From Methanoculleus bourgensis MS2 (GTDB taxonomy: Archaea; Halobacteriota; Methanomicrobia; Methanomicrobiales; Methanoculleaceae), in the NCBI RefSeq assembly GCF_000304355.2, contig NC_018227.2, positions 2,480,001 through 2,544,000 on the forward strand: a stretch of DNA of 64,000 bases. The letters run 5' to 3'. Under the pieces are notes generated by a model, which was not told the origin of the DNA, made no database searches, and saw nothing but the letters and a program-made list of their open reading frames with translations. Positions within the stretch are counted from its first letter, which is position 1, and each line of letters starts with the position of its first letter. A program made the translations under genes and the position numbers. Of the stretch, positions 1 to 64,000 are shown piece after piece.

Positions 1-745
1 GAGCCGCTTCGTGGTCGGTGAACCGCCCGGCGGTGTGCCGCGCCTCCACCGGCTGCTCTTCCTTCTCGGTCATGAGCGAGAGCATCCAGTAGGTCTGGGG
101 GACGAAGTTCTCAATCTCGCGCTCCCGGTTCACGATCATGGCAAGCGTCGGGCTCTGGACCCGGCCTACTGATAGGATGTTCCTGCCGCCCCGCCGGGCC
201 GCGAGACTGATGAACCGGGTCAGCGACGCTCCCCACATCAGGTCGACCATCTGCCGGACCTCGCCGGCAGCCGCGAGCGCGAAGTCAAGGTCGGTCAGGT
301 TATCAAAAGCTGACCGTATCTCCGCTGGGGTTATCGCGGAGAACCGGGCCCGGTTAATCCTGACTGCAGGGTTCACCGCACGGACGAGCTCATAGGCTTC
401 CTTCCCTATCAGTTCACCTTCGGTATCGTAATCGGTGGCGATGGTGACGAGGTCCGCCTTCTTTGCCAGTTTCTGGATGAGGTTGACGATCTTCTTCTCG
501 GTCGGTTTCTTGACGGTGCCGGCGTCGATGAGGGTTCTTGGGGTGTGGACCTTGCTCCTCCAGTTCGTATAGCCGGGCTCGAAGTCCACCTCCACCACGT
601 GCCCCTTGAGGCCGACCACCGTCTTTGTGTCGAAGGAGTAGGTGGAGACGCCCCCCTCCTTCACCGCTCTCACCTTCTCGTTGCCGGCAAGGATTTGCGC
701 GATCCGGTTTGCTGAGATATTCTTCTCTGCGATGATCAGGTGCAC
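1..745 (-). CDS. topA: DNA topoisomerase I (type IA), N-terminal part, runs off the window
   Basis: About 248 N-terminal residues of a type IA topoisomerase, which relaxes negatively supercoiled DNA by single-strand passage. The start is a GTG at 745-743, and the protein opens HLIIAEKNISANRIAQ, the typical first strand of the TOPRIM domain. The acidic TOPRIM motif reads DYDTEGELIGKEAY around residues 110-125, and further on GRVQSPTLAMIV, a conserved topo IA segment, is seen near residue 205. The catalytic tyrosine and any zinc fingers lie beyond position 1. The start sits 6 bases after the gatB stop, so it is probably the last gene of a gatCAB-topA transcript. Identification is from motif recognition and is strong. 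Confidence 0.9.
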   Translation of the reverse strand, partial: MHLIIAEKNISANRIAQILAGNEKVRAVKEGGVSTYSFDTKTVVGLKGHVVEVDFEPGYTNWRSKVHTPRTLIDAGTVKKPTEKKIVNLIQKLAKKADLVTIATDYDTEGELIGKEAYELVRAVNPAVRINRARFSAITPAEIRSAFDNLTDLDFALAAAGEVRQMVDLMWGASLTRFISLAARRGGRNILSVGRVQSPTLAMIVNREREIENFVPQTYWMLSLMTEKEEQPVEARHTAGRFTDHEAA

Positions 746-751
746 TGCGGA

Positions 752-2167
752 TTACACCCCGCCCATCTTGATAGATTCGGAGACGATTCGCCTGAGTTCC
801 CGCGGATCCGCCCGGCCCCGGGTCTCCTTCATCACCTGGCCAACGAGGAAGTTCAAGGCTCCTTCCTTCCCGCTCCTGTAGTCCTCCACCGCCTGCGGGT
901 TCGCGCTGATCACCGCCTGGACGAGTGATGTGAACTCGTCCCCCGCGGCCCTGCCGAGTTTCTCACGTTTCACGATCGTGGCCGGCTTCTCGCAGGGCCT
1001 GCCTTCGACGCAGGCATCAAGCATCTCGCGCAGGACCTGGACACCTGCCCGGTCGGTGATGGTGCCTGCCTTGAGGAGTTCAAGGAGTTCTGCGATGTGG
1101 CCCGGCGGGACGGCGGCAATACCCATGTCGCGGTAGTTGAGTTCCCCAAGAAGGGTATCGGCTACCCAGGTGGCGGCGAGGGCTGGGTCGATGTGGGCGA
1201 CCTCCTCATAGAAGTCGGCGAGTTTCGGGTCGCCGGTCAGGGTCCTCGCATGATTGAGCGATACGCCGTACTGCTCCATAAACCGGTTCTTCCGTGCGGT
1301 AGGTAGTTCAGGAAGGTCAATCTCTGCCACCCACGCAGCAACGCGGAGCGGCCTGAGGTCGGGGTCAGGGAAGTAGCGGTAGTCGTGCTCCTCCTCCTTT
1401 CCGCGGGCGGAGGTGGTGATCCCGCGCCCTTCCATGAAGTGCCGGGTCTCCCTTGCTACCTTCAGTCCGCGCCGGAGAAGGTTCCTCTGCCTGGTCACCT
1501 CAAAGGTGAGGGCTTTCTCGACGCCCTTGTAGGAGGAGATGTTCTTGACCTCGACCCGCTCTGAGCCCTCAAGCGAGATGTTTGCATCCACACGCAGGCC
1601 GCCTTCCCGGTCGCCGTCAAAGACCCCCAGGTACTCGAGGACCGTCCGGAGTTTGTTGAGGAACCGGCGTGCCTCCTGCGGGGAGCGCATGTCAGGTTCA
1701 GTGACGATCTCAAGGAGCGGGATACCTGATCTGTTATAGTCGACGAGCGAGTACTTCGAGGCGCCGGTGACGTGGACCAGTCTTCCGGGGTCCTCCTCGA
1801 GGTGCACCCGGGTGATCCGGATGATCTTCTCGTGCCCCTCGTCGTCCTCGATCTCGACGGTCCCCTCTACCGCGAGCGGTTTGTCGTGCTGGGTGATCTG
1901 GTAGGCCTTCGCAAGGTCAGGATAGAAGTAGTTCTTTCTGGCGAACTCAGACTCTTCGAGCACCCTCATGTCGAGGGCTTTTGCCACCCGGAGGCCGTAC
2001 TCCACCGCTTTTTTGTTCAGGCGCGGGAGCGCCCCCGGAAGCCCGAGGCAGACCGGGCAGCAGTGGGTGTTGGGAGCGTCGTCCTGGTAGTCGGTCGAGC
2101 AACCGCAGAAGAGTTTCGTCGCGGTCGAGACCTGGACATGGATCTCAAGCCCGATGATCGTCTTCAT
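752..2167 (-). CDS. gatB: Asp-tRNA(Asn)/Glu-tRNA(Gln) amidotransferase subunit B
   Basis: 471 residues, the normal length for GatB. It binds the mischarged tRNA and houses the kinase-like site that activates the Asp or Glu side chain with ATP before amidation in the cytoplasmic GatCAB complex. The N-terminal half begins [19 protein letters not shown] and carries the zinc-binding cysteine pairs CGC and CCPVC within the first 45 residues; the last ~150 residues form the YqeY-like tRNA-binding tail. It overlaps the end of gatA by four bases (ATGA) and is followed 6 bases later by topA, indicating translational coupling. In archaea GatCAB mainly makes Asn-tRNA, since GatDE makes Gln-tRNA; that is family knowledge. 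Confidence 0.97.
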
Positions 2168-3465
2168 GCCCTCACCTCCTGCTCGTAGGCGAAGGCGGTA
2201 TCAATGACACGTTCGTCCTCAAACTGCCTGCCCATCAGTTGGAGGCCCACGGGGAGCCCGTCCACCCTGCCGCACGGGACCGATATCGCCGGGATTCCTG
2301 CGAGGTTCGCGGGCGCCGTGAGGATATCGGCGAGGTAGAGCGAGAGGGGATCGTTCTTCTCGCCGAGACGGAAGGCTACGGTCGGCATCGTCGGGCCGGC
2401 GATGATATCGACATCGCAAAACGCCCGTTCGAAGTCCCGGGCGATATTCCGGCGGGCCACCTGGGCCTTCGCGTAGTACCTGCCGGTGTAGCCGGCCGAG
2501 AGGGTGAAGGTCCCGAGCATGATACGGCGCCTGACTTCGGCCCCAAAGTTCGCCTGTCGCAGATCCTGGTAGGCCTCGTGCCAGGTCTTTCTGGTATCGA
2601 CCGCCGGGCCGTAACGGACGCCATCGAACCGCGCGAGGTTTGAGGAGGCCTCGCTCGTGCAGATGACGTAGTAGGCCGCAAGCGCATACCGCATGCCGGG
2701 GATGCTCACCGGGACCGTGGTGGCCCCGAGGTCCTCGAGGATGCCGATGGCATCCCTGACGTTCTCTGCGACGCGCTCGTCCACCCCCTCGCCGAAGTAC
2801 TCTTCAGGTACCCCGACCTGCAGGCCGCTGATATTTGCTGAAGGCTGGTGATCGTACGGCCGATCGAGCATCGTCGAGTCGCGGGGGTCGTAGCGCGCGA
2901 TCACCGACATGAGCCTTGATACATCCTCGACCGTCCGTGCCATCGGTCCGATCTGCTCAAGGGAGTTTGCGTAGGCGATGAGACCGTAGCGGGAGACCCG
3001 GCCGTAGGTGGGTTTGAACCCCACGATCCCGCAGAACGCCGCGGGGCACCGGATCGAGCCGCCCGTGTCGGTGCCGAGCGCCATCGGGACGAGGCCTGCG
3101 GCGACCGCAGCGGCGCTCCCGCCCGAGGAGCCGCCCGGCACCCTTGATGGGTCGACCGGGTTTTGGGTGGGGCCGAACGCGCTCGTCTCGGTGGTCGAGC
3201 CCATGCCGAACTCGTCCATGTTGGTCTTGCCGACGATCGCGGCCCCCTCCCTCCGGAGGAGTTCCACAACGTGGGCATCGTACGGCGGGACGTAGCCCTC
3301 GAGGATCCGGGACGCACAGGTTGTCCGGATACCTGCCGTGGAGATGTTGTCCTTGACCGCGATGGCGACGCCGGCGAGCGCACCATCACCGAACGGTGCC
3401 TCGCGGCAGGTGGTGATGAAGGCGTTGTAGCGGTCGTCGGGCGAGAAGTTCAGGGTTCCCGCCAC
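2164..3465 (-). CDS. gatA: Asp-tRNA(Asn)/Glu-tRNA(Gln) amidotransferase subunit A
   Basis: 433 residues, an amidase-signature enzyme that hydrolyses glutamine to supply ammonia to GatB. The Ser-cisSer-Lys triad is visible: Lys38 in AVKDN, Ser113 in the [10 protein letters not shown] loop and the nucleophile Ser137 in DTGGSIR. Their spacing equals that of characterised GatA proteins. It is slightly shorter than the ~480-residue bacterial forms, with a trimmed N-terminus. The start is a GTG placed directly after the gatC stop codon (TGA-GTG), so translation is coupled. It is the second gene of gatCAB. Confidence 0.97.
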
Positions 3466-3735
3466 TCACATCACCCTCGGCGCCTTGATGAACCCGTTCT
3501 CGGTCGACCCTGCGTTTGCGAGGACCGCCTCCTGCGGGAGGCTGGGCCGGGGCTCGTCCTCCCTGAAGACATTGGTGGTCCCGGCGGCGGGGGCGCCCTC
3601 GCCCTCCACGCTGTCGAGAACCTCGAAGTATTCCAGGATCGCGTTGAACTGAAGGGTGAATTCCGGCACCTCGTCTTTCGATATGCCGATATCCGCAAGT
3701 TCTGCTATATGCTCAATATCGCTCTCAGTAATCAT
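3466..3735 (-). CDS. gatC: Asp-tRNA(Asn)/Glu-tRNA(Gln) amidotransferase subunit C
   Basis: 89 residues. GatC is the small wrapping subunit that stabilises GatA against GatB. The sequence shows the usual N-terminal helix pair (ESDIEHIAELADIGI) and the extended tail with FREDEPRPSL and GFIKAPRVM, the last matching the conserved GatC ending. It is first in the minus-strand gatC-gatA-gatB-topA series, and an archaeal TATA box lies about 42 bases upstream. Confidence 0.93.
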   Translation of the reverse strand: MITESDIEHIAELADIGISKDEVPEFTLQFNAILEYFEVLDSVEGEGAPAAGTTNVFREDEPRPSLPQEAVLANAGSTENGFIKAPRVM

Positions 3736-3776
3736 ATTTTGCCCTGCTGATCTCAGTTAAGTACCCTTGTACCGAC

Positions 3777-3785
3777 TTTTTATAA
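3777..3785 (-). promoter_or_regulatory. TATA box for gatCAB-topA
   Basis: The minus strand reads GTTATAAAA here, a good archaeal box A. Transcription would start about 25 bases downstream, near 3755, leaving a leader of about 20 bases before gatC. Confidence 0.6.
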
Positions 3786-4091
3786 CCGTTTTGATACACT
3801 CAACAGAATGATTTGGTGTTTGCAACCAGGGAAACAACTCTGTTCCAGTCGGTGTCTTCGGTTACCCTGAAGGTTGAATCTCTCATGGTAATAAAAGTGT
3901 CCGCATCCAGCGCCCCACAATACATCAGGTAGAATGAAAAGGGGAGATGATCCGCGCACCACCTCAAGGGATCTTATTGTTGTCCCGACAGCTGCCGGCA
4001 GGATTCGGGTGTATCCGGTGCTCTGTTTGTGGGAGATCCATCGATGGGCATTCTGATGAAACGACCACGAGGCGCGGCCTCCCGCTCTGCC
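3786..4091. other. Spacer without a gene; holds part of dispersed repeat family B
   Basis: No ORF here has credible protein character. The right edge (about 4060-4091) is a family B repeat shared with 54748-54800 and 61229-61265; on the minus strand its core reads CATGAGGCAGAGCG followed by GAGGCCG. The rest shows nothing recognised. Confidence 0.5.
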
Positions 4092-5070
4092 TCATGATAA
4101 CGTTTCCAGGTATTCGGCAACCCGCCGATGGCCGCTCCGGCGTGCGAGCCCCTGTATCGCCCGCCAGATCCCGCTCCCGTACTGCATCGCTTTCTTCTCG
4201 GCCCTGGCGATTTCAGCGGGGATATGACGTTCTGCGACCGCCCGGAGGGGGCGTTTTCGCACCCCCCCCGCACACCTTCTCACCGGACGGGATCGCCTGT
4301 GCGGCGCGCACCACCCGGATGTCGAGGTAGGGCATCGAGAAGTACGTCCCGTGGAGCGCCGCCACCGCCTGGTCCCGCGCCCTCTGGCGCTTGTGGTCCA
4401 CAACGTCCCGCTCGAGTTCTGCCGCGAGGTCAGGGGAGGAGAGGTAGCGGGCGTAGCCGCCGAAGAGCTCGTCCGCCCCCTGCCCGGCGAGGATCCGGGT
4501 ATGCCCGAGCTCCCGCGCCCGGGCGGCGACGAAGAAGAGGGTCGTCGCGATCGAGGCCTCGACCGGGTTTGCCGGGTCCGGGATCACCCTGACCACCCGG
4601 GCAAGCGCTTCTACGACCTCCTCTTCTGTCGGGGTGACGACCTCGAGGTCAAGTTTCATCATCAGGGCGGCCTTCGTCGCCCATATGATGTCGTGCGACC
4701 CCTCGATCCCTACCGCCACGCAGGGGAGATCGGCAAGCCCGGCGATGAGGCCTGAGTCCACCCCGCCTGAGAACGCCACCACCCCTTCGTCGCTCCTGAG
4801 GTCGACCGCGGTGATGATCGCCTCCTCGAGCGTGCAGGATGGGGGATCAGGGGCTATCCGGGCTACCGCCCGCCCGCCGCAGCAGACGGCCCCCGGGGGG
4901 ACCGGGCCGGGCATGATCCCGAAGGCGTCGCGGGCGGTGCAGTCGTCCCAGGTGAGCAGGAACTCGCCGCCGCATCTCTTGAGGGGCTCAGGCCCCTCTT
5001 TGAGCATCCGCTCCACGTCGGCGGGGGAGAGCCGCACCCCGTCGAGTTCGATCCAGCCCTTGAGGTTCAT
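4092..5070 (-). pseudogene. Asparagine synthase-like protein, frameshifted at a G8 run
   Basis: The start ATG (5070-5068) gives MNLKGWIELDGV; a longer upstream reading is possible but unlike the family. The ATP pyrophosphatase P-loop FSGGVDSGLIAG and the later AGQGADELFGGYARY mark an asparagine synthetase C-terminal (AANH) domain, and an N-terminal glutaminase domain is absent. The reading frame breaks at eight Gs (plus-strand C run 4262-4269). Removing one G joins EKVCGG to VRKRPLRAVAERHIP and continues to LETLS and a TGA at 4092, about 326 residues. As deposited, the open frame ends in an unrelated Pro-rich tail at 4213. This is either a real phase-variable frameshift or a sequencing error. 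The stop codon lies in a family B repeat. Archaeal proteins of this type may act on other acids, so the substrate is unknown. Confidence 0.75.
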
Positions 5071-5144
5071 ATTTAGCTCGCTCTGTAACCGGACAGGGGG
5101 TCTCCGTGAGGACTGCGGTCGCCTCAAAACAGATCCTTGCCGGT

Positions 5145-5176
5145 GTTTGGAACTAATATGGTTTGGAACTAATATG
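5145..5176. repeat. Perfect 16-bp tandem duplication in the asnB-like promoter
   Basis: GTTTGGAACTAATATG occurs twice head to tail (5145-5160, 5161-5176). On the minus strand an AT-rich TATACATATT segment follows (about 5168-5178), a likely box A for the asparagine-synthase-like gene. Confidence 0.7.
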
Positions 5177-5284
5177 TATACCATCTAGCATAGAATGTAT
5201 GGAGTCCTGGCTGCCTTGGGAGCTCCGGCCCGATCACCGACGTGCTCTTTAATGATACCCCTTGCTCAGGTGAGCAATACTTAG

Positions 5285-5293
5285 TATATAAAT
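5285..5293 (+). promoter_or_regulatory. TATA box for the gate-domain membrane protein
   Basis: TATATAAAT within an AT-rich stretch (5280-5300), about 80 bases before the 5371 start. The intergenic region is divergent, with the asparagine-synthase-like gene leaving the other way. Confidence 0.55.
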
Positions 5294-5370
5294 TATAATA
5301 GGTCGTATTACTTAACCGGGGGGCCCGGGAGTGTGGGAAATGGCAGGCAAGGGTAAGGAGAGGTAAGGCC

Positions 5371-6309
5371 ATGTCGGTGATCTCCTACGCGGTAAACGCC
5401 GTCCTGCTGGTAACCATAGGCATCGTCGTCGCAAACATCCTCGCCGAGACCGGGATCTTCTCCCGGCTCTCGGCGTTCACCGCCCCCCTCTGCAGGGCAT
5501 CGGGCCTCTCGGACGCATGCATCCTCTCGATCATCGCAATGGGGGTCAACGCCACGGCGGGCAAGTCGATGCTCGCCGGCTACTACCATGACGGGAAGGT
5601 GACGGAGCGGGAGGTGATCCCGGTCCTCATCATGGGCGCCTTCCCGGTGGTCCTCGGGGAGTCGCTCTTCAGGGTCCAGCTCCCCGCGGCGCTGGTCCTC
5701 CTCGGCCCCGTCATCGGGGGGATCTACACCGGGTTGAACCTCTTCTCAAGCGGCATCCAGGCGCTCTTTGCCCTCCTCTACAGCCGCCGGTTCCTCGCAG
5801 GGCCCCCCGGGCGCGCGCCGGTCCCGGTCCCTGCTGCCCCCGCGGCCGCGCTCGCGCTCAACCGGGAGGTTGTCATCGCTGGGTGCAGGAAGGCGGTCCC
5901 GACGCTCCGGCGGGTCGTCCCCGTCACCCTGGCCGCGCTGATCATCTTCTCCCTCCTCTCCGCAACCGGGGTCATGGACCTGATCGCCGCCGCGTTCGAT
6001 CCGGTCCTCAGGGCTGTCGGCCTCCCCGGCGAGAGTGCCGCGGCGCTCGTGGCGCAGTTCGTCCACTTCTCGGCGGGCTACGCGATCGTTGCCTCTCTCC
6101 TCTCCGGCGGGGTCCTCACGACCGGGACTGCGCTCGCTACACTCGTCCTCGGGAGCATGGTGGTCATCACCCTGATCTACATCAAGTACTCGGTGCCGCT
6201 CTACCTCTCGCTCTTCGGCAGGTTCGGCGTCAGGGTGGCGCTGGTCACGTACGCGGCGAGCATGGCCGCGAAGGTGGTCACGGTTGCGCTGGTGATGGTT
6301 CTGTTTTGA
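5371..6309 (+). CDS. Nucleoside-recognition (Gate) domain integral membrane protein
   Basis: 312 residues, almost entirely hydrophobic, with about eight predicted membrane segments in two halves separated by a Pro/Ala-rich linker (residues ~145-165). The halves show the pattern of the nucleoside-recognition/SpmA-SpmB Gate fold, for example GVNATAGKSMLAGYYHDGKV in the first and QFVHFSAGYAIVASLLSGG in the second. Family members are thought to move small solutes, but no substrate is established. A ribosome binding site GGAGAGG precedes the ATG. It stands alone between divergent neighbours, so context gives no clue to its role. Confidence 0.75.
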   Translation: MSVISYAVNAVLLVTIGIVVANILAETGIFSRLSAFTAPLCRASGLSDACILSIIAMGVNATAGKSMLAGYYHDGKVTEREVIPVLIMGAFPVVLGESLFRVQLPAALVLLGPVIGGIYTGLNLFSSGIQALFALLYSRRFLAGPPGRAPVPVPAAPAAALALNREVVIAGCRKAVPTLRRVVPVTLAALIIFSLLSATGVMDLIAAAFDPVLRAVGLPGESAAALVAQFVHFSAGYAIVASLLSGGVLTTGTALATLVLGSMVVITLIYIKYSVPLYLSLFGRFGVRVALVTYAASMAAKVVTVALVMVLF

Positions 6310-6470
6310 GGGGGATGGAGGCTTTCTGCCCGCCGGTGCCGGTCTTCTGCCGTCGTGTGCCCGCACGGGTCGCCCGGGCCGGCCTTTCCCTATTGGATCA
6401 GTGCACCTGATATGCGATTGTTGCGTCACGCGGGAGGGGGGCAAAGGAGCGTTGCAGGTACCCAGGAATA

Positions 6471-6600
6471 GTGCATCGTGTCACCTTATTTTAGAACCTT
6501 TTGCCGCATGTTGGGGTGGGCACTCTGGTCTCATGCGGAAGCACGCGAAGAGAGACGGGGAGTCCCTGGAGATATCTAAATGTAAGGTGACAAAGAGCAC
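6471..6600. repeat. MITE-like element, family A (copy 1, 130 bp)
   Basis: The ends are imperfect inverted repeats: GTGCATCGTGTCACCTTA on the left, and on the right the complement of GTGCTCTTTGTCACCTTA. The interior carries GCGGAAGCACGCGAAG. The same ends and interior recur at 61303-61522. No ORF is inside. The surrounding spacer 6310-6689 holds nothing else recognised. Confidence 0.65.
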
Positions 6601-6689
6601 GAGGAGGATCAGGGAATCACATCGCCACCCCGGTACCTCTGTCGAGCAGTGCCCGATTACCCTCGGGGTGGCCATTCCCGGGCTTTGCC

Positions 6690-7193
6690 TCAACCCGGGC
6701 TGTCTTCCAGCACGGGGTTTGGGTTCTGGGGCGAGTCCCTGGCTCCAGGGGTCGTGTCCCTCCCGTCACCGGCACCCCATCCACGGTCCCCCGGCTCTAT
6801 CGGTCCTTTCGGCGAGATCTTCCAGTCCTCTTCGGTTGATGTCCCCCTCTCCCGGGGATCGGCCGCGGGCGCATGCTCCCTGAGGTAGTCCCGAATTTCC
6901 TGGACCCTCTCGTCACCCAGCATCCGACCGATCAACGCGTTGTTCATGGTATCGATCGACCGGACGATCGGAGACGCCGGATTAATGGAGTACCGGGGGA
7001 TCGGGTCATTGGTGGCGGTGAGGATTTCCCATTCGACAAACTTCTTGACCACCCTGCCAACCGTGACCCGGCTTACGCCTGCTTCTTCCGAGAGTTCGGT
7101 GATGTTGAACTTCATGCCGTCAAGCGGCAACAGAAATTCAAGAAGTCGTAACTCACAGGTGTTCCCAAACACTCCTTCAAAGGGACGAACCAT
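6690..7193 (-). CDS. Winged-helix/HTH transcriptional regulator
   Basis: About 167 residues from the ATG at 7193 (a GTG at 7202 is the alternative). Residues ~15-75 form a winged helix: LRLLEFLLPLDGMKFNITEL, then the recognition helix SRVTVGRVVKKFVEW and a wing. A helical stretch with Met/Asn-rich IDTMNNALIGRMLGDERV follows, resembling archaeal regulators that sense through a short C-terminal helix. The last ~55 residues are Pro/Gly/Asp-rich and look disordered, or read through from an eroded stop. Upstream, CGATC repeats around AATAA (7212-7226) may be an operator. Targets are unknown. Confidence 0.65.
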   Translation of the reverse strand: MVRPFEGVFGNTCELRLLEFLLPLDGMKFNITELSEEAGVSRVTVGRVVKKFVEWEILTATNDPIPRYSINPASPIVRSIDTMNNALIGRMLGDERVQEIRDYLREHAPAADPRERGTSTEEDWKISPKGPIEPGDRGWGAGDGRDTTPGARDSPQNPNPVLEDSPG

Positions 7194-7229
7194 ACCTATC
7201 ACACCTTTAGATCGTTATTGATCGTTTCA

Positions 7230-7668
7230 TCTTAATCGGGCAAGGAGACCCCGGCGTTCAGGCCGGGGAGAAATTGCCCCTCCGCACTATTTTTGTGTTC
7301 TGATAGCAATGCCTTCGTTGTCAGCGCATTGACGTCGACTCCCGAACGGGAGTTTTGACACATACTGCTGCTCGCGGATGATGTGCGCTGTCGGGTGAGG
7401 AGCAGGTAGCCGGTGATTCCGTGGCTCCACGGATAATCGGTAGTGGCCGCGTCAACCGGCCTGCACGAATAAGGCCCGTTCGGGCAACCTTCGGGCGAAT
7501 TACATTGCATCGTTGTAGTTTCCATGAGGTTCCTGGTGCAAGCCCCGCCCTGGAGTACGGGGTAGTTGACTCACTTGCTCTACAGTGGTGACAATGCATA
7601 CATACTCTGTGGTGATAACTTTTTTTATCACTGTTGGTAAAAATACTTTGCTTTGTTCCTGCGGTCAC
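7230..7668 (-). mobile_element. IS200/IS605-type right-end remnant (tnpB lost)
   Basis: On the minus strand the segment ends GGGGCAATTTCTCCCC then GGCCTGAACGCCGGGG and CTTGCCCG. These are nested hairpins of the sort that close many archaeal IS200/IS605 elements and form the omega-RNA scaffold 3' to tnpB. The strongest stem is 7249-7255 pairing with 7262-7268. No tnpA or tnpB is present; upstream is an unrelated regulator. Reading frames of 97 and 115 codons here do not look like proteins. Identification rests on recognising the end structure, not on an alignment. Confidence 0.4.
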
Positions 7669-7670
7669 TG

Positions 7671-7958
7671 CTACAGGCCGTCAAGAGTGATGTAGCCATG
7701 ACTCACCAGTGTCCGAATCGCTCTATTCATGTCTGAAATGTAGTATTTCTCTTTCTTTTTCCGGATTTTTGTAATATATCCTTCGTTTAGCAGTATTTTT
7801 ATGGTTTCATTAAAAGGGAGATGCCCTCTGCCGGGAAATTTATTGCCGTATAACTTACGCAAGAGTTCTGAATGGTACCCCTTATCTCTGTTTACACTCC
7901 TTCTTTTATAGAGGAGATTGAGAATAAAGAGAGATTCTTCAGTGAGTTCACACGACAT
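7671..7958 (-). CDS. Small winged-helix DNA-binding protein, likely autoregulated
   Basis: 95 residues, Lys/Arg-rich and noticeably more AT-rich than its surroundings. The order is an N-terminal helix (LTEESLFILNLLYKRRSV), a linker, FNETIKILLNEGYITKIRKKKEKYYISD (strand-turn-strand wing), and a C-terminal helix and strand ending LVSHGYITLDGL. This fits a one-domain winged helix of archaeal or viral type. A TATA box embedded in an inverted repeat lies 25-45 bases upstream, giving an almost leaderless transcript. Composition and neighbours (IS end, pRiA4b protein) suggest acquired DNA. No named family is assigned. Confidence 0.55.
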   Translation of the reverse strand: MSCELTEESLFILNLLYKRRSVNRDKGYHSELLRKLYGNKFPGRGHLPFNETIKILLNEGYITKIRKKKEKYYISDMNRAIRTLVSHGYITLDGL

Positions 7959-7982
7959 AAGGTCCCATGAACGTTTGGAATT

Positions 7983-8002
7983 TCACGTTATATAATACGT
8001 GA
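7983..8002 (-). promoter_or_regulatory. TATA box inside a TCACGT/ACGTGA inverted repeat (probable operator)
   Basis: TCACGT (7983-7988) and ACGTGA (7997-8002) flank TATATAAT exactly at box A distance upstream of the 7958 start. A bound regulator would block TBP, and the adjacent winged-helix protein is the obvious candidate. No gene was identified in 8003-8288. Confidence 0.55.
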
Positions 8003-8288
8003 CCATCGGCGTCAGGTTAAGGCCAGGGCCTCCACCCTTCATACTCTCTTCTAAGTATGTGTTATTTTTTCGCGCGTCGTTTACCTGGCGGATGGAGCAG
8101 ATCAGGGTTCTGCTCTTCTCCTCGTTGTCCCGCGGGCTTCACACCCCCCGTTACCGGGGGCGCATGCCGCGGTAGGTACATCTCAAACGGATAAGATGGC
8201 GGGTTGAACCGCAATCCCCGATACAGTCTCTTGTCGCACCTTCCCACCCCGTCTCTTCCGGAGTTGTGCGACGGGTTTGTCTGTGCAG

Positions 8289-8951
8289 TTACCCGGTGTA
8301 TGCGCACTGGCCCATCCTTGGTGAGTTGACGACGGGTAGCGACATCTCCTCGTCGCACTCGTGTTTTTCAAAACAGTCGTCACAGAAGAAAGGGGTTTCT
8401 GAATCTTCGTAGAGGCATTCAAGGCAGATCTCGGTTGCCGGTTCTCCGCAGACGGAACAGCGGATGTCGGGAGGATCGTTCCGGGCGACGATTTCGACAC
8501 TCGTTCTGCCTTTCGGGCTGAACGGGACGAGATCGAGCACCTTGAAGGTGAGATAGGTGGAGTCGCCATAGTCGTAGATATACTCTCCAGTCAGGCCAAC
8601 CGAGAAGAGGTTTCCCAGGCGGGCGTTCATACTTTTCCCCCCAAATTCTACGTCGGGGAAGGAAACGTAATCCTCACCATGTATAGTGAAAGCAGAGAGG
8701 TGACTGCAGCATTCGAGCCAGATATCCCTGAGTGCCTCATCTATCGCCTTCAGTGTGGCGTTTTTCTTTACGAGGAGAACGATCCAGTACTCGGGTTGGT
8801 ACTTCCCCTGGAACATGAGAAGCCACGACTCTGCGTCCGGGTCAGGCCCCCGTTCCCGCGTGAGCTGCCTGATGACCTCGTTCTTTACTTTCCGCTTCGT
8901 AGTGGCGGTCTTCCCGATGAGGGAGTGTCCGGGATAGGTGCGTTGTGCCAT
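8289..8951 (-). CDS. Plasmid pRiA4b ORF-3 family protein with C-terminal zinc-binding motif
   Basis: 220 residues. The central part (about 50-160) matches the pRiA4b ORF-3 fold: WLLMFQGKYQPEYWIVLLVKK, LRDIWLECCSHLSAF, then a YIYDYGDSTYLTFKV core with the typical YDYGD motif. The last 55 residues hold CSVCGEPATEICLECL and FFCDDCFEKHECDEE, two paired Cys/His clusters that should bind zinc in B-box-like fashion. The family is common on plasmids and near transposons; its function is unproven. It is a solo gene in an accessory region. The ATG is followed by AQRTYPGHS and no better start is seen. Confidence 0.75.
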   Translation of the reverse strand: MAQRTYPGHSLIGKTATTKRKVKNEVIRQLTRERGPDPDAESWLLMFQGKYQPEYWIVLLVKKNATLKAIDEALRDIWLECCSHLSAFTIHGEDYVSFPDVEFGGKSMNARLGNLFSVGLTGEYIYDYGDSTYLTFKVLDLVPFSPKGRTSVEIVARNDPPDIRCSVCGEPATEICLECLYEDSETPFFCDDCFEKHECDEEMSLPVVNSPRMGQCAYTG

Positions 8952-9136
8952 GATGAACGTCTGCTATATTGTGTAAATGTTTTTCCATTCTCAATCGGTA
9001 CACTCCCTGTGCGAGTCATGACTGCTCCTCCGGGACAATGAATGGGATCATACGTGCCTGCAGGATATCGCGTCTCCACGACCACGGGTTTGGTCAGGAT
9101 GGGAAGGGAGCGTGGCACCCGCATGGTCATGGGCCG

Positions 9137-9268
9137 GGAGACGGTTGCCCAAAGCACGCGGGCGCGGTCTCCGGGATGCCGATCCTTGAGCTCCTCGAGG
9201 GTTTGCGGGCGGCATACCTGGAGATAGAGGGTTGGACGGGGGACGACCCGGTCAGGGCGGCGGGGTAG
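9137..9268 (+). pseudogene. Relic of a cobN 3' end
   Basis: Reading from 9137 gives GRRLPKARGRGLRDADP; after skipping one extra T at 9186-9187 it continues ELLEGLRAAYLEIEGWTGDD and stops at 9268. This aligns residue by residue with the C-terminal segment of the intact CobN encoded at 31574-35266 (GRRLLEAHGRGLWDADPDV, LDGLRAAYLEMEGW). DNA identity over about 80 bases is roughly 80% by eye. So a second cobN once stood here and was lost except for its last ~45 codons, just before the ABC exporter genes. The remainder of the spacer 8952-9320 shows nothing recognised. Confidence 0.75.
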
Positions 9269-9320
9269 TGAACATGAGATACGGGCGTCAAGAGATAGAG
9301 GGAGCAGCAGGAGGAGTAGT

Positions 9321-10277
9321 TTGGCGGCGATAGAGACATCAGGATTAACAAAACGCTTCGGCAGCCTCGTTGCGGTCGACCGGCTGGATCTCGCGATCGA
9401 CCGGGAGATCTTCGGTCTCCTCGGACCGAACGGCTCTGGGAAGACGACGACCGTGAAGATGCTGACGACGCTCCTCGCCCCGACGGAAGGTGACGCAACG
9501 ATCTGCGGGCACTCGGTGACGGGAAACCCGCTCGCGGTCAGGGAGCAGATCAGCTATGTCCCGCAGGATATGGCGGTCGACCCGAAACTCACCGGACGGG
9601 AGAACGTCATCTTCTTTGCAAAGGTCTACGGCGTCCCCCGCCCCCGGGAGACCGCAGACGAGGCGCTCGCGATGCTGGACCTTGCGTCCCGTGCGGACGA
9701 CCCTGTACGGACCTACTCGGGCGGGATGCGCAGAAGGCTTGAGCTGGCGCAGGCGCTTGTCCACGACCCGGAGGTGCTCTTCCTTGACGAACCGACGATC
9801 GGGCTTGATGTGGCGGGCAGGAGAAGGATCTGGGAGCATATCATTGTGCTGAAAAACCGGGGGATGACGGTCTTTGTCACGACGCACTACATGGATGAGG
9901 CGGACCAGGCCTGCGACCGGATCGGGATCATCGACTACGGCCGGGTGGTGGCGACCGGGAACCCGGCTGCGCTGAAGGCGACGGTCTGCCGGGATATCGT
10001 CTCGATCCGGGCCGACGGGACGTTCCAGGACGAACTCCCGGAAGGTGTCACCTTTCTTGGCAGGACCGATGACGAACTCAGGTTTGAGGTGGATAAGGGT
10101 GAAGAGGCTGGCCTTGCCCTCTCCCGCGCGCTCACGAAAGGCGGGATGACGGTCAGGTCGGTCTCGGTCCGGCAGCCGACCCTCGACGACGTCTTCCTCG
10201 CCCTGGTCGGGGAGCAGGACGAGACGGAGGCGTTTGACGCCCGGCGGTTTCGGAGGATACTTCGGGGGCGGGCATGA
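9321..10277 (+). CDS. ABC transporter ATP-binding protein, DrrA family
   Basis: 318 residues; energises export by the downstream permease. Walker A GPNGSGKTTTVK (~33-44), Q-loop, signature SGGMRRRLELAQAL (~134-147), Walker B VLFLDEPTIGLD and an H-loop in VTTHYMDEAD are all present, followed by the C-terminal ~80-residue extension (DELPEGVTF to LDDVFLALVG) typical of daunorubicin-resistance-type ATPases. The start is a TTG at 9321 with a strong GGAGGAG ribosome site just before it; no ATG in frame precedes the Walker A at a sensible distance. It overlaps the permease by four bases (ATGA). The substrate is unknown; the family exports drugs or lipids. Confidence 0.9.
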   Translation: MAAIETSGLTKRFGSLVAVDRLDLAIDREIFGLLGPNGSGKTTTVKMLTTLLAPTEGDATICGHSVTGNPLAVREQISYVPQDMAVDPKLTGRENVIFFAKVYGVPRPRETADEALAMLDLASRADDPVRTYSGGMRRRLELAQALVHDPEVLFLDEPTIGLDVAGRRRIWEHIIVLKNRGMTVFVTTHYMDEADQACDRIGIIDYGRVVATGNPAALKATVCRDIVSIRADGTFQDELPEGVTFLGRTDDELRFEVDKGEEAGLALSRALTKGGMTVRSVSVRQPTLDDVFLALVGEQDETEAFDARRFRRILRGRA

Positions 10278-10999
10278 GGCGGATGTTCTATTACATGGAA
10301 CGGGACTTCCGCCGCTGGCTCCGTGGCAGGGTCAATGTCGTCTCGACGTTGATCCTGCCTGCGGCATGGCTCATCTTCGTCGGCCTTGCTCTCCCGATAC
10401 GGTTCACCGACAACTACCTCGACTTCATCGCCCCCGGCATCCTGGTCCTGACGATGCTTGGTGCATCCTTCCAGGGCGGAGCGCTCCTGATGTTTGATAA
10501 GATCCTCGGCTACCTCCAGAAGTTCCTTGCGATGCCCGCGCCGAGGGAGAGCATCCTCTTTGGCAAGATCCTCTTCATCACCCTCCGGGGTCTGATCCAG
10601 ACGACGGTCATCCTGGTCATCGCCATCCTGCTTGGAGCGCACTTCCTCGACCCGGTCCTCCTCCTTGCGATCTATACCGTCCTCTTCATCTTCGGCATCC
10701 TCCTCTCATCGCTGATGACGACGGTCGCCCTCAAACTTGAGGACCACGACTCCTACGCGGCAATCAACGCGATGATCTCGATGCCGCTCTTCTTCACGAG
10801 CAGTGCGCTGATGCCCTACGACCAGATGCCGGACTGGCTCGCGGCGCTTGCGAGGCTAAACCCGGTCTCCTACGCGATCGATGCGATCAGGGACCTCCAG
10901 GCGGGGATATTTCCGGCGGCCACCTTCCTCGGGCTTCTCGTCGGTGCAATCCTGGTACTCCTGATGAGCGTCACCGTCTTTCGGAGGGCGACAGTCTGA
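10274..10999 (+). CDS. ABC-2 type transporter permease, DrrB family
   Basis: 241 residues with about six membrane segments. The cytoplasmic N-terminus (YYMERDFRRWLRGRVN) precedes the first segment, and the internal ABC-2 motif region reads FQGGALLMFDKILGYLQKFLAMPAPRES, which docks onto the ATPase. The last third (LMPYDQMPDWLAALARLNPVSYAIDAIR) matches the conserved end of the family. It is coupled to the preceding ATPase by a four-base overlap, so the pair forms a complete exporter. The 231 bases that follow (11000-11230) show no gene. Confidence 0.9.
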   Translation: MRRMFYYMERDFRRWLRGRVNVVSTLILPAAWLIFVGLALPIRFTDNYLDFIAPGILVLTMLGASFQGGALLMFDKILGYLQKFLAMPAPRESILFGKILFITLRGLIQTTVILVIAILLGAHFLDPVLLLAIYTVLFIFGILLSSLMTTVALKLEDHDSYAAINAMISMPLFFTSSALMPYDQMPDWLAALARLNPVSYAIDAIRDLQAGIFPAATFLGLLVGAILVLLMSVTVFRRATV

Positions 11000-11230
11000 C
11001 CGGGTGGCCACCGGGGGAGGAGCGACACGGCCTGTCCCCGATCATAGATACGCGTTGATCGGTACCGCCCCTCACTCTCGTATGCAGGAGATCAGGGTTT
11101 GGAGAGGCCCCCCATCAGCCGACTGGGATGGTGCTCCCACGGGGTCTGCTGTTCCGGTCATCTCCTGTTCCGGGAGGAATGGTGGGGACCAACCGGGCGC
11201 CGGGTAAGAAAAAAGAGGATGCGTGCTCCG

Positions 11231-12199
11231 TCACCGGCGCCTGGCGGCGAGAAGGAGAGCACCGGCAATCGCTACGATAGCGACGAGAGGTTGAATCGGC
11301 GCACCCTGTGGTGAGGGAGACTCTTCATCCCCGGGTGTCACCAGCTCTTTGTTGTATGCCAGCACATCCGGGATGCTGTCAACGCCGTCGATCGATTTCG
11401 GGAAGTTGGTGAATATCACCCGTTTTGCCGGAATACCCTGGTCCCGGAGGGCTTCCTCGATGCCTTTGGCCATCTCGCCTGACTGCATGTTCTCAACGAC
11501 GTACCTGACGTTCTGGTATTTTTCAGGGTGGCTCTGGATGTCGTCCACGATCATCTGCGGGACGAACTTTCCATCACCGTAAAACGCGGGCCCGAAGACC
11601 GTCACCACCGAGAGACCGAGCCACTCCTCAACCGCCTCACGCTGCCAGATCATGACGATGGCCTCCTGCCCCGGGATGACCGTTTTTTCTTCCCCGGAGA
11701 GGTCGGTTGCATTGATCATCCTGATGTACTCGCCGAACCGCTCTTCATAATACGTTGTGTTCCCAGGGTCTGCGGCGACCAGCCAGCCTGTAACCTCACG
11801 CCCGAGGGCTCGCGCACCTTCCGGAGTGTTCCAGACCATCGACGGATTCTGCAGGGTTGTCCATTCGACGTTGCCGTAGCCGTTTGCAGTCATGAACTTC
11901 TCCACAAACGGCATCACGTTTTCACGGTCGACCGACCCGTTGATCGCCACAAAGAGGTCGGCGTTGGCGATGAACTCCCGCTGAAGCTGGATCCGGTTCG
12001 GGATGATGTCCCCCTGGACATGCGGGCAGATCGCGGGATCGGCGATGTATATCACCTCAACCCGGTCGCCGCCGATGAACTGGATCGGGTCCCAGAGGAC
12101 CGATGTGGTCGAGACTACCGACAATCCTGCCGCCGGAGGCATGGCCAGGGCCAGCAGGATAATGCATGTGAGTAAAACCTTCTTGTCCATTGATAACAC
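11231..12199 (-). CDS. Metal ABC transporter substrate-binding protein (ZnuA/TroA-like), membrane-anchored
   Basis: 322 residues. Residues 1-25 are a signal peptide (LLTCIILLALAMPPAAG), then comes a TroA-type binding fold and, after a Ser/Pro-rich linker, a C-terminal membrane helix ending LLLAARRR, the usual way archaea tether binding proteins. The metal-site region reads ADPAICPHVQGDI where bacterial ZnuA has a PGxDPHxYEP motif, so the first His is kept (CPH) but the rest differs, and there is no His-rich loop. It is the last gene of the fmdE-ATPase-permease-binding protein operon. Zinc or manganese is plausible; the altered loop leaves room for another metal. Confidence 0.8.
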   Translation of the reverse strand: MLSMDKKVLLTCIILLALAMPPAAGLSVVSTTSVLWDPIQFIGGDRVEVIYIADPAICPHVQGDIIPNRIQLQREFIANADLFVAINGSVDRENVMPFVEKFMTANGYGNVEWTTLQNPSMVWNTPEGARALGREVTGWLVAADPGNTTYYEERFGEYIRMINATDLSGEEKTVIPGQEAIVMIWQREAVEEWLGLSVVTVFGPAFYGDGKFVPQMIVDDIQSHPEKYQNVRYVVENMQSGEMAKGIEEALRDQGIPAKRVIFTNFPKSIDGVDSIPDVLAYNKELVTPGDEESPSPQGAPIQPLVAIVAIAGALLLAARRR

Positions 12200-12216
12200 T
12201 CTCCGCTACGGTTTTA

Positions 12217-13047
12217 TTAACTCTTCCGAACTGTTATCCGCCTCCTTGGTGAGACGATGACCGCGAAGGCAAAGACGACACCGAAGAGGAGTGCGGTGAG
12301 CGGGGCAACGGGGAGGGAGTGGTTCAGGCCGGCAAGCGCTCCTATAACGCTGATGCATGCGGCGACGATCGGAGCCGCGATGAACATCTGTCGTATATTC
12401 CGACAGAACTGGAGCACGATCACGGCCGGCATCACCAGCCAGATGTAGAGGAGGAGGCCGCCGACGATGTTCAGGCTGAGGGCGACCGTCATCGCGATCA
12501 TGAAGAGGAGCGCGTAGTAGACCGGTCTGACCCGGATGCCTGCTGCTTCTGCTATCCTTCGATCGAAGATGATCGCGGTGATCTCTTTTGAGAAGAGGGT
12601 GACAAAGAGGATGGCGACGATCGATATCAGCGCCAGCGCGTAGATCTCTTCCCGGTAGAGCGATATGACGTCACCGAAGAGGAGCCCGCTTGCGTCGAAT
12701 CCACGCCCGATCTGCTGCAGGTACGCTATGAAGAAGACCGCGACTGCCATCGAGGTGCCGAAGAGCGCACCGAGCGCGGTGTCGGCCGAGACCTTTGCCC
12801 GGTCGGAGAGCGGGCCGAGGAGGCCGGCGACCGCGAGGCCGGCGATGATGGCGGTCAGTGTGGGGTTCAGTGAGAGGAAGATCCCGACAGCGGCACCGGC
12901 GAACGCGGCATGGGCCATGGTAAAGCCGATAGAGCCCATGTTTATCTGGACGATGATCACCGAGAGGATGCTGCAGGCGATCGAGGCAAGGAGCATCGCT
13001 TCGACCGCGTGGCAGACGACGTTGTTCGGGATGAGGAACTCAAGCAC
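12217..13047 (-). CDS. Metal ABC transporter permease (ZnuB/TroC-like)
   Basis: About 276 residues from a GTG at 13047, which overlaps the stop of the upstream ATPase gene by eight bases; a longer reading from 13092 is possible but less likely. About eight hydrophobic segments; the family segment GSIGFTMAHAAFAGAAVGIFL lies near the N-terminus and GLLLYIWLVMPAVIVLQF near residue 200. It forms the membrane channel for the metal delivered by the binding protein encoded next. Confidence 0.88.
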   Translation of the reverse strand: MLEFLIPNNVVCHAVEAMLLASIACSILSVIIVQINMGSIGFTMAHAAFAGAAVGIFLSLNPTLTAIIAGLAVAGLLGPLSDRAKVSADTALGALFGTSMAVAVFFIAYLQQIGRGFDASGLLFGDVISLYREEIYALALISIVAILFVTLFSKEITAIIFDRRIAEAAGIRVRPVYYALLFMIAMTVALSLNIVGGLLLYIWLVMPAVIVLQFCRNIRQMFIAAPIVAACISVIGALAGLNHSLPVAPLTALLFGVVFAFAVIVSPRRRITVRKS

Positions 13048-13783
13048 GCGCGTCACTCCCTGAAGCCGTCCGGACAATATCCTCGACCTCATCGGGCGTG
13101 CAGGTGTGGTCTGCCGTCACCTCTCCCCCGTTCATCACCAGGATCCGGATCGGCCGGGGCGGGAGGTCGTCAAAGGCGTGGGAGACGACGATGACCGTGA
13201 TGCCTGCCCCGGCGAGGTCGTGCAGGAGGGTGCTGACCGAGTGTTTTGCGATGAGGTCGAGGTTGCTGAATGGCTCATCGAGGAGCATGATCTCCGGCTC
13301 TTTGGCAAGGTTCTGGGCAATGAGGACCTTCTGCTGCTGCCCACCGGAGAGCGTCCCGATGGGCGCGTCGGCTAGGTCCTCAATCCCGAGCATCTGCATC
13401 GCCTGCCGGGCGGCCCTGATGTCGGGTTCTTTTGGGCGGTTGAGGTAGCCGAGCCTGCCGTAGCGGCCCATCAGCACAACCTCTCCTGCGGTGAACGGGG
13501 ATAAGGGGTCGAACGCGAAGTTCTGGATGACGTATCCTACACGCCTCCGCACCCCGACGCCGTCTTCGAGGAGGTTGATGCCGCAGATGCGGGCCGAGCC
13601 GTGGGTGATCCGGAGCATGCCGTTGATCGTCTCAAGGAGGGTCGTCTTTCCGGCGCCGTTCGGGCCCCCGACCACCACGAACTCGCCGCGGTCTATGGTC
13701 AGATTGATGTTGCGCAGCGAGGGGTTTGCCGCCCCCTCATACGCGGTGTAGACGCCTGAGAGGGTTATGGTAGGGCCTGTCAT
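13040..13783 (-). CDS. Metal ABC transporter ATP-binding protein (ZnuC-like)
   Basis: 247 residues with Walker A GGPNGAGKTTLLE (~37-49), signature LSGGQQQKVLIAQNL and Walker B IMLLDEPFSNLD, plus the switch His in VVSHAFDD. It hydrolyses ATP to drive uptake through the adjoining permease. It overlaps the FmdE-like gene upstream by four bases and the permease downstream by eight, so all four genes are translationally coupled or nearly so. The C-terminus ends in a short acidic tail (CTPDEVEDIVRTASG). Confidence 0.9.
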   Translation of the reverse strand: MTGPTITLSGVYTAYEGAANPSLRNINLTIDRGEFVVVGGPNGAGKTTLLETINGMLRITHGSARICGINLLEDGVGVRRRVGYVIQNFAFDPLSPFTAGEVVLMGRYGRLGYLNRPKEPDIRAARQAMQMLGIEDLADAPIGTLSGGQQQKVLIAQNLAKEPEIMLLDEPFSNLDLIAKHSVSTLLHDLAGAGITVIVVSHAFDDLPPRPIRILVMNGGEVTADHTCTPDEVEDIVRTASGSDARA

Positions 13784-14217
13784 TCCATCCTGGAGGTGAA
13801 GAGGCGGTCATCGGGTAACGCAAAGAGTTCCTCGGCGTAATGCTCGATGGCGGCCTCGTAGCCCTCACCCTGTGGCGGCAGGTCGAAGGGGTGCGGGATG
13901 ATCACCATCGTTGACCCACCCGAGATGAATTCGCATCGTATCGTGCTGCTCTCGTGGATCTCGATGTTCCTCTTCCCGAGCGTGCAGCCGCACCCGAGCT
14001 GGACGCCGTCGACGAGGCAGGATTCGGGCGGGGTGCCGGCACAGTGGATGACGGCCTGCATCTTGAATGGATCATCACAGAATGTCTTCCGGACGTACCG
14101 GCCGATCCGGTAGCCGAGTACGATGAACGGTCCGAGGTGGCCGTGGAACGCGGCGAGGTCGGCCGGGGTGTAATCGCGGGTGAGGTTCTGGTAGCGACAG
14201 CCGCTGTGTTGGTTCAT
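13780..14217 (-). CDS. FmdE/FwdE-like protein heading a metal-uptake operon
   Basis: 145 residues with the FmdE core: FHGHLGPFIVLGYRIGRY near residues 24-41 and, after it, HCAGTPPESCLVDGVQLGCGCTL with clustered Cys and His expected to bind metal. The C-terminal zinc ribbon found in longer FwdE proteins is absent. The family is named after formylmethanofuran dehydrogenase subunit E, but no fwd genes are nearby. The gene instead overlaps a metal ABC transporter ATPase by four bases. Inference: a metal-binding accessory, chaperone or sensor for the transporter rather than an enzyme subunit. A TATA-like GTTATATG (14241-14248, minus strand) lies close to the ATG. Confidence 0.8.
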   Translation of the reverse strand: MNQHSGCRYQNLTRDYTPADLAAFHGHLGPFIVLGYRIGRYVRKTFCDDPFKMQAVIHCAGTPPESCLVDGVQLGCGCTLGKRNIEIHESSTIRCEFISGGSTMVIIPHPFDLPPQGEGYEAAIEHYAEELFALPDDRLFTSRME

Positions 14218-14240
14218 AGAGATCCGGTGGGCTGTTTTAT

Positions 14241-14248
14241 CATATAAC
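14241..14248 (-). promoter_or_regulatory. TATA-like box for the fmdE-metal transporter operon
   Basis: GTTATATG on the minus strand, 24 bases before the start, would give a leaderless mRNA. A second AT-rich box (14270-14282) would give a leader of about 30 bases. Confidence 0.4.
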
Positions 14249-14252
14249 TGTT

Positions 14253-14626
14253 TATCGACGTCACATTAAGTAAAAAATATAATCAACACCGTATTTACTC
14301 CTCAACCTCCGCAGGCCAGAGCGAACCGGTGTCGCGGGGTTCGTGGCACCTCCTGCCATGCTTCCGGCTCAGGGTTGCACCAATCACTCCCTGTGGGGTG
14401 GCCAGATCGCTGATCAGCATCTACTCCACCCCGAGGGTAGAGGTCAGGGAGATCGGCAGGTTGCACGCGGGACCGCGGGAGGGGGCGGAAACGAGTTCGC
14501 CTGCCCCACCGCCTCCGCCTACCTTATAGTCATCGCTCTACCTGCAGCCATAGGGTCTGAACAGTCCCGTCACGACGAAGGGAACATTGTCCTGCGGCAC
14601 CTCACCGGGATTCAAAAAAGGGTGTT
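14253..14626. other. Spacer without a recognised gene
   Basis: About 370 bases between the fmdE promoter and the stop of the large surface protein. An ORF on the plus strand here is the shadow of the surface gene. Nothing structural was recognised. Confidence 0.4.
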
Positions 14627-17600
14627 TCAGGTTCTCCTCCTCACGAGGAAGAGAGATACCCCGAGCGCCAGGACCGCCACCCACACTGGGAGCGGGGTGG
14701 GCTGCGGCGTCGTCGGGGTCGTGTCGACCGGCGTCGTCGTCACGTCCGCCGGCGGTGTGGTCTCGGTCTCGATGGGCTCCAGGGTTGGCTCTTCGACATC
14801 AGGTGCCTTCCCGGTCGCCGTGATGGCGAAGAGACTGAACCCCTCAGGGCTTGCCGCGAAGATGGCATTCCCGTTCTCCTCGCCGAGCGCCTCGACCGGG
14901 ACCTCCCGCCACCCGTCATCGGTGAGCCGGAAGAGCCGGACCTCATCTTTGGTGCAGCCCTGCGCCGCGAGCCAGTTGGCTGGTACCGCGAACCGGAACT
15001 CGACGCTGCTGAAGTCCTCGGCAGCCGCCCTGTAGAGGGTTGCCTCAATGTACTGGTAGACCGTGCCGGTTGGGGCCTTGGCATCCCGCGGGAGCGAGCC
15101 CTTCGCCATCGTCACCATGACGTCTCTAATCTGGTTCTTCGCGGTGAAGGTGACCGCCGAGATGGCGGTCCGGTCCATCGAGAGGACGACGCGTTCGCCG
15201 ACCTTGAGGTTGCTTGCCGCACCGACCGATGCCTGGGAGCCGCTGCCACCGCCGCCGCTGCTCCTGGATGGGGCGGGGGCCGGGGGTGAGGAGGGGGCCA
15301 CGGCGCCGATCGCGAACGCGGAGAACCCCTCCGGCGAGATGGCCGTAAAGACCATCATGCCGTTCTCCATCCCTGCGTAGGTCGTCTGCAGCACCGAGCG
15401 GTTGCCGTCGTCGCCCAGCCGGAATATCCGGATGGCATCGATGCCGCCGTTTGCGTCCACCCAGCCGGGCGAGACCGTCAGCCGCAGGACGGCGTCGCGG
15501 ATGGTATCAGTGGGGGTGGTCTTGGTGAAGTAGACCGCGTAGGCGATGCCGGCGATCTCGGAGCCCTCGTCCTGTGCTGCAAGGGCGAACGCGGTCTGCG
15601 TCGCGTCGCCCGGCTGCTCGTAGATCGTCGTCGTTATCCCAAGGGCGGGGTCGTAGTTGTCCATCTCGGCCGTGAACGAAACTGAGACGTTGCCGGCGCT
15701 GCCGACCGTGGCGTTGACGGGAGCGGACTCCAGGTGAACGCCGGTGACGTTGCCGGTCGAGACATTGCCGGCGGTGGTGAGATTCTCGGTCTTGATGGTG
15801 ACAGCAAGACCGCCGGTCTGGAGGTGGATCTCGTTGCCGGTGACGTTGAGCCCGGCGGTGGCGTTGAAGGTCACCTGCTGACCGCCCTCGCCGGTGGTGA
15901 CGTTGACTGCATCACTCCCGAGGGTGAAGTTCTCCTCCGCCTTCGGAGGAGCCGGCGGGATGTCCCGGGCGGTGACGACGCCGGTTGCGCTGCTGCTCCC
16001 GGCGGTGTTCGCGACCGTCAGGGTGACGGTGAACCGGCCGACCTGAGTGTAGGTGTGGACCGGGTTCTGCTCGGTCGATGTGGCACCGTCCCCGAAGGCC
16101 CAGTACCAGGAGTCAGCACCGGTCGAGGCGTCGGTGAACCGGACGGTGAGCGGCACGTTGCCGCTCGTGACGTTTGCAGTGAAGTTTGCAACCGGGGCTG
16201 GCCCGGAGGGTTCGGTCACGGTGATGGTCGCGGTCGCGCTATCGCTCCCGGCGGTGTTCGCGACCGTCAGGGTCACGGTGTAGGTGCCGGGGGCCTCGTA
16301 GGTGTGACTCGGGTTCTGCTCAGCGGAGGTTGTGTTGTCCCCGAAGTCCCAGGACCAGGTTGCCGCACCGGTGGATTCATCGGTGAACGCAACCGTGAGC
16401 GGGGCGTCACCGCTTATCGGTTCTGCCTTGAAGGCGGCAACCGGCGCCGTCACAACCTCATCGAGGTTGAGGTGGAGGGTTGCGGTCTTAGCCTCCTCGA
16501 TGGTGATCTCCGACGCGGCGTCGATGTAGCCGTCTTTCTTGAGGGTGACGGTGTGAGTGCCGATCCCGATCCCGTCGATCGTGGTGTTCGTCAGTTTGCC
16601 GGTATCGGCACCGTCGATGAAGACCTTTGCACCTGCCGGCACCGAGGTGACGGCGAGGCTCCCGGTCAGGGTGGTCAGGTCGAGGTGGACCGCTACAGTC
16701 TCCCCTGCCTCCACGGTCACCGGCGTCGAAGCGTCGGCGTACCCGTCGAGTTTCAGGGTGATGACGTGCTCGCCGACCGGGATCCCGGTGAGGGTGGCGT
16801 TGGTCGTAAGTCCGGTGTCAGTGCCGTCGAGATAGATCGCAGCATTCGCGGGTGCTGAGGTAACTTCGACGCTCCCGACCGGGACCGTCACGGTGATGGT
16901 CGCGGTCGCGCTGTCGCTCCCGACGGTGTTCGTGACCGTCAGGGTCACGGTGTAGGTGCCGGGGGCCTCGTAGGTGTGAGTCGGGTTCCGCTGGTCGCTG
17001 GTCGCGTTGTCCCCGAAGTCCCAGGACCAGATTGCCGCACCGGTGGATTCATCGGTGAACGCAACCGTGAGCGGGACGTCACCACTTATCGGTTCTGCCT
17101 TGAAGGCGGCAACCGGCGCCGTCACAACCTCGTCAAGGTCAAAGTGGAGAGCTGCGGTCTCTCCGGCTGTCACGATTACCATCTTCGTGGCGTCGACGTA
17201 GCCCGCAAGTTTCAGGGTAACGTTGTGCTCGCCGGCCGGGATGCCGGTGAGGGCAGCGTTGGTGAACTTGCCGGTGTTCTCACCGTCCAGGAAGATCGTT
17301 GCATTTGTGGGCACCGAGGTAACTTCGATGCTCCCGGTCGTGATGATCTCCTCAAGGTCGAGGTGGAGGGTTGCGGACTTAGCCTCCTCGATGGTGATCT
17401 CCGACGTGGCGTCGACGTAGCCGTCCTTCCTGAGGGTGACGGTATGACTCCCGATCCCGATCCCGTCGATCGTGGTGTTCGTCAGTTTGCCGGTATCGGC
17501 ACCGTCGATGAAGACCTTCGCGCCTGCCGGCACCGAGGTGACGGCGAGGCTCCCGGTCAGGGTGGTCAGGTCGAGGTGGACCGCTGCGGTCTTCCCTGCC

Positions 17601-18409
17601 TCCACGGTGACCGGCGTCGAGGCGTCGGCGTACCCGTCGAGTTTCAGGGTGATGACGTGCTCGCCGACCGGGATCCCGGTGAGGGTGGTGTTGGTCGCAA
17701 GTCCGGTGTCAGTGCCGTCGAGATAGATTGCCGCTCCGGCGGGTGTCGAGGTCACGGCGACGCTCCCGACCGGGACCGTCACGGTGATGGTCGCGGTCGC
17801 GCTGTCGCTCCCGGCGGTGTTCGCGACCGTCAGGGTCACGGTGTAGGCGCCGGGGGCCTCGTAGGTGTGAGTCGGGTTCCGCTGGTCGCTGGTCGCGTTG
17901 TCCCCGAAGTCCCAGGACCAGATTGCCGCACCGGTGGATTCATCGGTGAACGCAACCGTGAGCGGGACGTCACCACTTATCGGTTCTGCCTTGAAGGCGG
18001 CAACCGGCGCCGTCACGACTCCTTCAAAGGAGAGGTTGAGGCATGTCACCGCGCCGGGCGTGAATGATATGGTCTCCTTTGCCGTCGCCCCGTTGGCGAG
18101 GAATGTGATCGTCGCTCCTTTCTGTCCGGAGGTCCCCTCCACAAGCAGGCGGTTCCCCTTGCGCCGGTCGGGATCGCCGTATCTTCCGGCTTCTATCACC
18201 TGGATCGAGCCGCAGCTGATATCCTCGATCACGCCGGTGATAACGGTCCCGGCGGGTGCGGGGTCTCCATCGATCGTCACGCTCCCATAGAACTCGTGGG
18301 GGAAGGCGGGAGGTGTCTTCTCCCCGGCCGCCGCCGCACCGACAACGAGGGCGAGGAGGAGGAGCAGTGTTATGCCCTGTCGCACCCTCTCACCCGCTGA
18401 GACTGTCAA
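14627..18409 (-). CDS. Large cell-surface protein with PKD and PEGA repeats and a PGF-type C-terminal anchor
   Basis: 1260 residues. There is a signal peptide (1-28), a short beta domain (~36-130), then alternating PKD domains (WSWDFGDNATS-type cores near 150, 450, 680 and 765) and PEGA domains (for example GSVAVTSTPAGAAIYLDG, GSLAVTSVPAGAKVFIDG). After ~840 come two PGF-pre-PGF-like domains, a Thr/Pro-rich linker and a terminal segment LPVWVAVLALGVSLFLVRRRT. That layout is the archaeosortase-type or transmembrane anchoring signal, so the protein is displayed on the surface. A 297-residue PKD-PEGA block is duplicated nearly exactly. PKD and PEGA domains serve adhesion and cell-envelope structure. 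It starts inside the end of the preceding secreted-protein gene (20-base overlap), so the two are co-expressed. Confidence 0.85.
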   Translation of the reverse strand: MTVSAGERVRQGITLLLLLALVVGAAAAGEKTPPAFPHEFYGSVTIDGDPAPAGTVITGVIEDISCGSIQVIEAGRYGDPDRRKGNRLLVEGTSGQKGATITFLANGATAKETISFTPGAVTCLNLSFEGVVTAPVAAFKAEPISGDVPLTVAFTDESTGAAIWSWDFGDNATSDQRNPTHTYEAPGAYTVTLTVANTAGSDSATATITVTVPVGSVAVTSTPAGAAIYLDGTDTGLATNTTLTGIPVGEHVITLKLDGYADASTPVTVEAGKTAAVHLDLTTLTGSLAVTSVPAGAKVFIDGADTGKLTNTTIDGIGIGSHTVTLRKDGYVDATSEITIEEAKSATLHLDLEEIITTGSIEVTSVPTNATIFLDGENTGKFTNAALTGIPAGEHNVTLKLAGYVDATKMVIVTAGETAALHFDLDEVVTAPVAAFKAEPISGDVPLTVAFTDESTGAAIWSWDFGDNATSDQRNPTHTYEAPGTYTVTLTVTNTVGSDSATATITVTVPVGSVEVTSAPANAAIYLDGTDTGLTTNATLTGIPVGEHVITLKLDGYADASTPVTVEAGETVAVHLDLTTLTGSLAVTSVPAGAKVFIDGADTGKLTNTTIDGIGIGTHTVTLKKDGYIDAASEITIEEAKTATLHLNLDEVVTAPVAAFKAEPISGDAPLTVAFTDESTGAATWSWDFGDNTTSAEQNPSHTYEAPGTYTVTLTVANTAGSDSATATITVTEPSGPAPVANFTANVTSGNVPLTVRFTDASTGADSWYWAFGDGATSTEQNPVHTYTQVGRFTVTLTVANTAGSSSATGVVTARDIPPAPPKAEENFTLGSDAVNVTTGEGGQQVTFNATAGLNVTGNEIHLQTGGLAVTIKTENLTTAGNVSTGNVTGVHLESAPVNATVGSAGNVSVSFTAEMDNYDPALGITTTIYEQPGDATQTAFALAAQDEGSEIAGIAYAVYFTKTTPTDTIRDAVLRLTVSPGWVDANGGIDAIRIFRLGDDGNRSVLQTTYAGMENGMMVFTAISPEGFSAFAIGAVAPSSPPAPAPSRSSGGGGSGSQASVGAASNLKVGERVVLSMDRTAISAVTFTAKNQIRDVMVTMAKGSLPRDAKAPTGTVYQYIEATLYRAAAEDFSSVEFRFAVPANWLAAQGCTKDEVRLFRLTDDGWREVPVEALGEENGNAIFAASPEGFSLFAITATGKAPDVEEPTLEPIETETTPPADVTTTPVDTTPTTPQPTPLPVWVAVLALGVSLFLVRRRT
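16890..18020 (-). repeat. 891-bp near-identical intragenic duplication (PKD-PEGA block)
   Basis: The segment around 16910-17128 recurs at 17801-18019 with only a few changes; GCGGGACGTC is at 17071 and again at 17962, an offset of 891 bases or 297 codons. A third, more diverged PKD copy is offset 672 bases (16399), which is one PEGA repeat (219 bases) less. Confidence 0.8.
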
Positions 18410-21400
18410 GCGTCTCTGCCGTGTTCACATACAGCCAGTAGCCCTGCATGGGCTGCATCGGGCGCTCGTCGCCGTGGCGGCCGGTGGCGCCGCGGACGAT
18501 CGAGATCTCATACTCCTGGGCCCCTGCATCAAACCCGATCAGGGTGGACCAGTGGTCGCCGAGGGACTGCAGGGTGACCTTCGCCGATTCAGGGACGGTG
18601 TCGGAGAACCCGATCGCGTTCCAGCCTTTCCCGAGATCCTTTGCAGGCGGGAGTTCGGGTGTGCCGGCGGCGAAGGTGAGCGGGATCGTGTAGGTCCCGT
18701 TCGCGTAGATCCAGACCCCGTCCAGCGGCTGGAAAGAGTCCTCCGAAGCCATCGTCTCCCACCGGCAGTTCAGCCCGTCGTAGAGCAGGATCGAGTGGCC
18801 GGCGGTCTCCACCGCGTCGAAGAGGGCGATGGTGTTCGCCCCGTCAGCGAGCCGCTTCGGGGTCGAGATGAAGTTCCAGCCGGGCAGGAGGGTGATCACC
18901 GGAGCTTCGAGGTTGAAGGCAGCCTCCACTGTCTCCCCGGCCGTAACCGTCACGGTCTTTGCCATCGCCTGATAGCCTTCGAGCTCCACGCGGACGGTGT
19001 GTTCGCCGGGCAGGACGTTCACCAGGGTGGCGTTCGTCATCTCGCCGGTCTCCAGGCCGTCGAGGAAGACCCGGGCACCGTCGGGCGTCGAGGTGACGAG
19101 GATGCTCCCGGTCGGCGGGACGAGCCCGAAGTGGACCGGGACGGTCTTATCGTGTTCGACCGTCACGGTCGCCGTGGCGTCCGCGTAGCCGGGCTTCGTC
19201 ACGGTGACGGTGTGCTCCCCGGCGGGGACGCCGGTGAGGGTGACGTCGGTCGTCTGGCCGGTCTCGGCGCCGTCGAGGAAGATCGCGGCGCCGGTCGGCG
19301 TCGAGGTGACGGCGATGCTCCCGATCGCCTCGACAAGATCGAGGTGGCAGGAGGCGGTCGCGTTGTACTCGATTGCAACCTCGGCGGACGCGTCGGCGTA
19401 GCCGTCTTTCCGGAGGGTGACGGTGTGGGTGCCGACGGCGATCCCGTCGAGGGTGGTGTTCGTGACCTCTCCGGTCTCGGCGCCGTCGATGAGAATTGCA
19501 GCGCCTTCGGGCGTCGAGGTCACGGCGAGGCTCCCGGTCAGGGTGGTCAGTTCAAGGGCGACCGCCGCGGTCTCGCCGCTGACGACCGTGACCGGCGCCG
19601 AGGCGTCGGCGTACCCCTCGCGGGTCAGGGTGACGACATGGTCGCCGGGCGGAACGTCGGTGAGGAGGCAGTCCGTGACTTCCCCGGTCTCGGTGCCGTC
19701 GAGCCAGACCGCGGCGCCGGTCGGCGTCGAGGTGACGGCGATGCTGCCGGGCTCGGGGGCGTATTCGACGATCAGGAAGGCCGCGGCGGCTTCCATCCAG
19801 TCCGCGTTGCTCCGGAACCCGGCAAGGTTCTCACCGGCGAGGAACGCGGTCACGTCGCGCTCGTCGACCCCGATCTGGGTCGTGCCGGTGTAGTTCCAGA
19901 CGCGGGTCCACTCCTCATCGTTGAAGAGGAGGTCGCCCTCGGTCGGTCCGGCGCCGGGGGCGACGGTGACCAGCCGGGCGCTTGCGGCGTTTGCGGGGTC
20001 GAGGGTGAACGGTGCATACGCCGTCGCCTGTTCGGGCGTGGTCGAATAGTCCTCGCCGCCGTAGAGGAGGTCGAAGCCCTCGTTCATGAGGATGGTGTGC
20101 GGGGCGGTGACGCCGTCGTCGTAGACGACCACGAGGAGCATCCCCCGGACCGAGACGGCGCCGCCGCCGGGGTAGGTGTTGGTGAGGACAGCGGTGTTGC
20201 CGTCGGTGCTGAAGGTCTCGGTGACGTCGTAGACCGTCATGCCGTAGGGATACGAGGACCCCCACTGTTTCTCGTCTTCGGAGAAGGCGGCCTGCTCGAT
20301 GGGTTCACCGTTGAAGGTCAGAGAGACGTTCTCCGGGAAGACCGGGCCTTTGTCCCAGGTGTAGGGGACGTAGAGCCGGGCGGCGGTGATGGTGGCGTTT
20401 TCAGGGACCGCGAGGTCGCCGGCCGCCCAAGTGACGGTGTGGTCGGTCCAGCCGGTGCCGGCGGAGAGGTAGGTGCTGTCGCCCGCCGACCAGACGAGAT
20501 CGCCGCGGACGTCGTAGGTCGCGGCGGTCGTGATGTCTTCGCCGCCGGTCCAGCGCTTGCCGCGGTAGCCGTTGTTGACGACGGTCTTCTCAAGGGTTTT
20601 ACAGTTGTTCTCCTCGTCGGCCTCGGTGATACTGTCCTCGGGATCGGCGGTGACGGTGACCGTCACGGGGTCCCCGGCGGCCCGCACGGTCTCGTCGGTC
20701 CAGGTGACGGTGACGTTCGCACCGGCGGCAAGCCCGTCGACCGTGACCGTGCCGGTCGCGCCGGTGACGTTGAACCCGACGGCGAACGCACCTGCATCAG
20801 CGGTCCCGATGTTCGTGATCGTCGCGGTGTAGGTGTTCTCAGCCGCGGAGAAGACCTCCCCGTTGTTCGGGGTGAGGGTCGAGACCACGAGATCGGGGAG
20901 GGCGGCGTCGGCATACTCGACGACGAGGAATTGCTGCGAGGCTGCAACACAGGGAGACCCACCGTGCCGGTCGTCGCTCTGGATGCCGGCCTCGTTCCCG
21001 GTTGCGACAAGGTATTCACGGACGTCCCGGGTATCGACGGCAACCTGCGGCCCGTCCGTCGGCCCGTGGTCCCAGACGTCCGTTGCGATCACGATACCGT
21101 TGAAGAGCAGGTCTCCCTCCGGCCCGTATCCGGACGGGGCGAAGGTGACCAAGGTTGCCTGCATTACGTTCGCCGTGTCGATGGTCTGGCCGGTGAATGG
21201 GATGTAGGCGGTCGCCTCCTCGGGCGTGGTCCCGTAGCCGGTCGCGCTGGCACCGAGGAGGTCGAACTCCTCGTTCATGAAGATCTGTTTTCTGGTGGCG
21301 TTCTGGTCTTTATAGACGACCGCAAGCGTGAAGCCGTAGGGCGAGAGTGCGGCGTTCGAGATGGTCCGGGTGAAGGTCGCGACGTTGTTGGCATTGGGCC

Positions 21401-23618
21401 GGAACAGTTCGGTCACGTCGTAGGTCATGAGACCGTAGACAAAGGTGCCGTATCCGCCGAAGTTGCTCTGGTCGGTGTACCAGTGCTGGCGTTCAACCCG
21501 GACGTCGTTGAAGTCGATGACGACGTTCGCGGCCTCGTTGGAGCTGTCCCAGGTGTAGGGGACGTAGAGCCGGGCCTCCAGTACGGTTGCACCGGCGGGG
21601 ATCGGGAGGTTGGAGGCTGTCCAGGTTGTGTTGTAGGTGGTCCAGCCGCCAGCACCGAAACTGCCGGAGACGTAGGCGGCGTCGCCGAACGAGTGGATGA
21701 TGTCGCCCCGGAGGTCATACGTCCGGTAGGTGGTGACGTTGCTCCCGCCCTCCCAGTACAACGCCTTGCCCTTGTAGCCGTTGTAGCGCACGGGTTTCGC
21801 GGCGCTGGTCTTGTTGTTGTTCGCCTCGTTCGTCTCAGCGATCAGGTTCTCGGGGTCGAGGGCGGCGGCGTAGGTGATGGTGCCGCCCTCGAGGTTCCGG
21901 ATCGTCGGGTCGATGAGGATGACGGTGATCTGGGCGCCGCTTGCAAGCGCGTCGATGGTCGTGGTGTTGACCGGGACGGTCGTGCTGACGTCGCTTGCGT
22001 AGAGGGCGACCGGGATGTTTGCGGCCGGACCGGGGCCGGTGTTCTTGATGTTGGTGATCTTAACGGAGTTCGGCTCCTTTGCAAAGACCGCGCTCGCGGG
22101 CACCGGGTTGACGTGCCCGGCGACGGTGAGGTCGGGGAGGAGGGCTGGTTCACTGGCTGTGATGTAGCCGGTCTTCGTCGCGGTATCGCTCCCGGCGGCG
22201 TTCGTCACCGTCAGGGTGACGGTGTAGGTGCCGGCCGCGGTGTAGGTGTAGACCGGGTGCTGCTGGTCGCTGGTCGCGTTGTCCCCGAAGTCCCAGAGCC
22301 AGGTGGTCGGGGTGTTCGTGGACATATCAGCAAACTGGACAGCCAGCGGGGCGGTGCCACTCGTCATGTTCGCCGTGAAGTTCGCGACCGGGGGGTCGCC
22401 GACGGGAGACGCGGCCACGGTCACCGTTGCGGTGCCGGTCACGCTCTCCGCGGACGCGGTGACCGTGGCGCTCCCGGCGGCAAGCGCGGTGAAGAGCCCG
22501 GTGCCGTCGATCGTGCCGACGGTCTCGTTGCTGCTCGTCCAGGCAAGCGTGACGCCGGTTATCGCGTTGCCGTTCTGGTCCTTCGCGGTGGCAGTGAACT
22601 GTTGCGTCCCGCCGACCGCCACGTTCGCCGTCGCGGGGGAGACCTCGATGGTGGTCAGGACTGGTTCAGAACCGCCGAAGTACTCGCTAAACGGCGCCAT
22701 CAGTGGGGCGGTGTCGCTGCCGAGCCCCTCCGGGAGGGCATACAGGGTGTCCCCGATGCCGTCGGCGTCGGCGTCGGCGCCGGTGTAGTCACTGCCCCAG
22801 TAGTTGCCCATGACGCCTGAGTACGATGTGCCGTTGTAGGTGTAGGCGATCGCCTCGGGAGAGACCCAGGAGATCATGGTCGGCGGGGTTGTCCCCATGG
22901 TGGTTGCCGCGGCACCGTTGCCGGTGATGGTGTTCAGATAGATCCGGTTGTTTTCGACATCAAATCCATCGCTGTATGTTGCAATGCCGGCGTTGGTATT
23001 GTTGATGAAAGAATTTTTAATGATGGTATTATTCGCACCCGCAATGAGGAATCCTCCTGCTGTACCATTCCGGATGGTATTATTCTCAATGAGATGCGAA
23101 TGACCCATAATGGTCATCCCCGCAAGAGCTCCGGTTGCGCTGGTGACAATGTTGTCACGGAATATGTTGAATGTGGAAGAGGATCCTACTGCAAGACATC
23201 CGGTATCATAAGTTGGATTGATAAAAGTGTTGTTGGCGATCGCATTGTATGAAGAGTCCACTGTTAATGTGATTTTTTTGAACGTAATATTCTCAAGATG
23301 TGTTCTGCTTGCAGCAGACCAGAGTTGGAATTCACTTTGAGCGCCCTGCTCAAAAATGACCGAACCATGATCTTCTCCCTTGATGGTAAGGTTCGGTGTC
23401 TGGACGGTAATGGTCGATGCCAATGTATATGTCCCATCCCTGATGAGAACGGTGTCCCCCGGCGAAGCCGCATTGATCGCGTCTTGGACGGACGAATAAT
23501 TATCAGGTACGACGATGGTCGCGGCCATCGCCGGTGCGGTCATGCACAGCAGTGCAGCGATACCGGCAAGCAGGATGAAACGCATCCTGCATGTTTGAAT
23601 GCTTTTAGTAGCAGTCAT
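18390..23618 (-). CDS. Giant secreted protein: NosD-like beta-helix, Big2, PKD, two DUF3344, four PEGA domains
   Basis: 1742 residues. A signal peptide (to ~33, AMAATIVVPDNYSSVQ) leads into a right-handed beta-helix of NosD/pectate-lyase type (~35-310). Then follow a Big2 immunoglobulin-like domain (VSPATANVAVGGTQQFTATA), one PKD, two CARDB/DUF3344 units (each with NGYKGK or NGYRGK and VPYTWD motifs), four PEGA repeats, and a ~150-residue C-terminal module with LLPGWNFISTPKRLADGAN and WNAIGFSD. No C-terminal membrane segment is seen, so the protein is released or held by a partner, perhaps the anchored PKD/PEGA protein whose gene it overlaps by 20 bases. The beta-helix part is clearly more AT-rich than the rest, hinting at modular assembly. 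Confidence 0.85.
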   Translation of the reverse strand: MTATKSIQTCRMRFILLAGIAALLCMTAPAMAATIVVPDNYSSVQDAINAASPGDTVLIRDGTYTLASTITVQTPNLTIKGEDHGSVIFEQGAQSEFQLWSAASRTHLENITFKKITLTVDSSYNAIANNTFINPTYDTGCLAVGSSSTFNIFRDNIVTSATGALAGMTIMGHSHLIENNTIRNGTAGGFLIAGANNTIIKNSFINNTNAGIATYSDGFDVENNRIYLNTITGNGAAATTMGTTPPTMISWVSPEAIAYTYNGTSYSGVMGNYWGSDYTGADADADGIGDTLYALPEGLGSDTAPLMAPFSEYFGGSEPVLTTIEVSPATANVAVGGTQQFTATAKDQNGNAITGVTLAWTSSNETVGTIDGTGLFTALAAGSATVTASAESVTGTATVTVAASPVGDPPVANFTANMTSGTAPLAVQFADMSTNTPTTWLWDFGDNATSDQQHPVYTYTAAGTYTVTLTVTNAAGSDTATKTGYITASEPALLPDLTVAGHVNPVPASAVFAKEPNSVKITNIKNTGPGPAANIPVALYASDVSTTVPVNTTTIDALASGAQITVILIDPTIRNLEGGTITYAAALDPENLIAETNEANNNKTSAAKPVRYNGYKGKALYWEGGSNVTTYRTYDLRGDIIHSFGDAAYVSGSFGAGGWTTYNTTWTASNLPIPAGATVLEARLYVPYTWDSSNEAANVVIDFNDVRVERQHWYTDQSNFGGYGTFVYGLMTYDVTELFRPNANNVATFTRTISNAALSPYGFTLAVVYKDQNATRKQIFMNEEFDLLGASATGYGTTPEEATAYIPFTGQTIDTANVMQATLVTFAPSGYGPEGDLLFNGIVIATDVWDHGPTDGPQVAVDTRDVREYLVATGNEAGIQSDDRHGGSPCVAASQQFLVVEYADAALPDLVVSTLTPNNGEVFSAAENTYTATITNIGTADAGAFAVGFNVTGATGTVTVDGLAAGANVTVTWTDETVRAAGDPVTVTVTADPEDSITEADEENNCKTLEKTVVNNGYRGKRWTGGEDITTAATYDVRGDLVWSAGDSTYLSAGTGWTDHTVTWAAGDLAVPENATITAARLYVPYTWDKGPVFPENVSLTFNGEPIEQAAFSEDEKQWGSSYPYGMTVYDVTETFSTDGNTAVLTNTYPGGGAVSVRGMLLVVVYDDGVTAPHTILMNEGFDLLYGGEDYSTTPEQATAYAPFTLDPANAASARLVTVAPGAGPTEGDLLFNDEEWTRVWNYTGTTQIGVDERDVTAFLAGENLAGFRSNADWMEAAAAFLIVEYAPEPGSIAVTSTPTGAAVWLDGTETGEVTDCLLTDVPPGDHVVTLTREGYADASAPVTVVSGETAAVALELTTLTGSLAVTSTPEGAAILIDGAETGEVTNTTLDGIAVGTHTVTLRKDGYADASAEVAIEYNATASCHLDLVEAIGSIAVTSTPTGAAIFLDGAETGQTTDVTLTGVPAGEHTVTVTKPGYADATATVTVEHDKTVPVHFGLVPPTGSILVTSTPDGARVFLDGLETGEMTNATLVNVLPGEHTVRVELEGYQAMAKTVTVTAGETVEAAFNLEAPVITLLPGWNFISTPKRLADGANTIALFDAVETAGHSILLYDGLNCRWETMASEDSFQPLDGVWIYANGTYTIPLTFAAGTPELPPAKDLGKGWNAIGFSDTVPESAKVTLQSLGDHWSTLIGFDAGAQEYEISIVRGATGRHGDERPMQPMQGYWLYVNTAETLDSLSG

Positions 23619-24023
23619 CTTTCAACCTCGTAACGCGGGTCCGTCAGGGCGGACCCGGCAATGTATGCCTGCTGGAGGAGTGCATTCAGTTGCATGGATC
23701 CCCATGCACAAATCGCGAACAGTCGACCTTTCATGACCGCAAACGCTGGAAGAGCGGTTGCATGCACCACGGCGCGCATCTCCCGCTGGCGTGCATCTTC
23801 GGGAGGGGGCAAATCAGAGAAGCCTGAACCGTTTTTTTGCGTGGATCGTCGAAGTCTTGTTGCCGAACAAACGACATACATTATGGAGAATACGTAACAT
23901 TAGGTGGCATATAAAAATGATCATTTATTACAGAGTACCATCGCATTGATTATTTTTAATCGAATCTCCGGGGTCTCGCACGTGGACGCGGAGAGAACCG
24001 GATCAAAAAAGAGAGTGAGGTGA
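23619..24023 (-). promoter_or_regulatory. Long leader with hairpins upstream of the giant secreted protein gene
   Basis: The best TATA box on the minus strand (TTTTTATATG, 23910-23920) lies about 290 bases before the start, implying a leader of about 265 bases. It contains a perfect stem CGGGTCCG/CGGACCCG right before the gene (about 23635-23656) and TGCATGG/CCATGCA (23692-23709). An 88-codon frame here overlaps the gene start by ATGA but has no protein-like features. Confidence 0.4.
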
Positions 24024-25565
24024 TCAGAGTTTGCGCACCACCTCCAGTTTGACATAGTCGGTCTCGATGGTCGAACCTCCATTCTTATTCTGGACGACGA
24101 GCAGGATCACTTTCCCGTTGTCATCGATGTAGCTGCTCAGTCCGGTCGTCTTCGTGCCGGAGAGGGTTGTTTTGGCATCTGTGGAGAAACTACCAAGTTG
24201 CTCGTATCCAGAACTACTACAATTCCAGATGTAGAATTTCTCCCCTTTCGAAAGAACACCTCCACTCCCTTTCCCAACCCACGTCGCCGTAATGTTCTCC
24301 ACGTCGCCAGCAGACTGGTTGATGGTGAACTCGAAGCGGTGGGCCGCATAACCCACACTTTCCGTCGTCGATTCGTACACGTCGTTGTTCGATTTAATGT
24401 TCGAGTAGGACGTGATCTCCGTCGTGGGCACATTGGTCGCCGCCGGAGGCTGCGCGCTGACGTTGCCCTTGTACGCCTTGAGCGTGGTGCCTGCCGTCCC
24501 GTAGGTATTTGAGTCGCTGAAGTCGTAGGTGAACTTCCGGTTCTCCACCGTCAGGAGGGCGAGCGGTAACTTATAGTACCCGGAATACTGCCCTGAATGA
24601 GTTCCGTTTCTCGTATACTTCAGGTCCGAATTGGAGCCCTGCGTCAGCTTGTCGGTGACGTTCCAGGAGGTCGAACCCCAGTAACTTCCCTGCTTCGGGT
24701 TGCTCCACGTCAGCTGGTTGCTGTTATAGAGATCCGAGTTCTGGCCATTAAACGTATAATTGCCGTTGTAACTGGAAATGTAGAGGGCTGAGAGGTTTGC
24801 AAGCCCGACGATGGGGACACTCGACGTGGAGAACGTAGTACTCCCGATATGTTCATCGGGATCGCTGAGATACGTACATACATCATGTCCCTGGTTTACC
24901 CAGTAGTAATACTCTTTTCCGGTAGTGTTATCGTCGTACGCGACGATTAACGTGATGGATTTCACCCGGCCGTCGAACGGTCGGGTGCCGTCCGGCTTGG
25001 CGTTGGAGACGTATGCTGTGACAGTCTGCGAGCTGATAAGGTCTGTCACATCATACCACGACACCAGGTCGCTGGAGACGCGGCTGGCCTGGTCGTTGTC
25101 GGGGTCCCAGTTCACGGATTTATATCCCCACGAATACGTGGAATTACTGGTCGCGTTCGCGAGAGTAACGTTCCCGGATCCCCCGTTGAATACTGTATGA
25201 GCTACAATGGGGTAATTGTTGAGGGAATTCCCGATATACGTGACGACTTCCAGACGCGCCCACTCGACCTTGTCGGCGGTGCACGGCAGCGTGAACGTCT
25301 TTGTAATCGGGCCCGGATACCCGGACGCGAATCCCGGATAGTAGTCGTACCAGAGACCCCCGGTCACGTGTCCCGACGTGCCGTTCGCAGTGGTCAGGAA
25401 GTCTCCGCAATACTCCGTAGCCGCAGCAGGGGCGGCAAACAACAGAACACCGAACAGCAACAGCGCGACCGGAAGCATCCAGTGTCTGCACGATTTTGCC
25501 GCGCTGCAGGGCAGACCCGAGGACCGGCTGGGTTCTCTCGTTTCTTTACAGATCCTTTTTGTCAT
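24024..25565 (-). CDS. Secreted DUF3344 domain protein
   Basis: 513 residues. A long basic N-terminus (1-30) precedes a signal segment LPVALLLFGVLLFAAPAAA. The mature part is Tyr/Asn/Ser/Thr-rich and follows the DUF3344 pattern: GGLWYDYYPGF, VEWARLEVVTYIGN, SWYDVTDLISS, ITLIVAYDDNTTGKEYYYWVNQGHD, and TSWNVTDKL, LPLALLTVEN. The remaining ~170 residues form another beta-rich module. No C-terminal membrane helix. Many N-x-S/T sites suggest N-glycosylation. GC is lower than the flanking genes. An inverted repeat CTGTCCG/CGGACAG lies just upstream (25577-25601). Its function is unknown; the same domain occurs in the giant neighbour. Confidence 0.75.
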   Translation of the reverse strand: MTKRICKETREPSRSSGLPCSAAKSCRHWMLPVALLLFGVLLFAAPAAATEYCGDFLTTANGTSGHVTGGLWYDYYPGFASGYPGPITKTFTLPCTADKVEWARLEVVTYIGNSLNNYPIVAHTVFNGGSGNVTLANATSNSTYSWGYKSVNWDPDNDQASRVSSDLVSWYDVTDLISSQTVTAYVSNAKPDGTRPFDGRVKSITLIVAYDDNTTGKEYYYWVNQGHDVCTYLSDPDEHIGSTTFSTSSVPIVGLANLSALYISSYNGNYTFNGQNSDLYNSNQLTWSNPKQGSYWGSTSWNVTDKLTQGSNSDLKYTRNGTHSGQYSGYYKLPLALLTVENRKFTYDFSDSNTYGTAGTTLKAYKGNVSAQPPAATNVPTTEITSYSNIKSNNDVYESTTESVGYAAHRFEFTINQSAGDVENITATWVGKGSGGVLSKGEKFYIWNCSSSGYEQLGSFSTDAKTTLSGTKTTGLSSYIDDNGKVILLVVQNKNGGSTIETDYVKLEVVRKL

Positions 25566-25850
25566 ATGTCTTTCCTTCTGTCCGCACTATGGTTACGGAC
25601 AGGAGGGAATGGGGCATACCCATATTAATACTTATCCCAAATAAAGTAACAATGGATATTATTTTATTAAATTATTTGATGAATATTAAGCTATTATATT
25701 AACAAAAGTGCTACTCAACGCAATGAGAACGATCACGAAAGACAGTATATGCTGGTACGTGCGAGTATGCAGCGCCGACCTCCGGCTATATCGAAAGACC
25801 GGGTTCCCTGATGCGTGCCGCACCGCCCCCTTCAGCGGACGTGCCTGAAA
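25566..25850. other. AT-rich promoter spacer
   Basis: AT-rich tracts (about 25640-25705) hold the likely box A for the secreted DUF3344 gene and possibly for frhD-like on the other strand. No gene. Confidence 0.4.
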
Positions 25851-26291
25851 ATGCCATATCCGGAGATCGTTGTAGCAGGATGCGGAAACCTCCTCTTCGC
25901 CGATGACGGTTTTGGTCCCGCCGTGGCGCAGGAACTGCTGAAGTTTGCGCTCCCCGACAACGTGAAAGTGGTGGACGCAGGCATCTGCGCAGCGCCTTTT
26001 GTATTTACGCTGCTCGATTCCGAAAGAACAAAAAAACTTATCATCGTCGATATCGTGGACTTCGACGCCGTTTCGGGAGCGATCGCCCGGCAGCATCCAC
26101 GATGCCCGTCCCGGGGGCATCGCCGGAGCACCCCGCGTATCGAAGACGGGATCGACGTCACGATCATCGGATGCCAGCCGAAACGCCTTCCCGGTCCCGA
26201 GATGGAGATCGGGCTCTCCGAGGAGGTCCGAAAGGCCGTCCCCGGCGCAGTGCGCATCGTACTGGATATCATCGGGGCGCTCGATGACTAA
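25851..26291 (+). CDS. FrhD-like F420-hydrogenase maturation protease, probably degraded
   Basis: 146 residues. The N-terminus MPYPEIVVAGCGNLLFADDGFGPAV and the C-terminal VTIIGCQPKRLPGPEMEIGLSEEV clearly belong to the FrhD/HycI family, which clips the C-terminal tail of the hydrogenase large subunit after nickel insertion. Acidic nickel ligands are visible (Asp in FADDGFG, Asp in IVDFD). The middle is aberrant: residues ~80-100 read RQHPRCPSRGHRRSTPR, about 14 residues shorter than expected, and fragments of the normal sequence (GSIHDA) appear in a neighbouring frame. An internal deletion with two compensating frameshifts fits, and it removes the conserved His segment. No hydrogenase genes are nearby, and its 3' end abuts a transposase fragment. 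Probably non-functional. Confidence 0.65.
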   Translation: MPYPEIVVAGCGNLLFADDGFGPAVAQELLKFALPDNVKVVDAGICAAPFVFTLLDSERTKKLIIVDIVDFDAVSGAIARQHPRCPSRGHRRSTPRIEDGIDVTIIGCQPKRLPGPEMEIGLSEEVRKAVPGAVRIVLDIIGALDD

Positions 26292-26460
26292 CCTGGGTCA
26301 GGTTATAACCGAGGTAATAGCCGTTAGTGGTGGAGTAGGCCCAGGCGTAGTCCTTATCGACCAGGTCAGCCTTCCGGTAGCGTTTCTTGACAATGTTGAA
26401 GTCCAGAGTGACCGCCGTACTGTCGATGAGGCAGGTCCGCCGGGTGCGCCGACAGGAACC
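26287..26460 (-). pseudogene. DDE transposase fragment
   Basis: The minus strand encodes RTCLIDSTAVTLDFN, then KKRYRKADLVDKDYAWAYS and GYYLGYNLTQV without a stop. This matches the catalytic-core style of IS4-type DDE transposases (acidic residue in IDST, then the KDYxWxYS...GYYLGYN strand). Only ~55 codons remain. Confidence 0.6.
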
Positions 26461-26994
26461 TACACCGCGTCAGATGAAGGAAGGGGAGATGAACGGCGGT
26501 TTTGGGAGGGGGCTATAGAGTCTCATGCGAAGAACACGAAGCCTTGACGGGGACTGTAACGACCATCTACTGCTCTTCGCGGCAACGCAAGCGACCGGTG
26601 GCAGGTCCCCCTCCTCCTCGGGACCAAAAAATAAGATGACTCACCCCAAAAACTCTGATCCAAGACAGTTACCGCAAGGGTCGCGGCTGCAGGAAACCGT
26701 TGGTCTACCCGCATACCTGCAGAAAAATGTCCCCGGCGCCCCGGGGAAACGTGCGTGCGGCTGCGCCGGGAGAAACGATCCGGACGGGTCCCGGCGCAGA
26801 AGGGGGCCCTATGAATCCAACATGGAGAAGGTTGAAGAGTGACAGGGCCATCCTCTTGTTCGTCTCCATGCGACATTGCTCTGTCGGAGTATGACTCCAG
26901 GACGTGCCCGGCAGGCATCCGTCCCCGGGGGGCGATCCGCCACCGCAGATGACGTATATTCTTCTTTTCCGGCTTGTGTTTTGACGCACAATCG

Positions 26995-27350
26995 GATGTT
27001 GGGAGGATGATATGACTTCTCTGTCAGCGGGTGAAGTTTTACCGGTGCGTCGATCCCGTAGTGGAGCATGTCACCTTGGCTTGAGGGTGCGTGGGAGTGA
27101 CCGCCATCTCACGCGCTCTCGCGCGAAGAACGCGAAGTTCGGTTGCCGGACGGTATGGTCCCCTTCGCGCTCCCCGCGTGCTTTCGCGCGACGCAACAAT
27201 CGCATGGAAATATCAGATACAATGATCCCGTAGGTTCAGGATCTCGATCTGACGACCGATCTTGAGATTTGAGGTTACGTCATCAAGCAGCAGGATCTTC
27301 CGGTCCCGTGCGAGCGCCCGTGCGATGAGCACCACGATGTCGTGGGCGCC
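26995..27350 (-). pseudogene. Relic of a FecE/BtuD-like ABC ATPase, split by a MITE
   Basis: From 27345 down, the minus strand reads VLIARALARDRKILLLDDVTS and NLKIGRQIEILNL, an eroded signature/Walker B region of iron/cobalamin-type ATPases. After the repeat element at 27062-27223, the flank resumes YGIDAPVKLHPLTEKSY, the usual C-terminal motif of the same family (compare YGIEAVVKDEMGVPYVVP in the intact gene at 30783). About 80 residues between the two parts are missing. A decayed paralogue of the ATPase in the operon just downstream. Confidence 0.6.
27052..27233. repeat. MITE-like element, family A (copy 4), with flanking direct repeat
   Basis: The element body 27062-27223 carries the family A interior (CTCACGCGCTCTCGCGCGAAG... 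and its inverse CTTTCGCGCG). GATCCCGTAG flanks it at 27052-27061 and 27224-27233, a probable target-site duplication lying within the ABC ATPase relic. Confidence 0.6.
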
Positions 27351-28025
27351 GCGGTTCGTGGTCAGTGTGGCCGCCGGGACTGCCGTCGTATCCGCCACGA
27401 CATCGGACAGGACCTTCTCTCCGAGATCGCGGGGCTGAATGCGCCGTCCTTCGACGCCACGGTCTTGGTCCTGCTCAAACGACAGGCGTACCGGGGGAAA
27501 CAGCGGCAGGATAGGTACTCGTTCCAGTGTGTCGGCAGGATCCATCTGATACCGGAGCATAGCATCTCCACCTGACCAGAATTGCTGAATTCTACCGGTT
27601 CCGATGGAAGATCGAACCCCCGTCGACGAAGCAAAAAACACGTGGCCCCCCGGGATGCGACCGGGCAGGTTCTCACCTTGTGCCCCGGCCCATTTTCCGG
27701 GGAGGACTCGTGACCGCAGACCTGCCTAGAGTTCCCCAAACCGGCCTCAATCTCCTGAACTAAGCGTTACTCTCATGGATCCCCCGCGCCTGAAGTTAGC
27801 GCGTGTGGGCTCTTCTCTCCGCACAAAAGCCGGGCGCGGGGCACGACTGAGACAAACCCAGCGACCCAGGAGATCCCGGGACCAGCAGGTGCCCCTTTCG
27901 CTTCAGCAGACCCGTCCATGGCGCCCCCTGGATTCAGAACATCCCGGTTTCTGTTAACATCAGGTAGCCCAATTCTTAAACTATCACTGAATAAATAGCA
28001 CAAATAATAAGATATTTATTACAAC
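27351..28025. other. Decayed spacer before the cobN operon
   Basis: No credible gene. The end (27970-28020) is AT-rich and holds TATA-like GAATAAATAG and GATATTTATT boxes for the operon that starts at 28026. The stretch 26461-26994 likewise shows only a weak repeat (26520-26545, ATGCGAAGAACACGAAG). Confidence 0.4.
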
Positions 28026-28511
28026 GTGCCGAATTCCCTTATCGTGACACCAAAGAGAACAGTCCTCCTCTGCATCCTGGTCTTTCTGCTCGCAGCCCCC
28101 GCAGCGGCCGGAAGCGTCGCAAGGACCATCACTCCCCAGGAGGGCGGTCTTGATATAACCCTCACGATGACCGGCATCCCGGTCGGGGGCATCGTCGAGA
28201 CACTCCCGGACGGCTGCACGTGGATGGAGACCGACCACCCGGTTGACCGCACCCGGGTCTCGGGCGGGAAGGTCGCCTTCGCCGTCATCGGTGAAGAGAC
28301 GATCAACTACCGGGCCCGGGGACCGCAGGACGCCGCGGAAGCCTTCACCGGCACCTGGGAAGACCTCCTGACCGGCGAGTCCGGCACCGTCGGGTCCGGC
28401 GGGGTCCGCGAGCCCGGGTCCGGCGTAACGCCAAAAGAGGCCCCCGGCTTCCTCCCCGCAGCCGCGCTCGCCGCGCTTGCCGTTGCATACCGCTGGAGGT
28501 GCGGCCGGTGA
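28026..28511 (+). CDS. Small secreted protein with PGF-CTERM-like sorting signal
   Basis: 161 residues. Signal segment VLLCILVFLLAAPAAAG (13-29), a ~90-residue beta domain (ITPQEGGLDITLTMTGIPVGG...ETLPDGCTWMETDHP), a Gly/Ser-rich linker and the tail PGFLPAAALAALAVAYRWRCGR. The tail has the PGF tripeptide, hydrophobic helix and basic end recognised by archaeosortase A. It is the first gene of the corrinoid/metal operon; the start is a GTG at 28026 (or 28044). It overlaps the binding-protein gene. Inference: an envelope-anchored accessory to uptake, perhaps tethering the unanchored binding protein encoded next. Confidence 0.65.
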   Translation: MPNSLIVTPKRTVLLCILVFLLAAPAAAGSVARTITPQEGGLDITLTMTGIPVGGIVETLPDGCTWMETDHPVDRTRVSGGKVAFAVIGEETINYRARGPQDAAEAFTGTWEDLLTGESGTVGSGGVREPGSGVTPKEAPGFLPAAALAALAVAYRWRCGR

Positions 28512-29722
28512 CCAGGCGTCTCCTCCTGCTCGCCTGCAGCATCTGCCTCATGGCGGGGGTGGCGGCAGCGATCCCGTGTGACGGCGACGGCGACGGCACC
28601 CTGACGGCACCCGAACTCGCGACAGCAATCCTCGACTCACTGGACGCCCGGTTTATGGGCGGAACCGCCGGGGCCCCGTCGTCCGCCGACCTCCAGGACG
28701 CAGCGTTCGTCTACACACACTGGGACGGCCAGCCCCTCACGATAACCGACTCGTCAGGGCGGACGACGACGCTCACCCGTCCGCTCCAGAGGATCGCGCT
28801 CTTCAACAGCGATACCCTCGAGATGCTGCGGTCGATCGGCGTCGAGCCCGACCGGATCGTGGGCGTGAGCAAGTATGTCCTCGAGGACCCGGTCTTCTAC
28901 CCCGAGTACCAGGGAACAGCAAACCTGGGCTCGACCTGGTCCCCCGACTACGAGCAGGCGGCCGGCATCCGCCCCGACGCGGTCATCCTCTACGCCACCC
29001 TCTCCGAGAGTTCGTGCGCCGATATCGAAAAGACCCTCAGCGCTATCGACCCCAACATCCACTTCTTCAGGTTCGACAGTTACCGGCCGGCGGTCTACGC
29101 CGACGAGGCGCGGAAGCTCGGGCTCCTCCTCGGAAAAGAAGAGGAGGCGGAGCGGTTCCTCGCGTTCTACGAGAACGCCACCGGCACCGTGACGGACGTG
29201 GTCGACGCAATCCCGGCCGAGAACCGGGTCTCGGTCTACTGGGAGAGCTGGAACGACTACAAGAGCGCCGGGAAGGGATCTGGCTACGACGAGAAGATCC
29301 AGCTCGCCGGCGGCAGGAACATCTTCGCCGAGAACCCGGTCGAGTACCCGGTGGTCGACCCCGAGGCGGTCATCAGCCGAAACCCCGACGTCATCATCAA
29401 GCTCGTCGGCGCCGGGGAGACGGCGTTCGGCGGCTACGGCGACGATGACCGGTCATCCTTCGAGCCGGTCCTCCGCTCGATCGGGGACCGCCCTGTCTGG
29501 AACCAGATCAAAGCGGTCAGGAACGGCAGGGTGCATATCATCCACTCCGACGTCATCGGGGGGCCTGAGTACTTCATCGGCGTCGCCTACCTCGCAAAGT
29601 GGTTCTACCCTGACCTCTTCGGCGACCTGGACCCCAGGGCCGTCCACCAGCAGTACCTCAAGGAGTTCCAGCGGCTCGACTACGACCTTGATGAACACGG
29701 AACATTCGTATACCCGGCATGA
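28508..29722 (+). CDS. ABC transporter substrate-binding protein (BtuF/FecB-like) with N-terminal dockerin-like EF-hand
   Basis: 404 residues from a GTG at 28508 that overlaps the upstream stop (GTGA); a GTG at 28499 is also possible. A signal peptide is followed by a single calcium loop DGDGDGTLTAPELATAIL, as in dockerin-type EF-hands, then a periplasmic-binding TroA/BtuF fold (~80-400: RPLQRIALFNSDTLEMLRSIG, PDAVILYA, NPDVIIKLVG). Such proteins capture iron-siderophores, corrinoids or cobalt chelates outside the cell. No C-terminal anchor is present, unlike the zinc-type protein at 11231. It is followed by a four-base overlap into the permease. The company of CobN argues for a cobalt-containing or tetrapyrrole cargo. 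Confidence 0.82.
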   Translation: MTRRLLLLACSICLMAGVAAAIPCDGDGDGTLTAPELATAILDSLDARFMGGTAGAPSSADLQDAAFVYTHWDGQPLTITDSSGRTTTLTRPLQRIALFNSDTLEMLRSIGVEPDRIVGVSKYVLEDPVFYPEYQGTANLGSTWSPDYEQAAGIRPDAVILYATLSESSCADIEKTLSAIDPNIHFFRFDSYRPAVYADEARKLGLLLGKEEEAERFLAFYENATGTVTDVVDAIPAENRVSVYWESWNDYKSAGKGSGYDEKIQLAGGRNIFAENPVEYPVVDPEAVISRNPDVIIKLVGAGETAFGGYGDDDRSSFEPVLRSIGDRPVWNQIKAVRNGRVHIIHSDVIGGPEYFIGVAYLAKWFYPDLFGDLDPRAVHQQYLKEFQRLDYDLDEHGTFVYPA

Positions 29723-30783
29723 TGACCGATACCGGCAGACAGGAGTACGCGCGGCTCACCGAGAAGCGGGCGCTCTTCATCACGGGCCTCATCGTGATAC
29801 TCGCAAGCCTCGCCGGGGTCGCGGTCACCCTCGGGTCTGCCGACCTCTCGGTCGCCGACTCCTACCTCGCGGTCCTTGCCGGGCTCTTCCCCGGCGCGGT
29901 CGACCTGCCTGACCGGATGGTCGAGTCAAACGCCGTCGGCATCATATGGGGCTGGCGGCTGCACCGAGTGCTCTTCGCGGTCGTGGCAGGGTTTGGGCTT
30001 GCGATCGCAGGGTCGGTGATGCAGGGCGTCCTCAGAAACCCGCTTGCAAGCCCCTTCACCCTCGGTATAGCATCCGCCGCCTCGTGCGGCGCATCAATCG
30101 CCATCATCCTCGGTGCCGGCGTCCTCTCTGGCAGCCTCCTCGTCATCGGGAACGCCTTCCTCTTTGCCATGCTCGCCGCGGCCGCAATCTACGGCATGGC
30201 CCGCCTGCGCGGCATGGGAAGCGAGACGATGATCCTCGCCGGCATCGCGCTCATGTACCTCTTCTCGGCGGTGACCTCGCTCCTCCAGTACCTCGGGACG
30301 GCAGCCAAGGTGCAGGAGGTCGTCTTCTGGATGTTTGGATCCCTGGACAAATCCTCGTGGCCGAAACTCGGGATCGTGACCGTCGTCGTCGCCGCCATCG
30401 TCCCGCTCCTCCTCTGGCGCGCATGGGACCTCAACGCCCTCGCCGAAGGTGACGAGACGGCAGCCAGCCTCGGCGTCCCGGTGGAGCGGTCCATGGCCGG
30501 GTTCATGCTCGCCGCATCGCTCGTGACGGCCGTGATCATCTGCTTCACCGGCACCATCGGGTTCATCGGCCTCGTGGCGCCCCACATCACCAGGATGGTG
30601 ATCGGGACCGACCACCGCACCCTCATCCCCGCGTCAGGGCTCGTGGGGGCCGTCCTCCTCCTCGGCGCCGACTGCCTCGCCCGCACCCTGATCCCAGGAG
30701 CCATCATCCCGGTCGGGATCATGACCGCGTTCCTCGGCATACCGTTCTTCCTCTACCTCTTCATGCGCAGGAGGGATGCTTGA
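29719..30783 (+). CDS. FecCD/BtuC family ABC transporter permease
   Basis: 354 residues with about ten membrane helices. Family motifs: WGWRLHRVLFAVVAGFGLAIAGSVMQG near residues 75-100, RNPLASPFTLG, and GTIGFIGLVAPHITRM near 275. It imports the ligand brought by the binding protein. It overlaps both neighbours (ATGA with the binding protein, TGATG with the ATPase). Confidence 0.92.
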   Translation: MMTDTGRQEYARLTEKRALFITGLIVILASLAGVAVTLGSADLSVADSYLAVLAGLFPGAVDLPDRMVESNAVGIIWGWRLHRVLFAVVAGFGLAIAGSVMQGVLRNPLASPFTLGIASAASCGASIAIILGAGVLSGSLLVIGNAFLFAMLAAAAIYGMARLRGMGSETMILAGIALMYLFSAVTSLLQYLGTAAKVQEVVFWMFGSLDKSSWPKLGIVTVVVAAIVPLLLWRAWDLNALAEGDETAASLGVPVERSMAGFMLAASLVTAVIICFTGTIGFIGLVAPHITRMVIGTDHRTLIPASGLVGAVLLLGADCLARTLIPGAIIPVGIMTAFLGIPFFLYLFMRRRDA

Positions 30784-31577
30784 TGCCGCTGCTCTGTGCA
30801 CGAGGGGTCTCGTTTGCCTACCGCGACCGCTGGGTGCTCGAGAACGTCTCGTTCACCCTTGATGCGGGCGAGATCCTCGGGCTCGTCGGGCCGAACGGCT
30901 CGGGGAAGACGACGCTGATCAGGTGCCTGGACCGGATCCTCGATCCCGAGGGAGACATCCGCCTTGACGGGCACAGTATGCGCTCGATGAGCCGGCCGGA
31001 GATCGCACGAATGATCGCCTACGTCCCGCAGAACAGCGGCGCTGCCGGCTCCTCGACGGTCTTTGAGACCGTCCTGATGGGCAGGCGGCCGCACCTGCGC
31101 TGGAGCGTCTCCGAAGAAGACAAACAGAAGGTCTCGGAAGCGCTCTCCCTCCTCGGCATCAGTGAGTTTGCATCCCGCAGGACCGACCGGCTCTCGGGCG
31201 GGGAGCGGCAGCGGGTGCTCATCGCACGAGCGATCGCGCAGGACGCCAGAGTCCTCCTCCTCGACGAACCGACGAGCGCGCTTGATATGCGCAACCGGAT
31301 CGAGGTGATGTCCCTCCTCGCCCAGCTCGCAGAAGAACGCGGGCTTGCGGTAGTGACGGCGATCCATGACCTGAACCTTGCTGCCCGCTACTGCCACCGG
31401 CTCCTGATCTTAAAGGACGGGCGGGTGCTCGGGCGGGGAACGCCGTCTTCCCTCCTGACCCGGGGAATGGTGCGTGCGGCCTACGGTATCGAGGCGGTCG
31501 TAAAAGACGAGATGGGGGTTCCTTACGTGGTCCCCCTCCGGCCTTCTGACAACGATAATCTGGTGGAGATAGTATGA
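30783..31577 (+). CDS. FecE/BtuD family ABC transporter ATP-binding protein
   Basis: 264 residues from the ATG at 30783, which overlaps the permease stop (TGATG). Walker A GPNGSGKTTLIRC (~37-49), signature LSGGERQRVLIARAI, Walker B VLLLDEPTSALD, and the switch His in AIHDLNLAAR are intact, as is the typical C-terminal YGIEAVVKDEMGVPYVVP. It completes the importer. A decayed relative lies at 26995-27350. Coupled to cobN by ATGA. Confidence 0.92.
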   Translation: MPLLCARGVSFAYRDRWVLENVSFTLDAGEILGLVGPNGSGKTTLIRCLDRILDPEGDIRLDGHSMRSMSRPEIARMIAYVPQNSGAAGSSTVFETVLMGRRPHLRWSVSEEDKQKVSEALSLLGISEFASRRTDRLSGGERQRVLIARAIAQDARVLLLDEPTSALDMRNRIEVMSLLAQLAEERGLAVVTAIHDLNLAARYCHRLLILKDGRVLGRGTPSSLLTRGMVRAAYGIEAVVKDEMGVPYVVPLRPSDNDNLVEIV

Positions 31578-34500
31578 AGATAACCATAGTTGCTTGGGGC
31601 AGCGAACTGCTGCAGTTTTCCAGTGCGGCGCGGGAGGCCGGGATTGACCTCTCTGCGTGGCAGGTACATGAACTGAGAGACGATCCCGAGAAGCGGAGGA
31701 AGTGCATCGAGTCGTGCCGGGGATCAGACGTTATCCTGGTCCACCCCTCGAATGACCCGGTCTGGGACGATATCCTCGGCGGCCTCGCGGAGGGGATCCC
31801 CGTCATAGCGTTCGGCTACACCGATGCCTGGTGGTCGGCATCGACCGTCCCGCTCGCGGTCGTCTCCACGGTGAGCGCCTACTTCCTCTACGGGGGGCCT
31901 GAGAATATCAGGAACCTGATCCGCTACGTCCAGGCCGAGGTCGCCGGGATGGACGTCGCCTACGACCCCCCGCAGGAGACCCGCTGGGAGGGGATCTACC
32001 ACCCTGATGCGGGTTGCGTCTTCGACGACCCCGACGCATACCTTGCCTGGTACCCCTCCCGGCACCCCGTCCGCGTCGGGCTCCTCTTCTCCAGGACACA
32101 CTGGGCGAACAGGGACCTTGCCGTCGAGGACGCCCTGATCCGGGAACTCGAGAAGTACTATGATCTCCTCCCGGTCTTCTGCTTCGGTCTCCCTGACGAG
32201 GAGATCGGGGCGCGATCCGACCGGGAGGTGGTAGAGACCTTCTTTGAAGGCCGGATCTCTGCGCTCATCGACGCGCGGACGTTCACGCCGCCCCGTGACG
32301 CCGATGCCTTCACAAAAACACTCGAGAGGCTCGGCGTGCCGGTCTTCCACCCCCTGATCCTCTACCATCAGACCGAGACCGAATGGAGGAGCAATATAGA
32401 CGGGATGCGCGGGAGCGACGTCTCCTGGTACGTTGCGATGCCCGAGTTCCTGGGCGGGATCGAGATGGTGCCGATCGGTGCGGCCGAGAACCCTGACCTG
32501 ACGGGCACCGAGGGCGAGCGGCACGTCCCCATAGACGGACGGGTGGAGAAGTTCGTGGCCCGGGTCAGGAGGTGGATCGACCTTGCACAAAAACCGGCCG
32601 AAGAGAGGCAGGTGGCCTTCATCCTCCACAACAAGCCCTGCTCCTCGGTCGAGGCGACGGTCGGGGCCGGGGCGCACCTCGATACACTGGAGAGCGTCGC
32701 CCGGGTCCTTGAGGCGATGCACAACCGGGGGTATGCGGTTGAGTCTCCGGGGAGCGGGAGAGCCCTGATCGAGACCATCATGAACAAAAAAGCGGTCAGC
32801 GACTTTCGCTGGACGTCGGTCGAGGAGATCGTCCGGAGGGGAGGCGCCCTTGCCCTGGTGGAGCCGGAGGAGTATGCCGCCTGGTTCGAGACGCTCCCTC
32901 CCGGTGCCAGGACCCGTATCATCGAAGCGTGGGGGCAGCCGCCCGGCGAAGAGATCAATGGGGTTCCACCGGCGATGGTCTACGAGGGGAAGATCGTCGT
33001 CACAGGTGTCCGTTACGGGAACGCCATCGTCTGCGTCCAGCCGAAGCGCGGGTGCGCCGGGCCGCGGTGCGACGGCGAGGTCTGCAGGATCCTCCACGAC
33101 CCGGGCGTCCCGCCGACCCACCAGTACCTTGCAACCTACCGCTACATCGGGGAGACGTTCGGCGCAGACGTCGTCATCCATGTCGGCACGCACGGGAACC
33201 TCGAGTTCCTCCCGGGGAAGTCGGTCGCCCTCTCTGATGCCTGCTTCCCTGACATCGCCATCGGGACCGTCCCCCACCTCTACATCTACAACGCCGACAA
33301 CCCGCCCGAGGGGACGCTCGCCAAGCGGCGGAGTTACGCGACCCTGGTCGACCACATGCAGGCGGTGATGACCTCAAGCGACCTCTACGCCGGCCTGAAG
33401 GAACTCGAGGAGCAGATCGCCGATTACAATCGGGCGAAGGGCGTCGACCCGGCGAGGGCGCATGCGCTCGAGCACACTATCGCCGACCTCCTCGAGGAGA
33501 CGGGCATCGTGGACGAGATAGGGTTTCGCGGTCACCATGAACATGGATCGTCGTTTGAGGAGGTGATCGCCGCCGCCCATACCGCCGTAACCAGGATCGC
33601 CGATACCCGGATCCCTGACGGGATGCATATCTTCGGGGAGATACCTGAAGGCGAGCGTCGGGCAGAGTTCATCCATGCCATCATGCGCTACGACGGTGAG
33701 GTTCGGGGTGCTGTGCTCAGGATGACGGGGCATGACGCCTCGACCGCTGACGACGCCCTGCTGCAGGACGCCGAAGCCGCGGCAAAGGACCTCATCGCCG
33801 CGGCCCTTGCAGGGGAGCCCCTGGACCGGGCGGCGGAACGGATCCTCTCCGGCAGCCTCCGCCGCCTTGACCTGGATGCGCTCGAAGGGATCAGGGCCGG
33901 CGTCCTCAACCTTGCGGCGCGGATCGACGCCTCCGACGAGATGGGAAGCCTGCTTTCAGGTTGTGCGGGGGGCTACATCCCGCCCGGCCCCTCCGGGCTG
34001 ATCACCCGCGGAAAACCGGAGGTTCTCCCCACCGGGCGTAACTTTTACTCGCTTGACCCCTTCCGCATCCCCACCCGCGCCGCGTGGCGGATCGGGACGC
34101 GGCTTGCCGAGAGTATCATCCAGAAGTACGTCGAGGAGCAGGGACGGATCCCGGAGAACATCGGTATGTACTGGATGGCATCTGACGTCATGTGGGCCGA
34201 CGGCGAGCAGCTCGCGCAGGTCTTCTCCCTCATCGGGGTCGAACCGGTCTGGATCGACGGCAAGGTCAGGTCCTTCCGCGTTATCCCGCTCGAAGAACTC
34301 GGGCGGCCGAGGATCGATGTCACCGTCAGGATGAGCGGGATCCTCAGGGACTGCTTCTACACCTGCATTGAACTTCTGGATGACGCTATCCGTGAGGTCG
34401 CCGCGCTGGACGAGCCCCCTGATAGGAACTTCATTCGGAAGCACGCCCTCCAGGGGATGGGGACTGCCCGGATCTTCGGGAGCAGGCCGGGCACCTACGG

Positions 34501-35266
34501 CAACGGCGTCAGCCTGGCGGTCTACGCATCGGCGTGGAAGGAGGAGGCTGACCTTGCGGAGGTCTTCCTCAGGTGGAACAGTTACGCCTACGGGAGAGAC
34601 AACTTCGGCGAGGAGTCGCGGGAGACCTTCTCCGCGCAGCTTGCGACCATCGACCTCACCTTCAACAAGACGGTGACCGATGAGTACGACCTCCTCGGGT
34701 GCTGCTGCTACTTCGGGGCGCACGGCGGGCTGACCGGGGCGGCAAGGGCGCTCTCGAACCGGGACGTGCCCGCCTACTACGGCGATACCCGCGACCGGGA
34801 CCGCGTGGAGGTCAGGACGCTCGCAGAGGAGATACAGCGGGTCGTCAGGGCGCGGCTCCTCAACCCGAAATGGATCGAGGGGATGAAGCGACACGGCTAC
34901 AAGGGTGCCGGGGATATATCCAGGCAGGTGGGAACCGTCTATGGGTGGGAGGCGACGACGGAGGAGGTGGATGACCGGATCTTCGACGACATCGCCCGCA
35001 CGTTCGTCCTGGACGCAGAGATGCGGCAGTTCTTCGAGGATGAGAACCCCTGGGCGCTTGAGGAGATCGGGAGGCGGTTGCTTGAGGCGCACGGTCGCGG
35101 CCTCTGGGATGCCGACCCTGATGTCCTCGATGGATTGCGGGCAGCCTACCTGGAGATGGAGGGCTGGATCGAGGACCGGATGGGCGATACCGGCGGCGAC
35201 GTCCAGGGCGGTGCGGTCCGTGTGGTTACCCTGAAGGACCTGGAAGCACTGCGGGAGGGAGAATGA
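31574..35266 (+). CDS. cobN: CobN/Mg-chelatase subunit H family protein (cobaltochelatase CobN)
   Basis: 1230 residues, full length for the family. CobN is the large tetrapyrrole-binding subunit that inserts a metal into a corrin or porphyrin with an ATP-driven ChlI/ChlD-type partner. Recognisable segments include VHVGTHGNLEFLPGKSVALS (~535-555), YWMASDVMWADGEQLAQ (~865) and FGSRPGTYGNGVSLAV (~965). It follows the uptake genes with a four-base overlap, and a ChlI/ChlD-like gene is 690 bases downstream. Methanogens insert cobalt early with CbiX-type enzymes, so the true substrate of archaeal CobN is unsettled: salvaged corrinoid, cobalt, or another tetrapyrrole. The C-terminal ~45 residues have a relic copy at 9137-9268. 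Confidence 0.9.
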   Translation: MKITIVAWGSELLQFSSAAREAGIDLSAWQVHELRDDPEKRRKCIESCRGSDVILVHPSNDPVWDDILGGLAEGIPVIAFGYTDAWWSASTVPLAVVSTVSAYFLYGGPENIRNLIRYVQAEVAGMDVAYDPPQETRWEGIYHPDAGCVFDDPDAYLAWYPSRHPVRVGLLFSRTHWANRDLAVEDALIRELEKYYDLLPVFCFGLPDEEIGARSDREVVETFFEGRISALIDARTFTPPRDADAFTKTLERLGVPVFHPLILYHQTETEWRSNIDGMRGSDVSWYVAMPEFLGGIEMVPIGAAENPDLTGTEGERHVPIDGRVEKFVARVRRWIDLAQKPAEERQVAFILHNKPCSSVEATVGAGAHLDTLESVARVLEAMHNRGYAVESPGSGRALIETIMNKKAVSDFRWTSVEEIVRRGGALALVEPEEYAAWFETLPPGARTRIIEAWGQPPGEEINGVPPAMVYEGKIVVTGVRYGNAIVCVQPKRGCAGPRCDGEVCRILHDPGVPPTHQYLATYRYIGETFGADVVIHVGTHGNLEFLPGKSVALSDACFPDIAIGTVPHLYIYNADNPPEGTLAKRRSYATLVDHMQAVMTSSDLYAGLKELEEQIADYNRAKGVDPARAHALEHTIADLLEETGIVDEIGFRGHHEHGSSFEEVIAAAHTAVTRIADTRIPDGMHIFGEIPEGERRAEFIHAIMRYDGEVRGAVLRMTGHDASTADDALLQDAEAAAKDLIAAALAGEPLDRAAERILSGSLRRLDLDALEGIRAGVLNLAARIDASDEMGSLLSGCAGGYIPPGPSGLITRGKPEVLPTGRNFYSLDPFRIPTRAAWRIGTRLAESIIQKYVEEQGRIPENIGMYWMASDVMWADGEQLAQVFSLIGVEPVWIDGKVRSFRVIPLEELGRPRIDVTVRMSGILRDCFYTCIELLDDAIREVAALDEPPDRNFIRKHALQGMGTARIFGSRPGTYGNGVSLAVYASAWKEEADLAEVFLRWNSYAYGRDNFGEESRETFSAQLATIDLTFNKTVTDEYDLLGCCCYFGAHGGLTGAARALSNRDVPAYYGDTRDRDRVEVRTLAEEIQRVVRARLLNPKWIEGMKRHGYKGAGDISRQVGTVYGWEATTEEVDDRIFDDIARTFVLDAEMRQFFEDENPWALEEIGRRLLEAHGRGLWDADPDVLDGLRAAYLEMEGWIEDRMGDTGGDVQGGAVRVVTLKDLEALREGE

Positions 35267-35310
35267 GCCGGGGCTGCAGGAGTTCATCCCGGCCGAGGGC
35301 CGGGCAGCGG

Positions 35311-35335
35311 GTTTTTAAATAATTTTTTAGCAATA
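35311..35335 (+). terminator. T-rich transcription end after cobN
   Basis: TTTTTAAATAATTTTTTAG, 45-65 bases past the cobN stop, is a plausible archaeal oligo-T terminator. The AT-rich stretch that follows could also serve as promoter for the small gene at 35528. Confidence 0.35.
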
Positions 35336-35527
35336 AATAATATTAGGTAATACTAATGGAAAGAAATATAACACTAAGAGTTCTATCCCTGCCCGGCGGG
35401 CGGGGCGGGACCGCCGGTGCCCAGGCCCGGGCCCCAGAAAGGCCATGGCCACCTCACCGGGCTTCCGGAGTCCATCGCCACCACCTGCCGAACCGCCCTG
35501 CCGGTGGCGGGGTGAACGGTGATTGAC

Positions 35528-35857
35528 ATGAAGAGAAGCATCGCTTATAATGAAGGCGAGATCGTGCTGGACACCGACCGTGACATCTGCATATACTACG
35601 CGCCGCGGGGCAGGCCCGGCGGGGCATATGCACGTGGAAAGGACCTCTACCTGCACGAAGAGGACGGGGTGCCCGATGTCTACTATATTCACACCTGGTC
35701 AATGGAGCCCAGCGAGGATGAACAGCTCCAGGCAGTCTCTATCGTCTCTGCCGAGGAGTTCCTGGAGATACGGGGGCTCATGCTCGCCGCATACCCGGAG
35801 AAGGCGGGGAGTCTGGCGCTACGGTCGTACGGCTACGGTACCGCTGAGGAGTTTTAA
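35528..35857 (+). CDS. Hypothetical small acidic protein
   Basis: 109 residues from the ATG at 35528 (a GTG nine bases earlier is possible). It has the character of a real protein, with alternating charged and aromatic positions: YNEGEIVLDTDRDICIYYAPRG, LYLHEEDGVPDVYYIHTWSME, then a helix EEFLEIRGLMLAAYP. Net acidic, no membrane segment, no cysteine cluster. It sits between cobN and the chelatase ATPase gene on the same strand, so a link to the chelatase system is possible but not shown. No family recognised. Confidence 0.5.
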   Translation: MKRSIAYNEGEIVLDTDRDICIYYAPRGRPGGAYARGKDLYLHEEDGVPDVYYIHTWSMEPSEDEQLQAVSIVSAEEFLEIRGLMLAAYPEKAGSLALRSYGYGTAEEF

Positions 35858-35953
35858 CCCACAGTCCCGGGCGGGGGCGGGGCCGCCCTCGTCCGGGTGA
35901 AATCTACTACCAAAAAGAAATTATTTAACACCCATTATGCCCTATTTTATAGT

Positions 35954-37975
35954 ATGTCATACCAGGCACGGAGGAACGTCCTCCCGTTCACCGCCATCGT
36001 CGGCCAGGAGACGATGAAACGCGCACTCATCCTCAATGCCATCAACCCGGGGATTGGCGGCGTACTCATCCGCGGCGAGAAGGGGACGGCCAAGTCCACC
36101 GCGGTCAGGGCGCTTGCCGACGTGCTCCCCGGGATCGATGTCATCCATGGTTGCCCTTATAGTTGCAATCCTGCCGGCGATGGCGGCCTGTGTACGGCCT
36201 GTGCTGAAAAGAGGGCTCGTGGCGAGAACCTGGAGGTGGAGCGGCGCCGGGTCCGCGTCGTCGACCTCCCGCTCGGGGTGACCGAGGACCGGGTGGTTGG
36301 CACCGTTGACGTGGAGCGGGCGATCCGTGAAGGAACGGTGACCATCGACCCGGGTATCCTCGCGGCGGTCAACCGCGGCATCCTCTACATCGACGAGGTC
36401 AACCTGCTGGACGACCACGTGGCCGACGTCCTCCTCGATGCTGCCGCCATGGGCGTCAACGTGGTGGAACGCGAAGGTATATCCTTCTCTCACCCCGCCA
36501 GGTTCATCCTGGTCGGCACCATGAACCCCGAGGAGGGGGAACTGCGGCCGCAACTCCTGGACCGGTTCGGGCTGCAGGTGACCGTGGAGGGGATCGTGAA
36601 CTCCGCCGAGCGTGTGGCGATCATCAGGGCCGCCGAGGCGTTCGAGTGCGATTCCGGGGAGTGCCGGGAGGCATACGCCGCGGCGCAGGAAGAACTGCGC
36701 GAAACGATCACCGCTGCCCGGGCGTTGCTGCCGTCGGTCACGGCTGATGACGCCCTCCTGAACGCGGTGGCGGAGGCGTGCATCAGGCTCGGGGTCAGGA
36801 CCCACCGCGCCGATATCGCCGTCGTCCGCACGGCAAAGACGATTGCCGCTCTCGAGAGGCGGACCGTCGTCACCCGCGACGATATCAGGGAGGCCATGGA
36901 ACTTGCGCTCCCGCACCGGATGCGCCGGAAGCCGTTTGAGGAGCCGAGGATCGACCCTGAAGATCTCGACGAGGCGCTGGAGAATGCAGGGAGCGGGCAC
37001 GACCATTCTCCCCGGGATGACGGGGACGATGCGCCCGATGACGGGCACCACGGCGGGGATGGTGGAGAGCTCCCTCCCTCCGGCGGGGACGCCGCACACG
37101 AGACCGTCCTCCCGGTCGGAGACCCAATTGATCCGAGAAAGATGAGCACGCCGGAACGGCGGGATACCCGGGAACGAAAGAGGGTTTCAGGCAGGCGGCT
37201 CGAGACCTTCTCGGCCGGGAACAGGGGCAGGTACGTCTCAGCCCGGTATCCGACCGGGACCGGCGACGTCGCGCTCGATGCCACGCTCAGGGCAGCCGCC
37301 CCGCACCAGGCGGTGCGCGACCACAACGGGATGGCGGTCGCCGTCTGGAGAGAGGACATCCGCGAGCGGGTCAGGGTGGGGAAGGTCTCTGTCGCGTGCG
37401 TCTTCGTGGTCGATGCCAGCGGTTCGATGGGAGCCACAAGGCGAATGGAGTCGGCCAAGGGCGCGGTCCTCTCGATGCTGCTGGACTCCTACCGGCACCG
37501 CGACCGTGTCGGGCTCGTGGCGTTTTGCGGGAGCAGCGCCGAGGTTCTCCTCCCGCTCTGTTCGAGCGTCGACCTCGCGCAGAAACAGCTGGAAGACCTC
37601 CCCACCGGTGGAAAGACGCCGCTAGGTGCCGGCCTGGTAAAAGGAATGGAGGTTCTCCAGCAGGAACGACGGAAGAACGGCGAGGTGATCCCGATGATGG
37701 TCGTCATCTCCGACGGCCGGGCAAACGTCCCCATCTCAGGCGACGTGCGTCACGAAGTCCTTGGCATCGCAGAGGAGATCCGGTCGCAGGGCATCAGGAC
37801 AGTGGTCATCGATACCGAGGAGACCATGGGCTCGTTCCTGGATCTCCGGCTCGGCTACTGCAGGGCAGTCGCGGAGCATGCCGGCGGCGGCTACTACCCG
37901 ATCGCAGACCTCTCCGCTGGTCTCCTGCGCGATATCACAACGGCCGAGCGGGACGCGATGATACGCCCCGTCTGA
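35954..37975 (+). CDS. Fused ChlI/ChlD-like magnesium (cobalto)chelatase ATPase with VWA domain
   Basis: About 673 residues from the ATG at 35954 (MSYQARRNVLPF). The first ~340 are a ChlI AAA+ module: Walker A RGEKGTAKST, Walker B ILYIDEVNLLDDHVADVLLD, sensor LVGTMNPEEGELRPQLLDRFGL. An insertion HGCPYSCNPAGDGGLCTAC holds four cysteines, probably for zinc or Fe-S. An acidic Asp/His/Gly-rich linker (~345-395) leads to a C-terminal VWA domain with a complete MIDAS motif DASGSMG and a later VVISDGRANVP. It is the motor that works with CobN. It has its own TATA-like AATTATTTAA (about 35917-35926), so expression could differ from cobN. Confidence 0.9.
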   Translation: MSYQARRNVLPFTAIVGQETMKRALILNAINPGIGGVLIRGEKGTAKSTAVRALADVLPGIDVIHGCPYSCNPAGDGGLCTACAEKRARGENLEVERRRVRVVDLPLGVTEDRVVGTVDVERAIREGTVTIDPGILAAVNRGILYIDEVNLLDDHVADVLLDAAAMGVNVVEREGISFSHPARFILVGTMNPEEGELRPQLLDRFGLQVTVEGIVNSAERVAIIRAAEAFECDSGECREAYAAAQEELRETITAARALLPSVTADDALLNAVAEACIRLGVRTHRADIAVVRTAKTIAALERRTVVTRDDIREAMELALPHRMRRKPFEEPRIDPEDLDEALENAGSGHDHSPRDDGDDAPDDGHHGGDGGELPPSGGDAAHETVLPVGDPIDPRKMSTPERRDTRERKRVSGRRLETFSAGNRGRYVSARYPTGTGDVALDATLRAAAPHQAVRDHNGMAVAVWREDIRERVRVGKVSVACVFVVDASGSMGATRRMESAKGAVLSMLLDSYRHRDRVGLVAFCGSSAEVLLPLCSSVDLAQKQLEDLPTGGKTPLGAGLVKGMEVLQQERRKNGEVIPMMVVISDGRANVPISGDVRHEVLGIAEEIRSQGIRTVVIDTEETMGSFLDLRLGYCRAVAEHAGGGYYPIADLSAGLLRDITTAERDAMIRPV

Positions 37976-37994
37976 ACGGCCGCCCGGTGCCCGC

Positions 37995-39335
37995 TCACGG
38001 GCAAAGCGGCCGGAGTTTATCGATCAGACGGTCCACCTGCCTGACCGCCGTCCCGATGTACGCGTCCGGGTCGAGGAGCGCGTCAAGCTCGTCGCGTGTG
38101 ACGAACCGGGTGACTTCCGGCCGCTGGCTGAGCACCTGGCTGAGGTCCCGGTCTTCAGCGAGGGCCTGCATGCTTGCCGTCCGCATCACCTCGTGCGCCT
38201 CCTGCCGGTTCATGCCCCGCTTCGTTAATTCGATCATCACCGACTCTGCCAGGTTCACGCCCCGGAGCATCATCAGGTTCTTCCTGATGTTTGCTTTGTT
38301 AAACTCGAGCCCCTCCACCACATCGGTCATCACTTTCAGGATATGATCGGCGAGCACCGAGGCCTCCGGGAAGATCACCCGCTCAGGCGAGGAGTTCGTC
38401 AGGTCGCGCTCGTCCCAGAGGACGTTGTTCTGCAGGGCCGGTCCGACCGCGGACCGCACGATCCGGGAGAGGCCGCAGACCTGCTCACTCTTGATGGGGT
38501 TTCGCTTGTGGGGCATCGTGCTTGAGCCCACCTGCTTCTTCCCGAACGCCTCAGCAAGTTCCCCGATCTCGGAGCGCTGCATCAGCCTGATCTCAAGCCC
38601 GATCTTGTCGAGCGTTGTCGCGACGTTTGCGAGGAACATGAAGTACTCAGCGTAGCGGTCCCGGGAGATGATCTGGTTTGAGACGTCAACGGACCTGATC
38701 CCGAGGAACTCCATCATCGTCTCCTGGATCTCGATACCCGCATCCCCGAGCGCCGCCTGGGTCCCCACCGCTCCCGTGAGATGCCCGACAACGACCCGGG
38801 GGCGCATCTGGCGGAGCCGCTCGATCTGGCGGGAGATTTCGCTTGCCCAGATCGCGAACCGGAGACCGTAGGTGGTGGGGACGCCGATCTGGCCGTGGGT
38901 GCGGCCAGCACAGACGAGGGTCTTTGTCTCGGCGCTCCGGAAGAGGAGCACACTGAGGAGTCTCCCCAGTTTCTCCTCGATGAGCGCGAGGCTGTCGCGG
39001 ATCTGCAGGGCCGTCGCTGTATCCAGGATATCGTTTGAGGTCGCGCCGTAGTGGATCCACCGGCCGGCGTCGCCGCAGACCTCGGTGACGGCTTTGACGA
39101 TCGCCATCATGTCGTGGTTGATCTCGGCCTCGATCTCCTTCGCCCGTTCAAGGCGGGCGTTTGGTGCATTGGCCGCGATCGTCTCCGCATCCTCACGGGG
39201 GATCATCCCGTGCGCCGCTTCGGCCCGGGCCAGCGCCACTTCGGCCATGACGATCGCCCGGAACCGGTTCTCCTCACTCCAGACGGCACGCATCTCCGGA
39301 GTGCCGTAGCGGTAGTCGATGGGATGGATTGCCAT
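37995..39335 (-). CDS. purB: Adenylosuccinate lyase
   Basis: 446 residues from the ATG at 39335 (MAIHPIDYRYGTPEMRAVWS); the open frame extends upstream to 39614 but that part is not family-like. It cleaves succinyl-AICAR and adenylosuccinate, releasing fumarate, in purine synthesis. Fumarase-superfamily signature SSTMPHKRNPIKSE is near residue 265, and RTHGQIGVPTTYG and HYGATSNDILDTAT mark the other two active-site regions. The C-terminal ADSL_C domain is present. Convergent with the chelatase gene; its stop lies about 20 bases from the other's. Confidence 0.95.
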   Translation of the reverse strand: MAIHPIDYRYGTPEMRAVWSEENRFRAIVMAEVALARAEAAHGMIPREDAETIAANAPNARLERAKEIEAEINHDMMAIVKAVTEVCGDAGRWIHYGATSNDILDTATALQIRDSLALIEEKLGRLLSVLLFRSAETKTLVCAGRTHGQIGVPTTYGLRFAIWASEISRQIERLRQMRPRVVVGHLTGAVGTQAALGDAGIEIQETMMEFLGIRSVDVSNQIISRDRYAEYFMFLANVATTLDKIGLEIRLMQRSEIGELAEAFGKKQVGSSTMPHKRNPIKSEQVCGLSRIVRSAVGPALQNNVLWDERDLTNSSPERVIFPEASVLADHILKVMTDVVEGLEFNKANIRKNLMMLRGVNLAESVMIELTKRGMNRQEAHEVMRTASMQALAEDRDLSQVLSQRPEVTRFVTRDELDALLDPDAYIGTAVRQVDRLIDKLRPLCP

Positions 39336-40149
39336 AGTGGAATACCTGTTGGCGTTCCCGCGTAAAAAAGGGGTCGTGACGGCAGAGTGCTCGAGCGTAT
39401 CTTCTTTTGAGCGGTCTGGCATGCTGGGCGGATCCTGCGAATCATCACAGGATCTTCGCGTCCCGCACCTATCGGCCTCGAGCTCCGCCTGCCCCTCCGG
39501 CCCGTCGCTCATCACAATACACTGCTCCCGCCCGGGGACCAGGCGGAGTGGGGTTATGAGTATCGCTACCCGGTGAGACGGGGGAGGGGCGCTTGCCCCC
39601 ATAAGCGCTAACATTTGGTATGGAATTCGTGAGGATACCGCTTAACCCGGTCAAAGAGAGGAAGTGAGCTGGGGCACTATTGGTTAGTCTGCAGTCAATT
39701 GCCCTCCTCCACTGTCAGGGCGCACGTCCCGGGGCCACGCCTGGGCAGGGTTTTCCCCAGGTATCGCAACGCTACTGCCCCCGCCCCCCGGGGGGCGGGG
39801 GAGGAGCGCGAAGCGCGGGAGGGGTGGGGGTTAGCGGGGAGGAACTACAAGTATCCCCCAGCGAGAGGAGGGAAGCCCGGTCCCCACCCCTGGCGCGATT
39901 AACCGTCACGGTCCGCTGCATTGGGATATGCCCAAGGAAGGACGAGGTCGGGGCTATCCCCGCATCAGAAAGGCCGCTCCCGGGGAACAAGCCGGATCCG
40001 GCACCCGCCCCATCAGGGCAGGGACGAGCATCAAACAGGATCCGGCAGTTCGGAATCTATGCGCGATGCCCTGGAAAAAGAGAGTAATGCGGGCAGGGGC
40101 TTGCTGTAGAGCATTGCGTGAGTGCTCCGGCAGGCTCCTTACCTCCTGT
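39336..40149. other. Long spacer with a repeat and a GC palindrome, no gene
   Basis: It contains a family C repeat (39580-39640) and a perfect 24-bp palindrome of Cs then Gs (39778-39801). Open frames on the plus strand (for example 39680-40087) are low-complexity and not protein-like. Confidence 0.45.
39580..39640. repeat. Dispersed repeat family C (copy 1)
   Basis: CCCCCATAAGCGCTAAC followed by GAATTCGTGAGGATA; the second copy is at 55010-55065 with the same order of blocks. Confidence 0.55.
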
Positions 40150-41148
40150 TCATATCCACCTCTTCTTCCTGAAGTAGAGGAGCATCACGGCTGCGATGCC
40201 TATCATAAGGAGGAGGAGTGAAGTAAATCCAAAGGGCGAGTTCACAATCGGCATATTTGGGAAGTTCATCCCGTAGAACCCGGCGATGAAAGAGAGTGGG
40301 ATGAAGATGGTCGCGATGATGGTGAGAAACTTCGTGATCTCGGCGAGCCTATTGCTCTGATTCGAGGTGTGAAGGTCCATAACGCCGGCCAGAGTGTCCC
40401 GGGAGAACTCGGCGATCTCGGCTGCCTGGATGCACCGGTCGTATGCATCACGGAAGTAGGGGACCGTCTCCTTCCTGATGAGAGCCGACTCCCGGCTCGC
40501 AAGCGAGCCGAGAACCTCGCGTGCCGGCACGACTGCCCTGCGAATGGTCACAAGGTCCTCCTTGAGCGCGTAGATCCGCTTCAGGGCAAGCGGGTCTGCA
40601 AACGCCAGGACTTCGCCCTGGAGGTCTTCCACCCTGTCGTCGACCTGGTCGAGGATAGCGAGGTACACACTCACGATGGCGTCGAGGAGCGTGTAGACGA
40701 GGAAGTCAGGCCCTGCGCTCCGGAGGGCGCTCTGCTCGTTGTGGAGTTTCTCCCTGACCTTGTCGAAGATATGGAAGGGCTGCTCACGGAACGTTATGAC
40801 GTAGTTCTCCCCGAAGACCATGCTGACCTGCTCGCTTGCTATGCCACCGCCTTCGACCGAGAGCATCCTTACGATGACGGCGAGGTAACTCCCGAACTCC
40901 TCCATCTTCGGTCGCTGGTCCGGAACCGTGATGTCCTCCATCGTGAGCGGGTGGATGCCCGCCTGCCTGCCGAGCTCCACGAGTTCGTCATGCTCCGGAA
41001 CCCCGACAACGTCAATCCAGGTGACCGTCTGACGGCTGATCCATGACCAGGCCCTGGTGAGTTCGATGCATTCCCTCTCCTCAAGGTGGTCTTTGGTGTA
41101 GTCGATCACCCGGATCGAGAGTTTTTCACAGGATTTTTCCGGCTGCAT
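40150..41148 (-). CDS. corA: CorA-family divalent metal ion transporter (1)
   Basis: About 332 residues from an ATG at 41148; a TTG placed directly after the cooC stop (41166) would add six residues. The cytoplasmic funnel domain is long and helical; two C-terminal helices contain the selectivity motif YGMNF followed by the short loop PNMPIVNSPFGF, and the protein ends in basic LLYFRKKRWI. CorA proteins take up Mg, and some take Co or Ni. It is the last gene behind the acetyl-CoA synthase operon, with no gap after cooC, so it may be co-transcribed and help to supply Ni or Co; that part is inference. Confidence 0.9.
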   Translation of the reverse strand: MQPEKSCEKLSIRVIDYTKDHLEERECIELTRAWSWISRQTVTWIDVVGVPEHDELVELGRQAGIHPLTMEDITVPDQRPKMEEFGSYLAVIVRMLSVEGGGIASEQVSMVFGENYVITFREQPFHIFDKVREKLHNEQSALRSAGPDFLVYTLLDAIVSVYLAILDQVDDRVEDLQGEVLAFADPLALKRIYALKEDLVTIRRAVVPAREVLGSLASRESALIRKETVPYFRDAYDRCIQAAEIAEFSRDTLAGVMDLHTSNQSNRLAEITKFLTIIATIFIPLSFIAGFYGMNFPNMPIVNSPFGFTSLLLLMIGIAAVMLLYFRKKRWI

Positions 41149-41166
41149 TCCATCCCCCAGGCGCAA

Positions 41167-41922
41167 TCACCCCCTCCGCCGTGCACACTCCCCAACAAGC
41201 CATCCGGCGAGCGCCCTCACCGCCACCCGCGCCGGGCTATCCTCCGGGATCCCGACGATCGGCGTCCCCGCGAGATCGGCATCCCCTACGCCCGGGTCTT
41301 CCGGGATCCGGGCGATGAGGGGTATATCGCTACCAGTGCCGGCATCTTCCCGGTCCCGGTTGATGACGAGGTAAACCCGGTCCCGCGAGAGCCCGAGCGC
41401 CTCCGCGAGGTCCCGGATGCGGCTGGCGGTCCGCATCCCCCGGGCGCCCGGGTCGCTTGTGATCAGGAGGACATCCGGACTCCTGACGGTCCCCCGCGCG
41501 ATATGCTCCATCCCGGCCTCGGAGTCCACGATGACGAACCGATAGCCGCGCTCGAGCGTCTCGATGCACTCGGTGAGGAGGGCGTTTGGGAAACAGTAGC
41601 ATCCCGACCCCTCGGGGCGCCCCATGGCGAGAAGATCATAGCCCTCTGCCTCAACAAGCGCCCTGTGGAACCGGTACCTGACATAGCCCATCCGGTCCAT
41701 TCCGGGCGGGATGCTCCGGGTGAAGGCCTCCTCCCGCATGCTCCCGAGCGTCTCCGTGACCGCGACTCCCAGGGCCTCGTGGAGGTTCGTGTTCGGGTCG
41801 GCGTCCACGGCGAGGACCGGCCGCTCACCGGCCGCGACCAGCGCGTCGATTAAGAGCGCCGCGACCGTTGTCTTCCCGGTCCCGCCCTTCCCTGATATGA
41901 CGACGGTACAGGGCCGGATCAC
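41167..41922 (-). CDS. cooC: CooC/AcsF-type nickel-insertion ATPase
   Basis: 251 residues, MinD/SIMIBI class. The deviant Walker A SGKGGTGKTT spans residues 10-19 with the signature Lys, and the CooC-specific metal-binding CxC (Cys108-Tyr-Cys110 in GSGCYCFPN) is kept, as is the VDSEAGMEHIARG switch region. CooC dimers deliver nickel to the C-cluster of CO dehydrogenase or, as AcsF, to the A-cluster of acetyl-CoA synthase. Its place in an operon with acsB but without a CODH gene favours the AcsF role. It overlaps the methionine synthase gene upstream by four bases. Confidence 0.9.
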   Translation of the reverse strand: MIRPCTVVISGKGGTGKTTVAALLIDALVAAGERPVLAVDADPNTNLHEALGVAVTETLGSMREEAFTRSIPPGMDRMGYVRYRFHRALVEAEGYDLLAMGRPEGSGCYCFPNALLTECIETLERGYRFVIVDSEAGMEHIARGTVRSPDVLLITSDPGARGMRTASRIRDLAEALGLSRDRVYLVINRDREDAGTGSDIPLIARIPEDPGVGDADLAGTPIVGIPEDSPARVAVRALAGWLVGECARRRG

Positions 41923-42944
41923 GGCTCCTCACCCCGGAGACGACGCGAGAGCAACGCTGTCGCTTCCATGATCGCGGTGGCCTCCTGCTCGCCGGCGTTC
42001 CTGATCCCGCAGGTCGGCGTGATCAGGGACTGGCGGTCGAAGAGGTCGGGGTCGATGGTCTCTGTCGCCCGGGCGCGGATATCCCGGAACCGGGCAAAGA
42101 GCGAATCGGAAGTCTCGGCCGCAAAGACAGCGTAGTCAGCAGGGACAACCCCCCACGCCACCACGCCCCCGGTCTCCATGTAGCGAGCGACGTCGTCGGC
42201 GTAGAGCAGGAACTCCCGGGCGTAGGTCCAGGCGTCGATCGAGACCACGGCCGGTGCAAGCCTGAGGACGAATCCCCAGTCAGTGTTGGCGCAGCAGTGG
42301 ATTCCAAGCCCCCCCTCGAGGAGATCGGCGATATCCCCGAAGGCGGATGCCGCGACCCCGGGATCCACCGGGACGACCCCTGAACCGAGCGACGCAAGAT
42401 ACGGCTCACTGAGCACCACCAGGGTCGCGCGTGCGCCCATTCGCTCCCGCATCGCTTCCTCACACCACCGGGCCCGCAGCGCGAGAAGTTTCCCGAGCAG
42501 GTCGGCGTATTCGGGATCGTAGAGGATGGGCCGGCGTGTCTCGTCCACCACCTGCATCCCGAAGGTCACCGGGCCGGTCACCTGGCACTTGACGAGGAGG
42601 GGGCCCGAGAGGTCGCGCCCCATCATCGCGTGGAACCCCGACCCATAAGCCTCGCCAACCCGGTAGGGCTCAGCGTTCCCCTCGAGGTAGTCGAGCAGAA
42701 TCTGCTCCATCGCCTCCGAGGGGTCGGTGCCCCGGTCGACCGTGAGCCTGCCCTCCCGGACTACCCCGCCCGGGAGGTGCTCAGAATCGGCAAAGACGAT
42801 CGACTCAAGGAGGCCCCGGTTCGGCAGGGTGGGGATGAAGGGGATCTCCGGGAAGACCGTGAGCACCGCCCGGCACGCCGCATCCGGGTCGCGCTGGGGG
42901 AGCGCCCCCACACCGGTTGCGCGGAGTTCCGGGGACGGGATCAT
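41919..42944 (-). CDS. Core (folate-independent) methionine synthase-like protein
   Basis: 341 residues from the ATG at 42944 with a GGGGTGTGG ribosome site; the frame stays open 12 codons further. It is the catalytic barrel of cobalamin-independent methionine synthase without the N-terminal folate-binding half. Opening motif ATGVGALPQRDP; zinc ligands His216 and Cys218 (GIHCCANTDW) and Cys312 (TPTCGIRNAG) are in place. Core MetE proteins take methyl groups from methylcobalamin in vitro and from corrinoid proteins in cells. Sitting between the corrinoid-protein activator and cooC, it very likely draws the methyl group from the AcsCD corrinoid protein to make methionine from homocysteine. Family assignment is firm; the donor is inferred from context. 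Confidence 0.82.
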   Translation of the reverse strand: MIPSPELRATGVGALPQRDPDAACRAVLTVFPEIPFIPTLPNRGLLESIVFADSEHLPGGVVREGRLTVDRGTDPSEAMEQILLDYLEGNAEPYRVGEAYGSGFHAMMGRDLSGPLLVKCQVTGPVTFGMQVVDETRRPILYDPEYADLLGKLLALRARWCEEAMRERMGARATLVVLSEPYLASLGSGVVPVDPGVAASAFGDIADLLEGGLGIHCCANTDWGFVLRLAPAVVSIDAWTYAREFLLYADDVARYMETGGVVAWGVVPADYAVFAAETSDSLFARFRDIRARATETIDPDLFDRQSLITPTCGIRNAGEQEATAIMEATALLSRRLRGEEP

Positions 42945-42958
42945 GCCTGCCACACCCC

Positions 42959-44863
42959 TCACCCCTGCCTTGCCCGGCACGCCTCAAGCATCTGCTGCAC
43001 GTGCGGGAAGAGCGCGAGATCGGTGTGCGGCAGGAAGCAACTCGAGGTGTAGCGGTCCATGAAGGACGGCTCCGTGTTCAGCTCGATGTAGGTGATCCGG
43101 AGAGCAATCCCGTCGAGCGCCTTCCGCCGCTCCCGGTTGACCAGGGCGATGTTCGCGCCGGCGATCGCCCCGTTCCCGATGTTTTCGACCCGCTCCAGGG
43201 GCACCTCAGGTATCAGCCCGATGGTGATAGCGTTCTCTTTATTGAGGTAGTTCCCGAACGCCCCCGAGAAGTAGATCCTGCCGATATCGCGGGGCGTAAG
43301 ACCCGCCGCATCGAGGAGCGTCATGCAGGCCCCGTGGATAGCCGCCTTGCTCATGATCAGGTTCCTGATATCGTTCTCGGTGATGACGATATCCTTCCCT
43401 ATTGATGTCTCCTTCTTCCAGGCCACCACGAACTCAGGGTGGTACGGCCCCCTCCGGATCCGGGGATTGTCGATCTCCAGGTTGATCTGTCCTGTTCGGT
43501 CGATGACGCAGGCGCGGATCAGTTCTGCAATCAGGTCGATGAGGCCTGAGCCGCAGATTCCCCGCGGCCGGATGCCATTGATCGTCGAGTAGGACGGCGT
43601 GAGTGTGCCAGCGTCAACCCGGACCCGCTCGATCGCGCCAGGGTTTGCCCGCATACCAAAGAGCACCTCCCCGCCCTCGAGGGCCGGGCCGGCAGCGCCC
43701 GCGCAGGAGAGCATCCAGTCGCGGTTGCCAAGCACTGCCTCGAAGTTTGTGCCGATGTCAACCATGAGCGAGACCTCGTCGCGGTCTGCCATCCCCGACG
43801 CCAGGATATCGGCGATGATGTCGCCGCCGATGAAGTTCGAGACCGCCGGGAAGGTGTAGACCCCGGCGTTCCGGTGGGCCGCGATCCCGATCCGCCCGGC
43901 GGCCGTCGAGAGCATCCGCCGCACGACCGGGATGTAGGGCTCGGCGATCATGTAGGAGGGGTCGATCCCGAGGAGGAGGTGGGTCATCACCGTGTTTCCG
44001 GCGATCACCACCTCAAAGATCTCCTCAAGATCGATCCCCCCGGCATCGGAGGCAGATTTCAGGGATTCATTGATGCTCTCCGCCGCAAGTTGCTGCAGCC
44101 GGGAGAGACCGCTCTTCCGGGCGAAGTTCACCCGGGAGAGGATATCCTCGCCGCAGGAGATCTGGCGGTTGTAGTTGGACGCCGTAGCAAGGACCCGGCC
44201 GTCGGTGAGGCTCCTGATATAGGCCACGACCGTGGTGGTCCCGAGGTCCACGGCCGCCCCGTAGAGCCGGCCTGTGGTGTCGCCTTCGTCCACGTTGAGC
44301 AGGCGGTAGCCCCCGGGCACCAGGGCGACCGTGCCGGTCACGTGCCACCCGCTCCGGCGGAGCACCTGCGGGAGGTAGCGGAGGACCTCGAGCGGTGCGT
44401 AGATACGGTTGGGGGGCGGGCCTTCCTGACCTTCGATCCCCTCCAGCAGGCGGGCGAGGTCGGGTGTGGTGTCGTCGAGGGACGGGGGCGTGAGATGGAC
44501 CTCGTACTTCCAGACGGCGGGTTTTAACGGGACCTCCTTCATGCCCGGGATCTCCACGAGGATCTTCTGCTCCTGGATGAGCGACTCTGCCGGGACCTCC
44601 ACACGGACATCCCCGACGATGGTTGCCCGGCAGGCAAGGCATGCCCCGCTGGCGATCTCGTTATTTGAGAAGAACCTGCGGCAATCCTCAGTATCGAATG
44701 ATACTGTGCCGTCTTTGATGAAGACAAGGCACTTACCGCACTTTCCCTGCCCGCCGCAGACCACGTTCATAGGGAGGCCGGCTGCACGCGCCGCGTCAAG
44801 GATGGTCGTGCCGGAGGGCACGACCGCCTTCCGGTAGCCCGGGAGGAACGTCGCGGTCGGCAT
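42959..44863 (-). CDS. acsV: RACo: ASKHA-domain reductive activator of the corrinoid iron-sulfur protein
   Basis: 634 residues from the ATG at 44863 (TGATG overlap with the acsC stop). The N-terminal ~90 residues are a plant-type [2Fe-2S] ferredoxin with Cys36, Cys42, Cys45 and Cys78 (CGGQGKCGKC and CLAC). A middle domain is followed by an ASKHA ATPase region: GAAVDLGTTTVVAYI (phosphate 1), VIAGNTVMTHLLLG, LMVDIGTNFEAVLG, GICGSGLIDLI and FSGAFGNYLN. This is the layout of bacterial RACo, which uses ATP to reduce inactive Co(II) in the corrinoid protein back to Co(I). Archaeal methyltransferase activators (RamA) use a C-terminal ferredoxin instead, so the form here is bacterial. Confidence 0.88.
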   Translation of the reverse strand: MPTATFLPGYRKAVVPSGTTILDAARAAGLPMNVVCGGQGKCGKCLVFIKDGTVSFDTEDCRRFFSNNEIASGACLACRATIVGDVRVEVPAESLIQEQKILVEIPGMKEVPLKPAVWKYEVHLTPPSLDDTTPDLARLLEGIEGQEGPPPNRIYAPLEVLRYLPQVLRRSGWHVTGTVALVPGGYRLLNVDEGDTTGRLYGAAVDLGTTTVVAYIRSLTDGRVLATASNYNRQISCGEDILSRVNFARKSGLSRLQQLAAESINESLKSASDAGGIDLEEIFEVVIAGNTVMTHLLLGIDPSYMIAEPYIPVVRRMLSTAAGRIGIAAHRNAGVYTFPAVSNFIGGDIIADILASGMADRDEVSLMVDIGTNFEAVLGNRDWMLSCAGAAGPALEGGEVLFGMRANPGAIERVRVDAGTLTPSYSTINGIRPRGICGSGLIDLIAELIRACVIDRTGQINLEIDNPRIRRGPYHPEFVVAWKKETSIGKDIVITENDIRNLIMSKAAIHGACMTLLDAAGLTPRDIGRIYFSGAFGNYLNKENAITIGLIPEVPLERVENIGNGAIAGANIALVNRERRKALDGIALRITYIELNTEPSFMDRYTSSCFLPHTDLALFPHVQQMLEACRARQG

Positions 44864-46197
44864 CAGACCACCCACTCCTTCTCCAGGTACCCGGCGAGTT
44901 CGGCCGCATCCCGGGGGCCGACCATCACCTTCCAGCCGGTCGCATCCTCGATCTTCCCGGAGAGGGGAGCGGCGTAACCGGGGATGATGAGCAGCCTGTG
45001 GTCCACCAACTCGGGGGCGCGGAAGTTCCGGAGCGAGTCTGCGACGAGGGTCTCTGTCAGTTTTCCGCCGGCGACGGCCGTAAGGACCGAGAGGCCTTCG
45101 GTGTCCACAACGAAGAGGTAGGAGGGTATCCGGGACGCCTCGAGGTAGCCGAGCAGCGTGAAGTAGGTGAGCGAGAAGTTCACCGTGAGGAGGACCGGGG
45201 CGCCGCGCCCGGGCTCGTTGACCGGGTAGAGCCCGGGCGTTACCTGGATGGGTTTCTGCGGGTCGGTGTAGATGTTCTGCCGCAGGGTGAGCGCCGCTTC
45301 TACGGAGGCAGAAGGGAGCAGGGGGACGACGATGATCCCGGCGTACTTCAGGATCCCTGCCGCAAGGGCTGCATCGGTCTCCCCCAAGGGTGTTGTGTCA
45401 AGGAAGATGGGATAGCCGAGCGCGGGTTCGGTCCGTCCAATGGCGGCCCTCCGGATCTCAGTCGCGGCGGCGATATAGTCCCGGAGCGACCGCGGAGCGG
45501 GATCGAGCATGAGGTCTGAAACTCCGGCATCCGCGCACTCCCGGGCGATCACGGCGAGCCCTGCGGGGTCAGCAGCCCGCACCGCGAGGGGGCAGCCGTA
45601 CCGTTTCGCGAGCGCGACGATATCCTGCCGGTTTTCCTCGGTTGCGGCGTGGACCAGCGGCTGGTAGTGCCCGGTGACCGCGAGAGCAGCCTCATGGGAT
45701 ACGGGGTCGCTAGCGATCAGCACCAGGGGGAGGGCACTCCCGCCCCCGGCCAGCGCCACGGTCTCGGCGAACCGGTCGGGAGATCCGCTCTCGTCTCTGA
45801 CCGCAACCCCGGTCAGGACGAGGTCCATCCCCACCCGGTGGACGACCCTCTCCCGGACCGTCTCTACGATGGAGCGCACCCGCTCCTCCGGCCAGGTGTC
45901 TGAGACCTGCACCATAATCCCGGGCGGGTGGTAGAAGGTCTTCTCATGCCGGAAGAGGACGAACTCCTCCCCGACAGCAACCGACCGCTCGCCCACGCCG
46001 ACCTCGACAAGCCGGACAGGCGGCCGGGTCGCCCCGCCGAGCAGGGCTTTCGTCCCGGAATCGAGGTCAGGACAGGCCTCGACCTCCACCTTCCCGGTGG
46101 CGAGTTTCATCGCGAAGGCAAGGCAGGTGGGATGTCCGCACTTCTTGCAGTTCGTCTTCGGGAGGAGTTTGTAGATGTCAAGCGCCTTCATCGCCAT
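44863..46197 (-). CDS. acsC: Corrinoid iron-sulfur protein large (gamma) subunit
   Basis: 444 residues, the size of bacterial AcsC. The N-terminal [4Fe-4S] module has Cys17, Cys20, Cys25 and Cys42 (TNCKKCGHPTC...ACPDL). Then a TIM-barrel domain and a C-terminal corrinoid-binding domain (SLTYFTLLGYLEASRIPSYL, VDTEGLSVLTAVAGG). It carries the methyl group between the pterin-dependent methyltransferase and acetyl-CoA synthase. Three bases separate it from acsD upstream. The equivalent archaeal name is cdhE. Confidence 0.9.
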   Translation of the reverse strand: MAMKALDIYKLLPKTNCKKCGHPTCLAFAMKLATGKVEVEACPDLDSGTKALLGGATRPPVRLVEVGVGERSVAVGEEFVLFRHEKTFYHPPGIMVQVSDTWPEERVRSIVETVRERVVHRVGMDLVLTGVAVRDESGSPDRFAETVALAGGGSALPLVLIASDPVSHEAALAVTGHYQPLVHAATEENRQDIVALAKRYGCPLAVRAADPAGLAVIARECADAGVSDLMLDPAPRSLRDYIAAATEIRRAAIGRTEPALGYPIFLDTTPLGETDAALAAGILKYAGIIVVPLLPSASVEAALTLRQNIYTDPQKPIQVTPGLYPVNEPGRGAPVLLTVNFSLTYFTLLGYLEASRIPSYLFVVDTEGLSVLTAVAGGKLTETLVADSLRNFRAPELVDHRLLIIPGYAAPLSGKIEDATGWKVMVGPRDAAELAGYLEKEWVV

Positions 46198-46200
46198 GGT

Positions 46201-47112
46201 TCACACCTCCAGGGCCTCATGGAGTTTCTTCACGGACAGAGGATGGCGGACGCAGACAATCGATGCGCCGGCCACGAATGCGGAGTAGGCGGTGTAGAAC
46301 TCCCAGGCGACCGCCATCGCGTCCCGATCCGCCGGTGCGGCCTCCCGCACCTCACGGACCGAGAGGGTATCGGCGGGAGCGCTGATCATCGGCATCGCAA
46401 GGTCCGCATCCCCGGCGAGGCCAGCGAGACGTACCCGCTCCATCACCGAGTAGGAGTACTCAAACCCGTAGCCGAGCGCTCCCGTGTAGGGGTCGATCAC
46501 GATCCGGTCCCTTGGTATGCCGGTCTCGCGGAGGAGGATGTTCAACTGCTTCGCGAGGTTGATGTCGATGGGCGACTGGGCGATCACCGCATGACCGTAG
46601 GCCAGCGCCGCTGCGGCGACGCTCCGGTAGCGGTCGGCCTCCGCGGTCCCGAGGAGGAGCCGCTCACCCTCTCCCGCCTCCCCGCACCGCCTGAAGACCT
46701 CGCTGTCGAGTTCCGGCTCGCTGCTCCCCTCCACGATCAGGGGCCGGGTCGTCGCCGCAAGCACCTGGTCCATCGTCGCGGCAATCTCCCCGAACGCATC
46801 AAACCTCCGCTGCTTCGTGCTCGTGAAGTTCAGCCGCACGAGGTCGGCACCGTAGGTGCGCTCCGCAGCCCGTGCCCACTCGTCAGGGTTGTTTGCGAGG
46901 TCGCCCACATAGTCGCGGACCACGGGCGGCGAGAACCGGGGGTCGTCACAGACCTCAAGCGCCACGAGGAGCTGATCCGGCCTGTTCCCCAGGAACGGGA
47001 GATCCCGCTCACCTCCGATCACGTAGGAGACCTCCCGGGTTCCTCCTTCGGCCCGGGTGGCGCCGAGCCTGACTTCCAGAACCTCCGATCCCGGTTCACT
47101 GCTGTTGGTCAC
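46201..47112 (-). CDS. acsD: Corrinoid iron-sulfur protein small (delta) subunit
   Basis: 303 residues; archaeal CdhD is generally over 400, so this is bacterial AcsD size. Its N-terminus, VLEVRLGATRAEGGTREVSYVIGG, has the bacterial AcsD pattern. The barrel contains VRLNFTSTKQRRFDAFGE and DRIVIDPYTGALGYGFEYSY. It pairs with AcsC to form the corrinoid iron-sulfur protein. The start is a GTG at 47112, 14 bases after the acsB stop. Confidence 0.9.
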   Translation of the reverse strand: MTNSSEPGSEVLEVRLGATRAEGGTREVSYVIGGERDLPFLGNRPDQLLVALEVCDDPRFSPPVVRDYVGDLANNPDEWARAAERTYGADLVRLNFTSTKQRRFDAFGEIAATMDQVLAATTRPLIVEGSSEPELDSEVFRRCGEAGEGERLLLGTAEADRYRSVAAAALAYGHAVIAQSPIDINLAKQLNILLRETGIPRDRIVIDPYTGALGYGFEYSYSVMERVRLAGLAGDADLAMPMISAPADTLSVREVREAAPADRDAMAVAWEFYTAYSAFVAGASIVCVRHPLSVKKLHEALEV

Positions 47113-47126
47113 GCATCATCCCTCCC

Positions 47127-49148
47127 CTAGATCAGCGGCCTCATACCAAGCGCGGGGTGGCCGACACGCTCAAGGTACTCGATCAGGTCTTCGATCGTCA
47201 GTGCCGAGACCTCGTCTGCGATCTTCTCAAAGAGGTCAGGCATCCCCCGCTCAGCGAGTTTCGCCCGCAACCGGTCCCCAAGTTCCTCCTTTAAGGAGGA
47301 CGGCATCCAGACCACCCGCACGATGCCGTTCTCGGCCTGGAGGAACCGGTCGCTTAAGATGTAGTTCTTTGATATGCCGACAAACCCGGGCGTCTGCGCA
47401 CCACCCCCGATCGTCCCGGCGAGCGTTGAAAAAGTCATCCCGAGCGGCGTCTCTCCGGGGAAGTCGCGGCTGACGATCAGGATACCGTTCACCTCAGGGA
47501 CGACGGCCGCGATACACTCGAAACATCCGCAGGCCGTCATAGGGTTCTCAAGCATACTGTAGAGGGAGATCCGGTCGACCTCGCCGCGTGATGCCTTCTT
47601 CACGAACCGGTTCACCCCCAAAAACTCCCCGAGGTCCGCATCGACCACCTCCCCCTTCTCGACCGGCTGGTTCGCCCCGGCAGGTGAGATCTCGTGAGCG
47701 ATCCTGGCGTCGAGCCAGGTGATCGCCCCGCAAAGCGCCGGCCTCTCCGGCGTGATGACGCAGACGTGGTTTGGCGCGAACGTCTGACAGAGGGTGCAGG
47801 AGTAGAAGGTCTCCACGTCCTCGTCCCTCATCCCGGCGATCCGCTCGTCCCGCCGGGCGTAGATCTCCCGCGCCTCCGGAAGCATCTCCCGGACCTTCTT
47901 CCCGTCAGTGACCAGCGTCACCTGAACCGCGTCGACGTGCTCCGGGAACTCCAGCTTGAACTTGTGGGCAAGCAGCGTCCCGATATCCCGGATCCTGACG
48001 CCCTTTGCGACCGCATCCTTCGAGAACCTGACCCAGATGAGGTCTCGCTGGGCGACATGCCAGGACCCCTCGCCGTAGTTGATGAAGGTGTGAATCCGCC
48101 GCTCAAGCACCGGCTCATAATCTGCCTTCATCCTCGCGCCGGCGACGTCCACCAGGATCGCGAGCGGGAGGGCGGCGCCCTCCAGGACATCGTCCACCTC
48201 AGGCCCGACGACGGTGACCGAACCATCCTCAACCTCCTCCCGGGGCCGCATTCGGAGGAGTTCAAAGGCCGGGGTCCGGCCGCCGCCGAACTCCACGTAC
48301 ATCTCTTCCTTGCGGATGCTCTTCCCCTCAAATGCAGGCGAGCAGGCCATAGGTATCGGGATCGCCGTGACCGTGACCCGGATACCCCGGAGATCCATCC
48401 CGATCCGGACGGCGTCGGCGGGGGCGACTGGGACCCAGGCTCCCCCCTCGTAGGTGCCGCCGGCCGCGAGGATGGGTATCCCGAGCACCCGGAGAGCGTC
48501 GACGAACGCAATCTCTTCGTCAGTGAGGCCCGGGAACGCGACCACAAACGCCTTTGCCCGCTCCGCGGCGTACCCGAGCAGGGACTGGACGTCTCCAGGC
48601 TGCACCCCTCCAAACATCATGGCAACCCGGGCGATGATGTCGGCAAAGTGGATGCCGTGAGCGCTCTGCGGCCCGAGCGGCACCAGGCGGTAATCCAGCC
48701 CCAGGCGGACGCCGGCACCGGCGAGAGCCTCCACGACTCCTCCGGCAAGGAACGTGAGCAGGTACTTCTCCTGCATCTCCCGGCAGACGGCCGCCGCAGC
48801 ATCGGGGTTCTCCGGCGTCCCGACGAGGAGACCAAGGCCGGTGACGCTCCCGTCGACCAGGGTGTAGCCGAGCCTCCGGAGGACTGCGTCCGGGATGAAT
48901 CCGGTGTATGGGCTCGCGACACCGCCCCCGGCGGCCATCAGGCACTCGCAGGCGATGAGGAGGTTGTTGCCGGACTGCCTGTACGCCTCCCGCGCCCCGT
49001 CCGCGTCCCGCACGGCAATCCCGGTGACGGCGTAGGTCACGGGAAGAGCGTATGCCGTGTCCGCGTAGGCGAGCCGCCCGGCGAGCGCTCGCATTCTCGC
49101 GTCCAGTGCGGTGCGTCCGCGCTCTATCGCCGCATCAACAGTATCCAT
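47127..49148 (-). CDS. acsB: Acetyl-CoA synthase, full-length bacterial AcsB type
   Basis: 673 residues. It makes acetyl-CoA from CO, the methyl-corrinoid protein and CoA. Archaeal CdhC is only about 470 residues and lacks the N-terminal domain that channels CO from CODH; here that domain is present (residues ~1-240, DTAYALPVTYA, YTGFIPDAVLRR, MMFGGVQPG). A-cluster ligands are Cys451, Cys454, Cys463 and Cys473 for the [4Fe-4S] part and Cys540-Gly-Cys542 for the distal nickel. The intervals (+3, +12, +22, +89, +91) are identical to Moorella AcsB (Cys506 to Cys597). Also conserved: FEGKSIRKEEMYVEFGG and TFSTLAGTIGGGAQTPGF. First gene of the operon, with a TATA box ~35 bases upstream. No CODH subunit gene is nearby. 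Confidence 0.93.
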   Translation of the reverse strand: MDTVDAAIERGRTALDARMRALAGRLAYADTAYALPVTYAVTGIAVRDADGAREAYRQSGNNLLIACECLMAAGGGVASPYTGFIPDAVLRRLGYTLVDGSVTGLGLLVGTPENPDAAAAVCREMQEKYLLTFLAGGVVEALAGAGVRLGLDYRLVPLGPQSAHGIHFADIIARVAMMFGGVQPGDVQSLLGYAAERAKAFVVAFPGLTDEEIAFVDALRVLGIPILAAGGTYEGGAWVPVAPADAVRIGMDLRGIRVTVTAIPIPMACSPAFEGKSIRKEEMYVEFGGGRTPAFELLRMRPREEVEDGSVTVVGPEVDDVLEGAALPLAILVDVAGARMKADYEPVLERRIHTFINYGEGSWHVAQRDLIWVRFSKDAVAKGVRIRDIGTLLAHKFKLEFPEHVDAVQVTLVTDGKKVREMLPEAREIYARRDERIAGMRDEDVETFYSCTLCQTFAPNHVCVITPERPALCGAITWLDARIAHEISPAGANQPVEKGEVVDADLGEFLGVNRFVKKASRGEVDRISLYSMLENPMTACGCFECIAAVVPEVNGILIVSRDFPGETPLGMTFSTLAGTIGGGAQTPGFVGISKNYILSDRFLQAENGIVRVVWMPSSLKEELGDRLRAKLAERGMPDLFEKIADEVSALTIEDLIEYLERVGHPALGMRPLI

Positions 49149-49181
49149 AATGGTACCTTCGGTAGGTGGGATTCATCGCAT

Positions 49182-49193
49182 GGAGTATAAAAT
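49182..49193 (-). promoter_or_regulatory. TATA box of the acs operon
   Basis: The minus strand reads ATATTTTATACT about 35-45 bases before the acsB ATG, the only strong box A here, giving a leader of roughly 10 bases. The divergent spacer to the PAS regulator (49149-49442) also contains GGTAA-AA-TTACC (49351-49362), a possible operator. Confidence 0.55.
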
Positions 49194-49442
49194 ATCACTG
49201 CCAGACGGGGTGGTATGCCGGGTTCAGGTTCAGACCCCGGCCATGAACGGCGCTTGCGTGGTGATGCCATCGCTCTCTTCGACCGCGCAGAGATCCGGCT
49301 GACAATCGTGTTCTCGGGCAGACAGCGCGGGCCCCCAGACTCCTCCGAAAGGTAAAATTACCGACCCTGCCTAATAACCAATAGAGATCTCCTGCCGGGC
49401 ACCGATCCAGGAGAACCCGGCGGATCCCAGAGGACAGCACTC

Positions 49443-50852
49443 ATGAGCGAATATCAGGATAAATTCAGCAAAATCATCGACCTCCTTGAAGACCAAGCGC
49501 CGCAGGGCCTCTCCATCTCCGCAATCGCGCGTGAACTCGGGATGAACCGCGCCACTGTCTCCAAATACCTCGAGATGCTCCAGTCGAGCGGGGACGTGAG
49601 CATGCAGCGATTCGGAAGATCTAAATTGTATACCCCGGCACAGCGGGTTCCGCTCTCGGAACTCTTTGACCGCCTCTCAAACGCGATCGTCATCCTGGAT
49701 GCAGATCTCCATATCCTCATGGTGAACACAAGTTTCATCAAGACCCTCGGCATCCACCGGGAGAGAAACCTCATCGGCGCTTCCCTCTTCGACTTAAACC
49801 TCCGTATATTCTCGGATCCAGCTATCAGGAGGAACATCGAGAGAATCAGGCAGTCCGGGACCTACCTCGCCGAGATGCAGCACATCGAGGACAGCACGAA
49901 CCACATCTACCTCCTCGAGTTCGCCCCGACCGTCTCCCACGTGGGGAAGCCGGGGATCATGGTCAGCCTGCGGGATATCACAGCATGGAAGAACGCTGAA
50001 GCGGCCCTGAAGAACTCCGAGAAGAAGATCCGGACGATCTTCGGGACGGTCCCGAGCGGTATCGTCCTCTTTACGGCCGACGGCACTATCCTCAACGCAA
50101 ACCGTGCTTCCCTGGAGCTCCTCGGCCTGAAGACCTTCCAGGAACTGGTGAGCGGGAACATCTTTGATATCTCCTGCTATAAAGGGAAAGTTCTCGAACT
50201 GATCCGGCAGGGAAAGGTCGCTGAGACGGAACTTGCCTGCGACTTCGACCGGCTGAGGCGTGAGCAGCGGATCCCAAGCACCCGGTCGGGTATCGCCTAC
50301 TTCGACATTGTTTTCACCCCGATCACCCTCGACGGCGGGGGTGTCCCGCACGAGTTTGCCATACTCTTCAAGGATGTCACGACGGAACGGCTGGCACGGA
50401 AGGAACTGGCCTTCAAAGAGACCCGTTACCGGTCGTTCTTCGAGAACACCTGCAACGGTGTCCTGATCTACGAACCGATCAACGATGGAGGCGAATACAT
50501 CTTCAAGGATGTCAACCGTGCAACCGAGAAGATTCTCCAGATGAAGAAGCAGGACCTGATCGGGAGAAAACTCTTTGAGGTCTTCCCCGACCTCCCCGAC
50601 CCCGACGTCCGCGACGCTCTTATCCGCGTTCTGAAGACCGAAAAACCTGAGTTCCTGCTGCCGCTCCAATACCGGAAGGAGGAGGACTCTCCCTGGATCT
50701 GGCATTACATATTCAAACTGCCCTCCGGAGAGATCGCGTCCTTCATGATAGATGTATCGGATGCTGTCCGGAAGGATGCCGGAGCACCGCTCCAGGCATG
50801 TAGCGCGCGTGGGAAACACTCACGGGACAGGGCAGGTTCTAGTCTCTCCTGA
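49443..50852 (+). CDS. HTH plus triple-PAS signalling/transcription protein
   Basis: 469 residues. Residues ~8-62 are an HTH (LSISAIARELGMNRATVSKYLEMLQSSG) ending in a wing (MQRFGRSKLYTPA), followed by three PAS domains (~70-185, ~190-315, ~325-450) with motifs such as VILDADLHILMVN, IVLFTADGTILNANRAS and VLIYEPINDGGEYIFKDVNRA. No kinase or output domain follows; the last ~25 residues are Ser/Arg-rich, and the frame may have shifted near the end. Binding DNA directly, it would act as a one-component sensor of redox or small ligands. It is divergent from the acs operon across a 294-base spacer, making that operon its most likely target. Confidence 0.78.
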   Translation: MSEYQDKFSKIIDLLEDQAPQGLSISAIARELGMNRATVSKYLEMLQSSGDVSMQRFGRSKLYTPAQRVPLSELFDRLSNAIVILDADLHILMVNTSFIKTLGIHRERNLIGASLFDLNLRIFSDPAIRRNIERIRQSGTYLAEMQHIEDSTNHIYLLEFAPTVSHVGKPGIMVSLRDITAWKNAEAALKNSEKKIRTIFGTVPSGIVLFTADGTILNANRASLELLGLKTFQELVSGNIFDISCYKGKVLELIRQGKVAETELACDFDRLRREQRIPSTRSGIAYFDIVFTPITLDGGGVPHEFAILFKDVTTERLARKELAFKETRYRSFFENTCNGVLIYEPINDGGEYIFKDVNRATEKILQMKKQDLIGRKLFEVFPDLPDPDVRDALIRVLKTEKPEFLLPLQYRKEEDSPWIWHYIFKLPSGEIASFMIDVSDAVRKDAGAPLQACSARGKHSRDRAGSSLS

Positions 50853-51535
50853 TGGCGAATCCTCAGGGGTTTTTTCAGAACGCGCATGAGCCGGGAGGCA
50901 GGACTCTTGCCCGATCGTCGTTGTGTTCGTGAGGACACTTATATATGGACTGTTCCCCGAGAGGCAGTAAAAATATGAGAAAGGAATGCCGGTTCCACCC
51001 CTAAACTCCCTTGGAGAGGCTTCCTGCCCGCCCCTCTCCATTCACATGGTATAAATCAAAGGGGTTAACCAACGTTCATCAGATAAAAACCATTCCCTTA
51101 TTGATTAACGTTGCACTGTTCAGGCGCCTTCCCGCCTGTCCGCGCACTCTGCGACACCAAATGTACAAACAGCGCCATATCGGGGCTTCGCTCTGAGATT
51201 AAAGGGATTTGATATGGTTAGAATCCGGGGGAGGCTGCAGTATCGCCCGATATCCTCTCCAGCCGTCCGGGATATTGTTCAACAATAAACGATACCTATA
51301 TTTGCAGATACGATTACTATTCCAATTGTGGACTATTAGTCCACGCTCGAAGGATCGGAAGAGAGACCTTGATGGGGTAGGACGGCTGTGGTCCGCCACA
51401 CCACAGATAAGCGGAACTGGATGTGCGGGCCCCAGCTACCGTACCAGTGTCTTCGTGTGCGCTGGTAACGTATCAAGATTTGGGTAGGTATACCCCTGGA
51501 TAGGTAACTCTGCCGATCATCAGGAGATCAGTAGC
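50853..51535. other. Spacer upstream of adf, no gene
   Basis: A T-rich stop GGGGTTTTTTC occurs at 50868-50877. A CAACGTT...AACGTTG inverted repeat spans about 51071-51117, and TATA-like CCTATATTTGC lies near 51296. The adf promoter cannot be fixed with confidence; the leader may exceed 200 bases. Confidence 0.4.
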
Positions 51536-52528
51536 ATGAAGACACAAATCGGTTATTTTGCATCCCTGGAGCAGTACCGCCCCATGGATGCACTCGAACA
51601 GACAATCAGAGCAGAGAAGGTCGGTTTCGACTCGGTCTGGGCGGACGACCACTTCCACCCCTGGTACCACGACAACGCGCAGTCGGCGCAGGCCTGGGCC
51701 TGGATGGGCGCGGCGCTCCAGGCTACCAAGAAGGTGTTCATCTCGACCTGCATCACCTGCCCGATCATAAGGTACAACCCTGCAATCGTGGCACAGACGT
51801 TTGCCACCCTCCGGCAGATGTACCCCGGGCGGGTCGGTGTTGCCGTGGGCGCCGGCGAGGCGATGAACGAGGTCCCGGTGACCGGCGAGTGGCCGAGTGT
51901 TCCGGTGCGCCAGGACATGACCGTCGAAGCGGTCAAGGTCATGCGGATGCTCTGGGAGAGCGATAAGCCAGTTACATTCAAGGGCGACTACTTCACTCTT
52001 GACAAGGCGTTCATGTACACCAAACCCGATGACGAGGTTCCACTCTACTTCAGTGGCATGGGGCCCAAGGGTGCAAAGCTTGCCGGCATGTACGGCGACC
52101 ACCTCATGACCGTTGCAGCCGCTCCGTCGACCCTCAAGAACGTCACCATCCCCAAGTTTGAGGAAGGCGCCCGTGAGGCAGGGAAGGACCCGAGCAAGAT
52201 GGAGCACGCCATGCTCATCTGGTACTCAGTCGACCCCGACTACAACAAGGCGGTCGAGGGCAACCGGTTCTGGGCAGGATGCCTCGTCCCCTCGATGTTT
52301 AAGTACAAGGTCTACGACCCGAAGGAGGTTCAACTCCACGCAAACCTCGTCCACTGTGACACCATCAAGGAGAACTACATGTGTGCCACAGACGCTGAAG
52401 AGATGATCAAGGAGATCGAGCGCTTCAAGGAAGCGGGTATCAACCACTTCTGCCTCGGAAACTCCAGCCCCGACGTAAACTTCGGCATCGATATCTTCAA
52501 GGAGGTTATCCCGGCCGTCAGGGACTGA
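51536..52528 (+). CDS. adf: F420-dependent secondary alcohol dehydrogenase
   Basis: 330 residues, the length of Adf from Methanoculleus. It oxidises secondary alcohols such as 2-propanol to ketones while reducing coenzyme F420, giving electrons for methane formation from CO2. The luciferase-like barrel shows His39 and Trp43 (DDHFHPW), the non-prolyl cis-peptide pair Cys72-Ile73 (STCITCPI), Glu108 (GAGEAM), Trp229 (LIWYSVD) and Cys249 (WAGCLVP), all at the positions known for the crystal structure. These separate it from the related methylene-tetrahydromethanopterin reductase Mer. ATG with a GGAGATC ribosome site. A cupin gene follows 42 bases later. Confidence 0.92.
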   Translation: MKTQIGYFASLEQYRPMDALEQTIRAEKVGFDSVWADDHFHPWYHDNAQSAQAWAWMGAALQATKKVFISTCITCPIIRYNPAIVAQTFATLRQMYPGRVGVAVGAGEAMNEVPVTGEWPSVPVRQDMTVEAVKVMRMLWESDKPVTFKGDYFTLDKAFMYTKPDDEVPLYFSGMGPKGAKLAGMYGDHLMTVAAAPSTLKNVTIPKFEEGAREAGKDPSKMEHAMLIWYSVDPDYNKAVEGNRFWAGCLVPSMFKYKVYDPKEVQLHANLVHCDTIKENYMCATDAEEMIKEIERFKEAGINHFCLGNSSPDVNFGIDIFKEVIPAVRD

Positions 52529-52570
52529 ACCGGGATATCCCGGGACGTCCCCTTTTCAGCGGGAGATACA

Positions 52571-52960
52571 ATGGAAGACCGAAACATCGCCCGGCTTATC
52601 GAAGAGGGTGTCGTCTTCTCTCCAGCACAGGGAGCGGGCAGGCTTCCGCCGTGGTACTCGAACCCCGGATGGACTGGTGTCGCCCTGGCAGACCTGGCGT
52701 CTGGGGCAGACACTAAGGATGCGTTCTCTTCCCACCTCGTCAGGGTGCAGAAGGGCTGTGAGGTTTCAAGCCATCTCCACGAGAGCCAGTGGGAGTGGAA
52801 CGTCATCCTCGACGGGCACGGGAGGATCCTTCTTGACGGGAGGGAGGTTTCCTTCAAACCTGGAGATACCTTTACCACGCCGCCGGGCGTCCGCCACGCC
52901 GTCGTTGCCGATGAGGGGGAAGTCGCCCTGCTGGCAGTCTTTGTCCCCGGTCCAAAGTGA
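52571..52960 (+). CDS. Cupin domain protein
   Basis: 129 residues, a single double-stranded beta-helix. Metal-site motif 1 reads CEVSSHLHESQWEWNVILDG with two His and one Glu, and motif 2 FKPGDTFTTPPGVRHAVV with the last His. Small cupins of this sort bind Fe, Mn or Zn and may be enzymes or sensors; no reaction can be assigned. It lies 42 bases after adf on the same strand and is probably co-transcribed, so a role in alcohol metabolism or metal handling for it is conceivable. Confidence 0.75.
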   Translation: MEDRNIARLIEEGVVFSPAQGAGRLPPWYSNPGWTGVALADLASGADTKDAFSSHLVRVQKGCEVSSHLHESQWEWNVILDGHGRILLDGREVSFKPGDTFTTPPGVRHAVVADEGEVALLAVFVPGPK

Positions 52961-53134
52961 CGGCCGGGGAAAACAGCCTCATTCTTCCCGATACCGCAGC
53001 TCCGCGCCCGGAATATCCGGGTGCGGGGCCTCCTCTCCCGTTATCGTACACCTCAACGCCAAAGAGCCGGATACTCCACCTGCCGGCCGATGGAGTGAAC
53101 CCGGGCTTGCCCCTGACGGCGGCCGGGAGCACCA

Positions 53135-54202
53135 TCATACCCACCCCTTTTTTCTAAAGTAAAGGAGCATTACGCCTGCGACGGCGATCATCGAGGCAAG
53201 TGCTGCCGGATACCCCCAGGGATGCCTGAGTTCAGGCATATGTGCAAAGTTCATGCCGTAGACCCCGGCGATGAACGTGAGCGGGATGAAGATGGTGGCG
53301 ATGATGGTGAGCACCTTCATGATCTCATTCATGCGGCTGCTCTGGCTCGAGAGGTAGACATCGAGGGTTCCGGACATCATCTCCCGGTAAGTCTCCACGG
53401 TCTCGGCGACCTCTATGGTGTGGTCGTAGGCGTCCCGGAGGTAGACGAGGGTTGAATCAAGGATCAGGGGCGACTCACCCCGCTCAAGTTCTGCCACCAC
53501 ATCGCGGAGCGGCCAGACAGCCCTTCGGAGCGCAATCAGGGACCGCTTCAGGGCGTAGATCCCCTGCAGGGTCTCGCGGTCGGGCTCTGTTACCACCTCC
53601 TCCTCGATCCCCTCGATACGCTCCCCGAACACCTCGATCACAGCGAAGTAGCCATCGATGATTGCATCCAGCAGGGCATAGAAGAGGTAATCCGCCCCCT
53701 CAGTCCTGATCCGCCCGACCCCTGCACGAAGACGCTCCCGGATACGCTCAAAGACGTCGCCCGGCTGCTCCTGGAACGATAGAACATACCCGCTGCCGAG
53801 CACCAGGCTCACCTGTTCACTTCGGAACCCGCCATCGCTCTCAGGGGAGAGCATCCGGATCGCCACGTAGAGATAATTACCGTAATCCTCGATCTTCGGG
53901 CGCTGATGGGTGTCCACGATATCTTCCCTGGTCAGCGGGTGGATCCCGACAGCGTCCCCAATCGCCTGGATCACACCGGTGTCGTAGACGCCGTCGACGT
54001 TGATCCAGGTGACCGTCGGGCGGAGAATAAGACTTTGGAAGTCCTCGGGCCGTGCCCTGATCTGCTCGTCAAGGCGGGACCCGTCGTAGTTGACGACTGT
54101 GACAGAGACCTGCCTTGCGGGGATATCGCCGGTGTAAACGAGCGCGCCGGGATCGGTATCCTGCCCATCCGTCACCTGGCTCTGGTCATCATGCCGGTTC
54201 AT
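53135..54202 (-). CDS. corA: CorA-family divalent metal ion transporter (2)
   Basis: 355 residues, paralogous to the gene at 40150. N-terminal cytoplasmic domain (TWINVDGVYDTGVIQAIGDAVGIHPLTREDI), long helix and two C-terminal membrane helices with YGMNF and loop AHMPELRHPWGY, ending LLYFRKKGWV. The alignment with the first CorA extends throughout, including HPLTxEDI and QRPKxExxG(S/N)YL. A solo gene with no metal-enzyme neighbours. Mg uptake is the default assignment. Confidence 0.92.
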   Translation of the reverse strand: MNRHDDQSQVTDGQDTDPGALVYTGDIPARQVSVTVVNYDGSRLDEQIRARPEDFQSLILRPTVTWINVDGVYDTGVIQAIGDAVGIHPLTREDIVDTHQRPKIEDYGNYLYVAIRMLSPESDGGFRSEQVSLVLGSGYVLSFQEQPGDVFERIRERLRAGVGRIRTEGADYLFYALLDAIIDGYFAVIEVFGERIEGIEEEVVTEPDRETLQGIYALKRSLIALRRAVWPLRDVVAELERGESPLILDSTLVYLRDAYDHTIEVAETVETYREMMSGTLDVYLSSQSSRMNEIMKVLTIIATIFIPLTFIAGVYGMNFAHMPELRHPWGYPAALASMIAVAGVMLLYFRKKGWV

Positions 54203-54263
54203 ACGGTATCAGATCGCGGTGCCACGGCTTCAATCATGGTATCTCAAAAAGGGGGTTGGAACT

Positions 54264-54512
54264 TCATCTCGCTGCCGCTTCTTCCTCGCCTTTCGCCTTT
54301 GCTGCGGCACGGCCGATCAGGATTACCGCGATCACCGCGATGATCGTCACGACGACGGCATACACGAACATCGCAACGAGCGTGCTCTGATCTCCGAAGA
54401 GAAGCTTGAAGAGCTCCTGGATGGCTCCATTCCACGCAAGAGCGGCGACAAGGCCAAATGCGGCCGTAATAAGAGCTGCTATCTTCTCGATTACCTCAGT
54501 CTTAAACGACAT
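54264..54512 (-). CDS. DUF5654 family small membrane protein
   Basis: 82 residues, two membrane helices (IAALITAAFGLVAALAWNGA and VAMFVYAVVVTIIAVIAVIL) joined by an amphipathic stretch IQELFKLLFGDQST, with an acidic Ala/Glu tail. The pattern, with LAWNxAIQ at the end of helix 1, is that of DUF5654, common in archaea and without known function. The gene lies 61 bases upstream of corA on the same strand; an association is possible. Confidence 0.75.
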   Translation of the reverse strand: MSFKTEVIEKIAALITAAFGLVAALAWNGAIQELFKLLFGDQSTLVAMFVYAVVVTIIAVIAVILIGRAAAKAKGEEEAAAR

Positions 54513-54747
54513 ACTTTACCGGTGTGCGGAATGGTGGATAAAGATGCCGGTCATGGGCTCTGGTCCGCCCCCGTAGAGACAACTTTTCTGCCGGCAGGGG
54601 TGGCGCATGGCGAAGTTGCCTATGCGGTAACGTAGCAGGGGAGTGCACGGGAGACCTTAGGAGGCGCTCCCCCGGGCTGAACCCAATAAGGGCCGGTGCG
54701 CCGGATGCAGGAAGGGGAGTGGTAGACCATTGCAACTCATATTTTCC

Positions 54748-54840
54748 CATGAAACGCTCATGAGGCAGAGCGAGAGGCCGTACGCATGAAAACAGCCCGC
54801 ACTCTGGGATCGCCCCAGGCAGTGGACCGTGGTGGACATC
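54748..54840. repeat. Dispersed repeat family B
   Basis: GAAACGCTCATGAGGCAGAG then CGAGAGGCCG and ACGCATGAAAACAGCC, ending CAGTGGACCGTGG. The first part recurs at 61229-61260 and, on the other strand, near 4060-4105. The last part (ACGCATGAAA...CAGTGGACCGTGG) recurs at 56983-57030 beyond the insertion sequence. Confidence 0.6.
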
Positions 54841-55009
54841 CCATATGGGGGGTGGGGACCGGGGAGGGGGTCTCCCCTCCCCGGACAAGGCAATATTCTC
54901 AGTCCCTCATCCCGCCCCTGAGGGGCAGCGTGTGGTGATACACGGGGGAAAACCCTGCCCGGGCGTGATAAAACAGATTTTGATTACGAGGTCGTCCCAA
55001 AACGCCTCT

Positions 55010-55065
55010 GCCGGGAGGGGGACACCCCCATAAGCGCTAACTTTAGTCATGAGAATTCGAGCGGA
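55010..55065. repeat. Dispersed repeat family C (copy 2)
   Basis: CCGGGAGGGG, then ACCCCCATAAGCGCTAAC, then GAGAATTCGAGCGGATA, matching 39580-39640. Confidence 0.55.
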
Positions 55066-55149
55066 TAATGTCCTATTCAGTGAAATGTGGCTGATTTGAT
55101 GAGATATTGGCCACACAATTCCGGTGGTGTGCGGCAATCGTCCTCCTCC

Positions 55150-56900
55150 GCTGAAAACCCCACATTCCGCATGTCCTCCGTCATGTATAGTATTTTTCGT
55201 ACTCCCTCCCCAGCAATCGCAGAATCTTTTGCAACTCCTCATTCAGGTTCGCCACCCGTCTCACCCTCCTTCCCTCCTCGACCACCACGAACTCCCGCAC
55301 CCTCCGGAACCGGAAGAACACCCACTTCAACGTCGGCCGTTGGGTCTGTTTCTTCGTCTGGCTGGTCACCGTCTCGCCGGTTCGCTCCAGTTCCCGCCGC
55401 ACCCGGAACTCCGTGAGCGCATAGATGAACAGGCAGAGCACCATCACCATCGCCAGCGCCTGGATCCGGGATGGCTTCTTCAAAAAGACCTCTGCGACCC
55501 GGAACGACTTGTCCTTCAGGAACCGAAACCCGCGTTCCACCGCCCCCTGCCCCTTGTAGTTGGCGAGCAGTTCGTCGGCTGACAACGCCAGATCGTTCGT
55601 TGCCAGGACAAACCTCCCGAGGATCCGCCGTTCCTCGGCAAGAACCGCAGGGTTGTGCTCGATCTCAGCCGTGATCTTGTACGACACCTGAACCGGCTCC
55701 CCGTTCTTCGGTCTCCCCCGCTTCTTCTCCTGCTTGCGGGTAATCGTGGCGAGGTCAAGGTTCCGGAACTGGTATCGCGGATGCTTGTTGAGCCAGATCT
55801 CGGCTGCCATACGCGCATCCGGTTCACAGGCAAACTCCCGGGAACAGAGTTTTCGGAGCGATGTTCGTGCCCGGTCCAGGTTCTTTGCCAGATTCTTCTC
55901 GAACGTCTTCTCCTCCCGCTCATACATCGGGACCGACCGGTACAGAACCCATTTCTGCCGGATCCCGGCATATTCGCTGCAATGCTCCTGATAACTGTAG
56001 CGGTCGTCGATGCACGGCAAAAGCGGATCCTCGGTCCGGACCAGGTCCTGCGCTTCCGTGATCGTGGCCGGGACCCGGCTGATCCAGAACGTGTGCTGCC
56101 CCAGAGTTTTCAGGTTCTTTGCCGTGTAGAAGGCTGAATCAGCCACGTGGTAGACCTTTTCATCGGATCTCAGGTTCTCGTTGAGGTGTTGGATGATGGT
56201 CAGGATCGTTTCTTTGTCCGATTCGTTGCCGGAGAACGTCTGGAGGAAGAGCGGAACCCCATACTGGTTCGAGGCCATCCCGAGGACAAACCGTTTGAGA
56301 TCCCACCGGCCATCCTTCGGATGACCGTAGGTGATCTCGATCTCGCCCACATCGAGCTCAGCCTCATACGCCCCGGTGACGCTGAAGTTGGTGGTGTCGA
56401 TGTGGATACAGTGGGCCCCAAAGTCGGTCGGAAGAAGGCATGCTGCAACGATCTCGTTGAAGAGCTCGGTCGGGCCGTAGGCGGCGATCGCGTCCAGGGT
56501 TCGGCCGAGCACATCGTCGTTGAGGTGGTCCCGCGTAATGCCCTCGCCGAGGAGGCGTTCGACGGCGATGTCATCAAAGAAATCAGGAAAGAGATAGAGA
56601 CGACGTTCGATGAACCCGAGACCGTTGAGGACCATGGCCTTGAGCACCTGGGCGTGGCTGAGATGGTGGTGACGGGTTTTGGGGAGAGCAGCGTCGATCA
56701 CAGCGGCGATCTGCAGGGAGTCGTAGGCACCGGCGACAATGCCGAGATGACCGATGGAGAGGATCGAGGTGTCGTCGAAACCATCAACGAGAGGCATATT
56801 GAAGCGTATTCTCTGAAAGTACAAAGATCTTGTGGTTTTTGATATTTAGAGAGAGGGGATTCTTACTGCGGATGATCGGCTATGCGGGTTAATGCTGGAA
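55150..56900. mobile_element. Insertion sequence, IS1634-like
   Basis: Approximate extent of the element around the intact transposase. Both edges are uncertain by tens of bases because the terminal inverted repeats are too weak to fix by eye. Family B repeat parts lie on either side. Confidence 0.55.
55181..56797 (-). CDS. IS1634-like transposase
   Basis: 538 residues from the ATG at 56797 (MPLVDGFDDTSILSIGHLG); the frame begins nine codons earlier. The N-terminal DUF4277-like part (HLSHAQVLKAMVLNGLGF) and the DDE core are intact: CIHIDTTNFSVTG (first Asp), HVADSAFYTAKNL (second Asp) and YKGQGAVERGFRFLKD (Glu). A basic tail (KKRGRPKNGEP segment and LNEELQKILRLLG) ends the protein. No frameshift or internal stop, so it is potentially active. 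Candidate ends with weak CCC(A/G)CAT similarity lie near 55159 and 56897, but no target duplication could be confirmed. Confidence 0.88.
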   Translation of the reverse strand: MPLVDGFDDTSILSIGHLGIVAGAYDSLQIAAVIDAALPKTRHHHLSHAQVLKAMVLNGLGFIERRLYLFPDFFDDIAVERLLGEGITRDHLNDDVLGRTLDAIAAYGPTELFNEIVAACLLPTDFGAHCIHIDTTNFSVTGAYEAELDVGEIEITYGHPKDGRWDLKRFVLGMASNQYGVPLFLQTFSGNESDKETILTIIQHLNENLRSDEKVYHVADSAFYTAKNLKTLGQHTFWISRVPATITEAQDLVRTEDPLLPCIDDRYSYQEHCSEYAGIRQKWVLYRSVPMYEREEKTFEKNLAKNLDRARTSLRKLCSREFACEPDARMAAEIWLNKHPRYQFRNLDLATITRKQEKKRGRPKNGEPVQVSYKITAEIEHNPAVLAEERRILGRFVLATNDLALSADELLANYKGQGAVERGFRFLKDKSFRVAEVFLKKPSRIQALAMVMVLCLFIYALTEFRVRRELERTGETVTSQTKKQTQRPTLKWVFFRFRRVREFVVVEEGRRVRRVANLNEELQKILRLLGREYEKYYT

Positions 56901-57056
56901 TAACGGTTTCGGGGAGCACCTACCCAGGCGCCCCGGTCCAGGTGTGGTGGGTGTATGGTGGGCGCTGGGATCCGGGAGGATGCACGCATGAAACCAGCCT
57001 TGTCCCGAGCAGTGGACCGTGGGTGGGCACCGCCACGGGAACCCGCTCCCCCTCCC

Positions 57057-58166
57057 TCAGCCCCCGGGTTCCTCCCCCGGAGCGCGCCCTTCCTGCAACA
57101 GAACCGGGCGGAGAGATCGCCGGATCAGTCCGGCGTAGCACTTCAGGCAGAATGGCGTGCAAAGCCAGACTCCCATCTCAAGGAGAGGAAGGAGACCGTC
57201 CCGGCGTATCCGGTAACGGTAACTCTCGAGGTTCATCCTCATGTAGGCCGGCGCGATCTCCTCAAACCAGCGTGCCCAGGTGATCCCGCCTTCGGCGACC
57301 GGTCGCGATATCCCGGCGATGAAGACCCGGATCTCCTCGCCCACGGCTCCCCCTGCTGGGCGCGGCACATAATTGTCGTCGACGACGATCGGTATCACCT
57401 CAACCTCCCCGATAACACCTCCTTTCTGCAAGTCGACCGAGAGGATGAACCCCTCCGGCGAGAGGTTGTGGGGCCAGCGGGGGTCGAACTGGAACATGCC
57501 AAGCGAGTAGGCGATGAGCCCGCCGCGGTAGTGCTCTATCGCCTGCATGGTATGGGAGTGGTGCCCGAGGATCAGGGTGGCGCCCGCATCGATGAGACGG
57601 TGGGCGAGGCTGATCTGCTGGGGAGAGGGATAGCAGGCCATCTCTGTCCCCCAGTGCAGCGAGACCGCGATGTGGTCGCACCTGCCTGCAAGGGCCTCGA
57701 TATCCGCAACAACCTCCTCCTCGACCAGCCGGTTGACCCGGGCGCCCCCCAGGACGACGATTCTCCCGGTCGTGTAGCCGGCAAACCCTATCGAGACACC
57801 GTTCCTCTCAAGGATTACCGGCCCCTGCCGGTCTGGAGACGCCGACGCCCCGATGGGGAGGATGCCGCGGCTCTCGAGCGCATGCAGGGTGTTTCTCAGT
57901 CCTTCGGCGCCGAGGTCGGTCGAGTGGTTGTTTGCAACGCTGAGGATGTCAAAGCCGGCGTCCACCAGGTACCGGGCTGCTTCGGGGGGTGAAGAGAGAA
58001 CATGATGTTTCCGTGCCCGCTCTCCGGTCCTTGAGAGCGTGGTCTCCAGGTTCCCAAAGAGGAGGTCTTTGTCCCGGAGGATATGCCCGACCTCCCCGAA
58101 TGGGTGCCGGCCATCCCCTGTCTGCAGCCAGATATCTCCTGCTGCCATCAGCCTGAGTCTTCCCAT
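57057..58166 (-). CDS. CapA/PgsA-type metallophosphatase-fold protein
   Basis: 369 residues. Metal-binding motifs of the calcineurin-like CapA family are in order: AAGDIW (~8-13), LFGNLETTLS (~36), SVANNHSTDLG (~77), SLHWGTEM (~168) and LGHHSHTMQA (~199). The last ~80 residues form an added helical region with basic and cysteine residues. Family members take part in poly-gamma-glutamate or capsule assembly, but most are uncharacterised. It lies 9 bases downstream of the CapK-like ligase gene. No signal peptide is evident, unusual for a CapA acting outside the cell. Confidence 0.85.
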   Translation of the reverse strand: MGRLRLMAAGDIWLQTGDGRHPFGEVGHILRDKDLLFGNLETTLSRTGERARKHHVLSSPPEAARYLVDAGFDILSVANNHSTDLGAEGLRNTLHALESRGILPIGASASPDRQGPVILERNGVSIGFAGYTTGRIVVLGGARVNRLVEEEVVADIEALAGRCDHIAVSLHWGTEMACYPSPQQISLAHRLIDAGATLILGHHSHTMQAIEHYRGGLIAYSLGMFQFDPRWPHNLSPEGFILSVDLQKGGVIGEVEVIPIVVDDNYVPRPAGGAVGEEIRVFIAGISRPVAEGGITWARWFEEIAPAYMRMNLESYRYRIRRDGLLPLLEMGVWLCTPFCLKCYAGLIRRSLRPVLLQEGRAPGEEPGG

Positions 58167-58175
58167 GCTCCTGCC

Positions 58176-59588
58176 TCACAGTGATATGTCCCCACCGTCC
58201 AGCGGGAGATCCTGGATCAGGAACCGGTATTTGCCGCGCCGGGTGCGGGGGATCTTTGTGACAAAGTGGACGGTCACATCCACGTCGCCTTCGAACTTCT
58301 TCTCAAGCTCGCTGAGGATATAATCCGTATCCCGGTCGGTGTACCCGGGCTTCCTCACGATCCGGAGGATGACTTCCCCAGCCTTCTCCTGGTAGAACTG
58401 AAACTGCACGACGTTATCAAAGACGTCGGAGTGCATGTTGACCGCAGTCATCGATATGAGCCGACGGTCCTTTGTCACGATGAACTCGTGCAGCCGCCCT
58501 TCCACATGTTCGAGCAGCGGGTAGTGCCTGCCGCAGGTGCAGGGTCCCTGTGCCGCGGTGGCGAGGTCCATGGTCCGGTAGCGGATGAGGGGGCAGACGT
58601 AGTTGGTGAGGTTGGTGGCGACGACCTCGCCCATCTCGCCGGGGTTTGCCACGGGCCGGCCGTCCCGGCCGATCAGTTCGACGATCCCGTATTCGGGGAA
58701 GATGTGGTAGTGGGTGCTCTCCTCGCACTCCCCGGCAAGCACGGTCTGTTCGGAGTTGCCGTACCAGGAGAAGACCCGGCACCCGAACGCCTCTTCGAGG
58801 AGACTCCGCTGCCAGGGGTAGAGGTTCTCGGAGCCGCAGAGGACCGCCTGCACCGTCGGGAAGGGGTCGATCCCGTGCCCGGTCATGTAGCGGGCCAGCA
58901 GGGCGGCGGTGGAGGGGTAGGACTGGATGAACCGGGGTTTGAACCGCCGGATCTCGCTGATGTAGGCCGGCAGGGTCTCTTCGGTCATGTGATGAGAGGA
59001 CATCAGCAACCACCGCCCAAAGAGGGTCTTCTTCCAGTAGACCGCGTCCTGGGCGGACCCGACGATGTAGCCGCGGAGGACGACGCATTTGTCGCCGAAC
59101 CGGTAGCCGACGCGGTCCCACTGGGTCTTCATGAACGCCCATTCCCGGGCCCGGGAGGCGCCCCGCTCGTAGTAGAACCCGACCGGGATCCCGGTGGACC
59201 CGCCGGTGGTGACATACTCAAAAGCGCCGTCCGGGTAGTTGCGGGCCTTGAGGTCGGGGAGGTGGGTCTGCAGATCCTCCCGGGTCAGGAAGGGGAGGAG
59301 CCGGAGGTCTGCCGGGGTCTGGATATCCCCGGGCACGAGACCCCGGTCGTCAAAGACCCGGCGGTAGTAGGGGACGTTTGTGTAGGCATGGTCGAGCAGG
59401 CGCGAGAGCGCCGCCGCCTGGTAGGCCAAAAGTTCCTCCCGGCTCCACCACCGCGACTGCTGGAGGAGAGCGTAGGTCTTTTTATATGCGGAGTATGCCG
59501 GAAGTAGATCGAGCGCCCGTATGGTCAGAGAATCTTCGGGCCGGAGAGCCTTCAACCTCCGATATATCGTCCGCATGCCCATCGACAC
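58176..59588 (-). CDS. CapK/phenylacetate-CoA ligase-like adenylate-forming protein
   Basis: About 466-470 residues; the start is a GTG at 59588 or one of the ATGs at 59582 and 59576. The adenylation P-loop VTTGGSTGIPVGFYYERG is near residue 126, followed by WYGNSEQTVLAGEC (~270), the YRTMDLAT segment with a CTCGR motif (~345) and the C-terminal HDVF-like region MHSDVFDNVVQFQFYQE. It activates a carboxylic acid with ATP, in the coenzyme A or capsule-polysaccharide context; CapK proteins are found in envelope clusters. Directly upstream of the capA-like gene and near FemAB-like transferases, so an envelope modification role is the best guess. Confidence 0.85.
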   Translation of the reverse strand: MSMGMRTIYRRLKALRPEDSLTIRALDLLPAYSAYKKTYALLQQSRWWSREELLAYQAAALSRLLDHAYTNVPYYRRVFDDRGLVPGDIQTPADLRLLPFLTREDLQTHLPDLKARNYPDGAFEYVTTGGSTGIPVGFYYERGASRAREWAFMKTQWDRVGYRFGDKCVVLRGYIVGSAQDAVYWKKTLFGRWLLMSSHHMTEETLPAYISEIRRFKPRFIQSYPSTAALLARYMTGHGIDPFPTVQAVLCGSENLYPWQRSLLEEAFGCRVFSWYGNSEQTVLAGECEESTHYHIFPEYGIVELIGRDGRPVANPGEMGEVVATNLTNYVCPLIRYRTMDLATAAQGPCTCGRHYPLLEHVEGRLHEFIVTKDRRLISMTAVNMHSDVFDNVVQFQFYQEKAGEVILRIVRKPGYTDRDTDYILSELEKKFEGDVDVTVHFVTKIPRTRRGKYRFLIQDLPLDGGDISL

Positions 59589-60072
59589 CGCTGATGTCGA
59601 TCCTGCGCATTAAACGTTTTGCTCATGGGACAGGGTACCGGTGGAATTGTGGGTGAGCGGGCGCGCCCGGGGCAGGGTGCATTTAGAAAAAATTCTCAGA
59701 ATGTGGCATGGAAACCAGATCCTGGCCGGATGCATGATAAAAATGCCGTAAAAACTCTGGAAAGAGGTTATTTTCTGTGAAGATAACCCAGACGTCGCCG
59801 TATGCCCCCAGATGGCTGCACTCCCACGAACGAAACGAGATGTCGTCCACGGCAAGAAGGCGGAGTGCGACCATGCCCCCACCTCACGCGTCTCGGTATA
59901 TAATGGTTAGCCCGGGGGACCTGGCACCACCGTCGGGATACATCAGGGTCTGCAGGCCGCCTCGCATCCTCTGTCCATCGGAGATTCACTGCAGGGTCTC
60001 CCCGGCCTGCAGAAAGGTATATATGGTGAAGTGAGGTGATTAGGGGTCGCGAACGGCAAACCGGGTGATGGA
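59589..60072. other. Divergent promoter spacer
   Basis: A 63-codon minus-strand frame (59683-59874) has some protein-like character but no recognised motif; it is not called. The remaining sequence holds promoters for the flanking genes. Confidence 0.35.
60016..60026 (+). promoter_or_regulatory. TATA box of FemAB-like gene 1
   Basis: GGTATATATGG, about 50 bases upstream of the 60073 start. Confidence 0.6.
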
Positions 60073-61089
60073 ATGACAGCGGCACGGGTTGACGACAAAG
60101 ATACCTGGGACACCTTCATCGATGAGAGTCCATCCGGACTTCTCTTTCATAAGTGGGACTACCTGCACCTGACGGCAAAGCACACCGGGAGCACGCTCCT
60201 CCCGTATGCCGTCTATAAGGGGGATGAACCGATCTGTCTGTTCCCGCTCTTCTACAGGCGGACTCACGGCATCAGCACTGTCTTCTCACCGCCCCCGCTC
60301 ACCGTGATACCTCACCTCGGGTGCGTGATGAGCAGGAGCTTTGCGGGGCTCAAGCAGAGTAAGAAGGAGTCGACGCTGCAGATGGTCGCCGAAGATATCG
60401 GGGGAGTGGTTGAGAACCTCTCGCCGAACTACCTCTCGATAGCCTTCGTGCCGGAGTTCAACGACATACGCCATTACCTCTGGGGCCGGTGCGACGCAAG
60501 GGTCAGGTATACCTACACCATCAACCTTGAGCAGCCGCTTGAGGCAATCTGGAACAGCCTCCACTACAAGTTACGGAATAAACTGAAGAAGGAGGCCGGA
60601 GCCGGTCTCCGGCTGGAGAGGACGAATGACATCTCCACGCTCCACCGGCTCATCGCCGACCGCTACCAGGACCCGTCGCTCGATATCCCGCCCATCAGGC
60701 GCGATTACCTCAAAGACCTTGTGCTTGCCTACCCAGACCGGATCGGGGTATACTCTCTCTACGATGCAGAGGATGAGGTCGCCGGCGTGGTGGCAGCCCA
60801 GGAGTACAAACGGTTCCTGCTCTGGATGGGGACGCCCCGGATCGAGAGCGCTCATGCCGGGAACGAGTACCTCCAGTGGCTCCTGGTCCAGCGTGCAAAG
60901 GCTGAAGGCTACCCGGTCCTTGAGAACATGGGGGCGAACAACCCGGATCTGGCCTTCTTCAAATCGAAGTTCAACCCTGATCTTGTGATGTACTTCGAGA
61001 TCGAGAAGAAGGATATCCTCGGGGCATTCTCCGGGTGGGCATACCTCACCTTCGTCAAGAAGATGCTGATGTCGACCGGCAGGGTCTAG
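60073..61089 (+). CDS. FemAB/GNAT-fold peptidyltransferase-like protein (paralogue 1)
   Basis: 338 residues. The FemAB superfamily pattern is clear: SPSGLLFHKWDYLHL at the start, an acyl-acceptor region, a C-terminal GNAT half with YLQWLLVQRAKAEGYPVLENMGANNP and FKSKFNPDL. Bacterial FemAB enzymes add amino acids from aminoacyl-tRNA to cell-wall peptides; in methanogens lacking murein the acceptor is unknown, perhaps a surface glycan or lipid. ATG with no strong ribosome site. The stop TAG lies within CTAGTGGAC, which matches the left end of a family A repeat (compare 61562), so the last residues may have been set by an insertion. Confidence 0.75.
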   Translation: MTAARVDDKDTWDTFIDESPSGLLFHKWDYLHLTAKHTGSTLLPYAVYKGDEPICLFPLFYRRTHGISTVFSPPPLTVIPHLGCVMSRSFAGLKQSKKESTLQMVAEDIGGVVENLSPNYLSIAFVPEFNDIRHYLWGRCDARVRYTYTINLEQPLEAIWNSLHYKLRNKLKKEAGAGLRLERTNDISTLHRLIADRYQDPSLDIPPIRRDYLKDLVLAYPDRIGVYSLYDAEDEVAGVVAAQEYKRFLLWMGTPRIESAHAGNEYLQWLLVQRAKAEGYPVLENMGANNPDLAFFKSKFNPDLVMYFEIEKKDILGAFSGWAYLTFVKKMLMSTGRV

Positions 61090-61302
61090 TGGACTATTTA
61101 ACCATATTTTGAGGTTTTTTTGGTAAATTGCCAGCCGCTCGCGTTGCCGTGAAGGGCGGTGCAGGGGGTGGCAATCCCACGGACTTCACGTGAGACCGCG
61201 TGAGGCAACTCATGCTGTGTGAAACCTGCATGAGGCAGAGCGAGAGGCTGCACGGATGAAAACGTCCTCCTAGTGCCGGGTCAACGACAAATTGTCGCAA
61301 TA

Positions 61303-61522
61303 GTGCATCGTGTCACGTTATTTTGAAGATTTTGATGCGTGAGATGTAACGCCGATGACCTCACGCGGAAGCACGCGAAGTTCGGTATAATCCCCTGCAA
61401 CGCCCCTTCGCGGCCTTCGCGTCTTCGCGTGAGGCAGTGCGGTAACAGAGAGTACCAACGTCCCATGCGTGAGGTCGCGAAGAGGGAGAGGAGATCTCTA
61501 CATTGAAGATGACAACGAGCAC
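61303..61522. repeat. MITE-like element, family A (copy 2, 220 bp)
   Basis: Left end GTGCATCGTGTCACGTTATT and right end GATGACAACGAGCAC are related as inverted repeats. The interior has CTCACGCGGAAGCACGCGAAG and an inverse CCTTCGCGTCTTCGCGTGAGG. Same ends as copy 1 at 6471-6600. Confidence 0.65.
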
Positions 61523-61561
61523 TGGTAAGCCTCTATCCGACGTTGAATGATTGACTCGGCA

Positions 61562-61740
61562 CTAGTGGACCGTTTCACCTTATGTTGCGGGTCCTGATGC
61601 GGGGCGAGCGATCGCCACCTCACGCGAAGACGCGAAGAACGCGAAGGGGACTCTGCCGCCCAGCAACCGAACTTCGCGGCTTCGCGCCCTTCGCGTGAGA
61701 TGGTATTGCATGGACAATATTAGATGAAATGCTCCACTAG
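61562..61740. repeat. MITE-like element, family A (copy 3, 179 bp)
   Basis: CTAGTGGACCGTTTCACCTT on the left and the complement of CTAGTGGAGCATTTCATCTA on the right, about 18 of 22 bases paired. The interior ACGCGAAGACGCGAAGAACG is mirrored by CTTCGCGCCCTTCGCGTGAG, so the whole unit can fold into a long hairpin. Confidence 0.7.
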
Positions 61741-62112
61741 CTGTAGGTGGTTGCAGGATAGCCTCGACCCGGCTTCTCCGCCGGACTCGCCCCCACCAAA
61801 GCCGGGGCCGGCCCCCCTCCCACTGCCCAGACGGGGGGAGGTATTCATAGATGATGGTATGCCCCGCCGGGTGCCGCCAGGCCCGGTCGCGCTCCCCCCC
61901 GATTCCGTTTCGCGCCGGGGCGGCCAGTCCCAATCCAGGAAAACCCGGAATCCCGGTCCCCTGTCATATGCCGGCCGAAAGGGATCCCGGATATCCGTGA
62001 CACGGTGGGCTCATGTCCGGCCATGGCCGCCGGCGACCACTATGTTTATTTAGGAGACCGCGGGTAGTAGGGGGGCAGCTGGAACTCTCCGGCAGCGTGA
62101 GGGAAGAAGAGT

Positions 62113-63141
62113 TTGCCAGTAGAAATTGTCACAGATAAAGAGACGTGGGATACGTTCATCGATGCCAGCCCATCCGGTCTCTTATTCCACAGGTGGGATT
62201 TCCTAAAGATTACGGAGCAGCATACCGGGTATACAGCCCTTCCCTACGGGATCTACAAGGGCAGAGAACTCGTCGCTGTCTGCCCGCTCTTCTGCAGGCG
62301 GAGGGGGGGTTTCTCTGTCGTGCTCTCCCCTCCGCCCATGCAGGCAGTTATCCCCTACCTGGGCATCGTGATGAACAGGGACTACGCGGCGGCGAAGCAG
62401 AGCAAAAAGGAGTCGACACTGCAGGTGGTCACCGGAGGACTCCGGGAAGTTATCGGCGACCTCTCGCCAAACTACCTCTCGATAAAACTCGTCCCTGACT
62501 ACCATGATATCCGCCAGTTCATCTGGGACGGTTACCAGACCCGGATCAACTACTCCTACACGATCGATCTTGCCCCTCCCCTGGAGACCCTCTGGAAGAA
62601 CCTGAACGGGAAGTTACGGACAAACCTCCGTAAGTTTGAGAAGCACGGGTACTACCTGGAGGAGGGGGACGACCTCACATTGCTCTACGAGACGATACGT
62701 CAGCGGTTCAGCCAGCCGGATATGGACATCCCGATGATCACACAACGCTACTTCGAGGATATCTTCCGGGCGTATCCCGATCACGTCCATGTCTATCACC
62801 TCTACGACCGGGACGGAGACCTCAGGGGCGTCGGCACAACCCAGGAGTACAATCGGTATCTCCTCTGGGTCGGAGGCCCGAAGATCGATGGCACATCGGC
62901 AAACGAGTACCTCCAGTGGCTCCTGCTCAGGGACGCGAAAGAGAAGGGTTTCCGGGAGTTTGAGAATACGGGTGCGAATAACCCGAACCTGAACATGCAC
63001 AAGGCGAAGTACAACCCGGACCTCTCCATTCATCTTGAGGTGAGCAGAGTGGATGCCATGGGGAGGGCGGCAGAGTGGGTCTACAGCAATATCGTCAACA
63101 GGCCCTGGGTTAAGAAGAGGATGGTCCCCTACATCGAGTGA
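62113..63141 (+). CDS. FemAB/GNAT-fold peptidyltransferase-like protein (paralogue 2)
   Basis: 342 residues from a TTG at 62113 (ribosome site GAAGAAGAG close by). It aligns over its whole length with paralogue 1: SPSGLLFHRWDFLKIT, SPPPMQAVIPYLG, QSKKESTLQVV, LSPNYLSIKLVPDYHDIRQF, NEYLQWLLLRDAKEKGF and ENTGANNPNLNMHKAKYNPDL. Its C-terminus is a little longer (KKRMVPYIE) than that of paralogue 1. Three tandem copies with separate promoters suggest different acceptors or sequential additions. Confidence 0.75.
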   Translation: MPVEIVTDKETWDTFIDASPSGLLFHRWDFLKITEQHTGYTALPYGIYKGRELVAVCPLFCRRRGGFSVVLSPPPMQAVIPYLGIVMNRDYAAAKQSKKESTLQVVTGGLREVIGDLSPNYLSIKLVPDYHDIRQFIWDGYQTRINYSYTIDLAPPLETLWKNLNGKLRTNLRKFEKHGYYLEEGDDLTLLYETIRQRFSQPDMDIPMITQRYFEDIFRAYPDHVHVYHLYDRDGDLRGVGTTQEYNRYLLWVGGPKIDGTSANEYLQWLLLRDAKEKGFREFENTGANNPNLNMHKAKYNPDLSIHLEVSRVDAMGRAAEWVYSNIVNRPWVKKRMVPYIE

Positions 63142-63233
63142 GCGCATGCACCAGGCTGGCCCCATGCGGCCCGGGCCGCCTCTGGATCCCGGGGGAACAG
63201 TACAGACCCCTATAATTGACGGACAGCCAGGGA

Positions 63234-63246
63234 AGGGTATAAATAT
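63234..63246 (+). promoter_or_regulatory. TATA box of FemAB-like gene 3
   Basis: GGGTATAAATATG, 65-75 bases before the start at 63310. Confidence 0.6.
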
Positions 63247-63309
63247 GCCTTTGAGGTATCCTGCAACGGATGCGGTCTGGCATGACCGATAGGCCGGAAG
63301 TCAGGATCT

Positions 63310-64000
63310 ATGGCGCTCGAACTCGTAAACGACAGGGAAATCTGGGATGCGTTCGTTGATGCAAGCCCTTACGGGCTGCTTTTCCACAAGTGGGACTACA
63401 TAACGGTCACCGCACGGCATACGGGCTACCGGCTGCTTCCCTATGGGATCTACAGGGGGGATGAACCTGTCTGTCTCGCGCCGCTCTACTTCAGGAGCAC
63501 GCACGGGGTAAAGACGCTCTTCTCGCCGCCGCCCATGCAGGCGGTCATCCCCTACCAGGGTCTCATCCCGTCAGGGGAGTTTGATACGCTGAAGCAGAGC
63601 AAGAGGGAGGGGGTCATGGACCTCATCGCGAGCGACCTCTCTGCAGAGATCGACGCGATCTCACCGCACTACCTCTCCCTGACCTTCGTGCCGGGTCTCG
63701 TCGACGTCAGACAGTTTCTCTGGAGGGGGTATACCGCGAAGGTCCGCTACACCTACACGATCGATCTTGTGCAGCCGGTCGAAGCGATCTGGGGCGGTTT
63801 CCATAGCAAGTTGCGCAGCAAGATCTGGAAGGCCGAAGAGGCCGGAATGGATCTCGTGCGGAGCAGAGACATCTCGGCGCTGTATACCTCGATTGCCGAA
63901 CGGTTCAGCCAGCCGGATATGAACATCCCGATGATCAGCAGACGCTACTTTGAGGACCTTTTCCGAGCATACCCGGATCATCTTGCGGCCTACTACCTCT
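63310..64000 (+). CDS. FemAB/GNAT-fold peptidyltransferase-like protein (paralogue 3), partial
   Basis: About 230 residues from the ATG at 63310 to the window edge. The reading begins MALELVNDREIWDAFVDASP and continues LLFHKWDYITVTARHTG, FSPPPMQAVIPYQG, LKQSKREGVMDLI, ISPHYLSLTFVPGLVDVRQF and FSQPDMNIPMISRRYFEDLF. It is closer to paralogue 2 (which shares RFSQPDM-IPMI-RYFED) than to paralogue 1. The catalytic C-terminal GNAT half is mostly outside the window. Confidence 0.75.
   Translation, partial: MALELVNDREIWDAFVDASPYGLLFHKWDYITVTARHTGYRLLPYGIYRGDEPVCLAPLYFRSTHGVKTLFSPPPMQAVIPYQGLIPSGEFDTLKQSKREGVMDLIASDLSAEIDAISPHYLSLTFVPGLVDVRQFLWRGYTAKVRYTYTIDLVQPVEAIWGGFHSKLRSKIWKAEEAGMDLVRSRDISALYTSIAERFSQPDMNIPMISRRYFEDLFRAYPDHLAAYYL

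What the first reader, a model, noticed from the sequence alone, without database searches (positions are those of the whole stretch)
41167..49148. Bacterial-type acetyl-CoA synthase operon in a methanogen
AcsB here is full length (673 residues, with the N-terminal CO-channel domain), AcsD and AcsC have bacterial lengths, and a bacterial-style RACo with an N-terminal ferredoxin is in the same operon. Methanogens normally carry cdhABCDE with a ~470-residue CdhC. All six A-cluster cysteines keep the exact spacing of Moorella AcsB. This points to wholesale transfer of a Wood-Ljungdahl carbonyl-branch operon from bacteria, working with methanopterin chemistry.
Basis: partly seen in the sequence, partly recalled or inferred. 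Interest (0 to 1): 0.82.

Follow-up and report, generated by a model that had tools for sequence, protein, structure and literature searches.

The report
CODH-less acetyl-CoA-splitting methyl-transfer operon

Summary
The operon is real, but it is not a carbonyl branch for CO2 fixation. It lies in a closed 2.79-Mb Methanomicrobiales genome (probably Methanoculleus bourgensis), so it is not a contaminant. On the minus strand it reads acsB-acsD-acsC-RACo-ORF353-acsF/cooC. AcsB, AcsC, AcsD and RACo each form one Methanomicrobiales clade outside the archaeal Cdh paralogues; the acquisition is old, its donor unresolved. No CODH gene lies in the operon. The genome's only 'CooS' has the Cys295-to-Glu change of CooS-V, a protein shown not to oxidise CO. 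A closed relative (G055) and several near-complete ones have the operon and no CODH. Other members of the order keep it beside a complete archaeal CODH/ACS. Four bacterial genomes share the gene order. The overlooked ORF353 is a MetE-fold, MesB-like core methionine synthase with an invariant His-Cys-Asp-Cys zinc site. Best reading: AcsB cleaves acetyl-CoA, the corrinoid protein AcsCD takes the methyl group, and ORF353 passes it to a thiol, as proposed for Dehalococcoides. MesA is nearly universal in the order and ORF353's homocysteine-contact residues are altered, so the acceptor is open. Price et al. (2021) already noted mesB beside acsC/acsD in some methanogens.

The parts
47127..49148 (-). 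AcsB, bacterial-type acetyl-CoA synthase/decarbonylase (A-cluster), 673 aa
   Evidence: NF040764 909 bits (cut-off 800), CdhC and ACS_CODH_B_C domains; A-cluster cysteine spacing as Moorella; tree outside archaeal CdhC; N-terminal domain shortened
46201..47112 (-). AcsD, small subunit of the corrinoid iron-sulfur protein, 303 aa
   Evidence: PF03599, NF003376 343 bits; tree
44863..46197 (-). AcsC, large corrinoid/Fe-S subunit of the corrinoid iron-sulfur protein, 444 aa
   Evidence: PF03599 + PF04060, NF003195 515 bits; tree
42959..44875 (-). RACo/AcsV, reductive activator of the corrinoid protein, N-terminal [2Fe-2S] domain
   Evidence: PF00111, PF17650, PF17651, PF14574
41919..42980 (-). ORF353, MesB-like core methionine-synthase-fold zinc methyltransferase; the start may be codon 13
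   Evidence: no Pfam/NCBIfam match below 1e-3; AlphaFold model (pLDDT 84) matches the MetE C-terminal domain at Z 22 and MesD 3rpd at Z 21.8; zinc ligands H228, C230, D249, C324 invariant in 37 of 37 homologues
41167..41922 (-). CooC/AcsF-family P-loop ATPase, nearer AcsF-position copies (nickel insertion into ACS)
   Evidence: CbiA/MinD family; in 21 of 21 bacterial loci with both kinds it scores higher to the copy beside raco/acsC/acsD than to the one beside cooS
49184..49200 (-). TATA-like stretch (ATTTTATA) upstream of acsB, a possible archaeal promoter; coordinates approximate
   Evidence: read from sequence only
40150..41166 (-). CorA-family Mg/Co transporter directly downstream on the same strand; possible metal supply, membership of the operon unproven
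   Evidence: TIGR00383 above cut-off; a CorA gene also lies near several relatives' operons

Best explanation
A CODH-independent acetyl-CoA decarbonylase and methyl-transfer module. Proposed steps: (1) AcsB, its Ni-Ni-[4Fe-4S] site loaded by the AcsF-like ATPase, cleaves acetyl-CoA (from the acetate the organism needs) into CoA, CO and a methyl group. (2) The methyl group goes to Co(I) of AcsCD; RACo rescues oxidised Co(II). (3) ORF353, a zinc thiol methyltransferase with the MetE catalytic fold, moves it from methyl-AcsCD to a thiol, most likely homocysteine, giving methionine. CO is released. Shown here: gene content, order, linkage, fold, zinc site, lack of a CODH partner. Inferred: reaction direction, methyl donor and thiol acceptor.
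For: Linkage: in 35 genomes of the genus, exactly the same 14 have long AcsB and ORF353; the gene order is fixed in nearly all Methanomicrobiales loci read, across five families. The same order occurs in four bacterial genomes (L193-L196); one of them, G232/CP070783 (a chromosome), has no PF03063 protein and no pterin-binding methyltransferase domain other than one in a 1143-aa MetH-length frame. No CODH: own CooS carries Glu for Cys295 and the extra Cys41, as in CooS-V, which neither oxidises CO nor reduces CO2 (PMC9311411). G071, G221 and G097 have no PF03063 protein at all; closed G055, and G081 and G133, only Hcp-length ones. CooS presence does not follow the operon in the genus (9 of 14 with the operon, 11 of 21 without). 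Closed genomes G157, G158, G192-G194 keep the operon beside a separate archaeal cdh set with its own CdhA. ORF353: MetE fold at Z 22 against 16.7 for the methyltransferase 4ay7, invariant His-Cys-Asp-Cys with the Asp typical of MesB (PMC7857596). Precedent: Dehalococcoides, with AcsB/AcsCD and core-MetE but no CODH, draws methionine's methyl from acetate (PMC7005905). M. bourgensis needs acetate but makes no methane from it (PMC5062929).
Against: MesA, another core methionine synthase, is found in 216 of 232 genomes of the order, so ORF353 is not needed as the only one. Most Methanomicrobiales ORF353 proteins have lost the equivalents of MetE Ser433 (all homologues: A 23, S 9, G 5) and Asp599 (N 23, D 8, S 6), which contact homocysteine in MetE. 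Some relatives (L057, L064, L068) have a true CooS a few kb downstream. No expression, labelling or enzyme data were available. Methanogens already have plentiful methyl-H4MPT, so the benefit of using acetyl-CoA is unclear.
Confidence: 0.55

Rival explanations
1. Same module, different acceptor: methyl from acetyl-CoA (or methyl-H4MPT) goes via AcsCD and ORF353 to coenzyme M or another thiol lacking amino and carboxyl groups.
For: The Ser433- and Asp599-equivalents are changed in most Methanomicrobiales copies while the zinc ligands are invariant; MesA already covers methionine. The bacterial, Thermoplasmata and actinobacterial homologues read keep Ser and Asp.
Against: Some Methanomicrobiales copies keep Ser and Asp (L054, L062, L069). 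Price et al. find the Glu484 region of MesB variable, so substrate contacts are hard to read (PMC7857596). The fold is nearer MetE than the M. mazei methyltransferase 4ay7.
Confidence: 0.2
2. Conventional acetyl-CoA synthesis: AcsB makes acetyl-CoA from a methyl group and CO supplied by a CODH elsewhere or by outside CO.
For: All AcsBCD parts are present and ACS chemistry is reversible; some relatives have a canonical CooS near or elsewhere.
Against: Own CooS is a CooS-V type; several near-complete or closed genomes with the operon lack any CODH; M. bourgensis needs acetate (PMC5062929); the operon sits beside a complete archaeal CODH/ACS in other species.
Confidence: 0.12
3. Remnant of a lost CODH/ACS, as the 'partial deletion' reading of Methanoculleus genomes implies (PMC8621161).
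For: Only some subunits are present and the genus shows patchy presence.
Against: The genes are bacterial-type, not leftovers of cdh. Six intact genes keep one order, and the zinc and A-cluster residues, across families and in bacteria.
Confidence: 0.04
4. CFeSP and ORF353 make methionine from methyl-H4MPT, with AcsB acting only as a side or buffering reaction.
For: No AcsE gene in the operon, and archaeal CdhDE is thought to accept methyl from methyl-pterin directly (own knowledge).
Against: AcsB is always in the operon in the loci read, and the AcsF-like ATPase points to maintained AcsB.
Confidence: 0.09

Closest known systems
Dehalococcoides mccartyi acetyl-CoA-cleaving methionine pathway (AcsB, AcsCD, core-MetE/MesB; PMC7005905, PMC7857596)
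   Same: AcsB and the corrinoid protein without CODH; a MetE-fold core methionine synthase; CO as by-product in the proposed scheme
   Different: Here six linked genes including RACo and an AcsF-like ATPase; D. mccartyi mesB lies in an operon with SAM-metabolism genes. Host is a methanogen that also has MesA. Homocysteine-contact residues changed in most Methanomicrobiales copies.
MesB with acsC/acsD operons in methanogens (Price et al. 2021, PMC7857596)
   Same: [quoted passage not shown] this operon is very likely among them
   Different: In the text read, the lack of a CODH, the bacterial-type AcsB, the CooS-V status, coexistence with archaeal CODH/ACS and the same six-gene order in bacteria are not described
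Bacterial CODH/ACS (Moorella, Carboxydothermus)
   Same: AcsB family and A-cluster, AcsC, AcsD, RACo, AcsF
   Different: No AcsA/CooS partner; gene order differs; N-terminal domain of AcsB shortened by 8 + 16 residues
Archaeal Cdh complex (CdhABCDE)
   Same: Homologous A-cluster and corrinoid subunits
   Different: Separate clades with 100% support; CdhC about 460-470 aa, CdhD and CdhE longer; the archaeal set occurs as a second locus in other members of the order

Membership tests
Bacterial-type acetyl-CoA synthase (AcsB) | Full-length alpha/beta ACS family match above cut-off | tested here: met
   NF040764 909 bits, cut-off 800
Bacterial-type acetyl-CoA synthase (AcsB) | Six A-cluster cysteines | tested here: met
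   Same spacing as Moorella; also shared by CdhC
Bacterial-type acetyl-CoA synthase (AcsB) | Branches outside archaeal CdhC | tested here: met
   100% SH-aLRT separation from five CdhC of the order; position at the base of the AcsB clan and donor unresolved
Bacterial-type acetyl-CoA synthase (AcsB) | Intact N-terminal domain that docks CODH | tested here: inconclusive
   PF18537 21.4 bits under cut-off 32.2; 8 + 16 aa missing in all Methanomicrobiales copies checked; effect on docking not tested
Bifunctional CODH/ACS (carbonyl branch) | A CODH partner with a complete C-cluster | tested here: not met
   PF03063 finds only an Hcp-length protein and one CooS with Glu at Cys295
MesB core methionine synthase | MetE catalytic-domain fold without the folate domain | tested here: met
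   Z 22 to MetE C-terminal half, Z 21.8 to MesD
MesB core methionine synthase | Zinc site His-Cys-Asp-Cys with MesB spacing | tested here: met
   H228 C230 D249 C324 (spacing 2, 19, 75; D. mccartyi 2, 19, 76 from PMC7857596); 37 of 37
MesB core methionine synthase | Homocysteine contacts Ser433 and Asp599 of MetE | tested here: not met
   Ala26 and Ser191 here; altered in most of the order, though Price et al. call them only 'mostly conserved' in MesB. ORF353 is therefore called MesB-like.
MesB core methionine synthase | Score above the published bit threshold to DET0516 | not testable with these tools
   No Dehalococcoides sequence could be fetched
Dehalococcoides-type acetyl-CoA-to-methionine pathway | AcsB and AcsCD without CODH | tested here: met
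Dehalococcoides-type acetyl-CoA-to-methionine pathway | No AcsE methyltransferase | tested here: inconclusive
   One 307-aa PF00809 protein, a kind found in every methanogen tested; not identified further
Dehalococcoides-type acetyl-CoA-to-methionine pathway | No other methionine synthase | tested here: not met
   MesA at G000:C1:1391712-1392611
Dehalococcoides-type acetyl-CoA-to-methionine pathway | Methionine methyl derived from acetate | not testable with these tools
   Needs labelling
CooS-V (for the genome's CooS at G000:C1:2382405-2384312) | Cys295 to Glu and Gly41 to Cys, other five C-cluster ligands kept | tested here: met
   Alignment with 7b7q and with AcsA/CooS sequences of other loci

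The most novel reading that the evidence does not exclude
In most Methanomicrobiales the module has been retuned so that ORF353 methylates a thiol other than homocysteine, for example coenzyme M. That would be an unrecognised link between acetyl-CoA cleavage and methyl-CoM in methanogens that are not acetoclastic and have no CODH.
Probability: 0.15. Interest if true: 0.85.

Novelty: new variant of a known kind. Interest (0 to 1): 0.58.

Why it matters
Acetyl-CoA synthase is usually thought of as inseparable from CO dehydrogenase, and Methanoculleus genomes have been described as having a partly deleted CODH/ACS. If this reading holds, a conserved stand-alone ACS module works in two domains of life without a dedicated CODH, and beside a complete CODH/ACS in some species. 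It would give a second, archaeal and cultivable setting for the Dehalococcoides-type acetyl-CoA-splitting route, and predicts CO release by acetate-requiring methanogens that are common in biogas reactors. It would also mean that acsB, acsC and acsD alone are not evidence of CO2 fixation in genome surveys, nor a cooS annotation evidence of a CODH.

Tried and rejected
Contaminant: rejected, closed single-contig genome with the gene family at one place.
Archaeal origin of the genes inside cdh: rejected by trees.
CooS elsewhere completing the pathway: rejected for this genome by the C-cluster ligands.
ORF353 as a uroporphyrinogen-decarboxylase/MtaA-type methyltransferase by fold: less likely, Z 16.7 against 22.
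Sole methionine synthase: rejected, MesA present.
Identification of a bacterial donor: failed; the AU test does not reject a joint clade with the bacteria that share the gene order (p 0.62), but this is not shown either, the stems are long (0.6-0.8) and Chloroflexota could not be sampled.
Recent transfer by composition: GC3 of the operon (0.83-0.85) is only slightly above its neighbours (0.79-0.82), so there is no sign of a recent one.
Sequence searches of ORF353 against solved structures gave nothing useful.
Full report
What is there. The window is bases 2,480,001-2,544,000 of a closed genome of 2,789,774 bases, 99.95% complete. The size and content fit Methanoculleus bourgensis; the species name is my inference, not a tool result. 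On the minus strand, six genes run acsB, acsD, acsC, raco, ORF353, cooC/acsF, with gaps of at most 14 bases or short overlaps. The families are clear for five of them.

What ORF353 is. An AlphaFold model from 12 homologues (mean pLDDT 84) matches the catalytic half of cobalamin-independent methionine synthase at Z 22 and the stand-alone core synthase MesD (3rpd) at Z 21.8; the next family, a Methanosarcina mazei methyltransferase, is at 16.7. The zinc ligands are His228, Cys230, Asp249 and Cys324, invariant in 37 of 37 homologues, with the spacing and the Asp that Price et al. (PMC7857596) give for MesB. [quoted passage not shown]

Linkage. Over 232 genomes of the order, ORF353 relatives were found in 112. 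In the genus (35 genomes) the 14 with ORF353 are exactly the 14 with the long AcsB. In nearly all loci read the gene order is the same, across five families. Four bacterial genomes have the same order (L193-L196). Within the phylum of the window, a profile search of 393 genomes found close relatives of ORF353 only in this order, plus more distant ones in four genomes of one other group, where no acs genes were seen on the short contigs.

No CODH. PF03063 finds two proteins in the genome: one of hybrid-cluster-protein length and one CooS of 636 aa about 140 kb away. The CooS has Glu where true CODHs have Cys295, and an extra Cys at position 41; its best solved relative is 7b7q. These are the two marks of the CooS-V subclade; [quoted passage not shown] Among relatives with the operon, G071, G221, G097, G069 and G076 have no PF03063 protein at all, and closed G055, and G081 and G133, only Hcp-length ones; closed G047 and G087 have an Hcp and a CooS 92% and 75% identical to this one. 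In the genus, CooS is found in 9 of 14 genomes with the operon and 11 of 21 without, so the two are unrelated. Many members of another family have the operon and, elsewhere, an archaeal cdh set with CdhA and a roughly 470-aa CdhC. A few have a true CooS a few kilobases downstream of the operon (L057, L064, L068). Of the bacteria with the same order, G232 (CP070783, a chromosome) has no PF03063 protein; G386, G411 and G296 have a CooS elsewhere. G232's only pterin-binding methyltransferase domain is in a 1143-aa frame of MetH length, so no AcsE is seen there.

Further pointers. The CooC-like ATPase is more like the copy that bacteria keep beside raco/acsC/acsD (AcsF position) than the copy beside cooS, in 21 of 21 loci with both. 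All Methanomicrobiales AcsB checked lack 8 and 16 residues in the N-terminal helical domain. From general knowledge that domain meets CODH in the Moorella complex; whether these gaps abolish docking was not tested.

Origin. In trees of AcsB, AcsC, AcsD and RACo the Methanomicrobiales copies form one clade with 99-100% support, clearly apart from the archaeal Cdh paralogues. Inside the clade the families mostly group, so the genes were acquired early in the order and then often lost. The donor is unresolved: the stem is long, and joining the clade with the bacteria that share the gene order is not rejected (p 0.62) but not shown. Other long archaeal AcsB, of Methanomassiliicoccales and others, are a separate group near Bacillota.

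Mechanism. In Dehalococcoides mccartyi, which has AcsB and AcsCD but no CODH, the methyl group of methionine comes from acetate, and a direct transfer from the corrinoid protein to homocysteine by core-MetE was proposed (PMC7005905; PMC7857596). The present operon has each part of that scheme in one unit, with activator and maturation ATPase. I therefore think the enzyme runs in the cleavage direction: acetyl-CoA to CoA, CO and methyl-AcsCD, then methyl to a thiol by ORF353. M. bourgensis needs acetate but makes no methane from it (PMC5062929). Cautions: MesA is present in 216 of 232 genomes, and the residues that in MetE hold the carboxyl and amino groups of homocysteine are Ala and Ser here and altered in most of the order, whereas the bacterial, Thermoplasmata and actinobacterial homologues read keep Ser and Asp. 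The acceptor could therefore be another thiol.

Relation to earlier readings. A survey of CODH/ACS-deficient methanogens (PMC8621161) treats Methanoculleus as having lost part of the CODH/ACS genes. The genes here are not remnants of cdh but a separate, conserved, bacterial-type set.

Noticed in passing
L203 (G307:C1:209497-210708), L204 (G421), L205 (G340), L206 (G414); also L207 (G271): Bacterial CdhC-like genes with exactly two in-frame TGA codons. In the four read in full (L203-L206) the TGAs fall at both distal-nickel cysteines of the A-cluster (TS-TGA-G-TGA-FE instead of TSCGCFE); the frame is otherwise open and the first four A-cluster cysteines are kept. A conserved stem-loop follows the second TGA (ATCCC-TCAGGTTGAT-GGGAT), like a bacterial SECIS. 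This predicts a Sec-Gly-Sec acetyl-CoA synthase; two recent selenoproteome reviews searched by keyword list only the gamma subunit/HgcA. selA/selB/selC not checked.
   Followed up: partly
G000:C1:2382405-2384312 (L003 1339-3249): The genome's CooS is a CooS-V type (Cys295 to Glu, Gly41 to Cys) and probably not a CO dehydrogenase; close relatives (70-96% identical) are found in several families of the order.
   Followed up: yes
window 28499-37975: Upstream on the + strand lies a corrinoid/metal cluster: BtuC-like transporter permease, CobN cobaltochelatase and a chelatase ATPase subunit; CorA Mg/Co transporters lie on both sides of the acs operon (40150-41166 and 53135-54202).
   Followed up: no
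L071, L072, L073 (archaeal-type cdh loci of the order): RACo with an N-terminal [2Fe-2S] domain sits beside archaeal-type cdhC/D/E in Methanomicrobiales, so a bacterial-style corrinoid activator may also serve Cdh there.
   Followed up: partly
L139, L142, L143, L145: Full-length AcsB in Thermoplasmatota/Methanomassiliicoccales and another archaeal MAG form a separate clade near Bacillota, apparently an independent archaeal acquisition; L145 also has a mesB-like gene and RACo nearby.
   Followed up: no
window 55181-56824: IS1634-family transposase.
   Followed up: no
window 14627-18409 and 18390-23618: Two adjacent very large (1260 and 1742 aa) putative surface proteins; the first has a PGF-pre-PGF domain.
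   Followed up: no
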